Under the pieces are notes generated by a model that saw only the letters and a list, made by a program, of their open reading frames with translations, was not told the DNA's origin and did not search any database. Both the position numbers and the translations under genes were made by a program. Below, piece after piece: positions 1 to 64,000 of a stretch of DNA of 64,000 bases. Origin of the DNA: Puniceicoccaceae bacterium (lineage in GTDB: Bacteria; Verrucomicrobiota; Verrucomicrobiia; Opitutales; JAFGAQ01); the NCBI GenBank assembly GCA_028285755.1, contig JANQOQ010000008.1, positions 1,023,399 to 1,087,398 of the forward strand, in the 5' to 3' direction. The first letter of the stretch is position 1. Each line of letters starts with the position of its first letter.

Positions 1-74
1 CATTCTAAAGACTGAAATTACTGCGGCAGCAGATTTCCGTTCTCAAAACTCTTAACTACGCATACAGAGAATAG

Positions 75-2888
75 ATGCGTGAAACCCAAATAGCAATGAA
101 ACTAATACTAAACCCCATTAAACTAGCAATTTGCTTAGTACTGCTAACTAGTTGCACCACTTTCTTAAGTGGACAGGATGCTACTGATAAAACTGACATT
201 TTTCTGATGTCACCCTTTGAAGTTGTCACTACTGAGGATGTTGGTTATCTCGCAAGAAATACCCTGGCTGGTAGTCGTTTAAATACGGAGCTTAAGGATA
301 CTGCATCCGCAATATCCGTCTTTACTGAGGAGTTTATGCAGGATATTGGAGCTGTAAGTATTGAGGAAGTAATGTCTTATGGAGCAAACATAACCGATAG
401 CACTGCTTTTCAACAGGCAACTGTTAATGGGAATTCGTTAAGTGAATTTGATACTATATTTTACTCCCGTGGTTTGCCTGCAAGTCGAGCTCGCAATTAC
501 TTTGTATGGGAGATCGCATCAGATATCTACAATGTAGGCCGCATTGATCAGAGTAGAGGTCCGAATTCTATCCTATTCGGTGTTGGTTCACCTGGAGGTA
601 TTGTAAATACAACAACCAAGCAAGCTGAATTGACCCGCTCTTTCGGAAAGCTAAAAGCTACTTTTGGGAACAACAATTTTGCCCGTGCAGAAGGAGACTT
701 TAATCATGTGCTCGTCGATGAGAAATTTGCCCTGCGTTTGAATCTAATGGCCAGCACAGAAGAAAATTGGCGAGATTTTGCCTTTAATGATCAGGAGCGT
801 ATGCACATCGCTGCCAAATATCGCCCATTTGAAAGAACCGAGATTCGTGCAGAATTGGAAGTGGGTGAAGTAGAAAACATTGTGATACGCCCATGGGGGG
901 GAATTGATTCGTTATCTGCTTGGCTGGAAGCAGGCAGCCCAATACTTAACTCTGCCAATCGAAGTCAAGGGGTAACTGCAAAAGGAGGCGCTAATTTTGT
1001 CTCTTATGTAGATAACCTGGGCTACGCACTCAATATGCGTCGAACATTGCAAACGATCGGTACTCCAACTAACAACTTTACTGTGTTTTTAGATGAGTCG
1101 TTAGCGTCTTTCGAAACGGGATGGGAAGGTCCGGGTGCACTGCGATACAATGACTACTCTACCTACTCTTTATTCTGGGATCAGAATCTTTTGGAAGGAC
1201 TTGACTTCCAAGTTGCGTTTAACACGCAAAAAACCGATTTCGAGAGCTATGATCCGCAGAATGCTTCACATGTTATTCGTGGAGAACCGGCTGCTGCATT
1301 ACCCGATGGTACAACCACATTTGCAGGTGATTATTACACCGAGGTTGTTTGGGAAAATCGAAATCGTGAACGTGAAATTGATACTTTCCGGGCATCGGTG
1401 TCCTACGAGCTTGATTTTAAAAACTGGTTAGACAGTGAGGGTATGGGTAAATGGTTGGGTAGGCATAGATTAGCAGGCTTATACGAATACAAAGATACTT
1501 CGAATGTGCGTAGTGAGTTACGTCCTTATTTAGAAGGAGCACCCTTTAATCGTAATCCCGAGAATGGGCAAAACCTCGTAAGGATGCGTCACTATGTGAC
1601 ACCTGGCGATACAGACGGATTCCGCGCTGCTGATTGGCGTGAATTAAACGATTATGTCTATGATGCGGGTAACGGAAACATGTATCCAATTACTTGGTAT
1701 CAGCGTAATGCTAACGTAGATGATGATGAGGAAGAGCAAACCGCACTCATGTTTGCCATGCAGAATTACTTTTTGGATGATCGCTTAGTTACTACATTTG
1801 GATATCGTAAAGATAAAGTTGATATTACTAATCGTGGAACTCGCCGTGGTGATCCTGTTGCAGCCGGAAAGAATGGGCAATTTGAAGTAGACTACGACAA
1901 TGTGAGTACCCCTACATTTGAGGCAATTACACGCACATATGGACTGGTCGGACACATCACAGATACTATTTCCGTTTTTTACAATGAGTCTAACAATACA
2001 GGGCTCCCGAGCTTAAACCAAAATGTGCTCCCTAATTCTACGACTCCGGAACCTTCCAAAGGTGAGGGACAGGATTATGGGCTTTATCTGGATTTATTTG
2101 ATGGTCGATTTTATGTGACAGTTGCGGCTTATGAGACGAGTGCGAATGGTTTAACTGCCTTTGGAACTCGTGGAGCAATTGAGAATCGCAACAATAGGGT
2201 TCTGGATACATTGGTTGATGCGGGCGTGATTAGCTCAACGGATGCAGACGCTCGTCGAGTACTTGCCAATGTTTATACATTTGATAACGTTTCGGAGGGA
2301 TATGAGCTCACGTTAACTGCCAATCCTACAAACAACTGGCGCGTCACACTAAACTACTCGAATTCAGAGTTAGTGCAGTCAAATATTGCCCCTGAAGTAG
2401 TTGAATGGTTTGCTGAAAATCGACCTTTATGGGAGTCTAATTTGGAGCTTAGTACTGGTAATGTGACCATCGGTGAAGAGATTGAAGATTTGGAAGAGTG
2501 GATCGCCGCGCGTAAGCAATTGGAGGGACAAGAAGCTCAGGGCTCTCGTGAACATTCATTCCGCATTTTTACACGTTATGAATTCGATCAGGGCATCCTA
2601 AATGGGTTTCACGTGGGTGGTGGTGCGCGCTACATCAGTGGTTCTGCGATTGCTGCCGCCAGTAATGGTGATGTGATACGTGGAGATGGGCAAACTCTCG
2701 TTGATTTTACAACCGGATACCGTTTTAAGCTTAAGGAAGAGATACCGGTGCGAGTACAACTCAATATCCGAAATTTGCTGGACGAAGGTGATCCTTACCT
2801 TACTCGCGCAACCACAGCAGGTGTGCCTAATCGTATGACTTTACCTGCCGCAAGAAACATTCGTTTATCAATTGGTCTAGATTTTTAA
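75..2888 (+). CDS. TonB-dependent outer-membrane receptor without STN domain
   Basis: Outer-membrane TonB-dependent transporter of 937 residues, probably importing an oligosaccharide released by the neighbouring enzymes. The N-terminus is a signal peptide (hydrophobic stretch about residues 15-33, ending LLTSC then LSGQ), so it may be a lipoprotein or be cut after SGQ. The motif DIFLMSPFEV (residues 41-50) sits where a TonB box is expected. The plug domain follows (about 60-190, with the SRGPNSILFGVGSPGGIVNT-type segment), then a long beta-barrel ending in the terminal Phe of SIGLDF. It lacks the N-terminal STN signalling domain of the two other complete TBDRs here, so it should not signal to an anti-sigma factor itself. 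An in-frame ATG at 96 gives a more ordinary signal peptide and may be the real start; neither start has a strong Shine-Dalgarno. The GH2 gene downstream suggests a shared function. The substrate cannot be read from sequence. Confidence 0.93.
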   Translation: MRETQIAMKLILNPIKLAICLVLLTSCTTFLSGQDATDKTDIFLMSPFEVVTTEDVGYLARNTLAGSRLNTELKDTASAISVFTEEFMQDIGAVSIEEVMSYGANITDSTAFQQATVNGNSLSEFDTIFYSRGLPASRARNYFVWEIASDIYNVGRIDQSRGPNSILFGVGSPGGIVNTTTKQAELTRSFGKLKATFGNNNFARAEGDFNHVLVDEKFALRLNLMASTEENWRDFAFNDQERMHIAAKYRPFERTEIRAELEVGEVENIVIRPWGGIDSLSAWLEAGSPILNSANRSQGVTAKGGANFVSYVDNLGYALNMRRTLQTIGTPTNNFTVFLDESLASFETGWEGPGALRYNDYSTYSLFWDQNLLEGLDFQVAFNTQKTDFESYDPQNASHVIRGEPAAALPDGTTTFAGDYYTEVVWENRNREREIDTFRASVSYELDFKNWLDSEGMGKWLGRHRLAGLYEYKDTSNVRSELRPYLEGAPFNRNPENGQNLVRMRHYVTPGDTDGFRAADWRELNDYVYDAGNGNMYPITWYQRNANVDDDEEEQTALMFAMQNYFLDDRLVTTFGYRKDKVDITNRGTRRGDPVAAGKNGQFEVDYDNVSTPTFEAITRTYGLVGHITDTISVFYNESNNTGLPSLNQNVLPNSTTPEPSKGEGQDYGLYLDLFDGRFYVTVAAYETSANGLTAFGTRGAIENRNNRVLDTLVDAGVISSTDADARRVLANVYTFDNVSEGYELTLTANPTNNWRVTLNYSNSELVQSNIAPEVVEWFAENRPLWESNLELSTGNVTIGEEIEDLEEWIAARKQLEGQEAQGSREHSFRIFTRYEFDQGILNGFHVGGGARYISGSAIAAASNGDVIRGDGQTLVDFTTGYRFKLKEEIPVRVQLNIRNLLDEGDPYLTRATTAGVPNRMTLPAARNIRLSIGLDF

Positions 2889-2911
2889 CCCTAACCTCCC
2901 CGGGACTACTT

Positions 2912-2943
2912 CTGCGTAGCGTATTCACGAGAGCGCTACGCAG
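2912..2943 (+). terminator. Hairpin after TBDR gene
   Basis: A perfect 10-bp inverted repeat (CTGCGTAGCG at 2912-2921, CGCTACGCAG at 2934-2943) with a 12-nt loop lies 23 bp after the TBDR stop and 28 bp before the GH2 start. There is no T-run, so it may attenuate or process the transcript rather than terminate it fully. Confidence 0.45.
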
Positions 2944-2971
2944 TGAATTATCACCACTCATTTAAGACGAT

Positions 2972-5401
2972 ATGCCTCCGCGATATAGAGTTATTCTTTG
3001 CTATTTATTCTTTGCATGGTTTTCCAGCCTTATTGGGCGTGATATTGTGGACTGGAATCGAGGCTGGGTTTTTCATTTGGGATGCCTAGATACAAATAAG
3101 GTGTTTGAAGTTGGCTTGAATGAGCCGGGTGCCCGTGTATTAAACCTGCCACATGATTGGAGTATCGAAGGACCCTATAATGAAGACGCTCCCGCTGGAG
3201 CGGAAGGAGCGTTTCTCCCGACAGGTGTGGGCTGGTATGAAAAATCATTCGAGTATCAGAAAGACTGGCAGGGGAAGTGCGTTTTTGTAGAGTTTGACGG
3301 GGTCTATATGAACAGCGAAGTATGGCTCAACGGAAAATATCTAGGGGTAAGGCCCTATGGTTACATCAGTTTTGGTTATGAGCTAACAACCCATTTAAAG
3401 CAGGGTATGAATAGACTTCATGTGCGCGTTGATAATAGTAACGCTCCCAGCGGTCGTTGGTATACAGGATCAGGTATCTATAGAAACGTGCGTTTGGTAA
3501 TAAAAAACCCCGTGCATATTGCTAAGTGGGGTACCTTTGTGCGCTCCACAAATACAATAAAAGATGATCAGGCAGAACTTTTAATCGATGTAGAAGTAAC
3601 GAATTTGGGCAATGATGTTCGTTCAATTTCTCTGGAAATCCATATCTACGATGCATCGAGTCTGCTTGTTACGACTTTGGAGCAACCAATATCTTTGAAG
3701 CCCGGTACTGATACGATAACCCAAAAAGCGACTATTGAGAACCCAAAATTATGGAGTCCTGAGAATCCATATCTATACTCTGTAGAATTTGAAATCATTC
3801 ACAATAATGAGGTAGTGGATTTTGTGAGGCAGAAAACAGGTATCCGCAGCCTTGAATTTACCACAGATCGTGGATTTCTGCTTAATGGGGCTTCAACCTT
3901 GATCAAGGGAGTTTGTAATCATCATGATGCAGGTGCGGTGGGTGCTGCAGTCCCATTGGATATTTTGAGGTATCGACTTCAACTGCTTAAAGATATGGGC
4001 TGTAATGCGATACGCACTGCTCACAATCCGCAATCGCCAGAATTTTATCAACTTTGCGATGAGATGGGCTTTCTCATTATGAATGAGGCCTTCGATGGAT
4101 GGTTTGAACCGAAAGCGGAACATGACTATGGTCAATACTTTGCAGAGTGGTGGGAACAGGATTTGGAGGATTTTATCAAGCGCGACCGTAATCACCCCAG
4201 CGTCTTTATCTGGAGCATTGGCAATGAAGTCAGAGGATATACGGATGAGCAGCAGGAGATAATGGTGAATTTTGTAAAGAACTTGGACAATACCCGACCT
4301 ATTACACAGGGCAGGGGTTACAGAGGTAAGTTTATAGATTTGGCTGGTTTTAATGGTCATGGAGAAATGAAGGGTAGTTTGGAGAAATTTCACGAGAAGG
4401 ATAAACGTCCAATAATTGGAACAGAAATCACACATACACTGCAAACCCGAGGTGTTTACAAGACACAGACTTGGATTCGTCGCAGAGATGCTCCGGCACC
4501 GTGGGAAGTAGGTAAGACTTATGAGGAATTGGAGCCTTATGTGACCCTAATTCCGAATCTTTCGGAAGAAGAGGTATTTCCGGAGGTGAATCCCCGATAT
4601 CAGTCGAGTTATGACAATGCGATTGTGCGCATTGGAATACGCGATGATTGGAAACGTGTTGAGGAATACTCTTGGTATTTAGGTAACTTTCGATGGACCG
4701 GATTCGACTACCTTGGTGAGTCCTTCTCATGGCCTGCAAGGACTGAAAACTTTGGTATTATAGATCTGGCGGGCTTCCCTAAGGATCACTATTACCTCTA
4801 CCAAAGCCTCTGGAGCGATAAGCCAATGGTGCATCTGCTCCCGCATTGGACACATCCAGGCAAAGAGGAAGCTCCGATTCCCGTGGTAGTTTACACTAAT
4901 GGGCAGGCTGCTGAGTTACACCTTAATGGGAATTCATTGGGCAAAAAGCCAATGACGGACGAAATGCAGATCGTTTGGCAAGTGCCTTATGAACCAGGAA
5001 TCCTTGAGGCTGTAGCATTTTTTGAAGATGGTAACAAGGTTCGAAAATCATTTATAACAAGTAAGAAAGCTGATCGATTGGAAATAAAGAGTAACCGAGA
5101 TCGACTTAGTGCAAACGGGCGGGATGTAGCTCGTGTAGAAGTAATAGTTACGGATGATAAGGGTGTTATGGTTCCACATGCTAACTGCCGGGTAAGTTTT
5201 GAAATCGAGGGTCCAGCAAAACTGCTAGCTGTAGAAAATGGAGACATTTTGGATATAGATCCACACCAAGAGCTCTCGAGGAAGATATTTAACGGCAAAT
5301 GCCTACTATTGATTCAATCAACAACTGATTCAGGAAAAATCACCATTAAAGCAAATGCTATTGGTTTGGTATCTAATTCAATCCAACTGGAAAGTTTTTA
5401 A
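2972..5401 (+). CDS. Secreted GH2-family glycosidase (beta-galactosidase/beta-glucuronidase-like)
   Basis: Glycoside hydrolase family 2 enzyme of 809 residues with a signal peptide (hydrophobic residues 6-21, then IGRD). Domain order is typical: sugar-binding jelly roll (about 25-180), Ig-like domain (about 185-295), TIM barrel (about 298-600) and C-terminal beta-sandwiches (about 640-809) of the DUF4982/bacterial Ig-like kind. The acid/base is Glu419 in SIGNEV, and the probable nucleophile is Glu485 in IIGTE. The RTAHNP motif (about 348-353) is also present. Family members cleave beta-linked galactose, glucuronate or mannose, and the specificity cannot be fixed from sequence. It follows the TBDR gene by 83 bp, across a hairpin, and may be co-transcribed. 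The secreted location fits periplasmic processing of imported oligosaccharides. Confidence 0.92.
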   Translation: MPPRYRVILCYLFFAWFSSLIGRDIVDWNRGWVFHLGCLDTNKVFEVGLNEPGARVLNLPHDWSIEGPYNEDAPAGAEGAFLPTGVGWYEKSFEYQKDWQGKCVFVEFDGVYMNSEVWLNGKYLGVRPYGYISFGYELTTHLKQGMNRLHVRVDNSNAPSGRWYTGSGIYRNVRLVIKNPVHIAKWGTFVRSTNTIKDDQAELLIDVEVTNLGNDVRSISLEIHIYDASSLLVTTLEQPISLKPGTDTITQKATIENPKLWSPENPYLYSVEFEIIHNNEVVDFVRQKTGIRSLEFTTDRGFLLNGASTLIKGVCNHHDAGAVGAAVPLDILRYRLQLLKDMGCNAIRTAHNPQSPEFYQLCDEMGFLIMNEAFDGWFEPKAEHDYGQYFAEWWEQDLEDFIKRDRNHPSVFIWSIGNEVRGYTDEQQEIMVNFVKNLDNTRPITQGRGYRGKFIDLAGFNGHGEMKGSLEKFHEKDKRPIIGTEITHTLQTRGVYKTQTWIRRRDAPAPWEVGKTYEELEPYVTLIPNLSEEEVFPEVNPRYQSSYDNAIVRIGIRDDWKRVEEYSWYLGNFRWTGFDYLGESFSWPARTENFGIIDLAGFPKDHYYLYQSLWSDKPMVHLLPHWTHPGKEEAPIPVVVYTNGQAAELHLNGNSLGKKPMTDEMQIVWQVPYEPGILEAVAFFEDGNKVRKSFITSKKADRLEIKSNRDRLSANGRDVARVEVIVTDDKGVMVPHANCRVSFEIEGPAKLLAVENGDILDIDPHQELSRKIFNGKCLLLIQSTTDSGKITIKANAIGLVSNSIQLESF

Positions 5402-5531
5402 GTAGTAAGCGAATACCAGAGAAAGTCTGGTTGGTCGTGTTTCAGATAGTTCTGAGTTAATGGCCTCTCTCTATTCATCTAAGATAAGCTATGGTTAGCA
5501 TAGCTGCATAATAGGTTATTCTGGAAATAGA

Positions 5532-5570
5532 GGGCGTCCCGAGTATCCTATCAAACTCATTGGGACGCCC
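5532..5570. terminator. Intrinsic terminator-like hairpin between convergent genes
   Basis: A perfect 9-bp GC-rich inverted repeat (GGGCGTCCC at 5532-5540, GGGACGCCC at 5562-5570) with a 21-nt loop lies between the GH2 gene and the convergent small gene at 5604-5942. No strong T-run follows. It could serve both strands. The rest of 5402-5603 holds nothing recognisable. Confidence 0.55.
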
Positions 5571-5603
5571 GATGGTTTCTGACACGTTTCTAAGTTTCTT
5601 TGG

Positions 5604-5942
5604 TTAGAAACAGAAAATAACTGCAATGATTAGTAACACCAAAAAAATCAAAATCAGGTAATTTCCTTTTGAGGGTGAATATTCACTAAAATTTTCTTCA
5701 ACCTCACTTTCAAAATTCTCAATAAGGTGGAAATGCGGGGGGGTGTCTTTACTACTCACTGTTTCTATAAATGAAATAAGCCTTTTTAGTCTTTCTGTAT
5801 AAGTTTGGATGATTTGCTCAAAAATTTTGATATTCTCCTTATCTTCTAGTAATCGTACTAATTCCATCTGTTCGTTTACGAATAGACCGTTATAGAGTGC
5901 CTTCCTAGTTAGCACTTTTAAACGAGTAGAACTATTTTTCAT
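5604..5942 (-). CDS. Small tail-anchored hypothetical protein
   Basis: Unrecognised 112-residue protein. It is charged and probably helical in the first ~90 residues, with an amphipathic segment around LVRLLEDKENIKIFEQII. It ends in a single hydrophobic segment (about residues 93-112), giving the look of a C-terminal tail anchor with most of the protein in the cytoplasm. There is no signal peptide or catalytic motif. It is convergent with the GH2 gene and separated from the chemoreceptor gene by 710 bp. Composition is AT-rich like its surroundings. It is probably a real but lineage-specific gene; no function is proposed. Confidence 0.5.
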   Translation of the reverse strand: MKNSSTRLKVLTRKALYNGLFVNEQMELVRLLEDKENIKIFEQIIQTYTERLKRLISFIETVSSKDTPPHFHLIENFESEVEENFSEYSPSKGNYLILIFLVLLIIAVIFCF

Positions 5943-6652
5943 GCTATTGTTTCGATCACAAGGTAGTCTGCCAACATGTTCCTGACTTAAACGTGAATAA
6001 GACGAAGTCGGGAACTGCGTAGTAATTTAGATCCAGGCAGTATCTGAACTATATATAGCTGATTCATGGAACAATAACGTGATGTGGATTGATTTCGCTT
6101 GTTTGATATTTGAGAGTAAAAGGCCTTCCATTCATACTATTTCTTTTCCTATTAATATAGATGCTTTTGTGAGGAAAATGTATTATCTTCGAGTGATTTT
6201 ATTTTTCTACAGTGCGATTGAATACTCCACCAATTTTGCGAAAACCAAAGGTTCTGCTTTATTCTCTTTAGGTGAAAGAAAAGTGGTTTTATGAGAGGTT
6301 TACCTGTTTCGCATGTTTTTTGCAAAATTTGCTGAGTTCTCACACGTTTCAATGTGATTTTTACCAAAAGAAACATAGCTACATTAAACATCGCTTACTC
6401 TCAGCTTGCTAATTAGAGCAAATAGCTGGGTATCAATTACAGTGAGCTAAACGGATTTGCTTACCTTCAATTGAACGTGTGTGGAGAATATTCGTTAGCC
6501 AGTATTTTGTAGTAACAGATACATTAGTAGATGTTATATTTTATCTTCTAGGTTATTATGAAATTTGCAAATGTTACAGTTTAGAGATTTAAACTCAAGT
6601 ATTGTAAATTGAAGACGGTTATTAGGTAACATATAATAACTAAACAATACTA
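5943..6652. other. AT-rich intergenic region with no convincing gene
   Basis: A 710-bp stretch between the small tail-anchored gene and the chemoreceptor gene. Short open frames on both strands (about 6079-6294 plus, 6152-6391 minus) overlap each other and read as low-complexity, lysine/phenylalanine-rich sequence without a domain or ribosome-binding site, so I do not call them genes. The only signal I can support is a promoter-like pair at its right end (6609-6637). Confidence 0.6.
6609..6637 (+). promoter_or_regulatory. Sigma70-like promoter for the chemoreceptor gene
   Basis: TTGAAG (6609-6614), a 17-bp spacer, then a consensus TATAAT (6632-6637). The predicted start site (around 6644) would lie only about 9 nt before the ATG at 6653, and no Shine-Dalgarno is visible, so the mRNA would be nearly leaderless. 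The region is AT-rich, so a chance match is possible. Confidence 0.4.
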
Positions 6653-8347
6653 ATGAAAATCGCCTTATCCATTAAACATCGAATAGTTGCTTTCTCTGGA
6701 ATTCTTTTGTTACTAACAGCAGTAACCCTTACCTCAATCTCCTATTATTATGCTGCTAATACTGCACGGGTTTTGGCTAACACAACGCTAACCGCGAAAT
6801 TAAATGGCGATATTTCTTCCTTTAAACATTATGTATCGACCTTTTTTGGTTCTATCAACTACGCCGATGGGGTCCTATTAGATGAAAAAAATCAATCTAT
6901 TGAGGGGCAACATGCAATGGTTGATGCTATTCTCGAGGATAAGGAGGTTATCGCAACGATTTTTGTAAGAGACGGTAACGATTTTAGAAGAATTACCACC
7001 AATGTTATGAAAACTGATGGTTCCAGGGCAGTGGGTACTTTGCTTGGTACTGGAAGTGCAGCGTATGCACCTATTATCAGGGGGGAATTATTTTTGGGTG
7101 AAGCTGAAATTCTGGGTATTCCTTATCTAACTGCTTATCAACCTGTATTTAATAAGGGGGAGGTAGTTGGAATCTACTTTGTCGGAGTTAAGCTATCGGA
7201 TGCTAACAAATTGGTAAACACAGGGCTGCGACGTATGCTAATAAGTTTGGTAATCGGCTTTTTGCTGATCGCTGGAATTGGTTTAGTAATATTGCTTTTT
7301 GTATCATCCATGATTGTAAGGCCAATTCTGAAAACTACCAATATGCTTAGGGAAATTGCTGAGGGCGAAGGAGACTTAACCCAACGACTGAATATTAAAA
7401 GCGAAGATGAAATGGGTAATTTAGGTCGTTGGTTTGATGTCTTTATAACAAACATTCAGGATATTATTAAAAAGGTCATAGGCGATTCTTCGGGCGTAAA
7501 TGATCAGTCCCTGGAGTTATCGAATATTGCAAATCGCCTCGAACACAGTGCAAGTGATACGACCGAGCGTTCCGGGAGTGTAGCCGCATCTGCAGAAGAA
7601 ATGAGTTTAAACATGAATTCTGTAGCTGCAACTATCGAACAAGCTTCAAGCAATATGCACGCGGTTGCCTCCGCATTGGAAGAAATGACTTCAACAGTAA
7701 ATGAAATAGCAAACAATGCCGGGTCTGCCAATAAGATTACTGGGGATGCTGTCAAACAAACAGAATCAGCTACCAATCGCATTCATGATCTAGGAAAAGC
7801 CGCAAGTCAGATAAACAGTGTTACAGAAACTATATCTTCTATCTCTGACCAAACCAATTTACTTGCCCTAAATGCAACTATTGAAGCTGCGTCTGCAGGT
7901 GAGGCTGGTAAAGGGTTTGCCGTAGTAGCGAGTGAAATCAAGGAACTGGCTAGACAAACTGCTCAATCAACTGAAGAGATACAGGCAATGATAGATCAAA
8001 TCCAAAGTGCGACTGATGCCTCTGTCCATGAAATCGAAGAGATTGCCGAAGTTGTCTTAAAAGTGAATGAAGTGATGACTACCATTGCAGCTTCGATTGA
8101 GGAGCAATCTGCGTCGACAAATGAGATTGCAAATAATATTTCACAGGCTTCGTCTGGAATTAATGAAATCGCCCATAATGTGACTCAAGCTTCAGATGTA
8201 TCTCAGAACATTTCAAAGGATATTATAGAAGTTAACAAGGACGCCAAGCGAGTGCAGGATGAAAGTAGTTTGATTAGCTATAGCGTTTCAGAGCTATCTA
8301 GATTATCAGATAATCTAGGTAATATGGTTGGTCGATTTAAGATCTAA
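6653..8347 (+). CDS. Methyl-accepting chemotaxis protein (Cache-HAMP-MCP)
   Basis: Membrane chemoreceptor of 564 residues. TM1 is about residues 11-33. The periplasmic sensor is about 38-190 and resembles a Cache_3-Cache_2 domain ([14 protein letters not shown], then GSRAVGTLL, then [11 protein letters not shown]). TM2 is about 194-218, HAMP about 219-272, and the long helical signalling domain runs to the end. The cytoplasmic hairpin tip is [23 protein letters not shown] (about 399-421) in three pieces: [28 protein letters not shown]; the common EAARAGE reads EAASAGE here. It should couple ligand binding to CheA/CheW, but no che gene lies in the window, so it depends on a pathway elsewhere. 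Its place between polysaccharide-uptake genes suggests chemotaxis toward the polymer or its breakdown products, which is an inference. Confidence 0.92.
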
Positions 8348-8540
8348 GGTTTTAATTACAATTTGTAGTCTGAACTTTTACTCAGTCGTGTATCAGTTAA
8401 CCTCCACGCCTTTTGGATTTTTTCTTTCTAAGACCTGAGTCCAATATCTCAAGCAGTAGTTGCTTAAGCTCGAGCTAACCGATCAAAAGCTTGCAAGTTT
8501 ACATCGTTGAGTGCTTTAAGAATAGGGTCATTTTTATTCT

Positions 8541-9104
8541 ATGGAAAACGCGCAATTTAACCAGAGGGATTGGTATGAGAAACATTTAAAACCGCATGAA
8601 CCTATGATAAGGTCGTGGCTCAAAGCTCGTTTTCAATTAGAGCACGAAATTGAGGATATTCTTCAAGAAGCTCTCTATAGAGTTTTGTATGCATCTTTGG
8701 ACGAAGAAATTAGGGCCCCTAAAGCGTATTTATTTACCACTGCTCGTAATGTTGCATTGATGCGATTACGGAAATCCAAGTTAAGAAATGAGATAAATTT
8801 AGAAGATTTTGCGTGCTCAAGCATCATAGACGATAGGAAGGGAACAGTCGATCAACTGTGTAATAACGAGAATATAAAAATATTGGATGACGCAATCAAG
8901 TCGCTACCTAGCAAGTGCAGGAAGATAATAGTTCTAAAAAAGGTCAAAGGGATGTCGATAAACTCAATTGCAAAACAACTCGGAATATCGCCCAATACCG
9001 TGCGTGTACAAGTAACTATTGGGCTAAAAAAAATCCGGGCATATTTTGAATTTATCCACGGTGATTCTACGCTACTGGAAAGAAAAAATGAGCATGGAGA
9101 ATGA
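8541..9104 (+). CDS. ECF-family RNA polymerase sigma factor
   Basis: 187-residue extracytoplasmic-function sigma factor. Region 2 is at about residues 22-85 (EDILQEALYRVLYA, then KAYLFTTARNVALMRLRKSK). Region 4 is at about 118-170, with the helix-turn-helix SINSIAKQLGISPNTVRVQV. Length and layout match FecI-type sigma factors. It overlaps the FecR gene, which is followed by an STN-TBDR, the classic cell-surface signalling order. It probably activates the TBDR promoter and perhaps enzyme genes. No clear Shine-Dalgarno precedes the ATG. The preceding 8348-8540 holds no gene I can recognise and probably contains its promoter. Confidence 0.92.
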   Translation: MENAQFNQRDWYEKHLKPHEPMIRSWLKARFQLEHEIEDILQEALYRVLYASLDEEIRAPKAYLFTTARNVALMRLRKSKLRNEINLEDFACSSIIDDRKGTVDQLCNNENIKILDDAIKSLPSKCRKIIVLKKVKGMSINSIAKQLGISPNTVRVQVTIGLKKIRAYFEFIHGDSTLLERKNEHGE

Positions 9105-10116
9105 TAACTTTGCCTCAGATTCAGCAGCAGATTGGGTTTTGCGAATTGAAGAGGGCTTAAGCGAAAACGAGCAAAAAGAATTTTTTGAGTGGTTACAAAA
9201 AGAACCCTCCCACATGGAGGAGTTCGATCAATTTCGTTTGATATGGAAAGATTTGGACACTTGGGCAGAGTTGCAAGACGGCTACGAACAGCATCAGGCC
9301 AAAAAGATTCGGTGGTCTACTAAACACACTTTGCAAATTGGATCACTTGCTGCTGCCTTAATTATGGGTGGATTCTTAATCAATCTATACGTTTCCCATA
9401 AACAAGGGGTCAACAAATCTGTCAGTGATTCGAATGTATACACGAGTGAGATGACCGTTAGTATATTGCCGGACGGTTCTACACTCTACACGAATATAAA
9501 TACTTCTTATAGTTACACTTTCTCTAGCCTCCAACGAAGAGTCAATCTGGCATCTGGTGAAATTTATGTAAGTGTGGCAGAGGACAAAAGCAGACCTTTT
9601 GTAATCGATGTAAACGGCATTGAGATAAGAGCCATAGGTACCGCATTTAATGTTAAATTCTTAGACAATTACATGGAACTTCTGGTTGAAGAAGGTACGG
9701 TTAATGTGAACATTCAGGAAGACTGTCCCTTTGAGGTTTGTTGTCTGGGGTTCGAAGAATCTGTGAATGAGGTCGTCTTCGCTAATCAAATGCTAACATT
9801 GCATTTATTTGATAATACTAGAGAAATTTTAAAACCAAAATCCTTAACAGGATTGGAGGTAAAAAAGCGATTTGCCTGGCATCACAGAAAGTTAGTTTTT
9901 AGAGCGGAACCCCTTAAAGATGTTATAGATGAATTTAATAGACTTAACGATGTTCAATTAGTTATTACTGATCCAAACATTGAGAATCTAAAAGTCAGTG
10001 GTTCCATAAAATCTGATAATTTGGAAGGCTTAACACGGTTGCTTGAACTCGGTTTTGATATCGCGTCCGAAGAAACACCTAATAGCCATATTTTACTTAC
10101 GCAAAAGGTAGATTAA
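9088..10116 (+). CDS. FecR-family anti-sigma factor
   Basis: Inner-membrane sigma regulator, 342 residues from the chosen ATG at 9088; the frame is open to an ATG at 9046. I prefer 9088 because GGAAAG lies just upstream and the sigma gene ends at 9104, giving a short overlap typical of sigma/anti-sigma pairs. The cytoplasmic N-terminal helical domain (DUF4880-like, ADWVLRIEEGLSENEQKEF) comes first. One TM segment follows at about residues 82-102, then the periplasmic FecR domain (about 115-210, with RPFVIDVNGIEIRAIGTAFNV). A C-terminal DUF4974-like domain (about 275-340) should contact the STN domain of the TBDR. It holds the sigma factor inactive, or activates it, depending on receptor status. 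Confidence 0.92.
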   Translation: MSMENDNFASDSAADWVLRIEEGLSENEQKEFFEWLQKEPSHMEEFDQFRLIWKDLDTWAELQDGYEQHQAKKIRWSTKHTLQIGSLAAALIMGGFLINLYVSHKQGVNKSVSDSNVYTSEMTVSILPDGSTLYTNINTSYSYTFSSLQRRVNLASGEIYVSVAEDKSRPFVIDVNGIEIRAIGTAFNVKFLDNYMELLVEEGTVNVNIQEDCPFEVCCLGFEESVNEVVFANQMLTLHLFDNTREILKPKSLTGLEVKKRFAWHHRKLVFRAEPLKDVIDEFNRLNDVQLVITDPNIENLKVSGSIKSDNLEGLTRLLELGFDIASEETPNSHILLTQKVD

Positions 10117-10232
10117 TACTCCGCTTGTTAAGTATTTTTTAATGCAAAGTTGTAAGTAGTGCATCTTATAAGGGATGCTGCTGCTAAATTACTCCGATTA
10201 CTTCCTTTACAACAACTATAGAAGATTAACTA

Positions 10233-13200
10233 ATGGCACGATATTTATCGAATGTCTTCACCAACTACTTTATAAGTTGTTGTCTTATTGGACACTTGGT
10301 TTTTGCCGAAATAGAAGAAAAGCGGGTGGTAGAAATACCATCAGGAGATGCTTCGAATTCACTGCTGATTCTTGCCGAAAGTTGGGATGTGGATATTTTG
10401 TATTCACATAACCATGTTGTGGGAGTTCAGACTCAATCAGTGAAGGGGTATTTTACACTCTACGAAGCCCTTGCGTTCATGCTGATAAACACCGGCTTGG
10501 AATATCTGCGAGACGAAAAAACAAATTCCTTAGTGGTAAGGCGAAAAAAACCTGCACTGCTTACTACTAGCAAAGTAGAGTTTCAAGAAACTGAAGAAGC
10601 AGCTACTCACAATATGGATCAAGAAAGTAAAGATACATTTTTTTCTAATCTGGGTAGAGGTTTAGTTTTGCTCCTGCTGTCAGGCAGAACATCTAGTGAG
10701 ACATCCGAAAAGGGGATAGACGAGGATATTTTTGAACTATCTCCATTTACAGTAAATACTTCGGGGGATGTTGGTTATCTCGCGATGAGTACTTTGGCAG
10801 GTACTCGCCTAAACACCAATTTGCGAGATGTAGGGGCTTCGGTAAGCGTCGTTACCCAAGAGTTGTTAGAAGATCTGCAATCTAACGAACTTCTCGATTT
10901 TCTTCAATATACTGCTGGCGCGGAAGTAGGTGGATTAGATGGCAATTTTGCAGGTAGCCATTTTAGTAACGGTCGTCCAGACAATGACGCTAATCGCGAA
11001 AACCCACAGCGTAACCAACGTGTAAGAGGAATTTGTTCTGCAACACTTACCCGTAACTATTTTCGTACTGATTATAGTGCAGATAGTTATAACATTGAAC
11101 GAATAACAATTAATCGTGGCCCGAACGCTCTACTCTTCGGTATAGGCAACCCTGCGGGCGTGATAGAGTCATCCACAAAACAAGCACATACCCGTAACGA
11201 TTCTAATGTATTGCGGTTTCGTTTTGGTAGCGAAAATACGCGTCGTGTAACTGTAGACGTAAATAAGATTATTTTACAAAACCGTTTAGCTGTCAGAGTT
11301 GCGGGTTTGAACGAAGAATCATACCTAAAGCAAAAACCTGCATTTGAATATGATAAACGTTTTTATGCTACGTTTGAGGCGTTATTACTAAAAAATGAAA
11401 ATTCTACTATACTTGATAAACTGACACTAAGAGGTTCAATAGAGAGAGTCAGTATTGAGGCCAATCCAGTTAATGTGATACCTCCGATCGACTCGTATAG
11501 TCTGTTTTTTGAGCCTCTAAACGCATCAATTCTTGATTTGCCTGGGATCAACATACGCGCTGCCCGGTACGATCCAAATGTGATATTGCCTAATGGGAGT
11601 AATGGTACTTGGGAATATAAAGTCAGTGTTAATAACCTGCAAAAGTCGAATACTATTCCTTCCAATATGAATGGGCTAACTGTAACTCCCTACTTTATTC
11701 AAATACCTTTGGTATACGAATCCTCTCAACAGCTGATTCCAGGCTACACCGGACAAGACGTCAACGGCATCATGGGTCGTATTCGTTACAGAACAAAGCG
11801 TAATGGAAGAGGCCAAGTGGATTATGCAGCTACAGCCAATGCATATACTGGTTTAGCAGGTTTTTCGTCTGTAACACTGCAGAATACAGATGTTTTAGAT
11901 TATGAAAGCAACTTAATATCAGGTGATTCAAATCGGGTTTTTCGTGATTTTCGGGCACAAAACTTAGTATTAGAACAACTTTTCTTTGCTGGAAATGTGG
12001 GTTTTGAAGCTGCATATGATCGTCAAATTTACGATACTGATCGCTTCTTCTTATTTAATTCTGGTCAAAACGGAGCTGAGAACGGTCAATCCGCTATCAA
12101 GATAGATACTGCAGAATTTCTAAATAATGATGACCCTAACCCCAATCATGGACGCCCATTTATTGTGCAGAGCATGCCAGATAACCAGATTAAAAAGAGT
12201 GAGCGTGAATCAATGAGGCTTACTGGTTTTGCGAGTCTTGATCTGGATGCATGGGGTGAAGAATATTTGGGTGGTATACCACTAGGAAAGCACACTATTA
12301 CCGGACTATGGGCTCGAGATACCCATGATATTACCATGTATGAATTTGGATTCGGCTGGAATAGTGAAGATCCAACTTTTCGCTCACGTTCTCAAATGTA
12401 CAAACTTGGAGGGTTTCGTAATCGCCCAATTATTTTTTCTTATCTAGGGCCTTCTGCATACACTGCATCAGTAGTAGGCAAAGACGATTTGCGTATTACT
12501 GATGTTTTTAGTAATCCGATTCCTCAAGCCGGTGAACGCTATACCGTTACTTTCTTTGATTGGACTAATCGTAAGCTTACTACAGAAGAAGCTTTTATTG
12601 AGCGGTTTCTGGATAATGGCGGAGCTAGCCGTCAGCGTATCACATCCCACTTGGTTAGTTGGCAGGGGAAATTCCTGAATGATCATTTAGTCGGCTTGAT
12701 TTCAGCACGCCATGATAACCTGAAAACATATTCCGACAAGGGTAATCAGACTGATGATGATGGCCGTTTTCTTCTGAATGAGGTTAATTTTAAGCTCATT
12801 CAAGCTGATCGCAATGCAAATGAATCACTCAATGAAGCAGGTGAAAATGTCGACAGCATTACGTGGAGCGTGGTCGCTCGTTTTCCAGAGAGTGTATTAT
12901 TTGAACTTCCCGCAAAATTGGATTTGAGCGCCTATTATAATGAGTCTGAAAATTTCAATCCGGAGGGATTGGCCCGGAATATATATGGCGTTTTGCTCCC
13001 ACCAACATCAGGTGAAACTATCGAATACGGATTTCTTGTGGAGTTATTTCAAAGGCGGGTATCAGTACGTCTCAACTGGTTCGAAACTAAGCAATTTAAT
13101 ATTCGTAATAATGCAGGAGGTGCAACTGGTGCAGTTTACAATTTTGCTGATGAGTTTTTGCTTAATCGCTATTTTGAAGCTCAGCGTAGTGGTATTGCAT

Positions 13201-14189
13201 TTAGCTCTATTATGGGGGTGGATGCTTCAGGAATCAGCACCTATGAAGAATTGTATAACATAGCGATGAATAAGCTTTTGCCTGCTGAAATAGTCGCTAA
13301 AAAAAGTTATAAGCTAACCGGAATCAAAGTGTTGGATTCTGATGGTTTTCAACAGTTTGATGCAGATGGTCGTCCTATAATAGACTATAGTTTGCAAACC
13401 AATCCACCACCAGGTTCATTGACTGATACGTCGATGCTTGAGGCCAGCGGCTTTGAAGCTGAAGTTGTTGGTAATATTACCGATTCCTGGAGAGTATACT
13501 TGAATGCCAGTCAACAGGAGACGATAATGAGCGATGCGGGTCTTGCTACAACTGAAGTCGCTCAGGAATTCTTTACAAACTTGGAGCAATTTAGCCTCCT
13601 GGGAATGAGTCAGGGACCAGCATTAACTGAGACCATGAATATCGCAGGTCGTTGGGCTCAGCAGGTCAGTACTCCCCTAAATGCTACAGTAGCCCGTAAT
13701 GGAGCGGTTAGTTTGGAGCAACGGGAGTGGCGAATCAACATGGTTACTAGTTATACATTGAACGATGAAGTTCCCAACTTACTAAGAGGATTAACGGTTG
13801 GTGGTGCTGTTCGATGGCAGTCTAAAATTGCTAATGGTAATCCTTTTTTAATGGGGGATCGTCTGAAAGAACATTTGGTCGATTTATACCCAGATATTTC
13901 CAGTGCAAGCGAGATACCAGACGATTCACCCTTATTGCAATTGCAAATACCTGACCTAGAGAATCCCTTTTTGGGTGATCCTGTAATGAATGGTGATTTG
14001 TTTGTAAGGTATCGTCGTAAACTGAATATTTTAGGAAGAAATGTGAATTGGAGTATTCAGTTTAATATACGCAATATCCTCAAAGACAAAAATCCAGCCA
14101 TTGTATCCACTAACCCAGATGGGCAAGTGGCGGTGATTCGTATTCCAAATGTAACCACTTGGTCAATTAACAATACTATTCGGTTTTAG
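10233..14189 (+). CDS. TonB-dependent receptor with N-terminal STN signalling domain
   Basis: 1318-residue outer-membrane receptor for transport plus transmembrane signalling. A signal peptide (residues 1-25, ending HLVFAE) is followed by an STN domain at about 28-107. A linker follows, and then an unusual second hydrophobic segment (residues 136-155, LGRGLVLLLLSG) that begins after an in-frame ATG at 10614 (residue 128) and looks like a second signal peptide. After it come IFELSPFTV (LSPF at 169-172), the plug (about 185-330, INRGPNALLFGIGNPAGVIE) and a barrel ending INNTIRF. It is third in the ECF/FecR/TBDR order, so it should signal to FecR at 9088. The N-terminal oddity suggests fusion of an STN gene to a complete receptor, or an internal start making an STN-less form. 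The substrate is unknown. Confidence 0.93.
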   Translation: MARYLSNVFTNYFISCCLIGHLVFAEIEEKRVVEIPSGDASNSLLILAESWDVDILYSHNHVVGVQTQSVKGYFTLYEALAFMLINTGLEYLRDEKTNSLVVRRKKPALLTTSKVEFQETEEAATHNMDQESKDTFFSNLGRGLVLLLLSGRTSSETSEKGIDEDIFELSPFTVNTSGDVGYLAMSTLAGTRLNTNLRDVGASVSVVTQELLEDLQSNELLDFLQYTAGAEVGGLDGNFAGSHFSNGRPDNDANRENPQRNQRVRGICSATLTRNYFRTDYSADSYNIERITINRGPNALLFGIGNPAGVIESSTKQAHTRNDSNVLRFRFGSENTRRVTVDVNKIILQNRLAVRVAGLNEESYLKQKPAFEYDKRFYATFEALLLKNENSTILDKLTLRGSIERVSIEANPVNVIPPIDSYSLFFEPLNASILDLPGINIRAARYDPNVILPNGSNGTWEYKVSVNNLQKSNTIPSNMNGLTVTPYFIQIPLVYESSQQLIPGYTGQDVNGIMGRIRYRTKRNGRGQVDYAATANAYTGLAGFSSVTLQNTDVLDYESNLISGDSNRVFRDFRAQNLVLEQLFFAGNVGFEAAYDRQIYDTDRFFLFNSGQNGAENGQSAIKIDTAEFLNNDDPNPNHGRPFIVQSMPDNQIKKSERESMRLTGFASLDLDAWGEEYLGGIPLGKHTITGLWARDTHDITMYEFGFGWNSEDPTFRSRSQMYKLGGFRNRPIIFSYLGPSAYTASVVGKDDLRITDVFSNPIPQAGERYTVTFFDWTNRKLTTEEAFIERFLDNGGASRQRITSHLVSWQGKFLNDHLVGLISARHDNLKTYSDKGNQTDDDGRFLLNEVNFKLIQADRNANESLNEAGENVDSITWSVVARFPESVLFELPAKLDLSAYYNESENFNPEGLARNIYGVLLPPTSGETIEYGFLVELFQRRVSVRLNWFETKQFNIRNNAGGATGAVYNFADEFLLNRYFEAQRSGIAFSSIMGVDASGISTYEELYNIAMNKLLPAEIVAKKSYKLTGIKVLDSDGFQQFDADGRPIIDYSLQTNPPPGSLTDTSMLEASGFEAEVVGNITDSWRVYLNASQQETIMSDAGLATTEVAQEFFTNLEQFSLLGMSQGPALTETMNIAGRWAQQVSTPLNATVARNGAVSLEQREWRINMVTSYTLNDEVPNLLRGLTVGGAVRWQSKIANGNPFLMGDRLKEHLVDLYPDISSASEIPDDSPLLQLQIPDLENPFLGDPVMNGDLFVRYRRKLNILGRNVNWSIQFNIRNILKDKNPAIVSTNPDGQVAVIRIPNVTTWSINNTIRF

Positions 14190-14218
14190 TTGTGATTATA
14201 AGTAAGTAGTAAGAAATG

Positions 14219-14251
14219 CCAATCCCAATGAAGTTTCTTCATTGGGATTGG
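14219..14251. terminator. Long perfect hairpin after the STN-TBDR
   Basis: A perfect 15-bp inverted repeat (CCAATCCCAATGAAG at 14219-14233, CTTCATTGGGATTGG at 14237-14251) with a TTT loop lies 30 bp after the receptor stop. The stem is long enough to terminate or stabilise the mRNA 3' end, but there is no T-run. Confidence 0.65.
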
Positions 14252-14299
14252 TCAATAACACTAGGCATGTGTAGTAATGGTCATTTAACTAAATAGATA

Positions 14300-14590
14300 T
14301 TGGAGATTTTTATGATAGATGATAACTTCCATACAGCTGATGAAATTCACAAGAAAGTCAGTGTTCTTGATGCAAATAGGGATTTGATAGAAATAAAGCG
14401 TGAAATAGATCAATTATCACAACATCAGTTAGTTCATTTAGACGCCTACCTGAAGAACCGGATAAAAAGAAACAGCTCTAGTCATTGGGAGAGGTTAGAT
14501 AAGATATGGGAGTCTATAGATGAGGGTGATTGTATTTCGTTAAAAGATTTTAAGGGAGTTATCCAATTTTTGAGGAACTCAGGAGTATAG
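14300..14590 (+). CDS. Probable antitoxin of a RelE/ParE-type pair
   Basis: 96-residue, strongly charged, probably helical protein placed 4 bp before a RelE/ParE-like toxin gene (stop at 14588-14590). I do not recognise the family from sequence. Size, order and the W-x-x-L-D-K-I-W-E-S-I-D-E-G stretch (about residues 69-82) recall small antitoxins that precede RelE-type toxins. Its likely role, from context, is to neutralise the toxin and autoregulate the operon. TTGGAGATTTTT precedes the ATG and supplies a plausible ribosome-binding site. Confidence 0.55.
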   Translation: MEIFMIDDNFHTADEIHKKVSVLDANRDLIEIKREIDQLSQHQLVHLDAYLKNRIKRNSSSHWERLDKIWESIDEGDCISLKDFKGVIQFLRNSGV

Positions 14591-14593
14591 GTT

Positions 14594-14854
14594 TTGTTCA
14601 TTGTGGTAGAATATGATTTTATATTGTCGGGTACAGCGACTCGATTCTTGTTGGGTTTTTCGGACCGATTGAGGCGGAACGCTGAGGCCCATTTTGATTC
14701 GCTCAGAAATAATCCTCATGATACCGGCAATTTACAAAGGAAAACCGGACTAGGTAGAACCTACTATATAAAACTGACTGAGGATATGACTATCACCTAT
14801 TGTGTAGATCATGTGATAAGAGAAATAAGGGTTATCTTGGTTGAAATGGTCTGA
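14594..14854 (+). CDS. RelE/ParE-like toxin
   Basis: 86-residue protein with the layout of the RelE/ParE superfamily: two N-terminal helices (TRFLLGFSDRLRRNAEAHF) followed by a beta-sheet with GLGRTYYIKL, DMTITYCVD and EIRVILVEMV. Such toxins cleave mRNA at the ribosome or poison gyrase, and which applies cannot be told here. The frame opens with TTG at 14594, with a GTG at 14603 as an alternative; both follow the upstream stop closely, consistent with translational coupling to the antitoxin. The pair lies at the border of a decayed mobile-element zone. Confidence 0.65.
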   Translation: MFIVVEYDFILSGTATRFLLGFSDRLRRNAEAHFDSLRNNPHDTGNLQRKTGLGRTYYIKLTEDMTITYCVDHVIREIRVILVEMV

Positions 14855-15568
14855 TTTGTTACTAGACCAAAATAACCAATTAGGCATCGTGCTTGCTTCT
14901 TGGTGATGTTCTGTGAAACTAGCTTCTTGATTTCCCTAATCGTTTTAAAGTTAACGAAGATACTTTGATTAGTCTAACTCTGGATACATATAGAGAGTGA
15001 ATTTTATTATTTAGGCTTAGATAATTCACCCACCCAAAGATAAAATAAAACACCTCCGGTCCGTTTTGCAAATGTCACAATTTGATTCAAAGAACCTTTG
15101 ACGTTTTATACACAAATGAAATTATTCTCTTTTGGATATTTGAGCATTTTGTCATTCTGATCTTATAATATTAGTTATTCTCAAAAAACTACACAATTTT
15201 TATGATTTTGTTTTCTTCATTCCTGTTATAGACTTATTTTGTATTTTTATTTTTCAGACTTAAAAATACTATTTCATTTTTGGGTAAAATCCTAAAATTC
15301 CATGACAATGTGTTTTATTGGGTATATTAATTTTTGCCTTTTTATTGGTGGTTAAGGGCTAGGATCTTTTATGATTTTTGTACCTATACCCTGACAATTT
15401 TAGTTCTAAGCAATTATAGACACTCTACCCTTTGGTCCATACCTTAACATATAGGCAGAGTGCTAAAAGTAAGATCTTATAGGATCACATAAGCTTAAAT
15501 CGATTTCTGGTTTTAATCGATCACCTCAAAATAGCAATATTCCAAAATATTCCTAATAATTTAAGATT
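14855..15568. other. AT-rich gene-free stretch
   Basis: About 700 bp of very AT-rich sequence with many short T and A tracts. No open frame, RNA gene or repeat array could be supported. It lies between the toxin-antitoxin pair and a truncated leftward reading frame, as expected of a decayed or horizontally acquired border. Confidence 0.6.
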
Positions 15569-15958
15569 TTAGGGTATTATGTGCAATTCTATCGAATACC
15601 TTGGATAAATTCCAAATTCACAGACAATTTTCTCAATATTTTCCAATTTCACCACATCAGGAATCATAAGAAAAAACATTCTGCAATCTCCTGGATTAAT
15701 TACTCTTTCGGTATCAGGGATGGTTTTGATTTCGCAGGGTGTATCGTATCGTCGAATATCATCCGGCTTTGTCAGGCAGTACATTCTATTGTCCTTATCA
15801 ATGACTGTGAATTTATCCCCAAAATAGTTAAATTCGATGAAGTGATCTAATTCATTGTATACTCTTACGTAAATGCGTCTTTTTGCGCCGTGCCTTAGAT
15901 TAACGGTTGCTCTCGCTTTAAGATCTGAATTTTCAGTATTGGAGTTGGTCGGGGTTAG
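15569..15958 (-). pseudogene. Truncated C-terminal gene fragment (hypothetical)
   Basis: On the minus strand a frame is open for 129 codons, from an in-frame TAG at 15959-15961 to the stop at 15569. Only the last 71 codons begin with ATG (at 15784). The part before that ATG already has coding character, for example ARATVNLRHGAKRRIYVRVYN and then ELDHFIEFNYFGDKFTVID running straight into the ATG-initiated part. No usable start codon is seen before it. I read this as the C-terminal remnant of a larger protein (beta-rich, with INPGDCRMFFLMIPD) rather than a small gene. I do not recognise the family. It abuts the decayed transposase frame at 16017, in keeping with decay of the whole segment. A genuine 71-residue gene from 15784 remains possible. 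Confidence 0.45.
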
Positions 15959-16016
15959 CTAAATTGCGCCCTTGAGATTGTTAGTCTTGGGCCTTAGAAA
16001 GAAAGGACAAGACTAG

Positions 16017-16166
16017 ATGATAGGCAAGAGATATACAGCTTAGCAATAGATAAATATACTGCGAAAAGCGAATACGCGAAAAAGCATCCAGGAGGTGTGC
16101 CTTCAGAACGGCATCAGCGAGCAAACCCTCTAAAGGTGGAAGTGTGAATGGTGTTATGTGGTATAG
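16017..16166 (+). pseudogene. Decayed IS3-family transposase OrfA (HTH) remnant
   Basis: Reading from the ATG at 16017 gives a recognisable IS3-type OrfA N-terminus interrupted by stops: MIGKRYTA, TAG, Q, TAG, INILRKANTRKSIQEVC, LQNGISEQTL, TAA, RWKCEW. The core EVC-x-x-x-GISEQT-x-YRWK is the helix-turn-helix signature of IS3-type OrfA proteins. All three stops (codons 9, 11 and 39) are one substitution away from the expected Glu, Lys/Glu and Tyr codons. Similarity fades after codon 45, and no OrfB or terminal repeat could be found. It is a mutated relic without function, marking an old insertion next to the toxin-antitoxin pair and the second sigma cassette. Nothing recognisable lies in 16167-16391 apart from the likely promoter of the sigma gene. 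Confidence 0.7.
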
Positions 16167-16391
16167 AGTAATATTTCGAGGAAATATACCAGACTGTGTT
16201 GACAGTGTATTCGGTTCACGTGAAGGAGGGCAAGGCGTTCAGATTTGTTCTTCGAAGTAGGATGTTCATTCAGGTCTAGATCTACTTCGCTAGTAGGTTG
16301 TGATTTTTTTAAATTTTCTTTTAACGGATTCTCAGATCTAGATTGTTTACTTCATAGAGTCTTTGTACACTGCCTACTCTTTCGGGATTAA

Positions 16392-16934
16392 ATGTCACAT
16401 CGAAAAAAAGAAAAAAACAGCTGGTTTGTTGAGAATGTTCTTCCGCATGAATCTGGTTTGCGTCGTTGGATAAAATCTAGGTTTAGTGCAATACAGGACG
16501 TCGATGATCTGGTTCAGGAGGCATTCACACGTATATTGAAGGCTCATGAGTCTGGCCCCATTCCCAATACCCAAGCTTACCTTTTTGTTGTCTCGCGAAA
16601 TTTAGCTATAAATCGAATTAAACGCAGTAATCTTGAGTATCCTCCAGATGCTAAGGAGGTCGACCCGCTTATACTTGTTGATGAAATTGCAGGACCGTTC
16701 GAATCAACTGCTCTTCGTGAGGAAATCGATGAATTAATAAACTCATTTCAGGCATTACCGGAAAGATGCCGTCAAGTAATGACCTTAAGAAAAATTTACG
16801 GGCTGTCTCATAAAGAAATCGCAGCCAAACTAAAAATTAAGGAGCATACCGTTGAGGCGCAAATAGGCATAGGCCTAAGAAAGTGCCGTGCTTTCTTTCA
16901 CCAAAAAGGTCATATTAAGTGCAGTAGAAAATGA
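16392..16934 (+). CDS. ECF-family RNA polymerase sigma factor
   Basis: 180-residue FecI-type sigma factor. Region 2 (about 22-85) shows DVDDLVQEAFTRILKAHESG and QAYLFVVSRNLAINRIKRS. Region 4 (about 115-170) shows LPERCRQVMTLRKIYGLS and the helix-turn-helix HKEIAAKLKIKEHTVEAQIG. Its stop overlaps the start of the FecR gene (ATGA, 16931-16934), so the two are translationally coupled. It probably responds to the receptor at 18568. It is similar in layout to, but clearly different in sequence from, the sigma factor at 8541, so the two cassettes should be insulated from one another. Confidence 0.92.
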   Translation: MSHRKKEKNSWFVENVLPHESGLRRWIKSRFSAIQDVDDLVQEAFTRILKAHESGPIPNTQAYLFVVSRNLAINRIKRSNLEYPPDAKEVDPLILVDEIAGPFESTALREEIDELINSFQALPERCRQVMTLRKIYGLSHKEIAAKLKIKEHTVEAQIGIGLRKCRAFFHQKGHIKCSRK

Positions 16935-17980
16935 AAACACCATCTGATTATAGTGACAATTCACCTATTGAAATTGCTGCGTCTGAGTGGATAGCAAAGA
17001 TGGATCGTGGTCTCAGTGCGGACGAAGAGAGTGTGTATAAAGAATGGCTCGCAGAAAACTCCGCCCATTGGGAAGCAATTTCTAAATATCAGCAGGATTG
17101 GGAAAATTACGATAGGCTTGCAGGGATACATTTAAGTGACCATAGTAAGATCGACCCGGATTTACTTACGCCTGATACAAATCAAGGTTTGCGAAGATAT
17201 AAGATCACCAAATTACTCTGGATATCATCAATACCGATAGCAGCTCTATTAGTGATCGGTATCTTTTTTCCGTTTTATAATAGAACTGAAAATGCTACTT
17301 TTGAAATCCAGCCAGCAACTGAACTATTAGCGCGGATTGAGAAGAAGATTTTGGAAGATGGGACTATTCTCGAGGTCAATCGTGGAGCCGAACTCAAAGT
17401 TGCCTACGATGAATCAACCAGGAGAGTAATACTGAAGAAGGGCGAAGTTTTTTTTAATGTAGCGAAAGATTATCAGAGGCCATTCGTGGTTAATGTTTCT
17501 GGCGTAGATGTTGAGGCTATAGGCACTATGTTTAGCATAAGACTATTCGAGGAAGAGGTGGATGTGATTGTTACTGAGGGAATCGTTAATGTGAAGCCCA
17601 ATGGTTCGACTTCAGGCTATGATAATAATGGTGACAACTATTTGAAAATAGGCCAGCGCGCGCGCGTTAATCTGATGCATGATACGCTTTCAGTTATGAT
17701 CATGTCTATTGATCAATCTGAGATTACCAAGGTTCATAATTGGCAACCCAGATTGTTACAATTTGATGAGATATTATTACGAGATATTATAGCTGAATTT
17801 AATCAATGTAATCCCATTCAGGTTACTCTTAGTGATCCTTCTTTGGAAAATATTAATCTAAGTTGTTCGTTTTGGTCAGATAATGTTGAGGGATTTGTCA
17901 GATTGATGGAGTCAAGTTTTAATATGAAGGCGGAATGGGATGGGAATCGCAATATTGTGCTTAGAAAAATCCCGGATTAA
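16931..17980 (+). CDS. FecR-family anti-sigma factor
   Basis: 349-residue membrane regulator. N-terminal DUF4880-like helices come first (SEWIAKMDRGLSADEESVYK, about 18-37). One TM segment is at about 96-116, and the FecR domain at about 130-230 (RPFVVNVSGVDVEAIGTMFS). The C-terminal DUF4974-like domain (about 275-347, LLRDIIAEFNQCNPIQVTLS) docks with STN domains in known systems. The ATGA overlap with the sigma gene fixes the start. Two STN proteins follow rather than one: a small lipoprotein and the receptor. It may therefore receive two competing or sequential signals, which is an inference. Confidence 0.92.
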   Translation: MKTPSDYSDNSPIEIAASEWIAKMDRGLSADEESVYKEWLAENSAHWEAISKYQQDWENYDRLAGIHLSDHSKIDPDLLTPDTNQGLRRYKITKLLWISSIPIAALLVIGIFFPFYNRTENATFEIQPATELLARIEKKILEDGTILEVNRGAELKVAYDESTRRVILKKGEVFFNVAKDYQRPFVVNVSGVDVEAIGTMFSIRLFEEEVDVIVTEGIVNVKPNGSTSGYDNNGDNYLKIGQRARVNLMHDTLSVMIMSIDQSEITKVHNWQPRLLQFDEILLRDIIAEFNQCNPIQVTLSDPSLENINLSCSFWSDNVEGFVRLMESSFNMKAEWDGNRNIVLRKIPD

Positions 17981-18093
17981 TCAGGATTGTAATTATGGCA
18001 TTTAATCCGAAAGCGCATGCTAAATAGTATAAATCACAGTATTGTTTCGTGAGACTACTAAAGTATTTTCATTATAACTATCTAGATGTTCGA

Positions 18094-18393
18094 ATGGCAA
18101 TAAGGTGGAGTCTGCTCCTGTTGGTTATGAGCTTTGGAGGTTGTAATGAAAAACAGCTTGTTAAGGTTGATATTCCTGAAGGCTTAGCAGCGGATACATT
18201 AATGATTTTCGCTGAGCAAACGAGTGTCGAAATTTTATTCGATCTTGATAGTGTTCAAGGGGTTAATACTAATTTAGTTCAGGGTGTATACTACTCTGGA
18301 GAAGCACTTGAATTAATGCTAATTGATACCCCGCTTAGGGTAGATTACGAAGTAGAAACGGGTGCGTATGCAGTTTTTCTGGAAGTTGAATGA
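18094..18393 (+). CDS. Stand-alone STN-domain lipoprotein
   Basis: 99-residue protein from the ATG at 18094 (an in-frame GTG at 18049 would add 15 residues). It consists of a short signal peptide with lipobox (SLLLLVMSFGGC, Cys17) followed by one STN (secretin/TonB short N-terminal) domain only: VKVDIPEGLAADTLMIFAEQ, then TSVEILFDLDSVQGVNTN, then ALELMLIDTPLRVDYE. It aligns by eye, end to end, with residues ~31-106 of the receptor at 18568 and stops exactly where that receptor's linker begins. STN domains normally sit at the N-terminus of signalling TBDRs or secretins and contact FecR. A free, membrane-anchored copy between FecR and TBDR is unusual. It may be an auxiliary sensor, a competitor, or the leftover of a split receptor. 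I am confident of the domain, less of the role. Confidence 0.75.
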   Translation: MAIRWSLLLLVMSFGGCNEKQLVKVDIPEGLAADTLMIFAEQTSVEILFDLDSVQGVNTNLVQGVYYSGEALELMLIDTPLRVDYEVETGAYAVFLEVE

Positions 18394-18567
18394 GCATGCA
18401 TTATGAGGATATTTTAATTTTGTATCATGTTTATTTTAAGAGACTTATTACTAAAAATGATAAAAAGTATAAATTTTAATTAACGGAATATATATCGTCG
18501 ATGGTTAACCGTTGTAGATGATTCTGTTACTCCCAACGTTAAACGTCGATTTAGTTCTCCTATACAA

Positions 18568-21500
18568 ATGGGTTTACTCTTATTCACTTTTCGACGTAGG
18601 CAATTCGCAGCGCAATTATTGTTTATCATGACCATTACTGTGCAAGTTGCCGCTCAATCACTTGTATTTAATATAAAATCAGGTGAAGCAAGAACCACGC
18701 TATTTGAGTTTGCTAGGCAAGCGCAACTAAGTGTGGTAATGGATCGTAGTGATATAGAGGGCGTTCAAACAAACGAAGTATCAGGATTATTAGTACCACG
18801 TGATGCATTAATGCAGATGTTGGAGGGTACGAACCTTGTTTTCAAAGAGGATTTGGAAACAGGGGCGATTGCTGTAACGAGGTCGGTTGAAACCGAAACC
18901 GTGAATGTAACCCTAAATTCTAAAACCCAAAAGAATAATACTGATATGAATCAAAAAGAATTAAACGCGCCGAAAAATATGGTTTCTCGGTTCTTAACTG
19001 GCTTGACGGCTCTATTGATAATAGGCAATGCCGCTAATACGAATGCTCAGGATGAGGAAGATGATGTTTTCTTGCTTTCGCCCTTTGTGGTGGAAACAAG
19101 TGATGAAGTCGGCTATGCCGCTACCAATACATTGGCAGGAACACGCGTTAACACCAGTCTGGATGACTTGGCAAACTCGATCACCGTTGCTACCAGAGAA
19201 TTAATCAATGACTTGGGGGTCGATGATGCGACCACACTTTTACCCTTCTTAGGTAATATTGAAACATCGGGTATCGGTGGTTCTTTTGGGGGCGGCAGTC
19301 TAAGCCGTGAATCACGCTATGTGTGGATTAACCGAAACCCTTCGGATAATAATCGTATTCGTGGTCTCGCCAGTGCCGATAATACCCGAAGTTACATGCC
19401 TACAGGCACTGTTTTCGACTCATATAACATTGAGCGTGTTACGGTAAATCGGGGTCCGAATTCTACTCTTTTTGGACTCGGCTCGCCAGGGGGTATTATA
19501 GACCATACGATTATACAACCCTACATGGTCAACTCCAATAGATTTGAATTTACAGTGGGTTCGTTTGGATTATTCCGGGCTAACTTTGATGTTCAAAGAA
19601 CATTTTTGGATGATAAGTTAGGTATTCGGGTTGCCGGACTGAGTGAGGAAACTGAATTTCGCCAGAGTTATACCTATCTGGAAGACGAAAGAATTACCTT
19701 TGCGTTAAAATATAAGCCCTTTAGTAATGCGAATCTAAAGATTACGTTTGAGAATGGTGGAATGGACGCAAATCGTCCGCGGCCTAACGCACCACGTGAT
19801 GTAATCAGCCGGTGGTTCACGCCTCAGTTTAATAAACTGACTCATGATCCTTCTACGGTAAGTTTCAGTACTGTGAACCGTGATTTTTATCGTGCTCCCG
19901 GAGAGTGGTTCTTCCAACCTGCCATGATCTATGAAACCAACAATGGAGCTAATCCATCACGATTAAACCAAGCATGGGAAAATATTAGAATTGGTCCAGG
20001 TTCATCTGGGGATCTTTTCCAGGCATTTACTTTGAGTATTACGAAGGGTGATCAATGGTTCCCAACTGCAAGTGCCAATACACCCGATGGCAGCTTCTAT
20101 GGCACGGAAGAGTTGTTTGACCGCAGTGCATTTGACTGGGTGGAGAATCTTCTGGATGGTCCCAATAAGCGTGAATGGGAGAATTTTGACATTCTTAATA
20201 TCTCATACGACCAAACTTGGCAGTTTGACTTGGGTTCAGCGGGTTTCGAAGTTTCTCATGCAGACGAAAACCTAGACCGTAGTTGGTATGACATGCTAGA
20301 CGGAGGCCGAGGTTATACCATCAATATTGATCTCAATACTCACTTGAATTGGGGCGATGTAAATCCCAACTTTGGACGTCCGTTCGTCGCAGGTCCAAAC
20401 CGGCGCCAGCAAATTGATTTTGTGCGTGAGGTTCAGCGTGCAACTGCTTTCTACGATGTGGATTTCAAAAATAAGGATGGCAAGATCATGAAGTGGTTTG
20501 GTCGTCATGTGGGTACCTTCTTTGGGCAGAGATATACTTTAACGAATAGCTCAATCAATGGACGCAATCACGTTGACTCAGATTACCTATTCAACGCCAC
20601 ACTGAACCCGGATACAGGTGCTGGCTCTACAAGTTTCACTTCAGGTTCCGCACAGGTACGAAGTGTCGTATATATTGGACCCAGTGTTGCAGATCGCAAT
20701 AGCATTGCAGGTGCGAATATACAGGGTATACGAGGACCTCTCAATTATACTCCCACAACAGGAAGATACTTTGACGAGGTAACGGATACCTGGGTGGACT
20801 CGCCTGTTACACCAACAGATATCCGAAATGATTCAAGCTTCCCAAGCACAATATATAGCCAGGGGTTGTCTCGCCAAATCACGGATTCTTATGCCTATAT
20901 TCATCAGGCTTACTTGTTTGACCAGGAATGGCTGGTGGGTACTTACGGTTATCGTAAGGATAGCGTAGAAACTTATTCTTCAACCTTTGAGCGTGATTCA
21001 AATAGAATGGTAATCCTTGATTCCCGCAGGTTGAATGATGAGCCTAATGATGCAGAGTTTGAGGCAATTACCCGTAATTTTGGCTTGGTGGCACATATTT
21101 CGGATCTTATTACTCTACCTATGGATTTAGGTTTGTCCCTGCACTGGGGTGAAGGAGAAAACTTCCAAATATCCAATCCACGACAGGATTTATTTGGGAA
21201 TGGTATTGCGCCTCCCGGAGGAAGCACCGAGGACTATGGTTTCACAGTGACTGCTCCCGACAACAAGTGGAGTGTACGTGTTAACTTTTACGAATCTTCC
21301 AGTGAACGCGCTGGCTTTGGTATACCCGGTTTCCTGATTGAAACGGATCGCCGTATAATCGCATACAATAGTCCTGAAGCACTGGCTGCAGCAGGTTACC
21401 AAGGGCCTCCACAGTTTTATCGTGATTTGACGCAATGGACTGTAGTAGAAGATCCGGGAACGGTAAGTGGCTTTAGTGTAGAGCAGGATTTTCCATCTGT

Positions 21501-22188
21501 TGGAATAACGGACACTCAATCTACGTCTTCGGAGGGTGTAGAAATCAATATGATTTACAATCCCACTTCGAATTGGCGCATTGCTGCAAACATTTCTCAG
21601 CAAGAGGCTTCGCTCTCCAATATTGCTCCGGGTACTCAGGAATATCTGGCCTTACGTATAGGTGAGTGGACTACCGGTCCAACTTCACAGTTGATTTCGG
21701 ATGAATCTGGCCTACCCGTTGTAGATCGTGTTCCAGACACACTTCTCAATAGCTTAAATAGCAGCCTTGCCCGTGAAGGTGCAGTAGTAAATGAGTTGCG
21801 CGAGTGGCGTTATAACGTGATCAGCAACTATGTGTTTGCAGAAGACTCTGCGCTCAAAGGATTTAATGTAGGCGGATCATTTAGCCATGAAACTGAAAAG
21901 GCGATTGGATATCCCCTGATTGACCGTAATTTTGACGGGGAAGTTCTAAGAGTGCCAGATCTTGATAACCCTTACACCGATGATGGCCTGTCCACCTTCA
22001 ATTTCTGGGTAGGTTATAATCGTCCCATCTTTGATGGTAAAGTTAACTGGAGACTACAGCTAAATGTATACAATCTATTCAGTGATGGTGAGGTGTTGAC
22101 CGCGCAAGCCCAGCCTAACGGAGATCCTCAGTCTGTTTACTGGCGTGAAGGTCGCACTTGGCGTCTGAAGTCCACCTTCGAATTCTAG
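18568..22188 (+). CDS. TonB-dependent receptor with N-terminal STN signalling domain
   Basis: 1206-residue outer-membrane receptor. A signal peptide (about 1-30, ending QVAAQ) is followed by an STN domain (about 31-106) and a linker. A second signal-peptide-like segment (residues 137-160: a basic start, FLTGLTALLIIG, then a NAANTNAQ cleavage-like end) lies downstream of in-frame ATGs at 18946 and 18979. FLLSPFVV follows (LSPF at 170-173), then the plug (about 185-320, VNRGPNSTLFGLGSPGGI) and a barrel ending LKSTFEF. It is last in the ECF/FecR/STN-lipoprotein/TBDR cassette, so it should both import its ligand and signal to FecR at 16931. The internal segment sits at nearly the same residue as in the receptor at 10233, so it is unlikely to be chance. 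The substrate is unknown, though the polysaccharide enzymes downstream suggest a glycan. Confidence 0.93.
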   Translation: MGLLLFTFRRRQFAAQLLFIMTITVQVAAQSLVFNIKSGEARTTLFEFARQAQLSVVMDRSDIEGVQTNEVSGLLVPRDALMQMLEGTNLVFKEDLETGAIAVTRSVETETVNVTLNSKTQKNNTDMNQKELNAPKNMVSRFLTGLTALLIIGNAANTNAQDEEDDVFLLSPFVVETSDEVGYAATNTLAGTRVNTSLDDLANSITVATRELINDLGVDDATTLLPFLGNIETSGIGGSFGGGSLSRESRYVWINRNPSDNNRIRGLASADNTRSYMPTGTVFDSYNIERVTVNRGPNSTLFGLGSPGGIIDHTIIQPYMVNSNRFEFTVGSFGLFRANFDVQRTFLDDKLGIRVAGLSEETEFRQSYTYLEDERITFALKYKPFSNANLKITFENGGMDANRPRPNAPRDVISRWFTPQFNKLTHDPSTVSFSTVNRDFYRAPGEWFFQPAMIYETNNGANPSRLNQAWENIRIGPGSSGDLFQAFTLSITKGDQWFPTASANTPDGSFYGTEELFDRSAFDWVENLLDGPNKREWENFDILNISYDQTWQFDLGSAGFEVSHADENLDRSWYDMLDGGRGYTINIDLNTHLNWGDVNPNFGRPFVAGPNRRQQIDFVREVQRATAFYDVDFKNKDGKIMKWFGRHVGTFFGQRYTLTNSSINGRNHVDSDYLFNATLNPDTGAGSTSFTSGSAQVRSVVYIGPSVADRNSIAGANIQGIRGPLNYTPTTGRYFDEVTDTWVDSPVTPTDIRNDSSFPSTIYSQGLSRQITDSYAYIHQAYLFDQEWLVGTYGYRKDSVETYSSTFERDSNRMVILDSRRLNDEPNDAEFEAITRNFGLVAHISDLITLPMDLGLSLHWGEGENFQISNPRQDLFGNGIAPPGGSTEDYGFTVTAPDNKWSVRVNFYESSSERAGFGIPGFLIETDRRIIAYNSPEALAAAGYQGPPQFYRDLTQWTVVEDPGTVSGFSVEQDFPSVGITDTQSTSSEGVEINMIYNPTSNWRIAANISQQEASLSNIAPGTQEYLALRIGEWTTGPTSQLISDESGLPVVDRVPDTLLNSLNSSLAREGAVVNELREWRYNVISNYVFAEDSALKGFNVGGSFSHETEKAIGYPLIDRNFDGEVLRVPDLDNPYTDDGLSTFNFWVGYNRPIFDGKVNWRLQLNVYNLFSDGEVLTAQAQPNGDPQSVYWREGRTWRLKSTFEF

Positions 22189-22215
22189 TTTAGGTAAGAT
22201 ACCGGTTCTAATTAT

Positions 22216-22239
22216 AAAAGGAGGCTTCGGCCTCCTTTT
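22216..22239 (+). terminator. Intrinsic terminator with TTCG tetraloop
   Basis: AAAAGGAGGC (22216-22225), loop TTCG, GCCTCCTTTT (22230-22239) followed by an AT-rich tail. It lies 27 bp after the receptor stop: a canonical strong terminator closing the second sigma/TBDR cassette. Confidence 0.9.
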
Positions 22240-22339
22240 ATATATTTTATCAATTAAGTAGGTTGGCTCATTATATTGGCGAATAAAGTGGGTTCGCGTA
22301 TTTGGGGATATACAAAATTGAAATTTAGTTAGGTGTAGT

Positions 22340-24598
22340 ATGATGCGGTGGTATATCTGCTCTTTATCGATTATACTGATCATAGGTTTTAAGAAGCCTG
22401 GTTTTACTGCACCTACTTTTGTTGAGGATATCGCTCCTATTATCTATCAGAATTGTATTCAATGTCACCATGAGGGAGGTATCGCCCCCTTTAGCCTGAT
22501 GACTTATGAGGAAGTATCAAAGCGCTCTCGCCAGATAACAGAAGTAGTTGAGAGCGGTTTTATGCCTCCTTGGATGCCTGATTCTGAGTTGACCCCAGCC
22601 CTTATCGGAGAACGTTTTTTAAGCAAAGAGGAAATAGAGTTGCTTAGAAATTGGCATGAAGAATCCGCTCCTGAGGGCTCAAGCGCTACTCCCTTAACTC
22701 CTCCTTCTATTACTGATGAATGGCAGGGTGGATCTCCCGATCTTATATTGGAATTTCCAGAGCCTTATATACTGCAAGAGGAAGGAATTGACGTTTATCG
22801 AAACTTTGTAATTCCCATTTCGGTCGATGAAAAACGCTACGTTCGCAGATTGGAACTGATCCCGAACACGAAGCTCGCGATCCATCATGCCCTGATTACC
22901 ATTGATACCACTAAGCGTTCACGTCTCCAGGACAGCTTAGACGCGGGTCCGGGCTATGAAGGCATGGGAATCGGATCTGCCGAATTCCCGTCAGGCCACT
23001 TTATTGGCTGGACACCGGGACAGGTTCCTTACGAGAGCTACCCCGGCACCTCATGGGCCATCGAGCCTGATAGTGATCTGGTTATACAGTTACACATGTT
23101 GCCAACTGGGAAGCCCGAGGTGATTAGCCCCCAGATTGGTTTATATTTTTCAGATGAGCCTCCTACTCAACTCAGCATGACCCTACAGATGAGGGATTTC
23201 GACATTGATATTCCCGCTGGAGAACAGAACTACTGGATTAAGGAGTCCATGAAGATACCCGTTGATGTTCGTGCAGTGGGCATCTACCCCCATGCACACT
23301 ATCTGGCAAAGGAGATGAACATCTTTGTGACTATGCCGGATGGTAACGAAAAAACGCTCATTTACATACCAGAGTGGGATTTCAATTGGCAGAGTGACTA
23401 TCGCTATATCGAGCCGATAACACTCCCAGCGGGTAGCCAGCTAAATATGCATTATCGCTATGATAATTCAGATGAAAATGTATTTAACCCTAACTATCCC
23501 GCAAAGCGTGTAGTCGGCGGCTGGAAATCGACAGATGAGATGGGTGAAGTCGTGGTTCAGGTATTAGTCGATTCTGATCAGGATTTACAACTGCTTCAGC
23601 AGAGCCAAATCGATTACGACATGGAAGCAGCAGGGGGCGATGCTAACTATAACTATAATATTGGAATCTATTTAGAGCAGCAGGGTGAATTACAAAGGGC
23701 GCTTTCGTTTTACTTAAAAGCCACTGAGTTGGACGAGTCATTCGCAAGTGCCTACTATAACGTTGCTGATATCTATAGAAAATTAGGGGATCTGCATTTT
23801 GCGCTCAAATATTTTAATGAGGCTTTAGCCGTCAGGCAAGATTTCGGGATGGCTGAGTTTGAAATTGCAAAAATCGAATTTGAACTTGGTAAGACACAAG
23901 GGTCAGTTGCCAGGCTAAAATCACTAATCGAGCGATATCCCGATGATTTAAATATACACTTGGCACTGGCTCGTGTGCTGAGGCATCAGGATCTTATTTC
24001 TGACGCATATGCCTTATTGATGAACAAAGAAATAGTCTTTGATAAGTCTGCTGAATTCCAAATTGAACTGGCCCAAATAGAAATTGAGAAATCTATATAC
24101 CAATCTGCAGAAAATCGCCTGAATTCCATACTGGAAACCAATGATAGTGATAAATCAACGCCTGGCTATCTGGATATTACAGAGACTCTAAAAGCGGCAG
24201 CATTGAGTGAATTGGCCCAAATTTTCCATTCACGTGATAATTTGAACGAGGCGCTTAACTATATTGATGGTGCGCTTGAGCGGGAGCCTTTGCAGAGCTC
24301 ACTTTATATTCGTAGATTGGCGATTCTGAGATCCCTGGAAGACACAGCAGAATTTAGCCATACGCTTATACAGTTGGTGTCACTGTCAGCTCAATTGGGT
24401 ATGCATTATCAGAGTATCTTAGAGGAGCTAGATTCACTTGAAGAAAAGCAAACATTAGCATCTGCCTATGCTCAAATTAACGACTTTGAATGGGCATTTA
24501 AAACCGCAGATGAAATTATAAAGTCGGGGATTTACAGTGAGGAAGCATTACAACCACTCAAATTAAAACGCAGGGAGTATCTGCTAGAAAGCTTATGA
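22340..24598 (+). CDS. Haem c / copper type II monooxygenase-like protein with TPR repeats
   Basis: 752-residue exported protein. The signal peptide is about 1-23. A cytochrome c-like segment has C39-x-x-C42-H43 (CIQCHH), with Met75 or Met79 as possible axial ligands. The middle part (about 130-410) resembles peptidylglycine-type copper type II monooxygenases. A His pair at 182-183 and H252 match the CuH ligands. H318-x-H320 (YPHAHYL) and Met401 in STDEMGEVV match the CuM ligands. From about 430 onward there are several TPR-like repeats (NIGIYLEQQGELQRALSFYL, then ADIYRKLGDLHFALKYFNEA). Such proteins could hydroxylate a substrate using copper, with the haem as electron relay; the substrate is unknown. 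The gene ends in ATGA shared with the redoxin gene. Confidence 0.8.
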   Translation: MMRWYICSLSIILIIGFKKPGFTAPTFVEDIAPIIYQNCIQCHHEGGIAPFSLMTYEEVSKRSRQITEVVESGFMPPWMPDSELTPALIGERFLSKEEIELLRNWHEESAPEGSSATPLTPPSITDEWQGGSPDLILEFPEPYILQEEGIDVYRNFVIPISVDEKRYVRRLELIPNTKLAIHHALITIDTTKRSRLQDSLDAGPGYEGMGIGSAEFPSGHFIGWTPGQVPYESYPGTSWAIEPDSDLVIQLHMLPTGKPEVISPQIGLYFSDEPPTQLSMTLQMRDFDIDIPAGEQNYWIKESMKIPVDVRAVGIYPHAHYLAKEMNIFVTMPDGNEKTLIYIPEWDFNWQSDYRYIEPITLPAGSQLNMHYRYDNSDENVFNPNYPAKRVVGGWKSTDEMGEVVVQVLVDSDQDLQLLQQSQIDYDMEAAGGDANYNYNIGIYLEQQGELQRALSFYLKATELDESFASAYYNVADIYRKLGDLHFALKYFNEALAVRQDFGMAEFEIAKIEFELGKTQGSVARLKSLIERYPDDLNIHLALARVLRHQDLISDAYALLMNKEIVFDKSAEFQIELAQIEIEKSIYQSAENRLNSILETNDSDKSTPGYLDITETLKAAALSELAQIFHSRDNLNEALNYIDGALEREPLQSSLYIRRLAILRSLEDTAEFSHTLIQLVSLSAQLGMHYQSILEELDSLEEKQTLASAYAQINDFEWAFKTADEIIKSGIYSEEALQPLKLKRREYLLESL

Positions 24599-25164
24599 AA
24601 TATAAACTAAAATATCTTCCGGCTTTCTTGGCCTATTGTGTCATAAGTATGTCGATATTCGCGGAGGCTTCAATTGCACTGTACGATTCGATGACGGCTG
24701 ACCAGCAATCGTCTGATAGCAAAGCAACTGTGTATATATTCACCGCCCCGGATTGCCCCATTGCAAATCGATTTAGCCCCTATATTCGATCCCTTGAAAG
24801 CGAATACTCGAGCAAGGGTATTCGGTTCTTTTTGGTATATTCCAATCCCAAGATCACTGAGCAAAAAGTGAATATACACCGCAAAGACTATCACTTGGAT
24901 ATACCTGCCATATTGGATGTTGATCGTGACTTTGCTCGGACTGCAGGAGCTTCAGTGACTCCAGAGTGTGTTGTGTATGTCCCTTCTAATAATGGTCAAT
25001 CGCGCTTAGTATATCGCGGAAGAATCAGTAACCTATATGAAGACTTTGGTAAGTGGAGACATGCCCATACTGAGGAAAATTTAAAAAGTATACTGGATCA
25101 AATCCTGAAGGGTGTAGCAGTTCCATTCAGCTCAACTAAGGCGATCGGCTGTTACATATTCTGA
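24595..25164 (+). CDS. Secreted redoxin (thioredoxin-fold) protein with a lone active-site cysteine
   Basis: 189-residue exported thioredoxin-fold protein (signal peptide about 1-24). The active-site region reads APDCPIANRFSP (Cys54), so the second Cys of a CxxC is missing, as in AhpC/TSA-like redoxins of this type. The conserved cis-Pro loop is VTPEC (Pro123, Cys125), and a third Cys186 lies near the end (TKAIGCYIF). The start overlaps the copper-monooxygenase gene by ATGA, so the two are translationally coupled and probably work together, for example in delivering reducing equivalents or protecting or loading the copper/haem centre. That pairing role is inference. Confidence 0.8.
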   Translation: MKYKLKYLPAFLAYCVISMSIFAEASIALYDSMTADQQSSDSKATVYIFTAPDCPIANRFSPYIRSLESEYSSKGIRFFLVYSNPKITEQKVNIHRKDYHLDIPAILDVDRDFARTAGASVTPECVVYVPSNNGQSRLVYRGRISNLYEDFGKWRHAHTEENLKSILDQILKGVAVPFSSTKAIGCYIF

Positions 25165-25283
25165 GTTATAACACAGATGGTAAATGGGATTGTGAGGTAA
25201 ACGAAGTTGGGATGGGCGAAAACAAGGGAGCTATTTATTAAGCAAATCAGATGGGGATTTTATTAAAATATTAAACAAACAGT

Positions 25284-26858
25284 ATGAAAATGAAATGTAT
25301 TATAGCACTAACAATATCTCTAATCAGCGAAAGTCTATTAGCTGATGATAGACCCAATATACTGCTTATAATGAGTGACGATTTGGGTTACTCGGATATT
25401 GGGAGTTACGGGGGAGAGATAAATACGCCAAACCTGGATGCACTTGCCGAAAACGGCATTCGTTTAACCCAATTTAAAACGACTGGTAGATGTTGCCCAA
25501 GTCGTGCATCACTAATGACGGGTCGCTACGCTCATGCGGTAGGTATGGGATGGATGACCGCTGTAGACGAAAATCGCCCCGGCTATCGCGGGCAGGTATA
25601 TAGTGATGTTCCCTTTATATCTGAGATACTCAAAGAAAGCGGTTATAAGACTTATTTTTCAGGTAAGTGGCATTTGACTGTGGATGGTGCCATTAAATCA
25701 GCTGACAAAGGTTATCTTCCAAATGGTTCTTGGCCCTTTCAACGAGGCTTTGATGAATCATTCGGCATACTTACCGGAGGTAATGACTATTACAATACCA
25801 CTTTTATGTTCAGAAACCAAGAATCTGTCAGCCGGGACTCACTAGCTGAAGATTGGTATCTGACTCATGGAATAAACAATGCTTCAGTGGATTATATAAA
25901 ATCTCACGATTTTAACGACGCTCCCTTGTTTCTATACCTAGCCCATTTTGCACCTCACCGTCCACTACAGGCACCGGAGAGTCGTATTGAAAAGTATATG
26001 GAGCAATACAGAGTTGGTTACGATGTATTGCGAGTCTCTCGCTTCGAGAAAATGAAAGAACTGGGCATTGTAAGTGATAATGCTACCTTACCCGATCTTG
26101 AAGCAGAATATTTGGAGAAACGCCCGGATTGGGAAAGCTTAACATCGGAACAACAAGATCAATGGATTCGCGAAATGGCAACGTATGCAGCCATGGTCGA
26201 AATCATGGACGATGGAATAGGTGATGTGATCAATGCATTAAAGGAAAAAAATGCTTTAGAAAATACACTTGTCATTTTTATCAGCGATAATGGAGCCACC
26301 GAGGAAGGCGGTTTGATATCAAAACTGGCAGCTGATCTCAGCAATACCCCCTACCGTAGTTATAAAAGATATAATTACGGGGGAGGTATTAGTAGTCCTG
26401 CAATTCTTTCATGGCCTGCCAAACTAGGAGAATTTGCGAATGAGTTGAGGGCGGATGTAACTCATATCATCGATATAGTTCCCACATTGGTTGATGTGAC
26501 ATGGATCAATACCGATACTTCTTTCGACGGTGTCAGTATATTTGAGGTTATGCTCGGTTATCAATTACCTGAAAGGCACGTGTTTTTTGAGCATGAAGGC
26601 AATGCGGCGGTTATCTATGACGATTGGAAATTAGTTAGCAAAGGTTTTCCGATTGATTGGGAGCTTTATAATATAAAACGCGACCCATTTGAGCAAAAGA
26701 ACTTAGAAACATTCCTGCCTGCTCAGGTTTATGATCTACACGTTGAGTGGGTGAAATGGGCGGAGAAGAACCATGTGCTTCCATTGGAAACTGCAGGATG
26801 GAGCGATCGTATCAAACATTACAAGACTTTGTATCCTGAACAAAGCGGACCTCAATAA
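25284..26858 (+). CDS. Secreted S1-family sulfatase (CCPSR type)
   Basis: 524-residue type I sulfatase with signal peptide (about 1-20). It hydrolyses sulfate esters on a carbohydrate after Cys70 in the motif C-C-P-S-R is converted to formylglycine. Metal-site residues are visible in SDDLGYSD (31-38) and in the SDNGA loop (FISDNGATEEGG, about 332-343). KWHLT (about 132) is the usual catalytic Lys/His segment. An insertion around 250-290 (RFEKMKELGIVSDNATLPD) is shared with the sulfatases at 33295 and 56656, marking one arylsulfatase-like subfamily. It heads a rightward cluster with a GH-D enzyme, a GH28-like protein and a fucosidase. The target linkage cannot be assigned. Confidence 0.93.
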   Translation: MKMKCIIALTISLISESLLADDRPNILLIMSDDLGYSDIGSYGGEINTPNLDALAENGIRLTQFKTTGRCCPSRASLMTGRYAHAVGMGWMTAVDENRPGYRGQVYSDVPFISEILKESGYKTYFSGKWHLTVDGAIKSADKGYLPNGSWPFQRGFDESFGILTGGNDYYNTTFMFRNQESVSRDSLAEDWYLTHGINNASVDYIKSHDFNDAPLFLYLAHFAPHRPLQAPESRIEKYMEQYRVGYDVLRVSRFEKMKELGIVSDNATLPDLEAEYLEKRPDWESLTSEQQDQWIREMATYAAMVEIMDDGIGDVINALKEKNALENTLVIFISDNGATEEGGLISKLAADLSNTPYRSYKRYNYGGGISSPAILSWPAKLGEFANELRADVTHIIDIVPTLVDVTWINTDTSFDGVSIFEVMLGYQLPERHVFFEHEGNAAVIYDDWKLVSKGFPIDWELYNIKRDPFEQKNLETFLPAQVYDLHVEWVKWAEKNHVLPLETAGWSDRIKHYKTLYPEQSGPQ

Positions 26859-26897
26859 TTGTAAAATCCTTCACTGAAAAAATCTAAATTTAATCTT

Positions 26898-29456
26898 ATG
26901 AAATCTAAAGTTTTCTCGCCTATTCTCGCGATTATTTTTTCCGTCAGTTCAATTCAGGCTGATTTGCCTGAGCTCGATTTCGAGTTCGAAGGCGCTACTG
27001 CTTCGACTCAAGGTGACAACCTAATTGTATCTACCGGGCAATTTGAACGTATCTGGAAATGGACAGGCAAAGGTCTGGTAACTACGAGTGCAATCAACCT
27101 AAAAACCGATAGAAACTGGGCTGAAAGAACTCCTGCTTACAGCTCCGATTGGGAATATTCAGGTGTGATTAATGATACTGATGGTGAGCTAATAAGACTG
27201 GAAGCAAAATCCGGAGATGACGAAGGTTTTACTTCTGATTTTCTGGAGGTAGTCGCAGAGATACATTATCCATCTGTTGAAACAACCGTAAAATATCAAA
27301 TCTGGGCATATCCTGATTCTGCAGGAGTTTTGACACGCCTATGGTTCAAAGGCAGTCCTGGTAAGTACGTTGCAGATGATGCTTTCGAAGCACAAAACAA
27401 TATTACATTTGAACTATTAACGGGTGCGAATCGAAACCCTTACCTTGCAAAAGGGGCGGGCATGAGTTGGTTCTCAAGCCAGGTGATTGATGAGGAACGG
27501 GTCCAATATCATCTTAAAGGGCTCGAAGCAGGAAAAGATTACATGCTGGGGCTTAGCTGGTGGGACTGGGATAATAAGTCCCGTACACAACAACTTCAAG
27601 TTACCAGTGTAGATGGGGAGGCTCGTGCAGTATTGATTGAGCCTGAAGAAATCGGTACTGAACCACAGAGTCATGTAGTGGAGTTGCCCGTTCATCTAGC
27701 AATTGATAATACGCTACGCCTATATGTGGAGAATATGGGCGGGCCGGATGCAAGAATTTCCGAGATTTGGCTATATGAGAAAAATGCTGAGCATGGGAAT
27801 TTGAAAAATGGTATAGTTGAGCGAATTGAAGCTATAAAAGCCTCTGCACCGCAAGGTTATGGGTTGGTAAGCTATTTAGATAGTGGAGTGGCAACCCAGG
27901 ATGAAGAATTAATACCTACAGGTAGAGTCGATTATATCCCGGCAGTTGTTGAAGGGAAACAAAGAAAATACTTCGGATATTACAATGACACTCAGCATCG
28001 TAATTTCGCGCATACTCCAGTCTATCGTGAGCAAATCGCGAATAACGAGAGTGAAATGAATGTGGTGAATTGGGCGAGTGCCGTTTCTCTGGAATCTGAT
28101 GGCGAAGGCCTTATTATTCTTAAGGAATCCCACAAATGTGTAAACCAATACGGGGTGGATACAGGCGAATTTGTGGCGGATGAAATGGGCATTACCAATA
28201 CGGGAACGAGCCTTTACCCGCATGAAATCACCACCGATAAATATAGATGGGCCTGGGCGTCCTGGATGTTGGCATTTGAGGGCGGGGACGATGAAAGAGA
28301 GTATGCGATCAAGTCGTTCGATAGGACGCGCTTCCCGGTAAACCTCGAACGTGACATGTATATAATGACGCTGACTTGGGGGCACAGTATTGATCCCCGG
28401 CACGGCATGGATTACGCTTGGGAATCGTCTGTGTTACGCGCTATGCCTCTTGCGCGAGAAATGGGTATCGACCTTGTTCTTATCGATTCGGGCTGGCAAA
28501 TGGGTAAGGACACGAACGATCAGTCGCCTGTCAATAACTTGTGGAGACCCAATACTGAAGTATATCCCGAGGGATGGAGAAACGTCAAAATTGAGAAGAA
28601 AAGACTAGACCTCGATATGGGCCTCTGGGGGATAGCACGCACTATCACACTTGAGGATTTGAAGTGGAATTGGGATCAAATAAAAATGAGACAATTCAAG
28701 CTCGATTTTGCTTCATTCCCTGACCATGACTCGCTTGATCAAATGATGAGTAATGCGCGAGAATTCATACTGCATACGAATCATCAGAGTAAAATCAGCT
28801 GGGACTTAACGGAAAATGCACCTAGATACGGCTACTACTGGGCACGTGAGTACGGGAATCTGCACTTCATGAATCGAAAACCGGATCTTCCGGCTAATGT
28901 AACATACGTTCCCTGGCTTGCACTTAGAGATTTTTGGATGCTCGCCCGCTACAATAATTTAAACAAGTTCCAGTTGACCAGTCACAACCCGGAGTTGGTT
29001 AACCCTGAGATTTCAGACGCTATCTTGCATAGCCCTGAATACTGTGTGGCGACTTCACTTTTTGGTGTACCACAGATGTTTTGCATGCCTCGTAATTATC
29101 GAGCAGAAACACGTGCTAACCTTCGAGCCATGTTTGATGTGCTCAAGGAGCACCGGGAAAACATTTGGACAAGCTATGTTTATCCGATTGGCGAGGAACC
29201 TAGCAACAAAAGCTATACGGGCTTCCAATCCTATGATGATCAAACACGTTCAGGTTACTTCCTGGCCTTTAGGGAACTGGGAAATCCAAATAGTTCTGAA
29301 AAAATGACAATACGCTTTCTTAGGGGGGAAACCTTGGAATTAGAGGATCTCTACAATCGCGAGAAGTGGACAGCAGAGGTCAATGATCAGGGCCTCATGC
29401 TATTCGAATTCGATAAACCAGCATCCTACAAATTCATAAAATATACCATTAAATAA
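26898..29456 (+). CDS. Secreted clan GH-D (alpha-galactosidase-like) glycoside hydrolase
   Basis: 852-residue exported protein (signal peptide about 1-21). The N-terminal ~190 residues are beta-rich. Residues ~195-295 look like an inserted carbohydrate-binding module (YHLKGLEAGKDYMLGLSWWDW). The catalytic barrel (about 480-760) has the clan GH-D pattern: VLIDSGWQ, then MRQFKLDFAS with Asp603 as likely nucleophile. SWDLTENAPR with Asp636 is a possible conserved carboxylate of the site. A beta-sandwich closes the protein. Enzymes of this clan (GH27/GH36) remove alpha-galactosyl or related residues with retention. The specificity and exact family are not certain. It lies 39 bp after the sulfatase and 2 bp before the GH28-like gene, so it is probably in the same operon. 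Confidence 0.75.
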   Translation: MKSKVFSPILAIIFSVSSIQADLPELDFEFEGATASTQGDNLIVSTGQFERIWKWTGKGLVTTSAINLKTDRNWAERTPAYSSDWEYSGVINDTDGELIRLEAKSGDDEGFTSDFLEVVAEIHYPSVETTVKYQIWAYPDSAGVLTRLWFKGSPGKYVADDAFEAQNNITFELLTGANRNPYLAKGAGMSWFSSQVIDEERVQYHLKGLEAGKDYMLGLSWWDWDNKSRTQQLQVTSVDGEARAVLIEPEEIGTEPQSHVVELPVHLAIDNTLRLYVENMGGPDARISEIWLYEKNAEHGNLKNGIVERIEAIKASAPQGYGLVSYLDSGVATQDEELIPTGRVDYIPAVVEGKQRKYFGYYNDTQHRNFAHTPVYREQIANNESEMNVVNWASAVSLESDGEGLIILKESHKCVNQYGVDTGEFVADEMGITNTGTSLYPHEITTDKYRWAWASWMLAFEGGDDEREYAIKSFDRTRFPVNLERDMYIMTLTWGHSIDPRHGMDYAWESSVLRAMPLAREMGIDLVLIDSGWQMGKDTNDQSPVNNLWRPNTEVYPEGWRNVKIEKKRLDLDMGLWGIARTITLEDLKWNWDQIKMRQFKLDFASFPDHDSLDQMMSNAREFILHTNHQSKISWDLTENAPRYGYYWAREYGNLHFMNRKPDLPANVTYVPWLALRDFWMLARYNNLNKFQLTSHNPELVNPEISDAILHSPEYCVATSLFGVPQMFCMPRNYRAETRANLRAMFDVLKEHRENIWTSYVYPIGEEPSNKSYTGFQSYDDQTRSGYFLAFRELGNPNSSEKMTIRFLRGETLELEDLYNREKWTAEVNDQGLMLFEFDKPASYKFIKYTIK

Positions 29457-29458
29457 TT

Positions 29459-30817
29459 ATGAGATATTTAAGACCGTTTTTAATAGTTATTGTTCCTGCA
29501 GGAATACTGTTTTTGCACTCCAGTGCATTTGCGTTTAAGGATGCGTCTGCGTATGGGTTTTCTCCCTATGCAAGTGGAGTAAATAACTCTCGTGCTTTAC
29601 AATCCGCAGTAAAATCGGGGGGTACTATACTCGTTAGTGAACCAGGAGAATACGCTATCGCAGAAACTATATATCTGGGCAGCGATACTTCGCTCTTATT
29701 TGCCGAAGGGGTAGTTCTGAAGAAGGTGGATGAAGTGGGCGAGTTTACTCACATCTTCTTGAATGAGGGGGCTCTTACAAAGACCTACAATCACAATATA
29801 TCCATCCAGGGTCTACAGATCAAAGTGAATGGTATCGATAAAATTTTTAAAGAGATTTACGGTCTTAGAGGGCAGATTGCTTTTTTCTACGTTAAAAATT
29901 TACGTATTCAGGACTTTCGTTGTTTTGATTTGGAGCCAGCTCAGTTCTGCATCCATGTATGTACGTTTGAAGACATAATTATAGAGGATGTCGTTATAAA
30001 GGGTAAAAAAGATGGTATCCATTTAGGGCGTGGGAAACGGTTTACCATTAGGGATGCCGTTTTTCAGACCACTGATGATGCAATTGCACTTAATGCCCAC
30101 GATTATGCCACTTCGAATCCTGAACTTGGATGGATTGAAAATGGGGTTATCGAAAATTGCTACGATTTAAGAGATGATGGCCGGCTTGTTGGTTTCTTTT
30201 GTCGAATACTAGCAGGTGCTTGGAGAGATTGGGAGTCTGGTATGGAAGTTCAACACTCTGATACGGTGATCTCAAATAGGAGACTCTACAGAGTTCAGGC
30301 GAAACCCGATAATACGATTTACACGACAAAAACTCAACCAACCCATGAGTCCGGTAGTGAAGTTCTGGATGGTATCAACTGGGGTGTCGTTCAAGAAGAT
30401 GTCACTTACACAGCAGGGGTCCGCAATGTTGTATTTCGAAATATATTCCTGGAAAAACCAAGGACATCCTTCTCTATCCATTTTGATCAAGACAGGTATA
30501 GTCGCTCTTATTATCCAGAATCTGATCTCCCTATCCAACAGCAGATTTTATTTGATAATGTTCGAGTATTACATGAGGAACCTGCCAGCTTCCTGAATTT
30601 AGCAACGCCTGCAGATGTGGTGACTATAACAAATTCTGTATTACAGAATAGCTGGATAGCAGCCTTTGATGTGACTGGAATTGAGGATTACCCGGACACC
30701 ATAATTAACATATCTAACACTGTGTTTAAGCAATCCAGGGATTATGAGTTTATTCGTAATTCAACCCAAAATCGAGAGATTCTATTAAATAAACGAATGG
30801 TCACTTATTTGGAGTAA
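29459..30817 (+). CDS. Secreted parallel beta-helix (GH28-like) protein
   Basis: 452-residue exported right-handed beta-helix protein (signal peptide about 1-26, ending FAFKDAS). Regular beta-helix turns (NISIQGLQIKVNG, EDIIIEDVVIKGKKDGIHLG, FTIRDAVFQTTDDAIALNAH) carry Asp185 and the pair Asp206/Asp207, which match the NTD and DD carboxylates of GH28 polygalacturonase-type enzymes. The Gly-His-Gly motif usual in GH28 is not seen, so the reaction (hydrolysis of uronate or deoxy-sugar linkages) is provisional, and a lyase or isomerase role is possible. It starts 2 bp after the preceding gene and sits 28 bp before the fucosidase, implying one transcript. Confidence 0.7.
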   Translation: MRYLRPFLIVIVPAGILFLHSSAFAFKDASAYGFSPYASGVNNSRALQSAVKSGGTILVSEPGEYAIAETIYLGSDTSLLFAEGVVLKKVDEVGEFTHIFLNEGALTKTYNHNISIQGLQIKVNGIDKIFKEIYGLRGQIAFFYVKNLRIQDFRCFDLEPAQFCIHVCTFEDIIIEDVVIKGKKDGIHLGRGKRFTIRDAVFQTTDDAIALNAHDYATSNPELGWIENGVIENCYDLRDDGRLVGFFCRILAGAWRDWESGMEVQHSDTVISNRRLYRVQAKPDNTIYTTKTQPTHESGSEVLDGINWGVVQEDVTYTAGVRNVVFRNIFLEKPRTSFSIHFDQDRYSRSYYPESDLPIQQQILFDNVRVLHEEPASFLNLATPADVVTITNSVLQNSWIAAFDVTGIEDYPDTIINISNTVFKQSRDYEFIRNSTQNREILLNKRMVTYLE

Positions 30818-30845
30818 TTATCAATATAAAAACACTAATTTAGAA

Positions 30846-32177
30846 ATGAATATAAAGCTTAAGAAATGTATCTCATTATTCGTATTGTCTACAGTTTCAT
30901 TTGTATATAATACGAGTGCCGAAAATAATCCTGAACGTCTGGAGTGGCTCAAAGATGCGGGTTTTGGACTGTTTATTCACTGGAGTGTGGATAGCCAATT
31001 AGGCGTGGTGATCAGTCACTCATTAGTGGGGGCAGATGAAGCTTACTGTGAGTTTTTTTTCAATGAGCTGCCTAAAACATTTTATCCTAAGGATTATGAC
31101 CCTGACGAATGGGCTCGTTTGGCAAAAATAGCGGGTTTTCAGTATGTGGTATTCACCGTAAAACACCATTCTGGTTTCTGCATGTGGGATAGCGAAACTA
31201 CGGATTTCAACATAATGAATACCCCATATGGAAAAGATATTACTAAGGAACTGGTGGATGCCTTTCGCGTATATGGATTGGACATTGGGTTTTACTTTTC
31301 ACCGGATGATTTTTCTGAATTTTACAGGCAGGGAACGCTTATAAGCAGAGTTCGTCCTGAAGCAATTCCAACTAACAACCCAGAGCTAATGGCTTTGAAC
31401 AAAGCGCAAGTTACTGAGTTGCTATCGAATTATGGGCCTATTGATTTATTTTTTATCGATGGAATCCATGGGCATAGAAGCGGAGGCCTAAATGAGCATA
31501 TTTGGGCATTACAGCCAGATTGTCTAATCACACGGGGTGCGATTTCGACTCCTGAGATAGCTCCATCAACAGATCAAACCTTGCCAGTAGGTTCTAAAGA
31601 CGAGCCTTGGGAGGCATGCTTTACCATGGGGACATCCTGGCAATACAAGCCTACAAATGAAACCTATCGCAATGGCACACAGTGGATTAACTCACTTATC
31701 GAGACCCGCGCTAAAGGGGGTACAATGCTCTTGAATATCGGCCCTAAGCCAAATGGTGAGATTCCCATCGAGCAAGAGGCAATCTTACGCGAAATTGCTG
31801 CCTGGATGGCCATCAACCGCGAAGCAATATACGATGTTAGACCTTTAGATATTTTTAGGGAAGATAACCTATGGTTTACCAAAGCAAAGGATGAAAACAC
31901 CGTCTATGTATTTGTAAAAGATACCGAATGGAAATATGGGGAATGGAAATCAATCAAGCTCAACTCAATTAAGACTACTGAACAATCCGTAGTAAGTGTA
32001 TTGGGGCAAAATGACCTGGTTTTGGAATACAAGGAAGATATCCTTCCTAAGACCGAATGGGAAATGCGAGATGGGTCACTACATATCACAGCGATGCGGG
32101 CACAACGTATTTACAATGATCGGACCTGGCCAAATCCGGTCGTGATCAAAATCACGCATGTGGAAAATTCAAAATAA
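30846..32177 (+). CDS. Secreted alpha-L-fucosidase, family GH29
   Basis: 443-residue exported GH29 enzyme (signal peptide about 1-25). It shows the family hallmarks FGLFIHWSVDS (about 40-50), KYVVF-type strand YVVFTVKHHSGFCMWDS (about 100-116) and the nucleophile segment PIDLFFIDG with Asp205. KGGTMLLNIGP (about 292-302) is also present. It removes terminal alpha-L-fucose with retention. Length is close to bacterial GH29 enzymes without extra modules. It follows the GH28-like gene and is closed by a strong terminator at 32195-32239. Together with the sulfatases this points to a fucose-containing sulfated polysaccharide, though the linkage is not deducible. Confidence 0.92.
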   Translation: MNIKLKKCISLFVLSTVSFVYNTSAENNPERLEWLKDAGFGLFIHWSVDSQLGVVISHSLVGADEAYCEFFFNELPKTFYPKDYDPDEWARLAKIAGFQYVVFTVKHHSGFCMWDSETTDFNIMNTPYGKDITKELVDAFRVYGLDIGFYFSPDDFSEFYRQGTLISRVRPEAIPTNNPELMALNKAQVTELLSNYGPIDLFFIDGIHGHRSGGLNEHIWALQPDCLITRGAISTPEIAPSTDQTLPVGSKDEPWEACFTMGTSWQYKPTNETYRNGTQWINSLIETRAKGGTMLLNIGPKPNGEIPIEQEAILREIAAWMAINREAIYDVRPLDIFREDNLWFTKAKDENTVYVFVKDTEWKYGEWKSIKLNSIKTTEQSVVSVLGQNDLVLEYKEDILPKTEWEMRDGSLHITAMRAQRIYNDRTWPNPVVIKITHVENSK

Positions 32178-32194
32178 TTTTTGGGGTAGTTATT

Positions 32195-32239
32195 GATAAC
32201 CAGTAGCCTGATGCATGTCAGGTTGCTGGTTATCTTTTT
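32195..32239 (+). terminator. Strong intrinsic terminator after the fucosidase
   Basis: A 17-bp stem (GATAACCAGTAGCCTGA at 32195-32211, TCAGGTTGCTGGTTATC at 32218-32234) containing G-U pairs is followed by a T-run. It ends the cluster that starts at 25284. The DUF1080 gene 13 bp later must be read through or have its own promoter. Confidence 0.9.
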
Positions 32240-32252
32240 AAGTTAAATAATT

Positions 32253-33068
32253 ATGAAATATCTAAATATACTACTAGTTGTAAAAGCACTATTTGCATGT
32301 ATGGAAATAGCTGCCGAAAGTCATGCTAATCATTATCATTGGAAATCACTTTTTAATGGAAAAGATCTGGATGGTTGGGATACTTATATAAGTTTCCAAC
32401 CGAACTCTGGTGATGAAACTATAACTGGCGTTAACGAGGATCCCAAAAACATATTTACGGTAATCGATGGAATGATCCGTATTTCTGGAGAAGAGTGGGG
32501 TGCCTTGACCAGTATAGAGGAATTTGAGAATTATCATTTGAAATTGGACTTCAAATGGGGAGTAAAAAAATGGCCGCCACGACAGAATTCGAAAAGAGAT
32601 AGTGGACTGCTCTATCATTGTGTTGGCCCTCATGGAGCCCAGGGTAATCATTGGATGCGAAGCCATGAGTTACAAATACAGGAAGGGGATACAGGAGACT
32701 ATTTCTCATTGGCAGGTGCATCTTTTGACATAGCGGCAGCCAAGATAGAAATCTCTGAAAATACTTACCTTAAATTCGATCCATCTCAAAAGATAATACC
32801 ATTGGATACTGAAACATATGGACGCAGAATCATTAAGTCAGCTGATTTTGAAAAACCTTATGGTGAATGGAATACCATCGAAATAATATGTGATGGAGAT
32901 ACAGTTAAGCACATAGTGAATGGCCATGTGGTTTTTGAGGCAACTGAATCAAGGCAACTATTAGCGAATGGTGATTATAAACCTCTTACTAGAGGTAAGA
33001 TCCAGATCCAGAGTGAAAGCGCAGAGATATTTATCCGAAATATATTCATCCGTAGTCTCGAGAATTAA
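32253..33068 (+). CDS. DUF1080 (3-keto-disaccharide hydrolase-like) secreted protein
   Basis: 271-residue exported protein (signal peptide about 1-21) with a single concanavalin-like DUF1080 domain (now 3-keto-disaccharide hydrolase): KSLFNGKDLDGWDTY at the start, DSGLLYHCVGP in the middle, GEWNTIEIICDGDTVKHIVNG near the end. Characterised members cleave 3-keto-glycosides or act as lyases on them; many are untested. The ORF sits just after the terminator that closes the fucosidase operon. A second DUF1080 protein is at 44894. Partner oxidoreductases of the Gfo/Idh/MocA type are not in the window. Confidence 0.85.
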   Translation: MKYLNILLVVKALFACMEIAAESHANHYHWKSLFNGKDLDGWDTYISFQPNSGDETITGVNEDPKNIFTVIDGMIRISGEEWGALTSIEEFENYHLKLDFKWGVKKWPPRQNSKRDSGLLYHCVGPHGAQGNHWMRSHELQIQEGDTGDYFSLAGASFDIAAAKIEISENTYLKFDPSQKIIPLDTETYGRRIIKSADFEKPYGEWNTIEIICDGDTVKHIVNGHVVFEATESRQLLANGDYKPLTRGKIQIQSESAEIFIRNIFIRSLEN

Positions 33069-33294
33069 TCAAACTCATAGAAAATGTATTGCCAGAATAT
33101 TGCCGTAATGCGTGCTCAATTATGCCTATTATTGCATTTGAGAGTATAATGAGATTGACTTAGATAAAGGGATTGGCTTGTTTCTGCGGCTTAAGAATGT
33201 GCATATAGAAATTTCGAGTCCCTCTCTGAGCACCATATTTTAAGCAGTTTCTGCGTTGAGTAGGTGTTTGATATCTGTTTAATTGCTGGCTGAA

Positions 33295-34977
33295 ATGAGC
33301 AGCTCTCAATGGTATTGGCGTTTATTATCTTCCTTATTTGGATTAATTGCAGCTGTCCTTTTAACCAGAAGTAATCTTAATGATCAGTATTCAGAAATTA
33401 GCGCAACCAGTCCCGAACAAGTAGAGAAAGGATTGCGACCCAATATTATACTCATCCTCGTGGATGATATGGGTTACTCGGACCTAAGCTGCCTAGGCAG
33501 TGAAATTGCTACGCCTAATATTGATAAGCTTGCAAGCGGGGGTCTGTTGATGACGCAATTTTATAATGCAGCCCGATGCTGTCCGACCCGAGCTTCTCTC
33601 CTTACAGGCCTTTACCCCCACCAGGCGGGTATGGGGCATCAGAATAAGGATTTTGGGATTCCCAGCTACTCAGGTAGGATTAATAATAATGCTGTGACGA
33701 TTGCTCAGGTCTTAAAATCGGCCGGTTACAGGACCTACCAAGTGGGTAAATGGCATGTGGGCAATACGGAAGCCTATTGGCCTGCTGCCAAGGGGTTTGA
33801 CCAATACCTGACACTGATTGATGGTGCGATGAGCTACTTCAACCTGGATGGCTGGACCCGGGGACAGCAAAGTATGAAAATGCTTCTGAATGGAGAAGAC
33901 TATTCGGCAGATGATGATTTCTTTGCGACGGATACATTTACAAACAAAGCGGTGGAATTTATCACGGAGCATGATGAAGAACAACCCTACTTCATGTACC
34001 TTGCATACAATGCGCCTCATTGGCCACTGCACATTCGGCCTGAAGACCGCGAGTTATACAGAGGGCATTACGACCCAGGGTGGGATAAAACCCGGGAGCT
34101 CCGCTTAAAGCGAATGAGGGAATTGGGAGTGATAGACTCTTCCGCTTCTTTGACACCCCGTTTCGGTGAGATTCCTGCCTGGGATAGTTTATCTGAAACT
34201 GAAAAATCGGAATGGGCAGAAAAAATGGAACTCTATGCAGCCGTTATGCATAGGCTGGACCTGGGTATTGGTAGAGTGATCCAAGCCCTTGACCGTGAGA
34301 ATCAAATCGAGAATACCTTGATACTCTTTTTGACTGATAACGGGGCTTGTCATGAAGACCCGATAGGACCCTGGATTACTTACCCGCTGGATGGAGAACC
34401 CGGAGGCGCAGAATCCTTTCCTGCATATGAACTTCCCTGGGCCAACGTGAGCAACACCCCTTATTCCTGGTTTAAATCTTATCTGCATGAGGGTGGTATT
34501 CGGACTCCGTTAATTGCTCACTATCCGGCAGCAATTCCGGCTGGCAGTACCGATTATACGACCAAAGGGCATATTATTGATATAATGCCCACCTTGCTCG
34601 AACTTGCTTTTGCAGACTATCCCGAGTGCCACGATGGAAATCGCATTACTCCCATGGAAGGGGCATCCTTAGTCCCTGCTTTTTTAGGCAAGCAACACAC
34701 TATTAATCAACGGGTGTTGTTCTGGGAGCATGAGTTCAACCGGGCGGTGCGTGATGGTAACTGGAAGCTTGTATCCGCCTGGAAAACCCCCGAGGGGAAA
34801 CCGATCAATCGATGGGAACTTTATGACTTATTAAAGGACCCCACAGAGCTGAATGACCTTTCCAGCCAATTTCCTGAAAGGGTGAAGCGAATGGCTAAAA
34901 AATACGCGTCTTGGGCTGAAAAAGTGGGAGCCTATGAAAAAGGCAAACTGCAAGAATTGAGAAAAAGTAACCCGTAA
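33295..34977 (+). CDS. S1-family sulfatase (CCPTR type), membrane-anchored or secreted
   Basis: Type I sulfatase, 560 residues from the ATG at 33295 (a TTG at 33283 would add four). A hydrophobic segment near the N-terminus (LLSSLFGLIAAVLL) acts as signal peptide or anchor. The formylglycine Cys is the first Cys in C-C-P-T-R (residue 95 from this start). LVDDMGYSDLSCLG, GKWHVGN and TDNGACHE show the metal and catalytic segments. It belongs to the same arylsulfatase-like subfamily as 25284 and 56656 (MRELGVIDSSASLTPR insertion). Its TAA overlaps the ATG of the GH78-like gene (TAATG), so the two are translationally coupled and probably act on one substrate: desulfation, then rhamnose release. 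Confidence 0.92.
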   Translation: MSSSQWYWRLLSSLFGLIAAVLLTRSNLNDQYSEISATSPEQVEKGLRPNIILILVDDMGYSDLSCLGSEIATPNIDKLASGGLLMTQFYNAARCCPTRASLLTGLYPHQAGMGHQNKDFGIPSYSGRINNNAVTIAQVLKSAGYRTYQVGKWHVGNTEAYWPAAKGFDQYLTLIDGAMSYFNLDGWTRGQQSMKMLLNGEDYSADDDFFATDTFTNKAVEFITEHDEEQPYFMYLAYNAPHWPLHIRPEDRELYRGHYDPGWDKTRELRLKRMRELGVIDSSASLTPRFGEIPAWDSLSETEKSEWAEKMELYAAVMHRLDLGIGRVIQALDRENQIENTLILFLTDNGACHEDPIGPWITYPLDGEPGGAESFPAYELPWANVSNTPYSWFKSYLHEGGIRTPLIAHYPAAIPAGSTDYTTKGHIIDIMPTLLELAFADYPECHDGNRITPMEGASLVPAFLGKQHTINQRVLFWEHEFNRAVRDGNWKLVSAWKTPEGKPINRWELYDLLKDPTELNDLSSQFPERVKRMAKKYASWAEKVGAYEKGKLQELRKSNP

Positions 34978-37373
34978 TGAAGATAATAGTATTTCGCACT
35001 CTGCTGCTCGCATTAATCTACACAGGTCTATTGGGTTCTACCGCCTATGTGTATGGGGTTCGTGAAGACCTTTCGCAGGTTTGGCCTGCGCGATGGATTA
35101 CAACTAACGGCCCCCAGAAAGAATATGGAGTGCACTATTTTCGTAGGAACTTTGAAATAGATAAAGTGCCTGAGCAATTGCTTGTCCATACTTCGGGCGA
35201 TACGATTTACCAGCTCTTTGTGAATGGAAAGAAGGTCAGCTATGGACCCCAAACCGGTGATCTCAGGCACTGGTATTATGAAACCACGGATATCGCTCCT
35301 TATCTAGTAAAAGGTGATAATGTAATCGCTGCCAAAGTGCTTAATTATGGTTCGCACCCGCCGGATGCAAGGCTGACGGTACAAACTGCTTTCCTGCTAT
35401 GCGCTGATGATAGCGAGCATCGGTTTCTTAATACGGGTAATGGCGAATGGAAGACTTACACAAACGAAACCTACAAGCCCAATATTGTAGACTCGAGTCA
35501 GGTGCGTGGTTACTACGGGGGAGGATCCCGGGAGATTGTAGACGGGAGATTATATCCCTGGGGTTGGCAGGCACGTCAATACGATGATAGTCATTGGCAA
35601 AAGGGGCTTCGAGTAGAGACTGCATTTGCGCGGGGCTGTAAATGGGCGAGCCGTTGGAAATTAACGCCGCGGGTGCTTCCTCACCAGCGGTTGACGCCTG
35701 GAGAATTCGAAGCGATCCGCTTAGTTGAAAACGCTGAAGTAACAGGCGATTTCGTAAAAAACCAGGGAGAAATACGCATTGAGCCCAACACTACTGCACG
35801 TATCATATTTGACTGGGATCATGTCACCACTGCCTATCCGGTTTTGAAAACTGGTGGGGGTAAAGACAGTGTGATCAAAGCAACCTATGTCGAAGCACCC
35901 CATATCGGAGATATACGCGATAGAAACAAGGGGCATCGCGATGTTATCGAAGGCAAAACCTTCTTGGGTTTCTTCGATCAGTTTACTCTGGATGGTGCAG
36001 AACAGCGGGAGTATACTCCTCTTTGGTGGCGAGCCTTCAGATTTATTGAGCTCAGTATCCAAACCCAGGATGAGCCTTTGGTTATCCATAGTTACGATGG
36101 CATTCATTCCAGCTATCCTTATGAGAAAATAGCCCAGTTTCAGCTGCTTGAAGATAACCAGGATTTTCGTGGTGGGTTTTTGAATGAAATGATCGAAATA
36201 GGGCACCGTACGATTTTTGCCTGTGCGCATGAGGGTATCAATGACTGCCCGTATTATGAAGAGAGCCAGTTTCCCGGGGATGCGCGGATTCAGGCGCTCA
36301 TCAGCTACTCCAACTATGGAGACCCGCTACTAGGCAAGAATGCGGTGGATCAGTTTTCCTGGTCTATCAATAATGAAGGGTTTATTTCGGCTCGCTACCC
36401 GACCAACAGCCTCTACTACATACCCAATTATTCACTCTATTGGATAGGTATGCTCTATGATTACTGGATGCACATCGGGGATGATGCTTTTATACGATCC
36501 AAGCTGCCGGTATCGCGCATGATTCTATCGTATTACAAAAGTAAAGAACGAATGGATGGAACACTTAATAAGCTGGATTATCATCGTTTTGTAGATTGGT
36601 CATTCCCTCAGGGTGAGGAGCCGATCGATGAAGCCGGTTATTCAGCGCTTGCCGATTTGCACTATTTAATGGCTTTGCAGTGGGCATACCAACTCGAAGA
36701 GGGTGTCGGAGAGAATAGCTCGATCCTTGGGCAATATCAGCAGAGCATTGATAAGCTTAAATCAAGCATCCAGGAACGGTATTGGAATGGCGAAATATCC
36801 CTTTACACCGATGTGCCTTCGAATCCTGGGATATTATCCCAGCATACCAATACCCTGGCTATCTTGACAGGCATCATAGAGGGCGAAGCTGCCAAGGATT
36901 TGATGCATAAGATATTGACCCAGGATGCGATGACCCAAGCCACTTTGTATTGGTCATTTTATATCTTTGAAGCGCTGCATAAGTCGGGGCTTGGAGGCCA
37001 ATATTTCGAACACTTGGACATCTGGGAAAAGCTGATGGATTTGGGTGTAAAGACCTGGCCCGAAAGTGGTGCTAATTCCCGAAGTGAATGCCATGGATGG
37101 GGGGCTAACCCTAATTATCATTTATATAAGCTAATTGCCGGAATCGAGCCTGCAGAGTCGGGGTTTAAAAAGGTGAAAATTCAGCCCCAAATTAAATCCG
37201 GACAGGAGCTCGACATAAAATATCCGCACCCCATGGGCGAAATAAATATCAGGCTCAAATATGAGCATGATCACCTAAGCGGTTCAGTAACACTGCCAGA
37301 AAAAATCACGGGGAAATTTATTTGGAGAGGTGTATCGATAGATTTAGAGGGAACGGTTACAATCAATATATAG
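34977..37373 (+). CDS. Secreted GH78-like alpha-L-rhamnosidase
   Basis: 798-residue exported protein (signal peptide about 1-27). The N-terminal beta-sandwich (about 35-135, WPARWITTNGPQ, FVNGKKVSYGPQTG) and central (alpha/alpha)6 barrel (about 400-700) are typical of GH78. The catalytic segment NDCPYYEESQFPGD (about 422-434) corresponds to the DCPQRDE-type motif, with Asp423 and Glu428/Glu429 as candidate catalytic residues. NSRSECHGWGANPNYHL (about 699-715) is the conserved C-terminal barrel motif. Family members release alpha-L-rhamnose by inversion. The motif deviates from the commonest form, so a related activity is possible. It is coupled to the preceding sulfatase by TAATG. Confidence 0.85.
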   Translation: MKIIVFRTLLLALIYTGLLGSTAYVYGVREDLSQVWPARWITTNGPQKEYGVHYFRRNFEIDKVPEQLLVHTSGDTIYQLFVNGKKVSYGPQTGDLRHWYYETTDIAPYLVKGDNVIAAKVLNYGSHPPDARLTVQTAFLLCADDSEHRFLNTGNGEWKTYTNETYKPNIVDSSQVRGYYGGGSREIVDGRLYPWGWQARQYDDSHWQKGLRVETAFARGCKWASRWKLTPRVLPHQRLTPGEFEAIRLVENAEVTGDFVKNQGEIRIEPNTTARIIFDWDHVTTAYPVLKTGGGKDSVIKATYVEAPHIGDIRDRNKGHRDVIEGKTFLGFFDQFTLDGAEQREYTPLWWRAFRFIELSIQTQDEPLVIHSYDGIHSSYPYEKIAQFQLLEDNQDFRGGFLNEMIEIGHRTIFACAHEGINDCPYYEESQFPGDARIQALISYSNYGDPLLGKNAVDQFSWSINNEGFISARYPTNSLYYIPNYSLYWIGMLYDYWMHIGDDAFIRSKLPVSRMILSYYKSKERMDGTLNKLDYHRFVDWSFPQGEEPIDEAGYSALADLHYLMALQWAYQLEEGVGENSSILGQYQQSIDKLKSSIQERYWNGEISLYTDVPSNPGILSQHTNTLAILTGIIEGEAAKDLMHKILTQDAMTQATLYWSFYIFEALHKSGLGGQYFEHLDIWEKLMDLGVKTWPESGANSRSECHGWGANPNYHLYKLIAGIEPAESGFKKVKIQPQIKSGQELDIKYPHPMGEINIRLKYEHDHLSGSVTLPEKITGKFIWRGVSIDLEGTVTINI

Positions 37374-37404
37374 TGGGTTTGCCGTCTATTAAGACTGCGC
37401 TTAG

Positions 37405-37439
37405 TTAAGCTTTCTTCAGGTGTAGGAAGTTTAGCTTAA
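37405..37439 (+). terminator. Hairpin after the rhamnosidase gene
   Basis: TTAAGCT (37405-37411) pairs with AGCTTAA (37433-37439), and an inner CTTC/GAAG pair (37414-37417, 37426-37429) extends the stem. The tail AATTATT is AT-rich. It is a plausible terminator between the rhamnosidase and the sugar kinase. Confidence 0.5.
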
Positions 37440-37614
37440 ATTATTGGGTAAGAAGATATCTCGCGACTTTTCGTGTTTTCCTGGATAGCAGTGCCAACAT
37501 CAAAGATGATCCAATCCGGGCTCAGGGTTGAATTTATTCTATGGTATGATATCTTTGTGCGATTACGGATTCCTGATTGCTATGTTTTACTAACACAAGG
37601 AACTGAGCCATTGA

Positions 37615-38520
37615 ATGCTATTTAGGGAGAATCAAAAAGAACAGGGCAGAAAACCCAATCCAGCCCAATTCATCATATTTGGTGAAGTGCTCTACGACTG
37701 TTTTTCAGATACTCAACGAGTGTTGGGAGGTGCGCCTTTTAATGTTGCATGGGGTTTATGTGGATTTGGAAATAATCCCCTTTTAGTAAGCTCTGTGGGG
37801 ATGGATAAAGACGGAGAAAAAATTGCGGATCTTATGCAACTTTGGGGAATGTCCATGGAGGGCATGCAGACTCATAGGGAGTATGAAACGGGTGAAGTGT
37901 TTGTCTCATTAAACGGTCATGAGCCCAGTTATGACATTTGTAGGCCGCGTGCATGGGACGATATTTTAGATACGCAGCATTCATCGACTGAATGGATTTA
38001 TCACGGTTCGCTTGCACTGCGTAGTGAACAAAATCGTGAAACCCTAAAAGCGATTTTTGCGCGTTCCGACGCTAAACGATTCTTTGATATTAACTTAAGG
38101 CAACCCTTTTACAGTAAGGACTTGCTGGAAGAATGGTTGTATGACGCAGACTGGATTAAGCTAAATATAGATGAGCTTTGTGAGATTTCTGAAAACATTG
38201 GTTTGGAATTTACCACTTGTGATTCTGAGGTTAACGAGGTGATGGATAAATACGCGATTAAGAATGTACTACTGACCGCAGGTAGTGAAGGAGCAATGAT
38301 TGTTGGTGACAATCGAATCACAAAGGTTTTTCCGGCTCCGAAGCCTAAAAAGATGGTAGATACGGTCGGTGCCGGAGATTCGTTTACGGCGGTGTGCCTG
38401 CATGGGCTGTTAAATGATTGGAGTCCGCAACGCATACTTGAAGATGCCAGTCAGTTTGCTGCAAAGGTGTGCGGCATATCAGGAGCGACCATAAATGATA
38501 AAGCCTTCTATCAAATATAG
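37615..38520 (+). CDS. PfkB-family carbohydrate kinase
   Basis: 301-residue cytoplasmic sugar kinase with no signal peptide. It has the N-terminal PfkB region VLGGAPFNVAWGLCGFG (about 36-52) and the C-terminal signature DTVGAGDSFTA with catalytic base Asp255. Family members phosphorylate fructose, ribose, adenosine, tagatose 6-phosphate or 2-keto-3-deoxygluconate. Sequence alone suggests a fructokinase or keto-sugar kinase but does not settle it. It is the only clear cytoplasmic catabolic enzyme in the window and presumably traps a monosaccharide freed by the secreted enzymes. AAGGAAC upstream is a distant ribosome-binding site. Confidence 0.88.
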   Translation: MLFRENQKEQGRKPNPAQFIIFGEVLYDCFSDTQRVLGGAPFNVAWGLCGFGNNPLLVSSVGMDKDGEKIADLMQLWGMSMEGMQTHREYETGEVFVSLNGHEPSYDICRPRAWDDILDTQHSSTEWIYHGSLALRSEQNRETLKAIFARSDAKRFFDINLRQPFYSKDLLEEWLYDADWIKLNIDELCEISENIGLEFTTCDSEVNEVMDKYAIKNVLLTAGSEGAMIVGDNRITKVFPAPKPKKMVDTVGAGDSFTAVCLHGLLNDWSPQRILEDASQFAAKVCGISGATINDKAFYQI

Positions 38521-38729
38521 ATATTGAACCCGGTAAAAAGAACTAGGAGTAGTAATCTCTGGCCTTGATGGTTTAATCCGGGGAGATTAGCCCAAGCTGA
38601 GTAGGAGTATTCGTTTAGTAGGCTCGGTAATACAATTCTCGATAATAAATTATAAATTGCATCATCGTTTGCTCTAAGAGTTTTTCCGGTTGACCCCTTT
38701 CTTCAGGCAAAAACGATTGTATTACACAA

Positions 38730-41486
38730 ATGAGATTTTCATTAGTATGGTTCCTTGCTTTGGCTGGATTTACCAAGGTATTTGCACAGGCAGAATATTA
38801 TCCGGTCGAAGCAGGTATTTGGCATTTAGAGGTGCTTCCCAATGGTGATTTGTTGACGGGGGACTATGATGGAAACATTGCGTTAAGGAATTTGGAGAGC
38901 CGGGAGATTAGTTGGGTGCATGCAGCCGGCAGCTTTGTTTTTGATCTGGAGGCAGCCGACCTGGATCAAGATGGCACGATCGAAGCACTTTACACTACCG
39001 CTGATGGCGAACTGGTGGTTCTCGACTCAAAGGGCCAGATCCTATGGGCATTTCAATCAGAGCATGCGCTCTTCGACGTGGTTGCAGGCAATTTTGCGGG
39101 TGATTCTCAATGGGAAGTAGCCTGTGGTGGAATTGATCGATATGTGCGTGTTTTTGATCTCAAGGGTAATCTCATGGGACTTGCTCCCGAGGCTGAACGA
39201 GTGGTTCACCGCCTTGCAGTGGGGGATTTGGATGGAGATGCCTATGACGAGATTCTGAGCATCGAGGCACGCACTATGGCTCATCTTATGGGCTTTGATT
39301 CCGGTAGACTAAAAACGATTTGGAAAAAGCCGCTCAATGTTCCGTCATCGATGATCGACTGGGAAAATCCGGGAGCTTATTTTTTTCCTTTTTCTCTGAT
39401 TATTGAAAATATCGATGAGACAGCCCGTCCAGAAATTATCATGGGGGATACGTATTTCAACAAGCAAGCGGTTATGGTATCCAACCATGAGGGTGAGCCT
39501 CTTTGGATTTCCGACCGTTTGCCTGCATTTGAGAGAGTGGACGAGGCGCAGATTGACTTCTACTCAACGGCATTTGTGCAGGTGGCAGATCTCTACCCGG
39601 AAATTCCCGGCAAGGAAGTAGTATCCGTAGCAGGGGGTATGTTTCGGGTTTGGGACAACCAGGGAAATCTGCTTGGTTCAAAGAATGGGAAAGTAGCCTT
39701 TGCGGATTTTGAGATCAATGAAGGTGATATTCTGCTCGCATCCAATCCGAACGGTGACAACACACTGTATCGCATGCCGTTTAACAGACATTGGGAGGAT
39801 GCTGTGGATGGTTTGGAATTCAGGGGGCGTATCCAGGAGATAAAAGAGCAATCAGAGAGTTTGTTGCATCGGGTCATGCAAATAAAACCCGAGAAGGTTT
39901 CCGTGCCAATATACGATATCACGCTGGGTTATCGTTCGATCGAAACTAATCCTGAGGGATATGCACAATATCGCAGGCAGCTTGATTGGTTTAGTGAGGA
40001 ATTTCCTTATCCGAATTTACGTTTGACGAAGAGCTTAAAAGTCATGGAGGAAGAACCTGTACTTGATGAAAATGGACAGCCCTGGTTTCCCTGGCGTTTC
40101 AATACGGATTCCCTTCGAGGCACACAAACAGTCGATGAAATCATAGAGAAGGCCCGCTGGGTTCAAGAAAATGAGATTCCAACCAAGTTCGTTGTTGGGC
40201 ATTCCTGCATGCCTGCGATCACTCTGGAAACCGCTGAAAAGATTCTACAGGCAGCTCCAGAATATTGCTTGGGGTTCATAACGAATGAGGATGAGCGGCT
40301 TGATGCGATCCCCCGCTATTTTCGTCATTACTTCCAAGGGTTGGCTGATTTGTGCGTGCAATACGGTGCCAAAGTGTGCGGTACCAAAAACAAGGGACTC
40401 TGGTGGCTAACTTCACCTGCTGATCCCTGGGTGTACGAATCCCTCTTTGAGGGCGGCAGGCATACCGTAGCAATGGCCTCTACCGAGGATTCCAACTCCC
40501 GTACCCCTGAACTCAATCTGATGGGCCGTGGAGGTCTCTGGCAAGCAGGATTGATTCAGAATAATGAAGTATCCACCCATGCGGATATCTTTTCGTTCAA
40601 CCGATTCCACCAATGGGAGAATATTAAGGTCGGTCATCCATACCTCAGGCTTCTGGTCTCGCATACTACTTTGGGGATGACCTGGGTGAATACCCGTATC
40701 CGGGAAGTCTTACCTGTTGGGGATTCTTATGAATTTACTTCCATTGGTCAGGAGTCCACGCAACTGTTTTTCCATCTGTTGGGCAAGGGTTTGGTGCGCT
40801 CGCCGGCGCCTGAGGATATCTTGGGTTATTCGCCCATCGGAATCGTGGTTCACAAACCTTCTGAACTTTTCTTGCGAGATGCCCATAATGGACATGCTCC
40901 TGAGCTCTGGGTAGGCAGCGAGGAGTTGCAACAGGCAGTCCTTCCGCACAATGGTAACCTCTGGGGAATGACGACAACTCCAGAGCATGCGCTCACCCGT
41001 GTGCTCTTTAACAAGGAGAGACAGTTTGGATACCAGGTTCCTCCCACACCTTATGGTCTCGTCGCATTTGTTCCTTCCCAAACAGTATTGGAAAACGTAG
41101 AGGGGGTATCTGAATGGTGGCACACCGATGGAATCTCAATTTGGAAGGAGGAAGGGCCGCGGTTAACTGGGTCAGCAGCTGCTGAACAACTCCTCATGGA
41201 ATTTAAAGAGGCAGCCGAAAGACTGCCCTTCAGGCAACTTAATCCTGATCAGGCGGTGTTTATGAATACCCATCGGATTGGAGCAGGTCATTACCGCCTC
41301 TATCTGGTCGATCCGGGATGGCTGGATCCTCAAGACCATCTCATCGAAGTTAAAATCCAAATGTCCGGTCAGTTCACTGCAAAAGATCTTTTAACCGGCG
41401 ATCCTTTCCTGATTAAGGACAACAGCTTTTCGGTTCCGGTCCATGCGGGGCTTTTTACCATTGTTGATGTCGTAATCGTTAAGTAA
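38730..41486 (+). CDS. Secreted beta-propeller plus barrel protein, candidate lambda-carrageenase-like (GH150)
   Basis: 918-residue exported protein (signal peptide about 1-19). The N-terminal ~350 residues form repeated PQQ/FG-GAP-like blades with calcium-loop motifs (DLDQDGTIEALY, DLDGDAYDEILS). The remaining ~550 residues look like a TIM-barrel-type catalytic region (KFVVGHSCMPAITLETAEKI, LGFITNEDERL, KGLWWLTSPADPW) with a C-terminal beta domain. I do not recognise a common CAZy signature. The size and N-terminal propeller match lambda-carrageenases (family GH150, ~940 residues, predicted N-terminal propeller), and the sulfatase-rich setting fits. The assignment is a hypothesis. Candidate carboxylates are in GFITNEDERLD (about 510-520) and STEDSNSRTPEL. 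Confidence 0.45.
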   Translation: MRFSLVWFLALAGFTKVFAQAEYYPVEAGIWHLEVLPNGDLLTGDYDGNIALRNLESREISWVHAAGSFVFDLEAADLDQDGTIEALYTTADGELVVLDSKGQILWAFQSEHALFDVVAGNFAGDSQWEVACGGIDRYVRVFDLKGNLMGLAPEAERVVHRLAVGDLDGDAYDEILSIEARTMAHLMGFDSGRLKTIWKKPLNVPSSMIDWENPGAYFFPFSLIIENIDETARPEIIMGDTYFNKQAVMVSNHEGEPLWISDRLPAFERVDEAQIDFYSTAFVQVADLYPEIPGKEVVSVAGGMFRVWDNQGNLLGSKNGKVAFADFEINEGDILLASNPNGDNTLYRMPFNRHWEDAVDGLEFRGRIQEIKEQSESLLHRVMQIKPEKVSVPIYDITLGYRSIETNPEGYAQYRRQLDWFSEEFPYPNLRLTKSLKVMEEEPVLDENGQPWFPWRFNTDSLRGTQTVDEIIEKARWVQENEIPTKFVVGHSCMPAITLETAEKILQAAPEYCLGFITNEDERLDAIPRYFRHYFQGLADLCVQYGAKVCGTKNKGLWWLTSPADPWVYESLFEGGRHTVAMASTEDSNSRTPELNLMGRGGLWQAGLIQNNEVSTHADIFSFNRFHQWENIKVGHPYLRLLVSHTTLGMTWVNTRIREVLPVGDSYEFTSIGQESTQLFFHLLGKGLVRSPAPEDILGYSPIGIVVHKPSELFLRDAHNGHAPELWVGSEELQQAVLPHNGNLWGMTTTPEHALTRVLFNKERQFGYQVPPTPYGLVAFVPSQTVLENVEGVSEWWHTDGISIWKEEGPRLTGSAAAEQLLMEFKEAAERLPFRQLNPDQAVFMNTHRIGAGHYRLYLVDPGWLDPQDHLIEVKIQMSGQFTAKDLLTGDPFLIKDNSFSVPVHAGLFTIVDVVIVK

Positions 41487-41523
41487 GTGCAGCAGTATTT
41501 TTGTTGGGTTAAGTTATAAGAAT

Positions 41524-41549
41524 AGACGCCCACTTGCATGGGCGTCTTT
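41524..41549. terminator. Bidirectional terminator between convergent genes
   Basis: AGACGCCCA (41524-41532), a 6-nt loop, TGGGCGTCT (41539-41547) plus TT. It lies between the propeller enzyme (plus) and the spondin protein (minus), with short A/T runs on either side, so it can serve both. Confidence 0.8.
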
Positions 41550-41571
41550 ACAGGTAATCTCTAAGATACTT

Positions 41572-43269
41572 TTACTCGATTTCTATAATCTCATTCGTCG
41601 ATAAATTCTCAAATTGTCGCGGGTTTCGGGTGCCTTCTATATAGCGATACCAAATCTGATCACTCTCCCGGAAAATGAGCGGATAATGGATTGCTGAGGT
41701 GAAAACAAACCCGAGCCCCTCATTGAATATCCGAAATCCTTCCGATGATCCTCCGCGTGGGAAATATATCATACCGTGCTCGGTGTGATTGATCCAGGGA
41801 TACCCACTGTCATCTGCAATACCGAATACCGGTGATCCTCTATACCCATCTGGATTAAGTGGGATTCCGGACCAAGGATTAAAACGTTCATAGAGTGCGA
41901 TTCGGGCGACATAATAGCCCTCAGTGGTGAAATCAGCGAATGGAAACTGCCCGAGTACTGCACCCCCCGCATTAAATCCGGGATGAACCGATACCACACC
42001 ACCCTCCGTAACTCCCGTATTGGGTGTTGCCTGCCCGAGTACCGGCACATTTTGGGGAGCTTCATCATTCACTTCAGTGCCTGCGTCATAAACCTTTGAT
42101 CCTGGGATTGTGATCTCGGTGGCCTGAAACTGAGCATTTTCAAAGATACGATATGCCATGCCATTGTCATTGGCAATGAATGCATCATTACTCGGCAATA
42201 TCATCGACATGTATGAAAAATAGCTGTGTGCCGGATTATTCGCATCGAGTTGTAGGAATAAGCTGTTGCTTTGTCCCTGGAAAAACAAAGGAGGCCCATT
42301 GGGGTTGGCAGGTCCGGTCAATACCCCATCGAGCCCATTCGGGAATGCACCGGCAAACCAATCGCGCATGGGTGCTATATTACCGTCTTCAGCAATCGCC
42401 TCGACAGGAGCACTGGCTGCCTCACCGGCATTTACAAAGTCTACTGTGCCATCGTGAAAGGCCGTCCAGAACGGAGTTAGCAAACTTCCCATGGCGGGTG
42501 CGAGGTTTGTGATTTCCACTTCCACGACACGGTTATCCACAGGTAACATCTCGACTATGATACGTACTACCGGGTAACCGGCGTTATTGAAATTTGCCTG
42601 GGGGAAACTTCCAAGAATAGCACCATTCGGAGCAAATCCCGGGTGATCTGCTACCACACCATTTTCAGTTGTACCGCTATTTGCTACGGTTTGGCCCAGT
42701 AAGGGTACATTCGCTGCGGCCTCATCATTGATCTCCGTGCCTGCATCATACACACGATCCCCTGTGACTATGAAATCGCGCACAATAAAATTGCCATCAG
42801 CGTCGAACAAAGGGTATGCCCGGGGGTCGTCATTTCCAATAAAAGCATCGTTACTGGGTAATATCATTGAGGCGAAGCTCCAGTAGCGCTGTTGAGTGCT
42901 GGTTTCATCAAAATTAAAACTTAATTGTCCCTGAGTTTGTGGGAAAACTAATGGTGGGCCATTGGGGTTTGCAGGTCCCGTGATAACTACATCCATACCT
43001 CCGGGTACCTGCGCTGCGAACAATGTACGCAGAGGTGCGATATTGCCATCTTCGGCAATGCGTTCCAATTCGGTGCTGGCGGCGACACCGGTATCGAATA
43101 GATCAAAATTTCCGTCGTGAAGCCCAAACCAAAAGGGTGTAAGCGTGGTTCCATTCAGCGGAGCTGTGCTCTCGATGGTTATTCTTAATACTGCTGCCTG
43201 GGTGCTCAGCGCAGTCAGCAGACACCCCAAAAACAGCAGGGATTTTACGTGAAGATTTAATGTGCTCAT
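41572..43269 (-). CDS. Secreted protein with two tandem spondin_N domains
   Basis: 565-residue exported protein (signal peptide about 1-25, ending LSTQAAVL). Two spondin_N-like domains are arranged head to tail (about 26-235 and 237-450). Each holds TPFW-x-x-x-HDG, ITGPANPNGPPL or LTGPANPNGPPL, ILPSNDAFI and VYDAGTE-x-NDEA. The duplication is still obvious at DNA level. The C-terminal ~110 residues (GMIYFPRG, then DQIWYRYIEGTRNPRQF) look like a Verrucomicrobial surface or sorting module, which is an inference. Spondin domains in bacteria are extracellular and of unknown role, possibly adhesive or matrix-binding. It is divergent from the ECF sigma factor at 43440 and may be its regulated target. 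Confidence 0.8.
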   Translation of the reverse strand: MSTLNLHVKSLLFLGCLLTALSTQAAVLRITIESTAPLNGTTLTPFWFGLHDGNFDLFDTGVAASTELERIAEDGNIAPLRTLFAAQVPGGMDVVITGPANPNGPPLVFPQTQGQLSFNFDETSTQQRYWSFASMILPSNDAFIGNDDPRAYPLFDADGNFIVRDFIVTGDRVYDAGTEINDEAAANVPLLGQTVANSGTTENGVVADHPGFAPNGAILGSFPQANFNNAGYPVVRIIVEMLPVDNRVVEVEITNLAPAMGSLLTPFWTAFHDGTVDFVNAGEAASAPVEAIAEDGNIAPMRDWFAGAFPNGLDGVLTGPANPNGPPLFFQGQSNSLFLQLDANNPAHSYFSYMSMILPSNDAFIANDNGMAYRIFENAQFQATEITIPGSKVYDAGTEVNDEAPQNVPVLGQATPNTGVTEGGVVSVHPGFNAGGAVLGQFPFADFTTEGYYVARIALYERFNPWSGIPLNPDGYRGSPVFGIADDSGYPWINHTEHGMIYFPRGGSSEGFRIFNEGLGFVFTSAIHYPLIFRESDQIWYRYIEGTRNPRQFENLSTNEIIEIE

Positions 43270-43439
43270 ATCTATTAATGTGATTGTTAAAGGTTAAGAT
43301 TGGAGCCACAGAGACTCGTGATATGCACCTGTCCAGACGACCTGTCCGCTCTTTTATTCCCGGAATTTTTTTATTTTTTTAATATGGGAATAAACTCTCA
43401 TTTCATTCGTCCTGATCCTTTAGAACACTATCTATAAAC
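43270..43439. promoter_or_regulatory. Divergent promoter region, spondin gene / ECF sigma
   Basis: A 170-bp AT-rich gap between divergent starts, containing a long T run (around 43367-43381). It must hold both promoters. No hexamer pair stands out enough to place them. Confidence 0.4.
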
Positions 43440-43949
43440 ATGCTTAATTTTGAAAAAACGGCTAAGGCTTACTATCAAAAATTGTATGCATTTGCCTACC
43501 ATTTATGCGGTAATCAAGCCGACGCAGAAGACCTTACCCAACATACTTTTTACCGACTCGCGTTGAATATCCATACTCTTAAGAAAGAAGAAAAAGCACG
43601 CAGTTGGCTTTACTCGACCCTGTATCGCAAATTTATCGATCAACACCGTCGTATCGTTAAGTTTCCCACCGTAGAATTTGATGAAAATGACTCAACAAGG
43701 GACTATTCCGAAGAACAGCCCGAATACACGATTGATTATGCAGCGCTCACAGACTGCATCCGTCAGTTGGATGAACCTCTGCGCGTAGTCATCACTTTAT
43801 TCTATATCGAAAACTACAGCTACAAGGAAATCGCCCGAATGCTGGATCTGCCCATTGGCACGGTAATGTCACGTCTCTATCGCGCAAAAACCAAATTGCA
43901 CAAAAAGCTTACACCGAGCCTTAAGACTGCATACGTAGTACAAAATTGA
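43440..43949 (+). CDS. ECF-family RNA polymerase sigma factor
   Basis: 169-residue ECF sigma. Region 2 (about 12-72) has the typical NQADAEDLTQHTFYRLALNI and ARSWLYSTLYRKFIDQHRR. Region 4 (about 105-160) has LRVVITLFYIENYSYKEIA and RMLDLPIGTVMSRLYRAK. It differs from the two FecI-type sigmas in the window and is closer to the general ECF group. Its partner (43960) is not a FecR protein and no TBDR follows, so the signal is probably different. The divergent spondin gene is the nearest candidate target. Confidence 0.92.
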   Translation: MLNFEKTAKAYYQKLYAFAYHLCGNQADAEDLTQHTFYRLALNIHTLKKEEKARSWLYSTLYRKFIDQHRRIVKFPTVEFDENDSTRDYSEEQPEYTIDYAALTDCIRQLDEPLRVVITLFYIENYSYKEIARMLDLPIGTVMSRLYRAKTKLHKKLTPSLKTAYVVQN

Positions 43950-43959
43950 AAATTGCATC

Positions 43960-44751
43960 ATGAATATTAAAGAAACATTAAGCGCATTTCATCCGGAGAA
44001 CCATGAGGACGATCCGCTCATGAATCTAGCAATCGAGGAAGCGGAAAAAGACCCGGAACTACTTCGGTGGTTTACTGAACAGCTTGAAATGGACAATGCC
44101 ATACGCGAGACACTCCATGCGCAGAAACCGCCTGAAGAGTTGCTGGGGAAGTTGCTCCAGTATCAGGACGCGGCTGAGGAGAAACGGAAGTTGATTTCGC
44201 CATTTTTCCGTAGCACCCTGCAATGGGGGGCCATAGCCGCTTGTTTGTTAATCACCACCGTTTTCGCTTTTAAGGATACGATCATCAATAACCAGATATT
44301 GGGTTATCATGCCTCATTATCGAGTATCGAGAAACATGATGATTTCCGTATCGCCATGGCAGAATTTGTGGATACTACCATTATCAGCCTGGACTTCCTG
44401 TCAGAAGGGCATAACGAGATCCGTCAATGGCTTAAGGAAGCCAATCAGCTTTCGTTTGCCACACTGCCGGATGGGCTGGAAGCTTTGGATACGCTCGGCT
44501 GCAAATCCTTTAAGTGGCAAGACCAATCCATTTCTCTCATTTGTTTTCATTCGAATGAAGGCAACGGCCGAATTGTTCACCTATTTATCAAGGAGGTGCA
44601 GCCTACTGAGGATGCGGAATTTCTGGATACCCAATATGCATCGTTGCAAACGCTATATGGGCGCCAAACCAAAGGGTGGGTTACCAACGGCAAACACTAC
44701 ATACTGGTTGGTTCTGATCCTGATGTGGATCTCACCGATATCCTCGTCTAA
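43960..44751 (+). CDS. Membrane-bound putative anti-sigma factor
   Basis: 263-residue protein that follows the ECF gene by 10 bp. The N-terminal ~80 residues are acidic and helical (DPLMNLAIEEAEKDPELLRW), fitting a sigma-binding domain. One TM segment lies at about 87-107 (LQWGAIAACLLITTVFAF). A periplasmic domain of ~150 residues (about 115-263) contains KSFKWQDQSISLICFHSNEG and ends in TDILV. No FecR domain is seen. The role as sigma regulator is inferred from position and topology. Confidence 0.75.
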   Translation: MNIKETLSAFHPENHEDDPLMNLAIEEAEKDPELLRWFTEQLEMDNAIRETLHAQKPPEELLGKLLQYQDAAEEKRKLISPFFRSTLQWGAIAACLLITTVFAFKDTIINNQILGYHASLSSIEKHDDFRIAMAEFVDTTIISLDFLSEGHNEIRQWLKEANQLSFATLPDGLEALDTLGCKSFKWQDQSISLICFHSNEGNGRIVHLFIKEVQPTEDAEFLDTQYASLQTLYGRQTKGWVTNGKHYILVGSDPDVDLTDILV

Positions 44752-44893
44752 ACTGTAAATAGTTTCCAGTGATAGTCTAATTACGCGAGGAAGCGATTGG
44801 ATTAATTGGGCTTTGGGTTGAAATTGAGCTAATTTTGGTTGGGCTTATGAGACAGTTACATTCCCATAAGTTAAACATCGATACCTAACAAAT

Positions 44894-45568
44894 ATGAAAA
44901 TTAAAAATTATAGCCCCTATATTTTGTGCCTTCTTTTAATTGGCGTGAAGGCAAACGCTGCAGATCATGGAAACGAGGGCGGTTACAAATCTATATTCGA
45001 TGGCAAGTCCATGTCCGGCTGGTTCGTTACACCCGCTGAACCGCAAATACCCTGGAGAGTGAATGCTGAGGATCAGGAATTGCAGCGGGTCTTTGAATAT
45101 GGATATGTCTGGACAGAAAAAGAGTATGCGGACTTTGATCTGAAACTTGAATTTAAGCTAACACGCAATTGCAACAGCGGTCTCTTCTTTCGTACGGATC
45201 CAAACGATCCCGTGCAGGGAGGCTTTGAAATCCAATTATTGGATACTCATCCGGATGAAAAACTTGAGAAGTATAAATTGGGAGCGCTTTACGATGCACA
45301 GGAGGCTTCTAAAAATACTTACAAGGGTCCGGGAGAATGGAACACCATGCGCTTAAAAGTAAAGGGTCCGGAAATACATGTATGGATGAACGGCACAAAG
45401 ATCAATGAGATCGACATTTCTAAGTGGGATACTGCAGAAATGAATCCGGACGGGACCAAGAATAAGTTCGAGAAGCCACTCGCTGAACTACCCCGCACGG
45501 GCCATATTGGTTTCCAGGATCACGGCCACAACGTCTCTTTTCGGAATATTAAAATCAAAGAGCTATAG
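44894..45568 (+). CDS. DUF1080 (3-keto-disaccharide hydrolase-like) secreted protein
   Basis: 224-residue exported single-domain protein (signal peptide about 1-22). DUF1080 marks are YKSIFDGKSMSGW, the DFDLKLEFKLTRNCNSGLFF strand and GEWNTMRLKVKG, with HIGFQDHGHNVSFRNIKIKEL at the end (read as HIGFQDHGHNV plus SFRNIKIKEL). It is shorter than the copy at 32253 and lacks its extra insertion. It is convergent with the sulfatase at 45626 and probably has its own promoter in the 143 bp after the anti-sigma gene. Confidence 0.87.
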   Translation: MKIKNYSPYILCLLLIGVKANAADHGNEGGYKSIFDGKSMSGWFVTPAEPQIPWRVNAEDQELQRVFEYGYVWTEKEYADFDLKLEFKLTRNCNSGLFFRTDPNDPVQGGFEIQLLDTHPDEKLEKYKLGALYDAQEASKNTYKGPGEWNTMRLKVKGPEIHVWMNGTKINEIDISKWDTAEMNPDGTKNKFEKPLAELPRTGHIGFQDHGHNVSFRNIKIKEL

Positions 45569-45625
45569 TCGGTAAGATTGATTCGGTTTTTATTGAACGG
45601 GGCTAAAATAGAGTTAATTAGCCTC

Positions 45626-47035
45626 TTATTTCTTGAATTGGTTTTTGAGCTTGGCTTTTAGCTTATTGACCAATTCAGGATTATTCTCTGCAAGATTCAC
45701 AGTTTCCCCTTCGGGCGAATCATGGTCATAGAGCTCTGCCTGACCGTCTGGGTGGGTGATCAGGCGATAACGATCCGTACGGAGGGTATATCGATCCCCC
45801 CGGAAGTAACCGACTACGGGATCCCCACTAAGTCGTGGGTCTTTCAGGATGGGCGTTAAAGATTTACCCTGAGTGAATTCGGGTGTGGCAATACCTGCAA
45901 GTTCGGTAAGCGTGGGGAAAATGTCGATACTTTCGGCAAGAGCGTTTGTGCTTTTGCCCTTCTGGGAAAGCTCAGGGTACGCAATGATGAGCGGGGATCG
46001 CAAAGATTCTTCAAACAGGGCGTGCTTGCCCCAGATGGCGTGCTCACCGAGGTGCCAGCCATGATCTCCCCACAGCACTATGATGGTATTTTCGCGAAGG
46101 TTCAGGCTGTCGAGCTTATGAAGGACATCGCCAATTAATGAATCCGCATAGGTAACGCTGGCGGCATAGTATTTGCGAACTTCATGAGCGAACGCTTGAT
46201 CACTCCGCGGATCCTTATCCCAGCGATTGTAGTGAAAGAACTCCCCTGATTCGTGCCAGGTGCTCAGACCTTCGGGCTTTTCGGGATGTGGGGTGGGGGG
46301 CAGCTCTACATCGTTGTAGTACTCGAGGTATTTTGTGGGAGCACCAAAAGGTAGGTGAGGCCTTATAATGCCCACTGCGAGGAAGAAGGGCTGGTTGTCT
46401 TGGGCGAGTATTTCCAGTTGATTAAGCGCTTCTTTAGTAATTAATCCGTCTGGGTAGATCGTATCAGGCCCTTGGACGTCCTGATAGACATCCATTTCGG
46501 ATCGCACCACCCGGATCTCACCATGCGCGAGACCGTGCATCGCGCCGCGTGGGTGCTGCCAGGCACCGCTCGGCATGAGGGTACGATCCCAGGAATGCGG
46601 CATTTCGAGGATGGAAATATCGTCCCAGTCATCCCCGCCGAGGCCTCCCGGGTGATGAGAAACTTTGCCTACGGATACCGTTGTATAGCCGTGTTGCCGG
46701 AACCATGCCGGCATACTGGGAGTTACACTCTGAGGATTCTCTGCCAATAGCTCAGCCCTTTTGAAAATAGCCCTATTATCTGCCGGTCCATAGTTGCCGG
46801 TGAGTAAGGCGTATCGTGAAGCTCCGCAGGTAGGCGCTTGTACATAATGGCGGTGAAATGCGCGACCCTGATCCGCAAGGCTGTCAATATGGGGAGAGTG
46901 AATATAATCGACCCCGAAGGACCTTAACTCAGGCCTTAAATCATCCACACAGATGAGCAATACATTAGGTTTGGCGATCGCATTTGGAGCAAGGCAGCAT
47001 ATCGAAAGGGTTAGGCAGTAAAGCAGATTTCTCAT
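45626..47035 (-). CDS. Secreted S1-family sulfatase (CGASR type, iduronate-2-sulfatase-like)
   Basis: 469-residue type I sulfatase (signal peptide about 1-21). The formylglycine Cys is Cys70 in C-G-A-S-R, the Ala-containing variant. The N-terminal [12 protein letters not shown] and [20 protein letters not shown] read like iduronate-2-sulfatase-type enzymes. Metal-site residues include [17 protein letters not shown] (about 321-337). Substrates of this group are usually 2-sulfated uronates or related sugars, but marine homologues act on other glycans. It is divergent from the DUF5060 glycosidase (47177), with which it may share control. Confidence 0.9.
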
Positions 47036-47176
47036 GAGGTTTAGTGTATATGCCTGAATGGATAGCTTTCAAGTGGTATTGTGAAAGAGCGTATCAATTG
47101 GGATTAGTGGGAAGCGGTTTGGCATACGTCTTACGTTCAGCTATATTCAATTATTAACCCAATTTCAATACCCCTC
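47036..47176. promoter_or_regulatory. Divergent promoter region, sulfatase / DUF5060 enzyme
   Basis: A 141-bp gap between divergent starts that must carry both promoters. No operator or hexamer pair could be placed with confidence. Confidence 0.35.
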
Positions 47177-48775
47177 ATGAGACTGACTTCATTTAATATT
47201 GGACTGACTGTTTTTGTAAGCCTCTTCGTAACTCAAGCTGTGCATGCAGCTTATGAACAATGGGAAGTCATCGAGTTTGAGTTTGAGGCACAGCATAGCC
47301 AGGATTTCCCATTTGAAGTAGAAATGGGCGCGGTATTTTCACATATTGACAGTGTTGCATCCATGCGAGTGCCTGGCTTCTACAATGGGGGAAATCAATG
47401 GTTGATCCGTTTCTCACCGCCGGAGGTGGGTAAATGGGAAATGACTACTTACTCCAGTCTCGTTGAACTATCGGGGAAATCCAAAACGTTTGAGGTCGTT
47501 AAATCCAGCAATCCTGAACAAAAAGGTCCGGTGATGGTGGATCCCGCAAATCGCCAGAAGTTTATGTATGCAGACGGGACTCCCTACTTTGCGCTCGCAT
47601 TTGAATTGGACTGGCTGTTTGCACTGGATCATGACAATGCGGATGACATACCGCGCACCCGGGAGATATTGGGGCATGTAGCGGCAAATGGCTTTAATCA
47701 GGTGGTCATGAATGTCTACGCCTACGATGTGAGGTGGGGTAAGAGTGAGCAAATGTTGCCGAAACATGATTTTTCGAAACCGAATACCTTCCCATTCCTC
47801 GGAACTAATGAGGAGCCGAATCACTCCGCCCTGAACGTTGAGTTTTTCCAGCGTTTTGACCGGGTCATCGAGCATCTGGCGGAGCGGGGGATCATCGCAC
47901 ACCTGATGATTTATGTATGGAACAAGAAAGTCAACTGGCCCGAGCCGGACTCTGACGAAGACAACCGCTACTTTGATTATGTGGTAAAGCGCTACCAGGC
48001 GTATCCGCACCTCATCTGGGATGTTTCCAAGGAGGCCTTGGCCTACGGACGGGATGATGTGAGTTACATCAAGCGACGGGTGGAAAGATTGCGAAAACTC
48101 GATGGGCATGGCCGTCTGGTGACGGTGCATGATTATCTCTACTGCTCAACCCATCCTGAGACTGTAGATTTCATATCCGTGCAGGATTGGCGGCCCAATA
48201 TTCACAGCGTCATGTGGGATACGCTGAAGCGCTACCCGAGGCATCCGGTTTTCAATATCGAGCATGGCGGTTACGAGCGCACCGATTACCGCGTTTTTGA
48301 TGGATCGTATATTGATCCCATTGAGTGCCTGAGACGTAATTACCTCTGTGTTTTTGCGGGTGTGTATTCAACCTACTACTGGCAAAACAGCTCTTGGTAT
48401 AATGTGATTACTGATCTATCTTCACTGCCGGAAGATAAGCAGCCTCGCTTTGATCTCTACAAACACTTGGCGCAGCTTTTTAGTGATTACAACTTTCATG
48501 AGCTCGAACCGGCTCAATTTGCCTGGCTGTCCTATGTGCTTACCAATCATGAGGATACTTATCTGCTTTATGTGCCGGATGATATGATTGCTATCAATAG
48601 TGATTTTCACGCAATACTTGGCAAAACAGTGACTTATAAATGGTTTGACCCCTTGAACGGGGTTTACTCCGACCCAGAAACCCGGGAGATGAAAGTTCCC
48701 TGGTTCAGTGTTCAGAAACCTGAGTTAATGAATGGGCAATTTGCCGTTCTGATTGTCGAAATCGCGGGTTCTTAA
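47177..48775 (+). CDS. Secreted DUF5060/DUF4038-type glycoside hydrolase
   Basis: 532-residue exported protein (signal peptide about 1-24). The N-terminal DUF5060-like beta-sandwich (about 28-115, WEVIEFEF, GNQWLIRFSPPEVGKWEMTT) is followed by a TIM barrel (about 120-440). RQKFMYADGTPYFALAFELD opens the barrel as in GH140/DUF4038-type enzymes. IWDVSKEALAYG and FNIEHGGYER carry the likely catalytic glutamates. A short C-terminal beta domain (KWFDPLNGVYSDPETREM) closes the protein. Family members cleave unusual branches such as apiose. The exact substrate is unknown. Its stop lies 1 bp from that of the convergent sulfatase at 48777. Confidence 0.78.
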   Translation: MRLTSFNIGLTVFVSLFVTQAVHAAYEQWEVIEFEFEAQHSQDFPFEVEMGAVFSHIDSVASMRVPGFYNGGNQWLIRFSPPEVGKWEMTTYSSLVELSGKSKTFEVVKSSNPEQKGPVMVDPANRQKFMYADGTPYFALAFELDWLFALDHDNADDIPRTREILGHVAANGFNQVVMNVYAYDVRWGKSEQMLPKHDFSKPNTFPFLGTNEEPNHSALNVEFFQRFDRVIEHLAERGIIAHLMIYVWNKKVNWPEPDSDEDNRYFDYVVKRYQAYPHLIWDVSKEALAYGRDDVSYIKRRVERLRKLDGHGRLVTVHDYLYCSTHPETVDFISVQDWRPNIHSVMWDTLKRYPRHPVFNIEHGGYERTDYRVFDGSYIDPIECLRRNYLCVFAGVYSTYYWQNSSWYNVITDLSSLPEDKQPRFDLYKHLAQLFSDYNFHELEPAQFAWLSYVLTNHEDTYLLYVPDDMIAINSDFHAILGKTVTYKWFDPLNGVYSDPETREMKVPWFSVQKPELMNGQFAVLIVEIAGS

Positions 48776-48776
48776 T

Positions 48777-50168
48777 TTAGCGCGAGATAGGATCAGCATC
48801 GTATGCTGCCTGGGCTTTATTGAGCCTTTGTAATAAGGCGTCCACGATGTCTGGATACTGGTCTGCAAGGTTATTTTGCTCACTAATATCTTCAGATAAA
48901 TTGTATAACATCGGAGCATCACTGTCCGATTTCACAAAATGGGGTTGATTTGGCAAAACCAGTTTCCATTTGCCTTCGCGCATAGCGGTGATTTCGCTTT
49001 TGCCAAAATAGAGAGCACGTTCTGGAAGGGATTCACCAGAAAACAAGCGCCCGGAAATATCAACGCCATCATACTCTCTATGTTGAGGAATTGATATCCC
49101 TGCAGCTTTCAGATATGTCGGAAAGATATCAGAAACAATGATTGGATCGGTAACAATTTGACCAGCTTCTATGTTTTCTGGCCAGTAAGCGATCCCTGGT
49201 ACGCGCACGCCGCCTTCGTAGGTGGATTGCTTGCCCCCACGTAATGGAGCATTGGTTCCAAATGTCAGGTCTGGGAACATTGCTTGTGCCTTTTCCTCAT
49301 CTTGATATGCTGCCCGGGTGACTGCTCCGTTATCTGAGGTGAAAAAAATAAGCGTATTCTCCTCAAGACTAAACGCACGTAGCGTACGTAGAATGTTACC
49401 TACACTCCAGTCGAGTTCCTGCACGGAGTCTCCAAAAAGGCCGTTTTTGGAGGTGCCCACAAAGTCTGGTGAAGCACCAATGATCGTATGGGGCATGGCG
49501 TGAGAGAGGAACAGAAAGAAGGGCTTATGGTGGTTTTCGGCGATGAACTGGACTGCTGCAGCATTGTATTGCTGTTCCAGGAGATTTACGTCGATGGGTG
49601 CTTCGACGATTTCATTACCCCGCATCATGGGCATGGGTGGCCATATTTCCTTGCGCCAGACGGTCTGGGGGTGATTCGGTCCCATATCATTCGGGTAAGG
49701 CATGCCGTAAAACAGATCAAAGCCGTGGTTGAGCGGTAAATACTTCGGTTCGCTGTGGCCCAGGTGCCATTTGCCAATCAGTGCCGTGGTGTAGCCTTTT
49801 TTCTTAAGCAGCTCGGGCAGAGTGTTTTCAGTTTCGGGTAAACCGCCTGGGGTGGTAGGCCAAAGCAAGGTTGTAAAGCCGACTCTTACGGGATGTCGCC
49901 CTGTCAATAGTGCTACCCGGGTGGGTGTGCACACGGGTGATGTTACGTAAAAATCTGTGAAGCGGATGCCCTCGTCCGCCATACGATCAAGATTGGGCGT
50001 ATGGTGGACTTCACTTCCGTAGCAGCTTAGATCCCCGTAGCCGAGATCATCGGCCATGATGACTATAAGATTGGGCGGACGATTCGTAGTATCTTCAGCA
50101 TGAACCGCACAGTGCAATCCACAAATAATGCCAAAGATCAGGTACCGAAACCGACACTTTTTTCTCAT
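48777..50168 (-). CDS. Secreted S1-family sulfatase (CTPTR type)
   Basis: 463-residue type I sulfatase (signal peptide about 7-24). The formylglycine Cys is Cys80 in C-T-P-T-R. MADDLGYGDLSCYG and GKWHLGH (about 145), with FFTSDNGA (about 280), show the metal and catalytic segments. Lengths and motifs resemble the galactose/GalNAc-6-sulfatase and arylsulfatase A-like group, which is tentative. It is the last gene of the leftward operon SGNH-PQQ dehydrogenase-three sulfatases, 7 bp after the preceding gene. Confidence 0.92.
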   Translation of the reverse strand: MRKKCRFRYLIFGIICGLHCAVHAEDTTNRPPNLIVIMADDLGYGDLSCYGSEVHHTPNLDRMADEGIRFTDFYVTSPVCTPTRVALLTGRHPVRVGFTTLLWPTTPGGLPETENTLPELLKKKGYTTALIGKWHLGHSEPKYLPLNHGFDLFYGMPYPNDMGPNHPQTVWRKEIWPPMPMMRGNEIVEAPIDVNLLEQQYNAAAVQFIAENHHKPFFLFLSHAMPHTIIGASPDFVGTSKNGLFGDSVQELDWSVGNILRTLRAFSLEENTLIFFTSDNGAVTRAAYQDEEKAQAMFPDLTFGTNAPLRGGKQSTYEGGVRVPGIAYWPENIEAGQIVTDPIIVSDIFPTYLKAAGISIPQHREYDGVDISGRLFSGESLPERALYFGKSEITAMREGKWKLVLPNQPHFVKSDSDAPMLYNLSEDISEQNNLADQYPDIVDALLQRLNKAQAAYDADPISR

Positions 50169-50175
50169 AGGGCAA

Positions 50176-52071
50176 TTATCTGTAATTTCGCTCGATAGGT
50201 TCTCCGCAGTTGACCATGACCTGATCGAGTGCCATACCGATAAACATTTGATAATACCAGTTGCGGAAACCGTCCCACACTGGTCCTTCGATTCGCTTCA
50301 GGTGTTTTCTGACTTTCGGTATCATAGGTTTAGCCGCTTCACCCGCTTCTGCCAGTGCGCGGGCGGCACGCATAGCAATCGCAGGCTCCGTGTCAATATG
50401 ATCTGCAATCGCCTGATTAATAATCTCAAGCGCTGGCATATGGTCGGGCTTCAATACTAAAGCGGCTTCTGCGGCGGGGATGCGGACGTTGACGTTGCGG
50501 TCGTTCATCAGCTTTTTAAGGAGTTCACGATGAGCAGCCGTCTGCTGTGGGTCATTAAGCAGACCAACAGCAGCCCAATAGCGTACGCCTACCTCGGGTG
50601 AATTGCTGAGCTTTTGCAGATCAGTCACACTGGTTGAGGGCATGCTGATCAAATCTGCAGCCTCAAGTATCGTAGGTAGATCGTATCTTAGGGGATCCTG
50701 CGCCATATCGTAGACGGAATCGTGAATGCCGCGTCGCATCATTTCCCCTTCCGGGAGAAATGCAGTGTCACGTGTTTCCAGTATCCAATCATAGAGCACA
50801 TCTTTGAGATTTTTTTTGATATCCGCATATTCAGGATCGTCTACCAGGTTATTGAGTTGATCTGGATCGTTTTGGAGATCGTAGAGTTCCTCAACAGCTT
50901 TGCGGGTGAACATAGCCACGTTGTGGGGGTTGGGGTTCGCTGATTCCAGATCTGCATACATATCCTGCAGGATGATTTTGCGTGTATCTCTAAAAATCAT
51001 TGCCTCACGTATATAGGGGCGAAACGGCATGAAATTGCGAATGTACATGTAACGGTCGTCGCGGACTGCGCGGGAGAGATCTTCCAGATCATCCGCACGA
51101 TCACGGGCGCCAAACAGATAGGGCTGCCCTTTAGGATTTTGAGATGCGACCGGACCGAGGAATGAGTGGCCTTCCATGTTATCCGGTATGGTAATGCCTG
51201 CCAGATCGAGAACAGTGCTCGCATAGTCTACAAAGCCTACGAGCCGATCATCCACGGAGCCCATTGCAAACTCCGGGGTGAGGTGGCTGAATTTCTCGGG
51301 TATATGAACCAGCAGCGGGACTTTCAAACCCGTTTCGTAGAGCCAGCGTTTATAGCGCGGGAAACCCGAGCCGTGATCAGAGAAAAAGAAAATAATCGTA
51401 TCATCAAGGAGCCCTTCATTTTCGAGGTCAGCAAGCTGTTCGGCAAAGAAATTATCGAGGTTTTGGATTAAATCGTAGTGTCTTGCCATGATTTTGCGGA
51501 AATTGGGGGTATCCACAAAATAGGGAGGAAGGGTGACATCTGCCGGATCATGGCGAACAGGATCTACATGAAAACGCCCGGTGGGGCCTTCGTGCGTCTG
51601 CTGATAGTTGACGACGTGAAAAAACGGTTGGTCGGGATTAGGTCGGTTTTTCCAATGCGCGGTAGTACTGCTCTCATCCCACAATCCCCGAAAGCTGAAG
51701 TTATAGTCGGTCTTGTGGTTGTTGGTTGTGTAATAGCCGGCTTCACGCATGAGCACCGGGAGGGTTTTCACTTGGGGAGATTGCGGAACAATACCGCGCA
51801 AATTCATCGTGCCCAGGGAAGTAGAGTAACGGCCGGTGATTAGTGTAGATCGTGCGGGAGCACAGATTGGGCTGGTGGACCATGCATTGGTGAAGCGGAT
51901 CGCTTCCTTGGCAAATGCATCGATATTCGGGGTATTCGCGTGGGGGTCGCCGTAGCATCCAAGGTAGGGGCTCATGTCCTCACATGAGATCCAGACAATA
52001 TTTGGCCTTTCCTGAGAGGCCCAGGCGATGGTTGTTATGAGAAAAACTGACAAGAGTATTAGAGTTTTCAT
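50176..52071 (-). CDS. Secreted sulfatase (CAPAR type) with C-terminal HEAT-like repeats
   Basis: 631-residue exported sulfatase (signal peptide about 1-19). The activation motif is C-A-P-A-R (Cys70), with Ala in place of the usual Ser/Thr, as in N-sulfoglucosamine sulfohydrolase-like enzymes (CEDMSPYLGCYGDPHANTPN and ICAPARSTLITGRYSTSLG support this group). The sulfatase fold ends around residue 500. The tail (about 505-625) has HEAT-like helical repeats (LLNDPQQTAAHRELLKKLM, VNVRIPAAEAALVLK, RAARALAEAGEAAKPMI). The tail may bind partners or substrate. It is the middle sulfatase of the three-sulfatase operon, 6 bp from its upstream neighbour. Confidence 0.9.
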   Translation of the reverse strand: MKTLILLSVFLITTIAWASQERPNIVWISCEDMSPYLGCYGDPHANTPNIDAFAKEAIRFTNAWSTSPICAPARSTLITGRYSTSLGTMNLRGIVPQSPQVKTLPVLMREAGYYTTNNHKTDYNFSFRGLWDESSTTAHWKNRPNPDQPFFHVVNYQQTHEGPTGRFHVDPVRHDPADVTLPPYFVDTPNFRKIMARHYDLIQNLDNFFAEQLADLENEGLLDDTIIFFFSDHGSGFPRYKRWLYETGLKVPLLVHIPEKFSHLTPEFAMGSVDDRLVGFVDYASTVLDLAGITIPDNMEGHSFLGPVASQNPKGQPYLFGARDRADDLEDLSRAVRDDRYMYIRNFMPFRPYIREAMIFRDTRKIILQDMYADLESANPNPHNVAMFTRKAVEELYDLQNDPDQLNNLVDDPEYADIKKNLKDVLYDWILETRDTAFLPEGEMMRRGIHDSVYDMAQDPLRYDLPTILEAADLISMPSTSVTDLQKLSNSPEVGVRYWAAVGLLNDPQQTAAHRELLKKLMNDRNVNVRIPAAEAALVLKPDHMPALEIINQAIADHIDTEPAIAMRAARALAEAGEAAKPMIPKVRKHLKRIEGPVWDGFRNWYYQMFIGMALDQVMVNCGEPIERNYR

Positions 52072-52077
52072 AAAGCT

Positions 52078-53619
52078 TTATCGTCTCCCAGGTACAAACG
52101 TGTCTACTTCGGGAACCTTGTATTTTTTGCGCAATTGCATGAGCTGCTTTTTTAGACCATCCTGGATATCCATATATTCTATGTTCCCATAAACGGATTC
52201 CATTTCATCGGGATCATTTACCAAATCGTAAAGCTCCCAGTCATCGATCGGTCTACCCTCGAGTTGGTAAAAATGGATGAGCTTGTAACGACCATTGGTG
52301 ACCCCGTAGTGACGGGCCACATTATGTGATCCGGGATTTTCGTAGTAGTGGTAATAAAAGTGGGTTCTCCAGTTTTTAGGAGTTTTACCATGTAGGAGTG
52401 GTACAAGACTGCCACCTTGCATGTCATCAGGCTGGGATGCCCCTGCGATGTCGAGAAAGGTTTGGGCAAAGTCCAGATTTGAAACGATATCGCCATTGAC
52501 GCTGCCGGGTGCAACTACTCCTGGCCACCGTATCAATAAAGGCGTGACGAGAGATTCCTCATACATCCAGCGTTTGTCATACATTCCGTGTTCACCGAGA
52601 TACCAGCCCTGATCCGATGAGTAGATGACGACGGTATTGTCTGCAAGGCCGCTTTCATCGAGATAATCCAGGAGTGCCTTTACATTATCATCCACACTGC
52701 GTACACAACGCAGGTAATCCTTTACATAACGCTGGTAGCGCCAGCGTACGATTTCCTCATAGCTCATGTCTGCCATGGAGCGGAAAAAGTCCGCGTTTTC
52801 ATCTCTGTAAGCGGCTTCAAAGACCCGCCATTGCTCATCATTCATGTTCTCGCGGTGTCCGAATTTTAAGTGCCGGTCCGTAAATGTTCTCGCTATGGAC
52901 ATGTCATTGGCTGCGGATGCTTGAGTTCTCCCGGAGAAATCATCGAAGAGTGTCGGGGGCTCCCATATTTCCACATCATCGAGCCAGTTAACGTATTTAA
53001 GAGATGGAAGCCATTGCCCATGGGGTGCTTTGTGTTGAGTCATGAGCATGAATGGCTTGGATGGATCTCGTTCAGATTTTATCCATTCGATCGTTTTTTC
53101 ACCGATGATATCGGTGGTATAGCCGGTGTGGGGAATTTTGGTGGGTTGCCCATCGTCACCCCGGGTGATCATGGGCGGGTTATAGTAAGGACCCTGTCCG
53201 TCCAGAATATCGTAATGGTCAAATCCGGTCGGCGTGGAGCGCAGGTGCCACTTGCCGATAATTGCGGTTTCGTAGCCTTCTTTCTGCAAGAGTTTGGGGA
53301 AGGTTTGCTGGGCGCCATTAAAGACATGCGCATTCGTCAAATTGCCGTTTAAGTGGCTATATTTGCCCGTGAGGATAACGGCGCGACTGGGATTGCAAAT
53401 GGAGTTGGTAACATAGCAACGGTCGAAGCGGATACCCTCATCCGCCAACCGGTCAATGGCCGGGGTTTGCATGCGGGTATCGTTGTAAGCACTGAGTGCC
53501 TGAGACCCATGGTCATCTGTAAAGATGAATATGATATTGGGTCGTTCGCGCTTAGCCAATAAATTGAATGCTCCCGTTAGGCAGAGTAGTATAAGCGTTT
53601 GAATGATAGTGGATTTCAT
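52078..53619 (-). CDS. Secreted S1-family sulfatase (CNPSR type)
   Basis: Sulfatase of 513 residues from the ATG at 53619; six more residues are open to 53637, but the later start gives the better signal peptide (MKSTIIQTLILLCLTGAF) and clears the PQQ gene by 14 bp. The formylglycine Cys is Cys75 (numbered from here) in C-N-P-S-R. FTDDHGSQALSAYND, HLRSTPTGFDHYDILDGQG and SSDQGWYLGEHG fit the GlcNAc-6-sulfatase-like group, whose C-termini also end in an amphipathic helix followed by KKYKVPE. The substrate in this organism is not known. Confidence 0.92.
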   Translation of the reverse strand: MKSTIIQTLILLCLTGAFNLLAKRERPNIIFIFTDDHGSQALSAYNDTRMQTPAIDRLADEGIRFDRCYVTNSICNPSRAVILTGKYSHLNGNLTNAHVFNGAQQTFPKLLQKEGYETAIIGKWHLRSTPTGFDHYDILDGQGPYYNPPMITRGDDGQPTKIPHTGYTTDIIGEKTIEWIKSERDPSKPFMLMTQHKAPHGQWLPSLKYVNWLDDVEIWEPPTLFDDFSGRTQASAANDMSIARTFTDRHLKFGHRENMNDEQWRVFEAAYRDENADFFRSMADMSYEEIVRWRYQRYVKDYLRCVRSVDDNVKALLDYLDESGLADNTVVIYSSDQGWYLGEHGMYDKRWMYEESLVTPLLIRWPGVVAPGSVNGDIVSNLDFAQTFLDIAGASQPDDMQGGSLVPLLHGKTPKNWRTHFYYHYYENPGSHNVARHYGVTNGRYKLIHFYQLEGRPIDDWELYDLVNDPDEMESVYGNIEYMDIQDGLKKQLMQLRKKYKVPEVDTFVPGRR

Positions 53620-53633
53620 GGCTGTTTTTAGAA

Positions 53634-55805
53634 TCATTCAGGGAGCGCGAAAGCCATATAAGCATCTCCGGATGGGGTGCCGATCTTTCCACCACCCGCA
53701 GCAATAACCACATACTGCTTGCCGTCGACCATATAGGTTGCAGGGGTCGCATACCCTGCGAACGGCATCTGGTATTCCCAAAGCAGCTCACCCGTATCCT
53801 TATCGAATGCCCGAATCTTTTCATCCGGAGTGCCTGCGATAAAGATCAAGCCCCCCGCAGTAACGACGGGTCCGCCGTAATTTTCAGCACCTGTGGGGGG
53901 ATAGCCTTGTTCAACCAACTCTTTATGCTCACCGAGCAGGACCGTCCAGAGGTATTCGCCACTGCTCATGTCGATCGCATGGAGTTTGCCCCAGGGTGGT
54001 TTGATGCCGGGGAAGCCATCCTCATCGAACAGGCGGTTGTAGCCCGTATGCCTGAATTCTACAGTTGCCTCCTTGGGCTCTTCGGCAACTTCAGCTGCTG
54101 GTTCTTCAACGGGTTTTTCCTCTCCATAAAGGTATGCGATGAGGCTGTCCTGCTCCTCTTGTGTAAGGAATTTGTAGCCCGGCATACGTCCCCGGCCATT
54201 TACGATAAATTCCAGCACCTCCTCACGTTCGAGACGGTCTCCTATATTTACGAGCGTAGGATACAGGTGTTGCTCGCCGGTGAGGTCACTCTTGTGGCAG
54301 GCTGCACAATACTTCATGTAGTTGAGGCGTCCGGGTGTTGCGCCTTCTGCAGTATTGTCGATTTCAACCATCTGGTGAAGCCACGCCATTTCGGTGACGT
54401 TTACATAGAGCACACCGCGCGTGGGATCTACGGCTGAGCCCCCCCATTCGGCACCGCCGTCAAAGCCCGGAAAAATGATGGTGCCATCCAGGCTCGGAGG
54501 GGTAAAGGTATTGCCGTAGTTGGTGCCTTCGAGCATTTGCATGATGTATTCGCGTGCTTCGGGTGTGCGGTCGGTCACCTCCCGCAGTGAGAAAATCTGC
54601 CTTACGAGCGGCGCAGGTTTGGTTACATAGGGTTGAGTCTCTGCAGCTACTTCTCCGCGAAGAGTGCTGGCCGGCACCTGGCGATACTCTATGGGGAAGA
54701 GCGGCTCGCCCGTCTCGCGATTAAACAGAAATACCATACCGTGCTTGGTAAGCTGGGCGACGGCATCGATGAGCTGGCCATTTTGATTAACCGTAAGTAA
54801 TGTCGGAGGTTGCGGTATGTCGCGGTCCCATAGATCGTGCTTAACGATCTGGAAGTGCCAGATACGCTCCCCTGTTTCGGCGTTCAGGGCAATGAGCGTA
54901 TTTCCGAACAGGTTATCGCCGATGCGATTGCCGCCGTAAAAGTCAAAGGAGGGCGAACCCGTGGGTATGTAGACGATCCCACGCTCCTCATCCAGTGCCA
55001 TGCCTGCCCATGAATTGGCGCCTCCTACGTATTCGTGCGCTCCTTCAGGCCAGGTATCGTAGCCAAACTGACCGGGTAGAGGAATGGTATGAAAGATCCA
55101 TGCACGCTCCCCCGTAGGGATATGATAGGCTCGGATGTGACCGGGCGCACCGTTGTATCCCTCGGAAACCCGGGTGCCCATAATGAGTAAATCTTTGTAA
55201 ACGATGCCGGGAGTCGTGGAGACGATATCCTGATTGGTGACGTCCCGGTCGAGCCCATCGTGAAGGCTGACTTTGCCGTCGTCATCAAACTCGGGGATCA
55301 GCTCTCCGGTTTTGGCATTGAGTGCATAGATGTAGGATCCTGCACTGTAGAGAATGCGTTTGTCATCCCCATCTTCCCAATAAGTCACTCCGCGAGTTAC
55401 CCCTTGTGCAAATCCGCCTTCAAAGGGGTCAAACTGCCAGAGCATTTCTCCGGTTTTGGCATCCATGGCGATCGCTTTGATCATGGGACTAACCGCATAT
55501 ACCACGCCGTCCACGATGATCGGGTTACACTGGATTTGTGAGCGGCTATCACTATCGCCGGTGCTGGTCATCCATGCGAGTTCCAATTGGCCAACGTTTT
55601 CTTTATTAATCTGATCCAGAGTGGAATACTGGCTGGAGCCGGAATCTCCCAGATAGACGTTCCAGTCATCATGCTCGACTCCTGCTTCCATGAAGGGATC
55701 CGGCATTTGGGGTGCCGGGCTGCCCCCGCCTCCGCAGCCTATCGTTAAAAGAATAGATGCCGTCAATGCCGTCCATGCACAGCTTTTCCATAGTGTAGTT
55801 TCCAT
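53634..55805 (-). CDS. PQQ-dependent dehydrogenase lipoprotein with inserted cytochrome c domain
   Basis: 723 residues from the ATG at 55805; the frame extends 17 codons upstream into the SGNH gene, but this start gives the lipobox LLTIGCGGGG (Cys24) and an 11-bp gap. The protein is a quinoprotein beta-propeller of the glucose/alcohol-dehydrogenase kind (WMTSTGDSDSRSQIQCNP, DLWDRDIPQPPTLL, ENYGGPVVTAGGLIFIAGTP). It is interrupted between blades by a c-type haem domain (about 487-560) with C500-A-A-C503-H504 and a possible axial Met in RGRMPGYKFL. It should oxidise a sugar or alcohol in the periplasm and pass electrons through its own haem. It sits second in an operon with an esterase and three sulfatases, so the substrate may be a freed sugar. 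The reaction is unproven. Confidence 0.85.
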   Translation of the reverse strand: METTLWKSCAWTALTASILLTIGCGGGGSPAPQMPDPFMEAGVEHDDWNVYLGDSGSSQYSTLDQINKENVGQLELAWMTSTGDSDSRSQIQCNPIIVDGVVYAVSPMIKAIAMDAKTGEMLWQFDPFEGGFAQGVTRGVTYWEDGDDKRILYSAGSYIYALNAKTGELIPEFDDDGKVSLHDGLDRDVTNQDIVSTTPGIVYKDLLIMGTRVSEGYNGAPGHIRAYHIPTGERAWIFHTIPLPGQFGYDTWPEGAHEYVGGANSWAGMALDEERGIVYIPTGSPSFDFYGGNRIGDNLFGNTLIALNAETGERIWHFQIVKHDLWDRDIPQPPTLLTVNQNGQLIDAVAQLTKHGMVFLFNRETGEPLFPIEYRQVPASTLRGEVAAETQPYVTKPAPLVRQIFSLREVTDRTPEAREYIMQMLEGTNYGNTFTPPSLDGTIIFPGFDGGAEWGGSAVDPTRGVLYVNVTEMAWLHQMVEIDNTAEGATPGRLNYMKYCAACHKSDLTGEQHLYPTLVNIGDRLEREEVLEFIVNGRGRMPGYKFLTQEEQDSLIAYLYGEEKPVEEPAAEVAEEPKEATVEFRHTGYNRLFDEDGFPGIKPPWGKLHAIDMSSGEYLWTVLLGEHKELVEQGYPPTGAENYGGPVVTAGGLIFIAGTPDEKIRAFDKDTGELLWEYQMPFAGYATPATYMVDGKQYVVIAAGGGKIGTPSGDAYMAFALPE

Positions 55806-55816
55806 AGTCAGTTGTT

Positions 55817-56530
55817 TTAAAGTTTCTCTAGCCAGTCGTTGATGGCCTCGGCCCAAATTTCGTAGCCTTTTTCGGTAAGGTGGAGGAAATCATACATCAC
55901 ATCCTTGGAGAGGGTGCCGTCAGGCTCAAGCAGGTGATCATTGATGTTTAAGTAAGTGATATGCTTTCGTACCCCCAAATTTGAAATCACTGCATTCAAT
56001 CGGTCGATATTAGCCCGGTGCGGGTGGTTGCGCTCTTCTCCACGCGGAAACACGCCCATGAGCAGCAGCTTTGCATTGGGGAATGCAGCGGTGAGCTCAT
56101 CGACTACGGCAATGACACCAGATGCGATGGTTTCGGGATCATCCTCAGTGAAAGCGAAATTATTCGTACCAATGAGTAATACGACTGCCTTGGGGTCCAG
56201 ATTTGACTTTGCGCCATACTTAAGCCGCCAGAGCAAGTGCTCGGTCGTATCTCCCCCGATGCCGAAATTGACTGCCCCCTTGGGTGCAAAATACTTATCC
56301 CAAAATGCCAACCCGTTTCCTGCCCAGCCCTGGGTTATGGAGTCTCCGATAAATACGATTTCTGCCTCACCTTTGATAGCCAATTCTACATCATCCGCGT
56401 GCAAACGGTACCATTCATCGATAGACATCCAGTTAAAATTATCAACCCGCGGGGAAGGCGTGATGGAATCGGGAACTGCGTGCGCAGCCAATCCACTCAG
56501 TAGTAGAGTCAGCAACCATTTTTTGATCAT
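55817..56530 (-). CDS. Secreted SGNH/GDSL-type esterase
   Basis: 237 residues from the ATG at 56530 (a GTG at 56554 would add eight). The signal peptide ends around AAHAVPD. SGNH motifs, in the numbering of the longer form: GDSITQGW (Ser72), GIGGDTTEHLLWRL (Gly block), LIGTNNF (Asn block) and YDFLHLTEKG (Asp222 and His225). The closest architecture is the PAF-acetylhydrolase-like group, which contains carbohydrate acetyl-esterases. It probably removes acetyl or similar esters from the polysaccharide. It is the first gene of the leftward operon and shares a ~125-bp divergent promoter region with the sulfatase at 56656. Confidence 0.88.
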   Translation of the reverse strand: MIKKWLLTLLLSGLAAHAVPDSITPSPRVDNFNWMSIDEWYRLHADDVELAIKGEAEIVFIGDSITQGWAGNGLAFWDKYFAPKGAVNFGIGGDTTEHLLWRLKYGAKSNLDPKAVVLLIGTNNFAFTEDDPETIASGVIAVVDELTAAFPNAKLLLMGVFPRGEERNHPHRANIDRLNAVISNLGVRKHITYLNINDHLLEPDGTLSKDVMYDFLHLTEKGYEIWAEAINDWLEKL

Positions 56531-56655
56531 AGCTTTGGGTATTCGTAGTGTCACCTCTTGTGACGCATATTAGGGCGTTAACCACCAAAAGAAAAATGGA
56601 TTTAGGGTGTTAGAATATTGGGGGGTGCCAGGGGATACTTCGACTTCTTAGTTAA
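56531..56655. promoter_or_regulatory. Divergent promoter region, SGNH operon / sulfatase
   Basis: About 125 bp between the ATG of the esterase gene and the sulfatase start. It must drive the five-gene leftward operon and the rightward sulfatase. No clear hexamer pair or operator could be fixed by eye. Confidence 0.35.
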
Positions 56656-58287
56656 ATGGCGAATAGAATAAGAGCACAACATGTTTTGCAATGCATTCTT
56701 ACCTTTTGGATAATAGGCTTATTCAGACTGAGTTCAGAGCCGCCCAATGTCATTATCATACTCGTGGATGATATGGGTTATTCGGATATTGGTTGCTATG
56801 GTGCGGAGATTAAGACCCCCGTTTTAGACAGGCTTGCCAGCGAAGGCGTGCGCTTCAGTCAATTTTATAATGCGGCGAAATGCTGCCCCTCACGTGCAGC
56901 CTTTTTAACAGGGGTTTATCCTCATCAGGCCGGTATGGGCAGTATGACCGATACCTACTACCCGATACCCGAATATCAGGGTTACCTGAACCGGGAGACC
57001 GTGACGCTTGCGGAGGTGTTGGGGAATGAGGAGTATTCAACCTATATTTCGGGTAAATGGCATGTGGGCACCCAACGCGGCAAGTGGCCGGTGGACCGGG
57101 GTTTTGATCGCAGCTTCGCCTTTATTCATGGGGCAGGGAGTTTTTTTGATTTTGAGCCTTATCGATCAGCTGATTGGCCTCTGGACAAGGAAGTCCATCT
57201 AGTGGAGGGTGATGAAATCATCAATGACCGGGCCCCGAAAGGTTATGCGACCGATATTTATACAGATGAGGCCATCCGTTTTATTCAGGAACACAGCGTA
57301 GATAATCCCTTTTTTCTTTACCTGGCTTACACCGCCCCTCATTGGCCAATGCACGCTTTGCCAGAGGATATTCAGAAATATGAAGGCATGTATGATGCAG
57401 GGTGGGATTCCATAAGGTATGCCCGTTTCCAAAAACTGAAGAAGCAGGGCCTAATCCCTGAAGATTCAAAGTTGCCTATTAAGGACCCTCGACTGCGAGA
57501 ATGGGAAGATCTTACAGACGCTGAGCGTGCTCGTGAAAGCCGGTTGATGGAAGTTTATGCCGCAATGATCGATCGGGTGGATCAAAATGTAGGCCGTTTG
57601 TTGGAAACGCTTGAAGCGGAGGGGCACTCCGATAACACGGTGATATTCTTCCTGTCCGATAATGGGGCTGCAACTGCCGGGAATCTTTCGCTCGGCAAAT
57701 TTATTGACGATCGTTTTGATCCCGAAGCACTGCCGGGCACTCCTGACTCATTTACAGGCTATGGTCGGGATTGGGCCAGTGTCAGTAATACTCCATTCAG
57801 TGGTAATAAGGGTATGATCCATGAGGGCGGGATTGCGACCCCGTTTATTGCGTGGTATCCCCGCGAATTCAAAGCTGGGCAGATCGTTCGTCAGGTGGGT
57901 CACATAACAGACTTGATGCCGACCATTTGTGAACTTGCGGGCGTCGAGTATCCCAACAAGTTTAATGGATATAAGATCAAGCCTTACCAGGGAATCAGTC
58001 TTGTTCAAGCCTTACAGGGGAAAGCTTCACCACGCGATCGCCCGCTATTCTTTGAGCATACCGGTAATCGCGGTTATATCGCAGATGGCTGGAAACTGGT
58101 AGCACGTAATGAGCAGCCCTGGGAGCTTTATCGGCTCGATCAGGATCGCGCTGAATCCAACGATTTGAGTGCCTCACATTCCGATCAATTGAAGGATATG
58201 AAAGCGATCTACAGAGACTGGGAAACTGAGAATCGGATTTTGCCCTGGAGTGAAGTGCTCGCGAGTAATCCGATCCAGTGGGAATAA
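56656..58287 (+). CDS. Secreted S1-family sulfatase (CCPSR type)
   Basis: 543-residue type I sulfatase (signal peptide about 10-27). The formylglycine Cys is Cys76 in C-C-P-S-R. LVDDMGYSDIGCYG, SGKWHVGTQRGKW and FLSDNGAATAG are the metal and catalytic segments. It shares the insertion LKKQGLIPEDSKLP with the sulfatases at 25284 and 33295, so the three form one expanded subfamily. It is convergent with the fusion protein at 58291 (3 bp apart) and divergent from the SGNH operon. Confidence 0.93.
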   Translation: MANRIRAQHVLQCILTFWIIGLFRLSSEPPNVIIILVDDMGYSDIGCYGAEIKTPVLDRLASEGVRFSQFYNAAKCCPSRAAFLTGVYPHQAGMGSMTDTYYPIPEYQGYLNRETVTLAEVLGNEEYSTYISGKWHVGTQRGKWPVDRGFDRSFAFIHGAGSFFDFEPYRSADWPLDKEVHLVEGDEIINDRAPKGYATDIYTDEAIRFIQEHSVDNPFFLYLAYTAPHWPMHALPEDIQKYEGMYDAGWDSIRYARFQKLKKQGLIPEDSKLPIKDPRLREWEDLTDAERARESRLMEVYAAMIDRVDQNVGRLLETLEAEGHSDNTVIFFLSDNGAATAGNLSLGKFIDDRFDPEALPGTPDSFTGYGRDWASVSNTPFSGNKGMIHEGGIATPFIAWYPREFKAGQIVRQVGHITDLMPTICELAGVEYPNKFNGYKIKPYQGISLVQALQGKASPRDRPLFFEHTGNRGYIADGWKLVARNEQPWELYRLDQDRAESNDLSASHSDQLKDMKAIYRDWETENRILPWSEVLASNPIQWE

Positions 58288-58290
58288 ATT

Positions 58291-61200
58291 TTACTGCCCA
58301 TACATGGCCGCTGCCTTATTGAAGGCATCTATCCCCACCTGCGAACCCAATATGCGGCCAACCACATCATCTGCTGCGATATGGATGCCTCCGTATATAC
58401 GGGATAGACCTGCCTGGTCGGCAGCATCATAATAAGTGGCCCATTGGAGTGTGAAATCGCGCTCCGGGCCGATTTCGAATTTGAGGAAACTATTAGCCGG
58501 AAAGTGGTAAATACCCAAGCCTCCGGGGAAATAGGCACTCCCAGTCAGGAGATTCATCACTTCAGCACCGGCACGGCTGAAGGTGCTGTGGCCGGAAATG
58601 TAACCTGGGAATGCAGGCGTCACAAAGGTGTCTTTTTGGTAGGGATTCCACTCATCTGCAAATATCCAATTCACTCCGCCCAGATCACTCTTGGGGTTCA
58701 GCGGATTCCCTGTCCAGGTGCGGATTACGATCTTACCGACATGATTGCCGTCCTGGGAACTGGTAAACAAGAGCGCGCTTGCATGCTTACCCCCTGCCCC
58801 GAGGCTTTCAGCAGTTGCTACTTCAATAAGCTCTGGAATGAGTGGTAATCCCATCTCATGATAGCTGGGACCCGTAGAATTGGTGGATTGCCCGAGCCCA
58901 CCCATGTAGCGAATAAGCGATATTGGTCGCGAGCTATCATACTGTCGTTTGACCGTCCAGGCGGCACAGGCGGCATCGTGCATCGCACCATTTAAAGCAA
59001 GGTAACCCACAATATCCCATCGCAGAGGGTCAAGCGGTGTGCCCTGGCCCCTGTATAGGCGCTGGAAGTCCGGATGTTCCTGGATTTCGTTGAACAAAAC
59101 ATTCCAGTGACCCGGGGGAGTCTCCGAGTCAGGCCCATCTGCCCAAAATTCGGCCATGATTCGTGCGTAATCGGCTCTCAGGACTATATTGGGGGCATAA
59201 GGTGCTCCTGTTGCGGGATTGACAGGATAGCCGGTTCCGTCATTGGTACCGAGCGGGTTATTCATTGAAGTTCCCGGTGAGATATCGATCTCTAAGCCAT
59301 CTCTGGGGTCGAGCTGTGCCGAAAATTCGATGAGTTGTACAACTTCATTGACGAGCTGCTCATGTCCCACGCCACCGAGCATGGGGTGCGGCCCGGGATC
59401 GAGTGCGATGGTGCTGGGCGTAGGCTTTTCCAGAGCGAACGGGATGGTCAAGCGGGCGTTTTCACCAATAAATTCCTGGGTATTTGCTCCTTCGATGATT
59501 CCGTTTTGGGTGATCGAGAAGCTCAGAGAAAGAGGCTGCCAGCGGTTGGGGTCTGTCATAATTGCACCGGGGGTTGCGACGACCATCGGCTCATTCACGG
59601 AAACATAGTTGGTATTATCGGCATACCCATTCGCCTCATTCGCTCCATCGTTTAAGGTGGCTGCAATGACAGCTGCAGCAATACGGTTGCCCACGATTGC
59701 CGGTGTCGTGCCGTTTATTTCGGTGATGGACGTATCATACCCTAGCTGAGCCATTAGCCAGTTGATGCTCTGAAGGGTCTCAACGGCTCCGCTGCTGTTT
59801 GTAAAGCGATGTTTTATTAAGCGATAGGCGGCATAGCTGATCGCTTCTTTTTGGGCTTCGATGCGGTCATTCCCCCAGTCGGCTGTGCTCAGGATTTCCT
59901 GCTGAAAGGCGGGCGTGACGGTTTGCCAGGCATTGGGTTCGTAGGCCCAATAAGCGTCCCACATGGCTGATGAAAGGTGATAAAGGTTGCGCCCATGCAG
60001 GGTGGGGTCAGGGAAATCAAGCCGAATGGCATCCAGCAGGGCTTCATTCCACCATTGGGCGATTGATTTGGAGTCGATATCCGCACGTATACCTACCTGG
60101 ATGGGCGTGCTCTGCACACTCCCGCCGGGATTACTGGCGATGACTATATAGTTACCGGTATTGTGTGGTTTTATATGCGGTATTGTAAATTCGCTGCCTT
60201 GTGCTTCAGGCATAACAACTCCATCTTTGTACCAGGTGTATAGCGGGGTTGGGGTTCCTGTGGCGGGTGCAGATATCGTAACTGTTGTATCTTTATCAAA
60301 CATCTGTGATGCACTGATATTTGAGAACACGGGAGGGCTATAAGGGCTGGTGCCGTTTTCGGTGACTTCAATGCGCTGATTAGGCGTGATGTTTTGCAGC
60401 GTTTGCACGATCCCACTGGGCCAACGGATTTCAATCGAGGCGATTGCAACTCCATGACTACCGAGTCCTGCATGGATGATGCTTTCGCTTTGCCCCAGGA
60501 ACTGACTGTCCCCGGATAGTTCATAAACACGGGCTTGACTGCCTTCAGTGGTGGTTAGAGTCACCTTGGAACCGATTCCGTGGCGGTTCGACACCGTCCC
60601 ATTCAACTTTATCTGTAGCCAATGATTGCTGTTCTCAGTGCTATTACGATAGAGAACGGAGGGTCCCCCATTGTTCACAATATAAACGTCCAGGTCCCCA
60701 TCGCGATCAAAGTCAAAGGTTAGCAGGCCTTTACCTTCGCCTGTATCCCGCAATCCGGATGCAAATGAAGATAACTGCGTAAAGGTGCCTCCCTCATTCT
60801 CCCAAAAGTAGATGGGGTCGATAAATGTGTCCTGGGTTTCGGGGGCTTCCACCTGGTGCCATCCATTGGTCATGATAATGTCGAGGTCACCGTCATTGTC
60901 ATAATCAAACATTTCAGTTCCCCAGCCCCAACCGCCATCATCGACACCGAGTTCAGCGGCCCGTTCGGCAAACTGCCGGTTCCCGAGGTTTTCATAGAGT
61001 CGGTTATCCGTCGCCGTGGATGTTACAAACCAGTCCAAACGCCCATCCAGATTATAATCCCCAACTGCGGAGCCCATCTCATTGACTCCTTTGCTGAGTC
61101 CGGCGGCTTTGGCACCTTCCGTAAATGTACCATCTCCGTTATTCCAGAAGACCTCAGATGTGGTGAAGTCAGCAGCTACGAGTAGGTCCGGCCATTGATC

Positions 61201-61950
61201 ATCATCCAGATCCGAGAAAGTTGAAGTGAAGGAAAATTTTACACGATCCGGACCTGCATCGGCATTACTGAATTCGGTGGTATTGACAAAATATCCGGGA
61301 TTCAGGGTGCCCTGGTTTCTGAGTAAAACCACGTGTTGATCAATGGATGGGTGGGTTGAGTCTATACCCCATTCACAGGTGTGAATGTCCAGCCATCCAT
61401 CTCGATCATAATCTCCAAAAGCGATGCTGAACCCCCGGTGACCGAGGCTACTTTGTAACGCAGCGCCTCTGGCAATCGCTTCTTCAGTAAAAGTTCCGTC
61501 ACCCTGATTGATATAGAGGTAGTAGCGACTGGATTGAATTGTGCTGACATAAAGGTCGAGATCACCGTCATTATCGATATCTCCCCAGGCTGCGCCGTTC
61601 GTGCGGTCGATTGTATGGATGCCCGCTTGTTCAGTAACATTTTCAAACCAGGGCTCGCCTTCCGCCCGGCTTGCTCCCCGGTTTCGATACAGAATGTCGC
61701 GCCCATCCAGGCGCGTAACAAATAAATCAACCCAGCCATCGCCATCAAAGTCTCCGGCGGCAGCCCCTCCGGTTAGGATTTGGAGCTCTACGGTGGGCTC
61801 AAAGTTGGATGAGAACTGGGTATGGCCGATGCCCGCCTGCGATGTAAAATTGCTGAAACGAGCATCCAGTAGCAAAAAGGAAAACAAGAACAGGATCCCT
61901 ATTCCTCTATTCCATAGTGATAATAATTTTTTAAGGGGTAAAGCCATCAT
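58291..61950 (-). CDS. FG-GAP / ASPIC / Ig-like / vanadium haloperoxidase fusion protein
   Basis: 1219-residue exported fusion (signal peptide about 1-30). Residues ~35-440 hold FG-GAP/VCBS repeats with calcium loops (DFDGDGWVDLFV, DIDNDGDLDLYV, DYNLDGRLDWFV). About 450-545 is an ASPIC/UnbV module (GIGSKVTLTTTEGS, EIRWPSGIVQTL). About 550-625 is an Ig-like domain (YTWYKDGV, HNTGNYIVIASNPGG). From ~635 to the end is a vanadium-dependent haloperoxidase/PAP2 domain with K1001-x6-R1008-P1009, ISGH (His1121), and SR-x5-H-x3-D (His1190 the likely vanadate ligand). It could halogenate organic compounds using peroxide; an acid phosphatase is the alternative. The long propeller-like front may bind a glycan or surface. 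It is convergent with the sulfatase at 56656. Confidence 0.82.
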   Translation of the reverse strand: MMALPLKKLLSLWNRGIGILFLFSFLLLDARFSNFTSQAGIGHTQFSSNFEPTVELQILTGGAAAGDFDGDGWVDLFVTRLDGRDILYRNRGASRAEGEPWFENVTEQAGIHTIDRTNGAAWGDIDNDGDLDLYVSTIQSSRYYLYINQGDGTFTEEAIARGAALQSSLGHRGFSIAFGDYDRDGWLDIHTCEWGIDSTHPSIDQHVVLLRNQGTLNPGYFVNTTEFSNADAGPDRVKFSFTSTFSDLDDDQWPDLLVAADFTTSEVFWNNGDGTFTEGAKAAGLSKGVNEMGSAVGDYNLDGRLDWFVTSTATDNRLYENLGNRQFAERAAELGVDDGGWGWGTEMFDYDNDGDLDIIMTNGWHQVEAPETQDTFIDPIYFWENEGGTFTQLSSFASGLRDTGEGKGLLTFDFDRDGDLDVYIVNNGGPSVLYRNSTENSNHWLQIKLNGTVSNRHGIGSKVTLTTTEGSQARVYELSGDSQFLGQSESIIHAGLGSHGVAIASIEIRWPSGIVQTLQNITPNQRIEVTENGTSPYSPPVFSNISASQMFDKDTTVTISAPATGTPTPLYTWYKDGVVMPEAQGSEFTIPHIKPHNTGNYIVIASNPGGSVQSTPIQVGIRADIDSKSIAQWWNEALLDAIRLDFPDPTLHGRNLYHLSSAMWDAYWAYEPNAWQTVTPAFQQEILSTADWGNDRIEAQKEAISYAAYRLIKHRFTNSSGAVETLQSINWLMAQLGYDTSITEINGTTPAIVGNRIAAAVIAATLNDGANEANGYADNTNYVSVNEPMVVATPGAIMTDPNRWQPLSLSFSITQNGIIEGANTQEFIGENARLTIPFALEKPTPSTIALDPGPHPMLGGVGHEQLVNEVVQLIEFSAQLDPRDGLEIDISPGTSMNNPLGTNDGTGYPVNPATGAPYAPNIVLRADYARIMAEFWADGPDSETPPGHWNVLFNEIQEHPDFQRLYRGQGTPLDPLRWDIVGYLALNGAMHDAACAAWTVKRQYDSSRPISLIRYMGGLGQSTNSTGPSYHEMGLPLIPELIEVATAESLGAGGKHASALLFTSSQDGNHVGKIVIRTWTGNPLNPKSDLGGVNWIFADEWNPYQKDTFVTPAFPGYISGHSTFSRAGAEVMNLLTGSAYFPGGLGIYHFPANSFLKFEIGPERDFTLQWATYYDAADQAGLSRIYGGIHIAADDVVGRILGSQVGIDAFNKAAAMYGQ

Positions 61951-62070
61951 CCGGTGTAAGAAGCCGAGAATTTAATCTCCAGTATGTATGGTTTAGAAAT
62001 ACTAAATCAGATTCAACATATGTCTACAATATGGGAGACGAATGATATACCAATATACCCCCAAAATCGA

Positions 62071-63633
62071 CTAAAATGCGGCGTTAAAGACGCGAACCGG
62101 ATCATCATACAGCGTTTGATCTACCCCGATGTCGCGCGGTTCGCAAAACCAGGCTAATTTGCCGACGAGTGTTAAGGTATCGGGGCAGTCCTCAGCGTCG
62201 GGATGGGTTTGCATAAAGCGCTCCAGCATTACTTTCTGCATTTTTTCGACGCGCTCGGGATGATCTGCTGCTACGCTTTTTAGCTCATTTGGGTCATTCC
62301 TGAGGTCATAAAGCCGATGAACGATTCCCGTGGGTCCCAATCCGGTCCGATAGCCGATGCCCAGATCGCGACTCCCGGTGGTGTAGACGTATTTCCAGCG
62401 CCCATCGGTGACCATGGTGAGGTTATCTTCCAGGTAGGTGCTCATTGCATATTTGCGAAATTCGTCCTGCTTACCCTCAAACACCTTGCGGAAGCTTCGG
62501 CCCTGGGCTTCTTGCATGGGTGGCAAATCCATGATATCCAAGAGTGTGGGAACGACATCAATATACTCGATGAGTGCATCCTCGCGTGCGTTTTCCCGGT
62601 AGGATTGCCCTACACGGATAATCATAGGTTGCTGGATCGCTTCTTCCCACATGGTATGTTTTTCAAACCGTTTATGTTCATTCAGAAGGTAGCCGTTATC
62701 GCTTAAATAAATAACCAGGGTATTTTCCGAGAGATTGCGCTCGTCCAGGGCATCGAGTAACAGCCCGATGTTTTTATCCATGTATTCGGTGGAGGTGTAA
62801 TATGCTGCCTTTACGCCTTTTCGTTGTTCTTCAGTAAGATCACGAAATCGTTCCGGCACCCAGCGATCGTCCTCGGGGCTTGTTGGGGGTAGGGTCATAT
62901 CTTCACCTTTATACTTACCGGCAAATTCGAGCGGGAAATGAAAGGGGGCGTGCGGGTCATAAAAGGATAACCACAGAAAGAAAGGTTTGTCCTGGTTTTG
63001 ATCCATAAAATCGATGGCCTGATTTACAAAATAGACTCCGCGGCTTTGTGCATCGGTGACCGGGTGGGGCAGTACCCGCCAGTTGATACGTTCCGCATCA
63101 TCTTTTAGGGCCTCTTGCCGATTATAAGTTTCGACTTTGATTTCCGGATGTTCGAGCGTTTGGTAATAGCGCCGGTATTCGCCGTTGGTGATCTTGAGGT
63201 CAAATCCATGATCCGGCAAACCATCCTTATAAAGGGAGGCCCACATCCAGTTATTCCAATGGTCCTTGCCGATGAGTGCAGTTGCGTATCCCTGGTCTCT
63301 CAGATGTTCCGCGATGGTAATGTTTCCCTCGTCGGGAAATGGCGTGAACAGTAAGTTGACACCCGTTGCGTGCGGATACTTCGCGGTTAATAGCGATTGT
63401 CGCGATGCGCTGCAAATAGGGGCATTGCAATAGGAATTGGTAAAGGTAACTCCGCTGGCGGCCAGGCGATCGATATGGGGCGTGCGGATTTGAGCATTAC
63501 CATAAGCCCCTGTGGCTTTTATGGCATGGTCATCGGCCAGGAGAACTACAATGTTTTTAATTTTGGATGCTTCTGCGATGAGCATTAATGCGGTTTTGGA
63601 AAGTAAAAGGAGGATGAATAATGTGCGGATCAT
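62071..63633 (-). CDS. Secreted S1-family sulfatase (CSASR type)
   Basis: 520-residue type I sulfatase (signal peptide about 1-21). The formylglycine Cys is Cys74 in C-S-A-S-R, the Ala variant. LLADDHAIKATGAYGN, IGKDHWNNW (Asp in place of the usual Trp-His order, about 120-128) and YLSDNGYLLNEHKRFEKH show the active-site segments. It resembles choline-sulfatase/iduronate-type enzymes more than the arylsulfatases here. It lies 107 bp after a strong terminator that closes the TBDR fragment, so it needs its own promoter. The 120 bp between it and the fusion gene (61951-62070) hold nothing recognisable. Confidence 0.9.
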   Translation of the reverse strand: MIRTLFILLLLSKTALMLIAEASKIKNIVVLLADDHAIKATGAYGNAQIRTPHIDRLAASGVTFTNSYCNAPICSASRQSLLTAKYPHATGVNLLFTPFPDEGNITIAEHLRDQGYATALIGKDHWNNWMWASLYKDGLPDHGFDLKITNGEYRRYYQTLEHPEIKVETYNRQEALKDDAERINWRVLPHPVTDAQSRGVYFVNQAIDFMDQNQDKPFFLWLSFYDPHAPFHFPLEFAGKYKGEDMTLPPTSPEDDRWVPERFRDLTEEQRKGVKAAYYTSTEYMDKNIGLLLDALDERNLSENTLVIYLSDNGYLLNEHKRFEKHTMWEEAIQQPMIIRVGQSYRENAREDALIEYIDVVPTLLDIMDLPPMQEAQGRSFRKVFEGKQDEFRKYAMSTYLEDNLTMVTDGRWKYVYTTGSRDLGIGYRTGLGPTGIVHRLYDLRNDPNELKSVAADHPERVEKMQKVMLERFMQTHPDAEDCPDTLTLVGKLAWFCEPRDIGVDQTLYDDPVRVFNAAF

Positions 63634-63678
63634 TGGTGGTTTTTGGGATATTAAGATCAGGGGTTGAGTGAGTGGATA

Positions 63679-63711
63679 AAAAAACTCCCCGCATAATACG
63701 GGGAGTTTTTT
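63679..63711. terminator. Strong intrinsic terminator after the partial TBDR
   Basis: AAAAAACTCCCCG (63679-63691), a 7-nt loop, CGGGGAGTTTTTT (63699-63711). The symmetric A and T runs make it efficient on both strands. It ends the leftward TBDR transcript before the sulfatase. Confidence 0.92.
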
Positions 63712-63740
63712 ATTAAAGGATCGATAAAAAAGTATCGAGA

Positions 63741-64000
63741 TTAGAATGAGAAGGTATTCGTAATCTGCCAGCTGGTGCCAGGGCGAATACCCATTCTACC
63801 GAAGCTTCCGTCCGGATTCAGGTGCAGAGGCACGAGCTCATCATCTGCAAATGCGTTGAAGATGTTAAGCTGGACTCTCCAATCAATCTTATCCGTGAGC
63901 GGACGACGATAGCTCACCCAGAGGTCAATCGTGTTACGCGCATCATCCGCAAAACCACGGCTGATATCCACGTTTGTACTGCCATCTTCGTTTTCGCTGA
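63741..64000 (-). CDS. TonB-dependent receptor, C-terminal part (runs off the window)
   Basis: The visible 86 residues are the end of a TonB-dependent receptor barrel: NTIDLWVSYRRPL, WRVQLNIFNAFADDEL, then TSWQITNTFSF with the terminal Phe of barrel proteins. The frame is open to the end of the window with no stop, so the gene continues beyond 64000 and an apparent start at 63971 (GTG) is internal. It closely resembles the last strands of the receptor at 18568 (WVGYNRPIFDGKVNWRLQLN). Whether it carries an STN domain cannot be seen. Confidence 0.88.
   Translation of the reverse strand, partial: SENEDGSTNVDISRGFADDARNTIDLWVSYRRPLTDKIDWRVQLNIFNAFADDELVPLHLNPDGSFGRMGIRPGTSWQITNTFSF

Follow-up and report, generated by a model that had tools for sequence, protein, structure and literature searches.

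The window, that is, the whole stretch of 64,000 nucleotides analysed, contains a cassette of four adjoining genes encoding an ECF sigma factor, a FecR anti-sigma factor, a short protein consisting of an STN domain, and an STN-TonB-dependent receptor (TBDR), all on the same strand (Table 1). By Pfam and gene order, the ECF gene adjoins that of a FecR-type anti-sigma factor; a receptor with an N-terminal STN is present at the locus; and the periplasmic part of FecR carries a C-terminal STN-like subdomain, its predicted fold matching 6ovk_R and 4m0h. These are features of FecI/FecR/FecA-type systems. A preliminary description of this DNA had reported a genuine stand-alone STN lipoprotein of 99 residues between FecR and receptor, and its open reading frame, frame and position were as described. 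An alternative in-frame GTG start at 18049 would give a protein of 114 aa. Two STN domains are available to the one FecR, as had also been proposed, the receptor keeping its own beside the lipoprotein. Loci with the lipoprotein gene between FecR and receptor are referred to as type A, and those with an STN gene upstream of the ECF gene as type B.

A comparison cassette in the same window has no STN lipoprotein, and its FecR falls outside the type A FecR clade. Eight sulfatases lie around the cassettes and suggest a locus for the use of sulfated polysaccharides; the ligand of the window receptor may be a sulfated glycan. Two small adjoining ORFs appeared toxin-antitoxin-like by eye, and no Pfam match was found for either.

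Table 1. Genes and features in the window, with positions counted from its first nucleotide
Feature	Position	Strand	Remarks
Comparison cassette without STN lipoprotein	8541..14189 (ECF 8541..9104, FecR 9046..10116, STN-TBDR 10233..14189)	+	
Two small adjoining ORFs, 96 and 86 aa	14300-14854		
ECF sigma factor, 180 aa	16392..16934	+	Pfam Sigma70_r2 and r4_2; type A ECF clade, support 99
FecR anti-sigma factor, 349 aa	16931..17980	+	Pfam FecR, weak FecR_C
Stand-alone STN lipoprotein gene	18094..18393	+	99 aa from ATG
Lipobox Cys17 of STN lipoprotein	18142..18144	+	
STN fold of lipoprotein	about 18163..18381	+	
STN-TonB-dependent receptor, 1206 aa	18568..22188	+	Pfam Plug 9e-7, STN only 0.099
Receptor's own STN	about 18658..18882	+	Family profile; Pfam STN alone weak
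Internal Met at codon 127, with a second signal-peptide-like segment	18946..19050	+	Window receptor, between STN and plug
Sulfatases	25284-26858, 33283-34977, 45626-47035, 48777-50168, 50176-52071, 52078-53637, 56656-58287, 62071-63633		Pfam

The STN-only protein

The window's STN-only protein taken alone gave no match to Pfam STN, because its sequence is divergent; family profiles recover the domain, and 17 of 21 members of the STN-only family match Pfam STN (best 3e-9). A profile built from stand-alone members only matched the signalling domains of PupA (1e-10), FpvA (1.5e-9) and PupB (5e-5), and also those of HasR, FemA, FecA and FoxA, with no secretins among its matches. The AlphaFold2 model, built on an alignment that also included receptor STNs, had a pLDDT of 91.4, and the best PDB matches of the predicted fold in Foldseek were the PupB NTSD (TM 0.88, target-normalised) and the FpvA signalling domain. 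The STN-only protein thus has both the sequence profile and the beta-alpha-beta fold of a TonB-receptor signalling domain, which upholds the STN assignment of the preliminary description. Identity as a secretin N0 domain was rejected, since secretin N0 folds ranked far lower in Foldseek and none appeared in the profile search. The protein extends no more than a few residues beyond the STN fold and, unlike VreA, has no TolA/TonB-like C-terminal domain.

Whether read from ATG or GTG, the leader consists of a basic n-region and a hydrophobic stretch, followed by FGG-C. A Cys follows the hydrophobic leader in all 26 type A proteins, preceded by G, A or S in 25 and by C in one. By the lipobox criterion, the STN-only product is a predicted bacterial lipoprotein. 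The Cys lies about seven residues before the first strand of the STN, so the domain would sit close to its membrane. In E. coli, the residue at +2 sorts lipoproteins between the two membranes. The residue after the Cys is Asp in only one of the 26; if the E. coli rule also held in this phylum, the other 25 would be sorted to the outer membrane and so be remote from the anchor of FecR.

The window lipoprotein shares 36% identity with the STN of the adjoining receptor and 53% with its closest stand-alone relative. These values, and the separate lineage of the lipoprotein family, led us to reject a truncated copy of the adjoining receptor.

Recurrence and inheritance of the cassette

By search, the source genome (4.25 Mb) has 46 STN sites, seven ECF-FecR-STNlipo-STN-TBDR loci, and one locus with a short STN ORF upstream of the ECF gene. 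A wider search for ECF/FecR/STN-only/TBDR gene orders, as the preliminary description had proposed, returned at least 26 type A loci in nine genomes of one order. There are seven each in the source genome and G004, four in G367, two each in G064 and G414, and one each in G002, G031, Puniceicoccaceae bacterium K14 and Pelagicoccus sp. SDUM812005; one of these loci, L064, is truncated by the end of its contig. The relatives are named as Opitutales, Opitutaceae, Pelagicoccus and Puniceicoccaceae, and in a sample of 388 genomes of the phylum, matches below E 1e-15 were confined to the same order. Gene order is fixed and spacing tight in the 26 type A loci, and every type A receptor whose N-terminus was seen retains its own STN.

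A chance arrangement was rejected, as the order recurs seven times in the source genome and in eight other genomes. All 26 type A copies are intact, so that a pseudogene was also rejected, and the frame decay in relatives that would have spoken against the gene was not found. Recurrence in at least 26 loci of related genomes argues for a dedicated extra part rather than debris. As types A, B and C show, STN domains are often rearranged here, and this could leave behind a functionless duplicated or truncated receptor N-terminus; yet the frames stay open and keep a lipobox-type Cys in 26 of 26 cases despite divergence, with a conserved gene order and a lineage of their own, and such a leftover is very improbable.

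In the source genome, the seven type A FecRs form one clade (support 95), and the ECF tree places the same seven loci together (99). A tree of 75 FecRs put all 26 type A sequences in one clade of 32 (99). This clade also holds L074, L052 and L067, which have a receptor and lack the lipoprotein gene; L079, where no downstream receptor was found; and L071 and L081, which reach contig ends. The lipoprotein is thus dispensable at L052, L067 and L074. No convincing STN relic was detected between FecR and receptor at L074, L086 or L082 (best E 0.06).

The preliminary description had suggested that the lipoprotein might be the unfused ancestor of the neighbouring STN-TBDR. The trees of STN domains, which rest on only 74 columns, do not bear this out: constraining the type A lipoproteins to one clade made the tree no worse than the unconstrained one (AU p 0.61), and this clade is a lineage parallel to that of the receptor STNs. 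Mean identity of a lipoprotein to its neighbour's STN was 35.2%, compared with 34.5% to the STNs of other type A receptors. Being no closer to the neighbour's STN, the gene is not a recent copy of its neighbour and is not its unfused half either. A real split arrangement exists elsewhere, at locus L096 (G447:C3; 4495-4899, 2081-4417), in the order ECF-FecR-STN-only-TBDR; the TBDR there has no STN, and the STN-only protein has a signal peptide and no lipobox.

Type B comprises six loci (L012, L050, L051, L062, L095 and L097), two of them, L095 and L097, without a convincing lipobox. Their six FecRs lie in another clade, of seven (95), and two of the type B lipoproteins branch together with the receptor STNs of their type (97/92). 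Treating all stand-alone STNs, A and B, as one clade was borderline (AU p 0.0503). From these results we read, with moderate confidence, one origin for type A and a separate one for type B.

Distances between type A lipoproteins (24 loci) correlated with those of the FecR C-terminus (0.70), the ECF (0.69), the receptor STN (0.47) and the FecR N-terminus (0.37), but not with those of the barrel (-0.07). Judged by the value for the ECF, most of the correlation between lipoprotein and FecR is plain co-inheritance. Given the ECF, the partial correlation was 0.41 for the FecR C-terminus and -0.02 for the FecR N-terminus, a hint that the lipoprotein may change specifically together with the periplasmic FecR domain, though correlation does not prove contact. 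FecR as the lipoprotein's partner, assumed in the preliminary description, thereby gains indirect support.

The correlation with the receptor STN drops to 0.13 given the FecR C-terminus. This counts against a relay or activator, in which the lipoprotein would convey the signal of the outer-membrane receptor to FecR, perhaps through pairing with the receptor STN, and would be needed for induction. Mutual pairing of STN domains is on record (PMC11637429), the +2 residues suggest a place in the outer membrane beside the receptor, and the retained receptor STNs would provide a partner. The published free signalling domain inhibits, however (PMC11637429), and a relay seems rather unlikely.

Over 54 loci, receptor STN distances followed those of FecR (r 0.56, p 0.0005), while the receptor STN showed no such relation to its own barrel (r -0.03), nor FecR to the barrel (0.07). 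The seven type A plug/barrels of the source genome are scattered among those of other receptors (7 changes for 7 rows). The barrel of the window receptor is sister to that of L028, a locus from another regulatory clade (100); the two share 54% in the barrel, 36% in the STN and 28% in FecR. Since barrels are uncorrelated with FecR or with their own STNs, they have been exchanged while the regulatory modules before them were conserved, the swap junction by these comparisons being between STN and plug. This swapping suggests that what is inherited together with the regulator is the signalling domain rather than the transporter. Both STNs track ECF and FecR while barrels do not, so the lipoprotein gene looks like a fourth, dedicated part of a cell-surface-signalling cassette of the FecI/FecR type rather than an unfused ancestor.

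Across the 35 ECF-FecR-TBDR loci of the source genome, the plug/barrel phylogeny is unlinked from the phylogenies of ECF, FecR and STN; example pairs are the window cassette with L028, L009 with L036, and L018 with L014.

A candidate second start within the receptors

Nearly all fused receptors examined (about 50, L009-L070) share, between STN and plug, a polar linker, a Met, a basic/polar stretch, a hydrophobic stretch and, in most cases, A-x-A-Q, a series resembling a second signal peptide. The Met is present at the STN-plug site in 51 of 53 receptors, against a chance expectation of about 40%. Over the eight codons preceding it, 89% of Lys, Gln and Glu codons end in A, compared with 50% in the barrel (p 6e-21), and this peak fades on both sides. 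Relative to synonymous resampling, the sequence upstream of the Met was lower in G (2.96 vs 4.45 per 24 nt, p 2e-9) and less structured (-2.4 vs -4.0 kcal/mol, p 3e-7). The codon choice indicates selection for low G and weak structure before the internal Met; at control Mets in the barrel, the signal was absent. Shine-Dalgarno sequences were not enriched at the internal Met, and the starts of the receptor, ECF and STN genes hardly show one either.

The start of the split L096 receptor aligns with the internal Met site and has the same kind of leader. Together with the codon signals, this suggests that the internal Met is probably a translation start, used now or until recently. The same ORF would then yield an STN-less receptor from the internal start, and such a start fits barrels moving as whole genes.

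A possible STN-less receptor also bears on an adaptor or stabiliser, a protein that would keep an unstable FecR folded whichever receptor is present and have no regulatory role of its own. Frequent exchange of barrels that are unlinked from FecR (r about 0) would agree with this, as would the instability of the PupR CCSSD without the NTSD (PMC7186176). However, the receptors still have an STN that follows FecR, and most other FecR clades manage without an extra STN gene. We consider the adaptor clearly unlikely.

Possible role of the lipoprotein and relation to known systems

The AlphaFold model of the window FecR had a pLDDT of 87.8, and its Foldseek matches were 4m0h and 6ovk_R (E 3e-16 and 2e-15). 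The periplasmic part, about residues 112-349, is thus predicted to resemble the PupR CCSSD. Column scanning singled out two positions, which are to be read as leads and not as tests. FecR W315 is present in 26/26 type A proteins, 0/37 plain and 0/6 type B, and lies at the end of the predicted strand corresponding to the FoxR contact strand. At residue 46, which lies in strand 2, 84% of the lipoproteins carry Glu and 84% of the type A receptor STNs carry Ser; PupB contact residues 69-74 map to about lipoprotein residues 41-46, within one residue. Used as a pattern, the FecR motif around W315, (F/I)WSDN(V/I/L)xGF, retrieved mostly members of the type A clade from the genome collection.

The PupB NTSD binds the PupR CCSSD at 0.69 uM and stabilises it (PMC7186176). 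In P. aeruginosa, the FoxA signalling domain has been proposed to be cut loose, to bind FoxR without ligand and to protect it from proteolysis, and overproduction of free signalling domains prevents both signalling and proteolysis of the anti-sigma factor (PMC11637429). In light of this behaviour, the STN-only gene is most simply read as encoding a guard of FecR. The lipoprotein STN would dock on the C-terminal STN-like domain of its cognate FecR, as the PupB NTSD does on PupR, and would shield FecR from the proteolysis that frees the sigma factor. The ligand-bound receptor's own STN would compete with the lipoprotein or relieve it, and a separate STN would remove the need to cleave the receptor's STN loose for it to reach FecR. 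We hold with middling confidence that the lipoprotein acts as such a ligand-independent guard, maintaining the off-state or setting a threshold. The sequence leaves competitor and relay, both raised in the preliminary description, undecided, and the work on the free FoxA domain favours a guard or competitor. The main difficulty for the guard model is the outer-membrane placement given by the +2 rule. A fuller reading is possible and more doubtful: a four-part module in which a lipid-tethered STN constitutively guards FecR. Together with ECF, FecR and the receptor STN, this lipoprotein would form a regulatory unit, downstream of which complete receptor genes with their own start and signal peptide would be swapped and could be translated with or without the STN.

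One question in cell-surface signalling is whether a receptor's signalling domain has to be free to act on the anti-sigma factor, and whether its effect is inhibition or activation. A natural gene making only the signalling domain, lipid-anchored and beside an otherwise normal system, offers a handle on that question. More than 8000 STN proteins in SMART all have the STN N-terminal to other domains (PMC7186176). In the open-access literature, a search for stand-alone STN lipoproteins yielded no account of one, nor did we find apt work on STN in Verrucomicrobia or on internal signal peptides in TonB-dependent receptors.

The cassette shares with FecA-FecR-FecI, PupB-PupR and FpvA-FpvR an ECF sigma factor, a FecR with a PupR-like periplasmic part and an STN-receptor in adjoining genes. 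It differs from them in its fourth, STN lipoprotein gene, its swapped barrels and the apparent second signal peptide inside its receptors. For an STN that acts in free form on an anti-sigma factor of the FecR type, the free FoxA signalling domain is a parallel, the likeness in action being a proposal; that domain is proposed to arise by receptor proteolysis (PMC11637429), whereas here the STN has a separate, conserved gene. The closest precedent for a barrel-less STN protein is VreA of the P. aeruginosa PUMA3 system (vreA-vreI-vreR), likewise encoded with an ECF sigma factor and a FecR-type regulator (PMC2729926). VreA, however, is for the most part a soluble periplasmic protein that carries an additional, TolA/TonB-like domain and replaces the receptor (PMC2729926), whereas the protein described here has the STN only and a lipid anchor, and is encoded next to a full STN-receptor.
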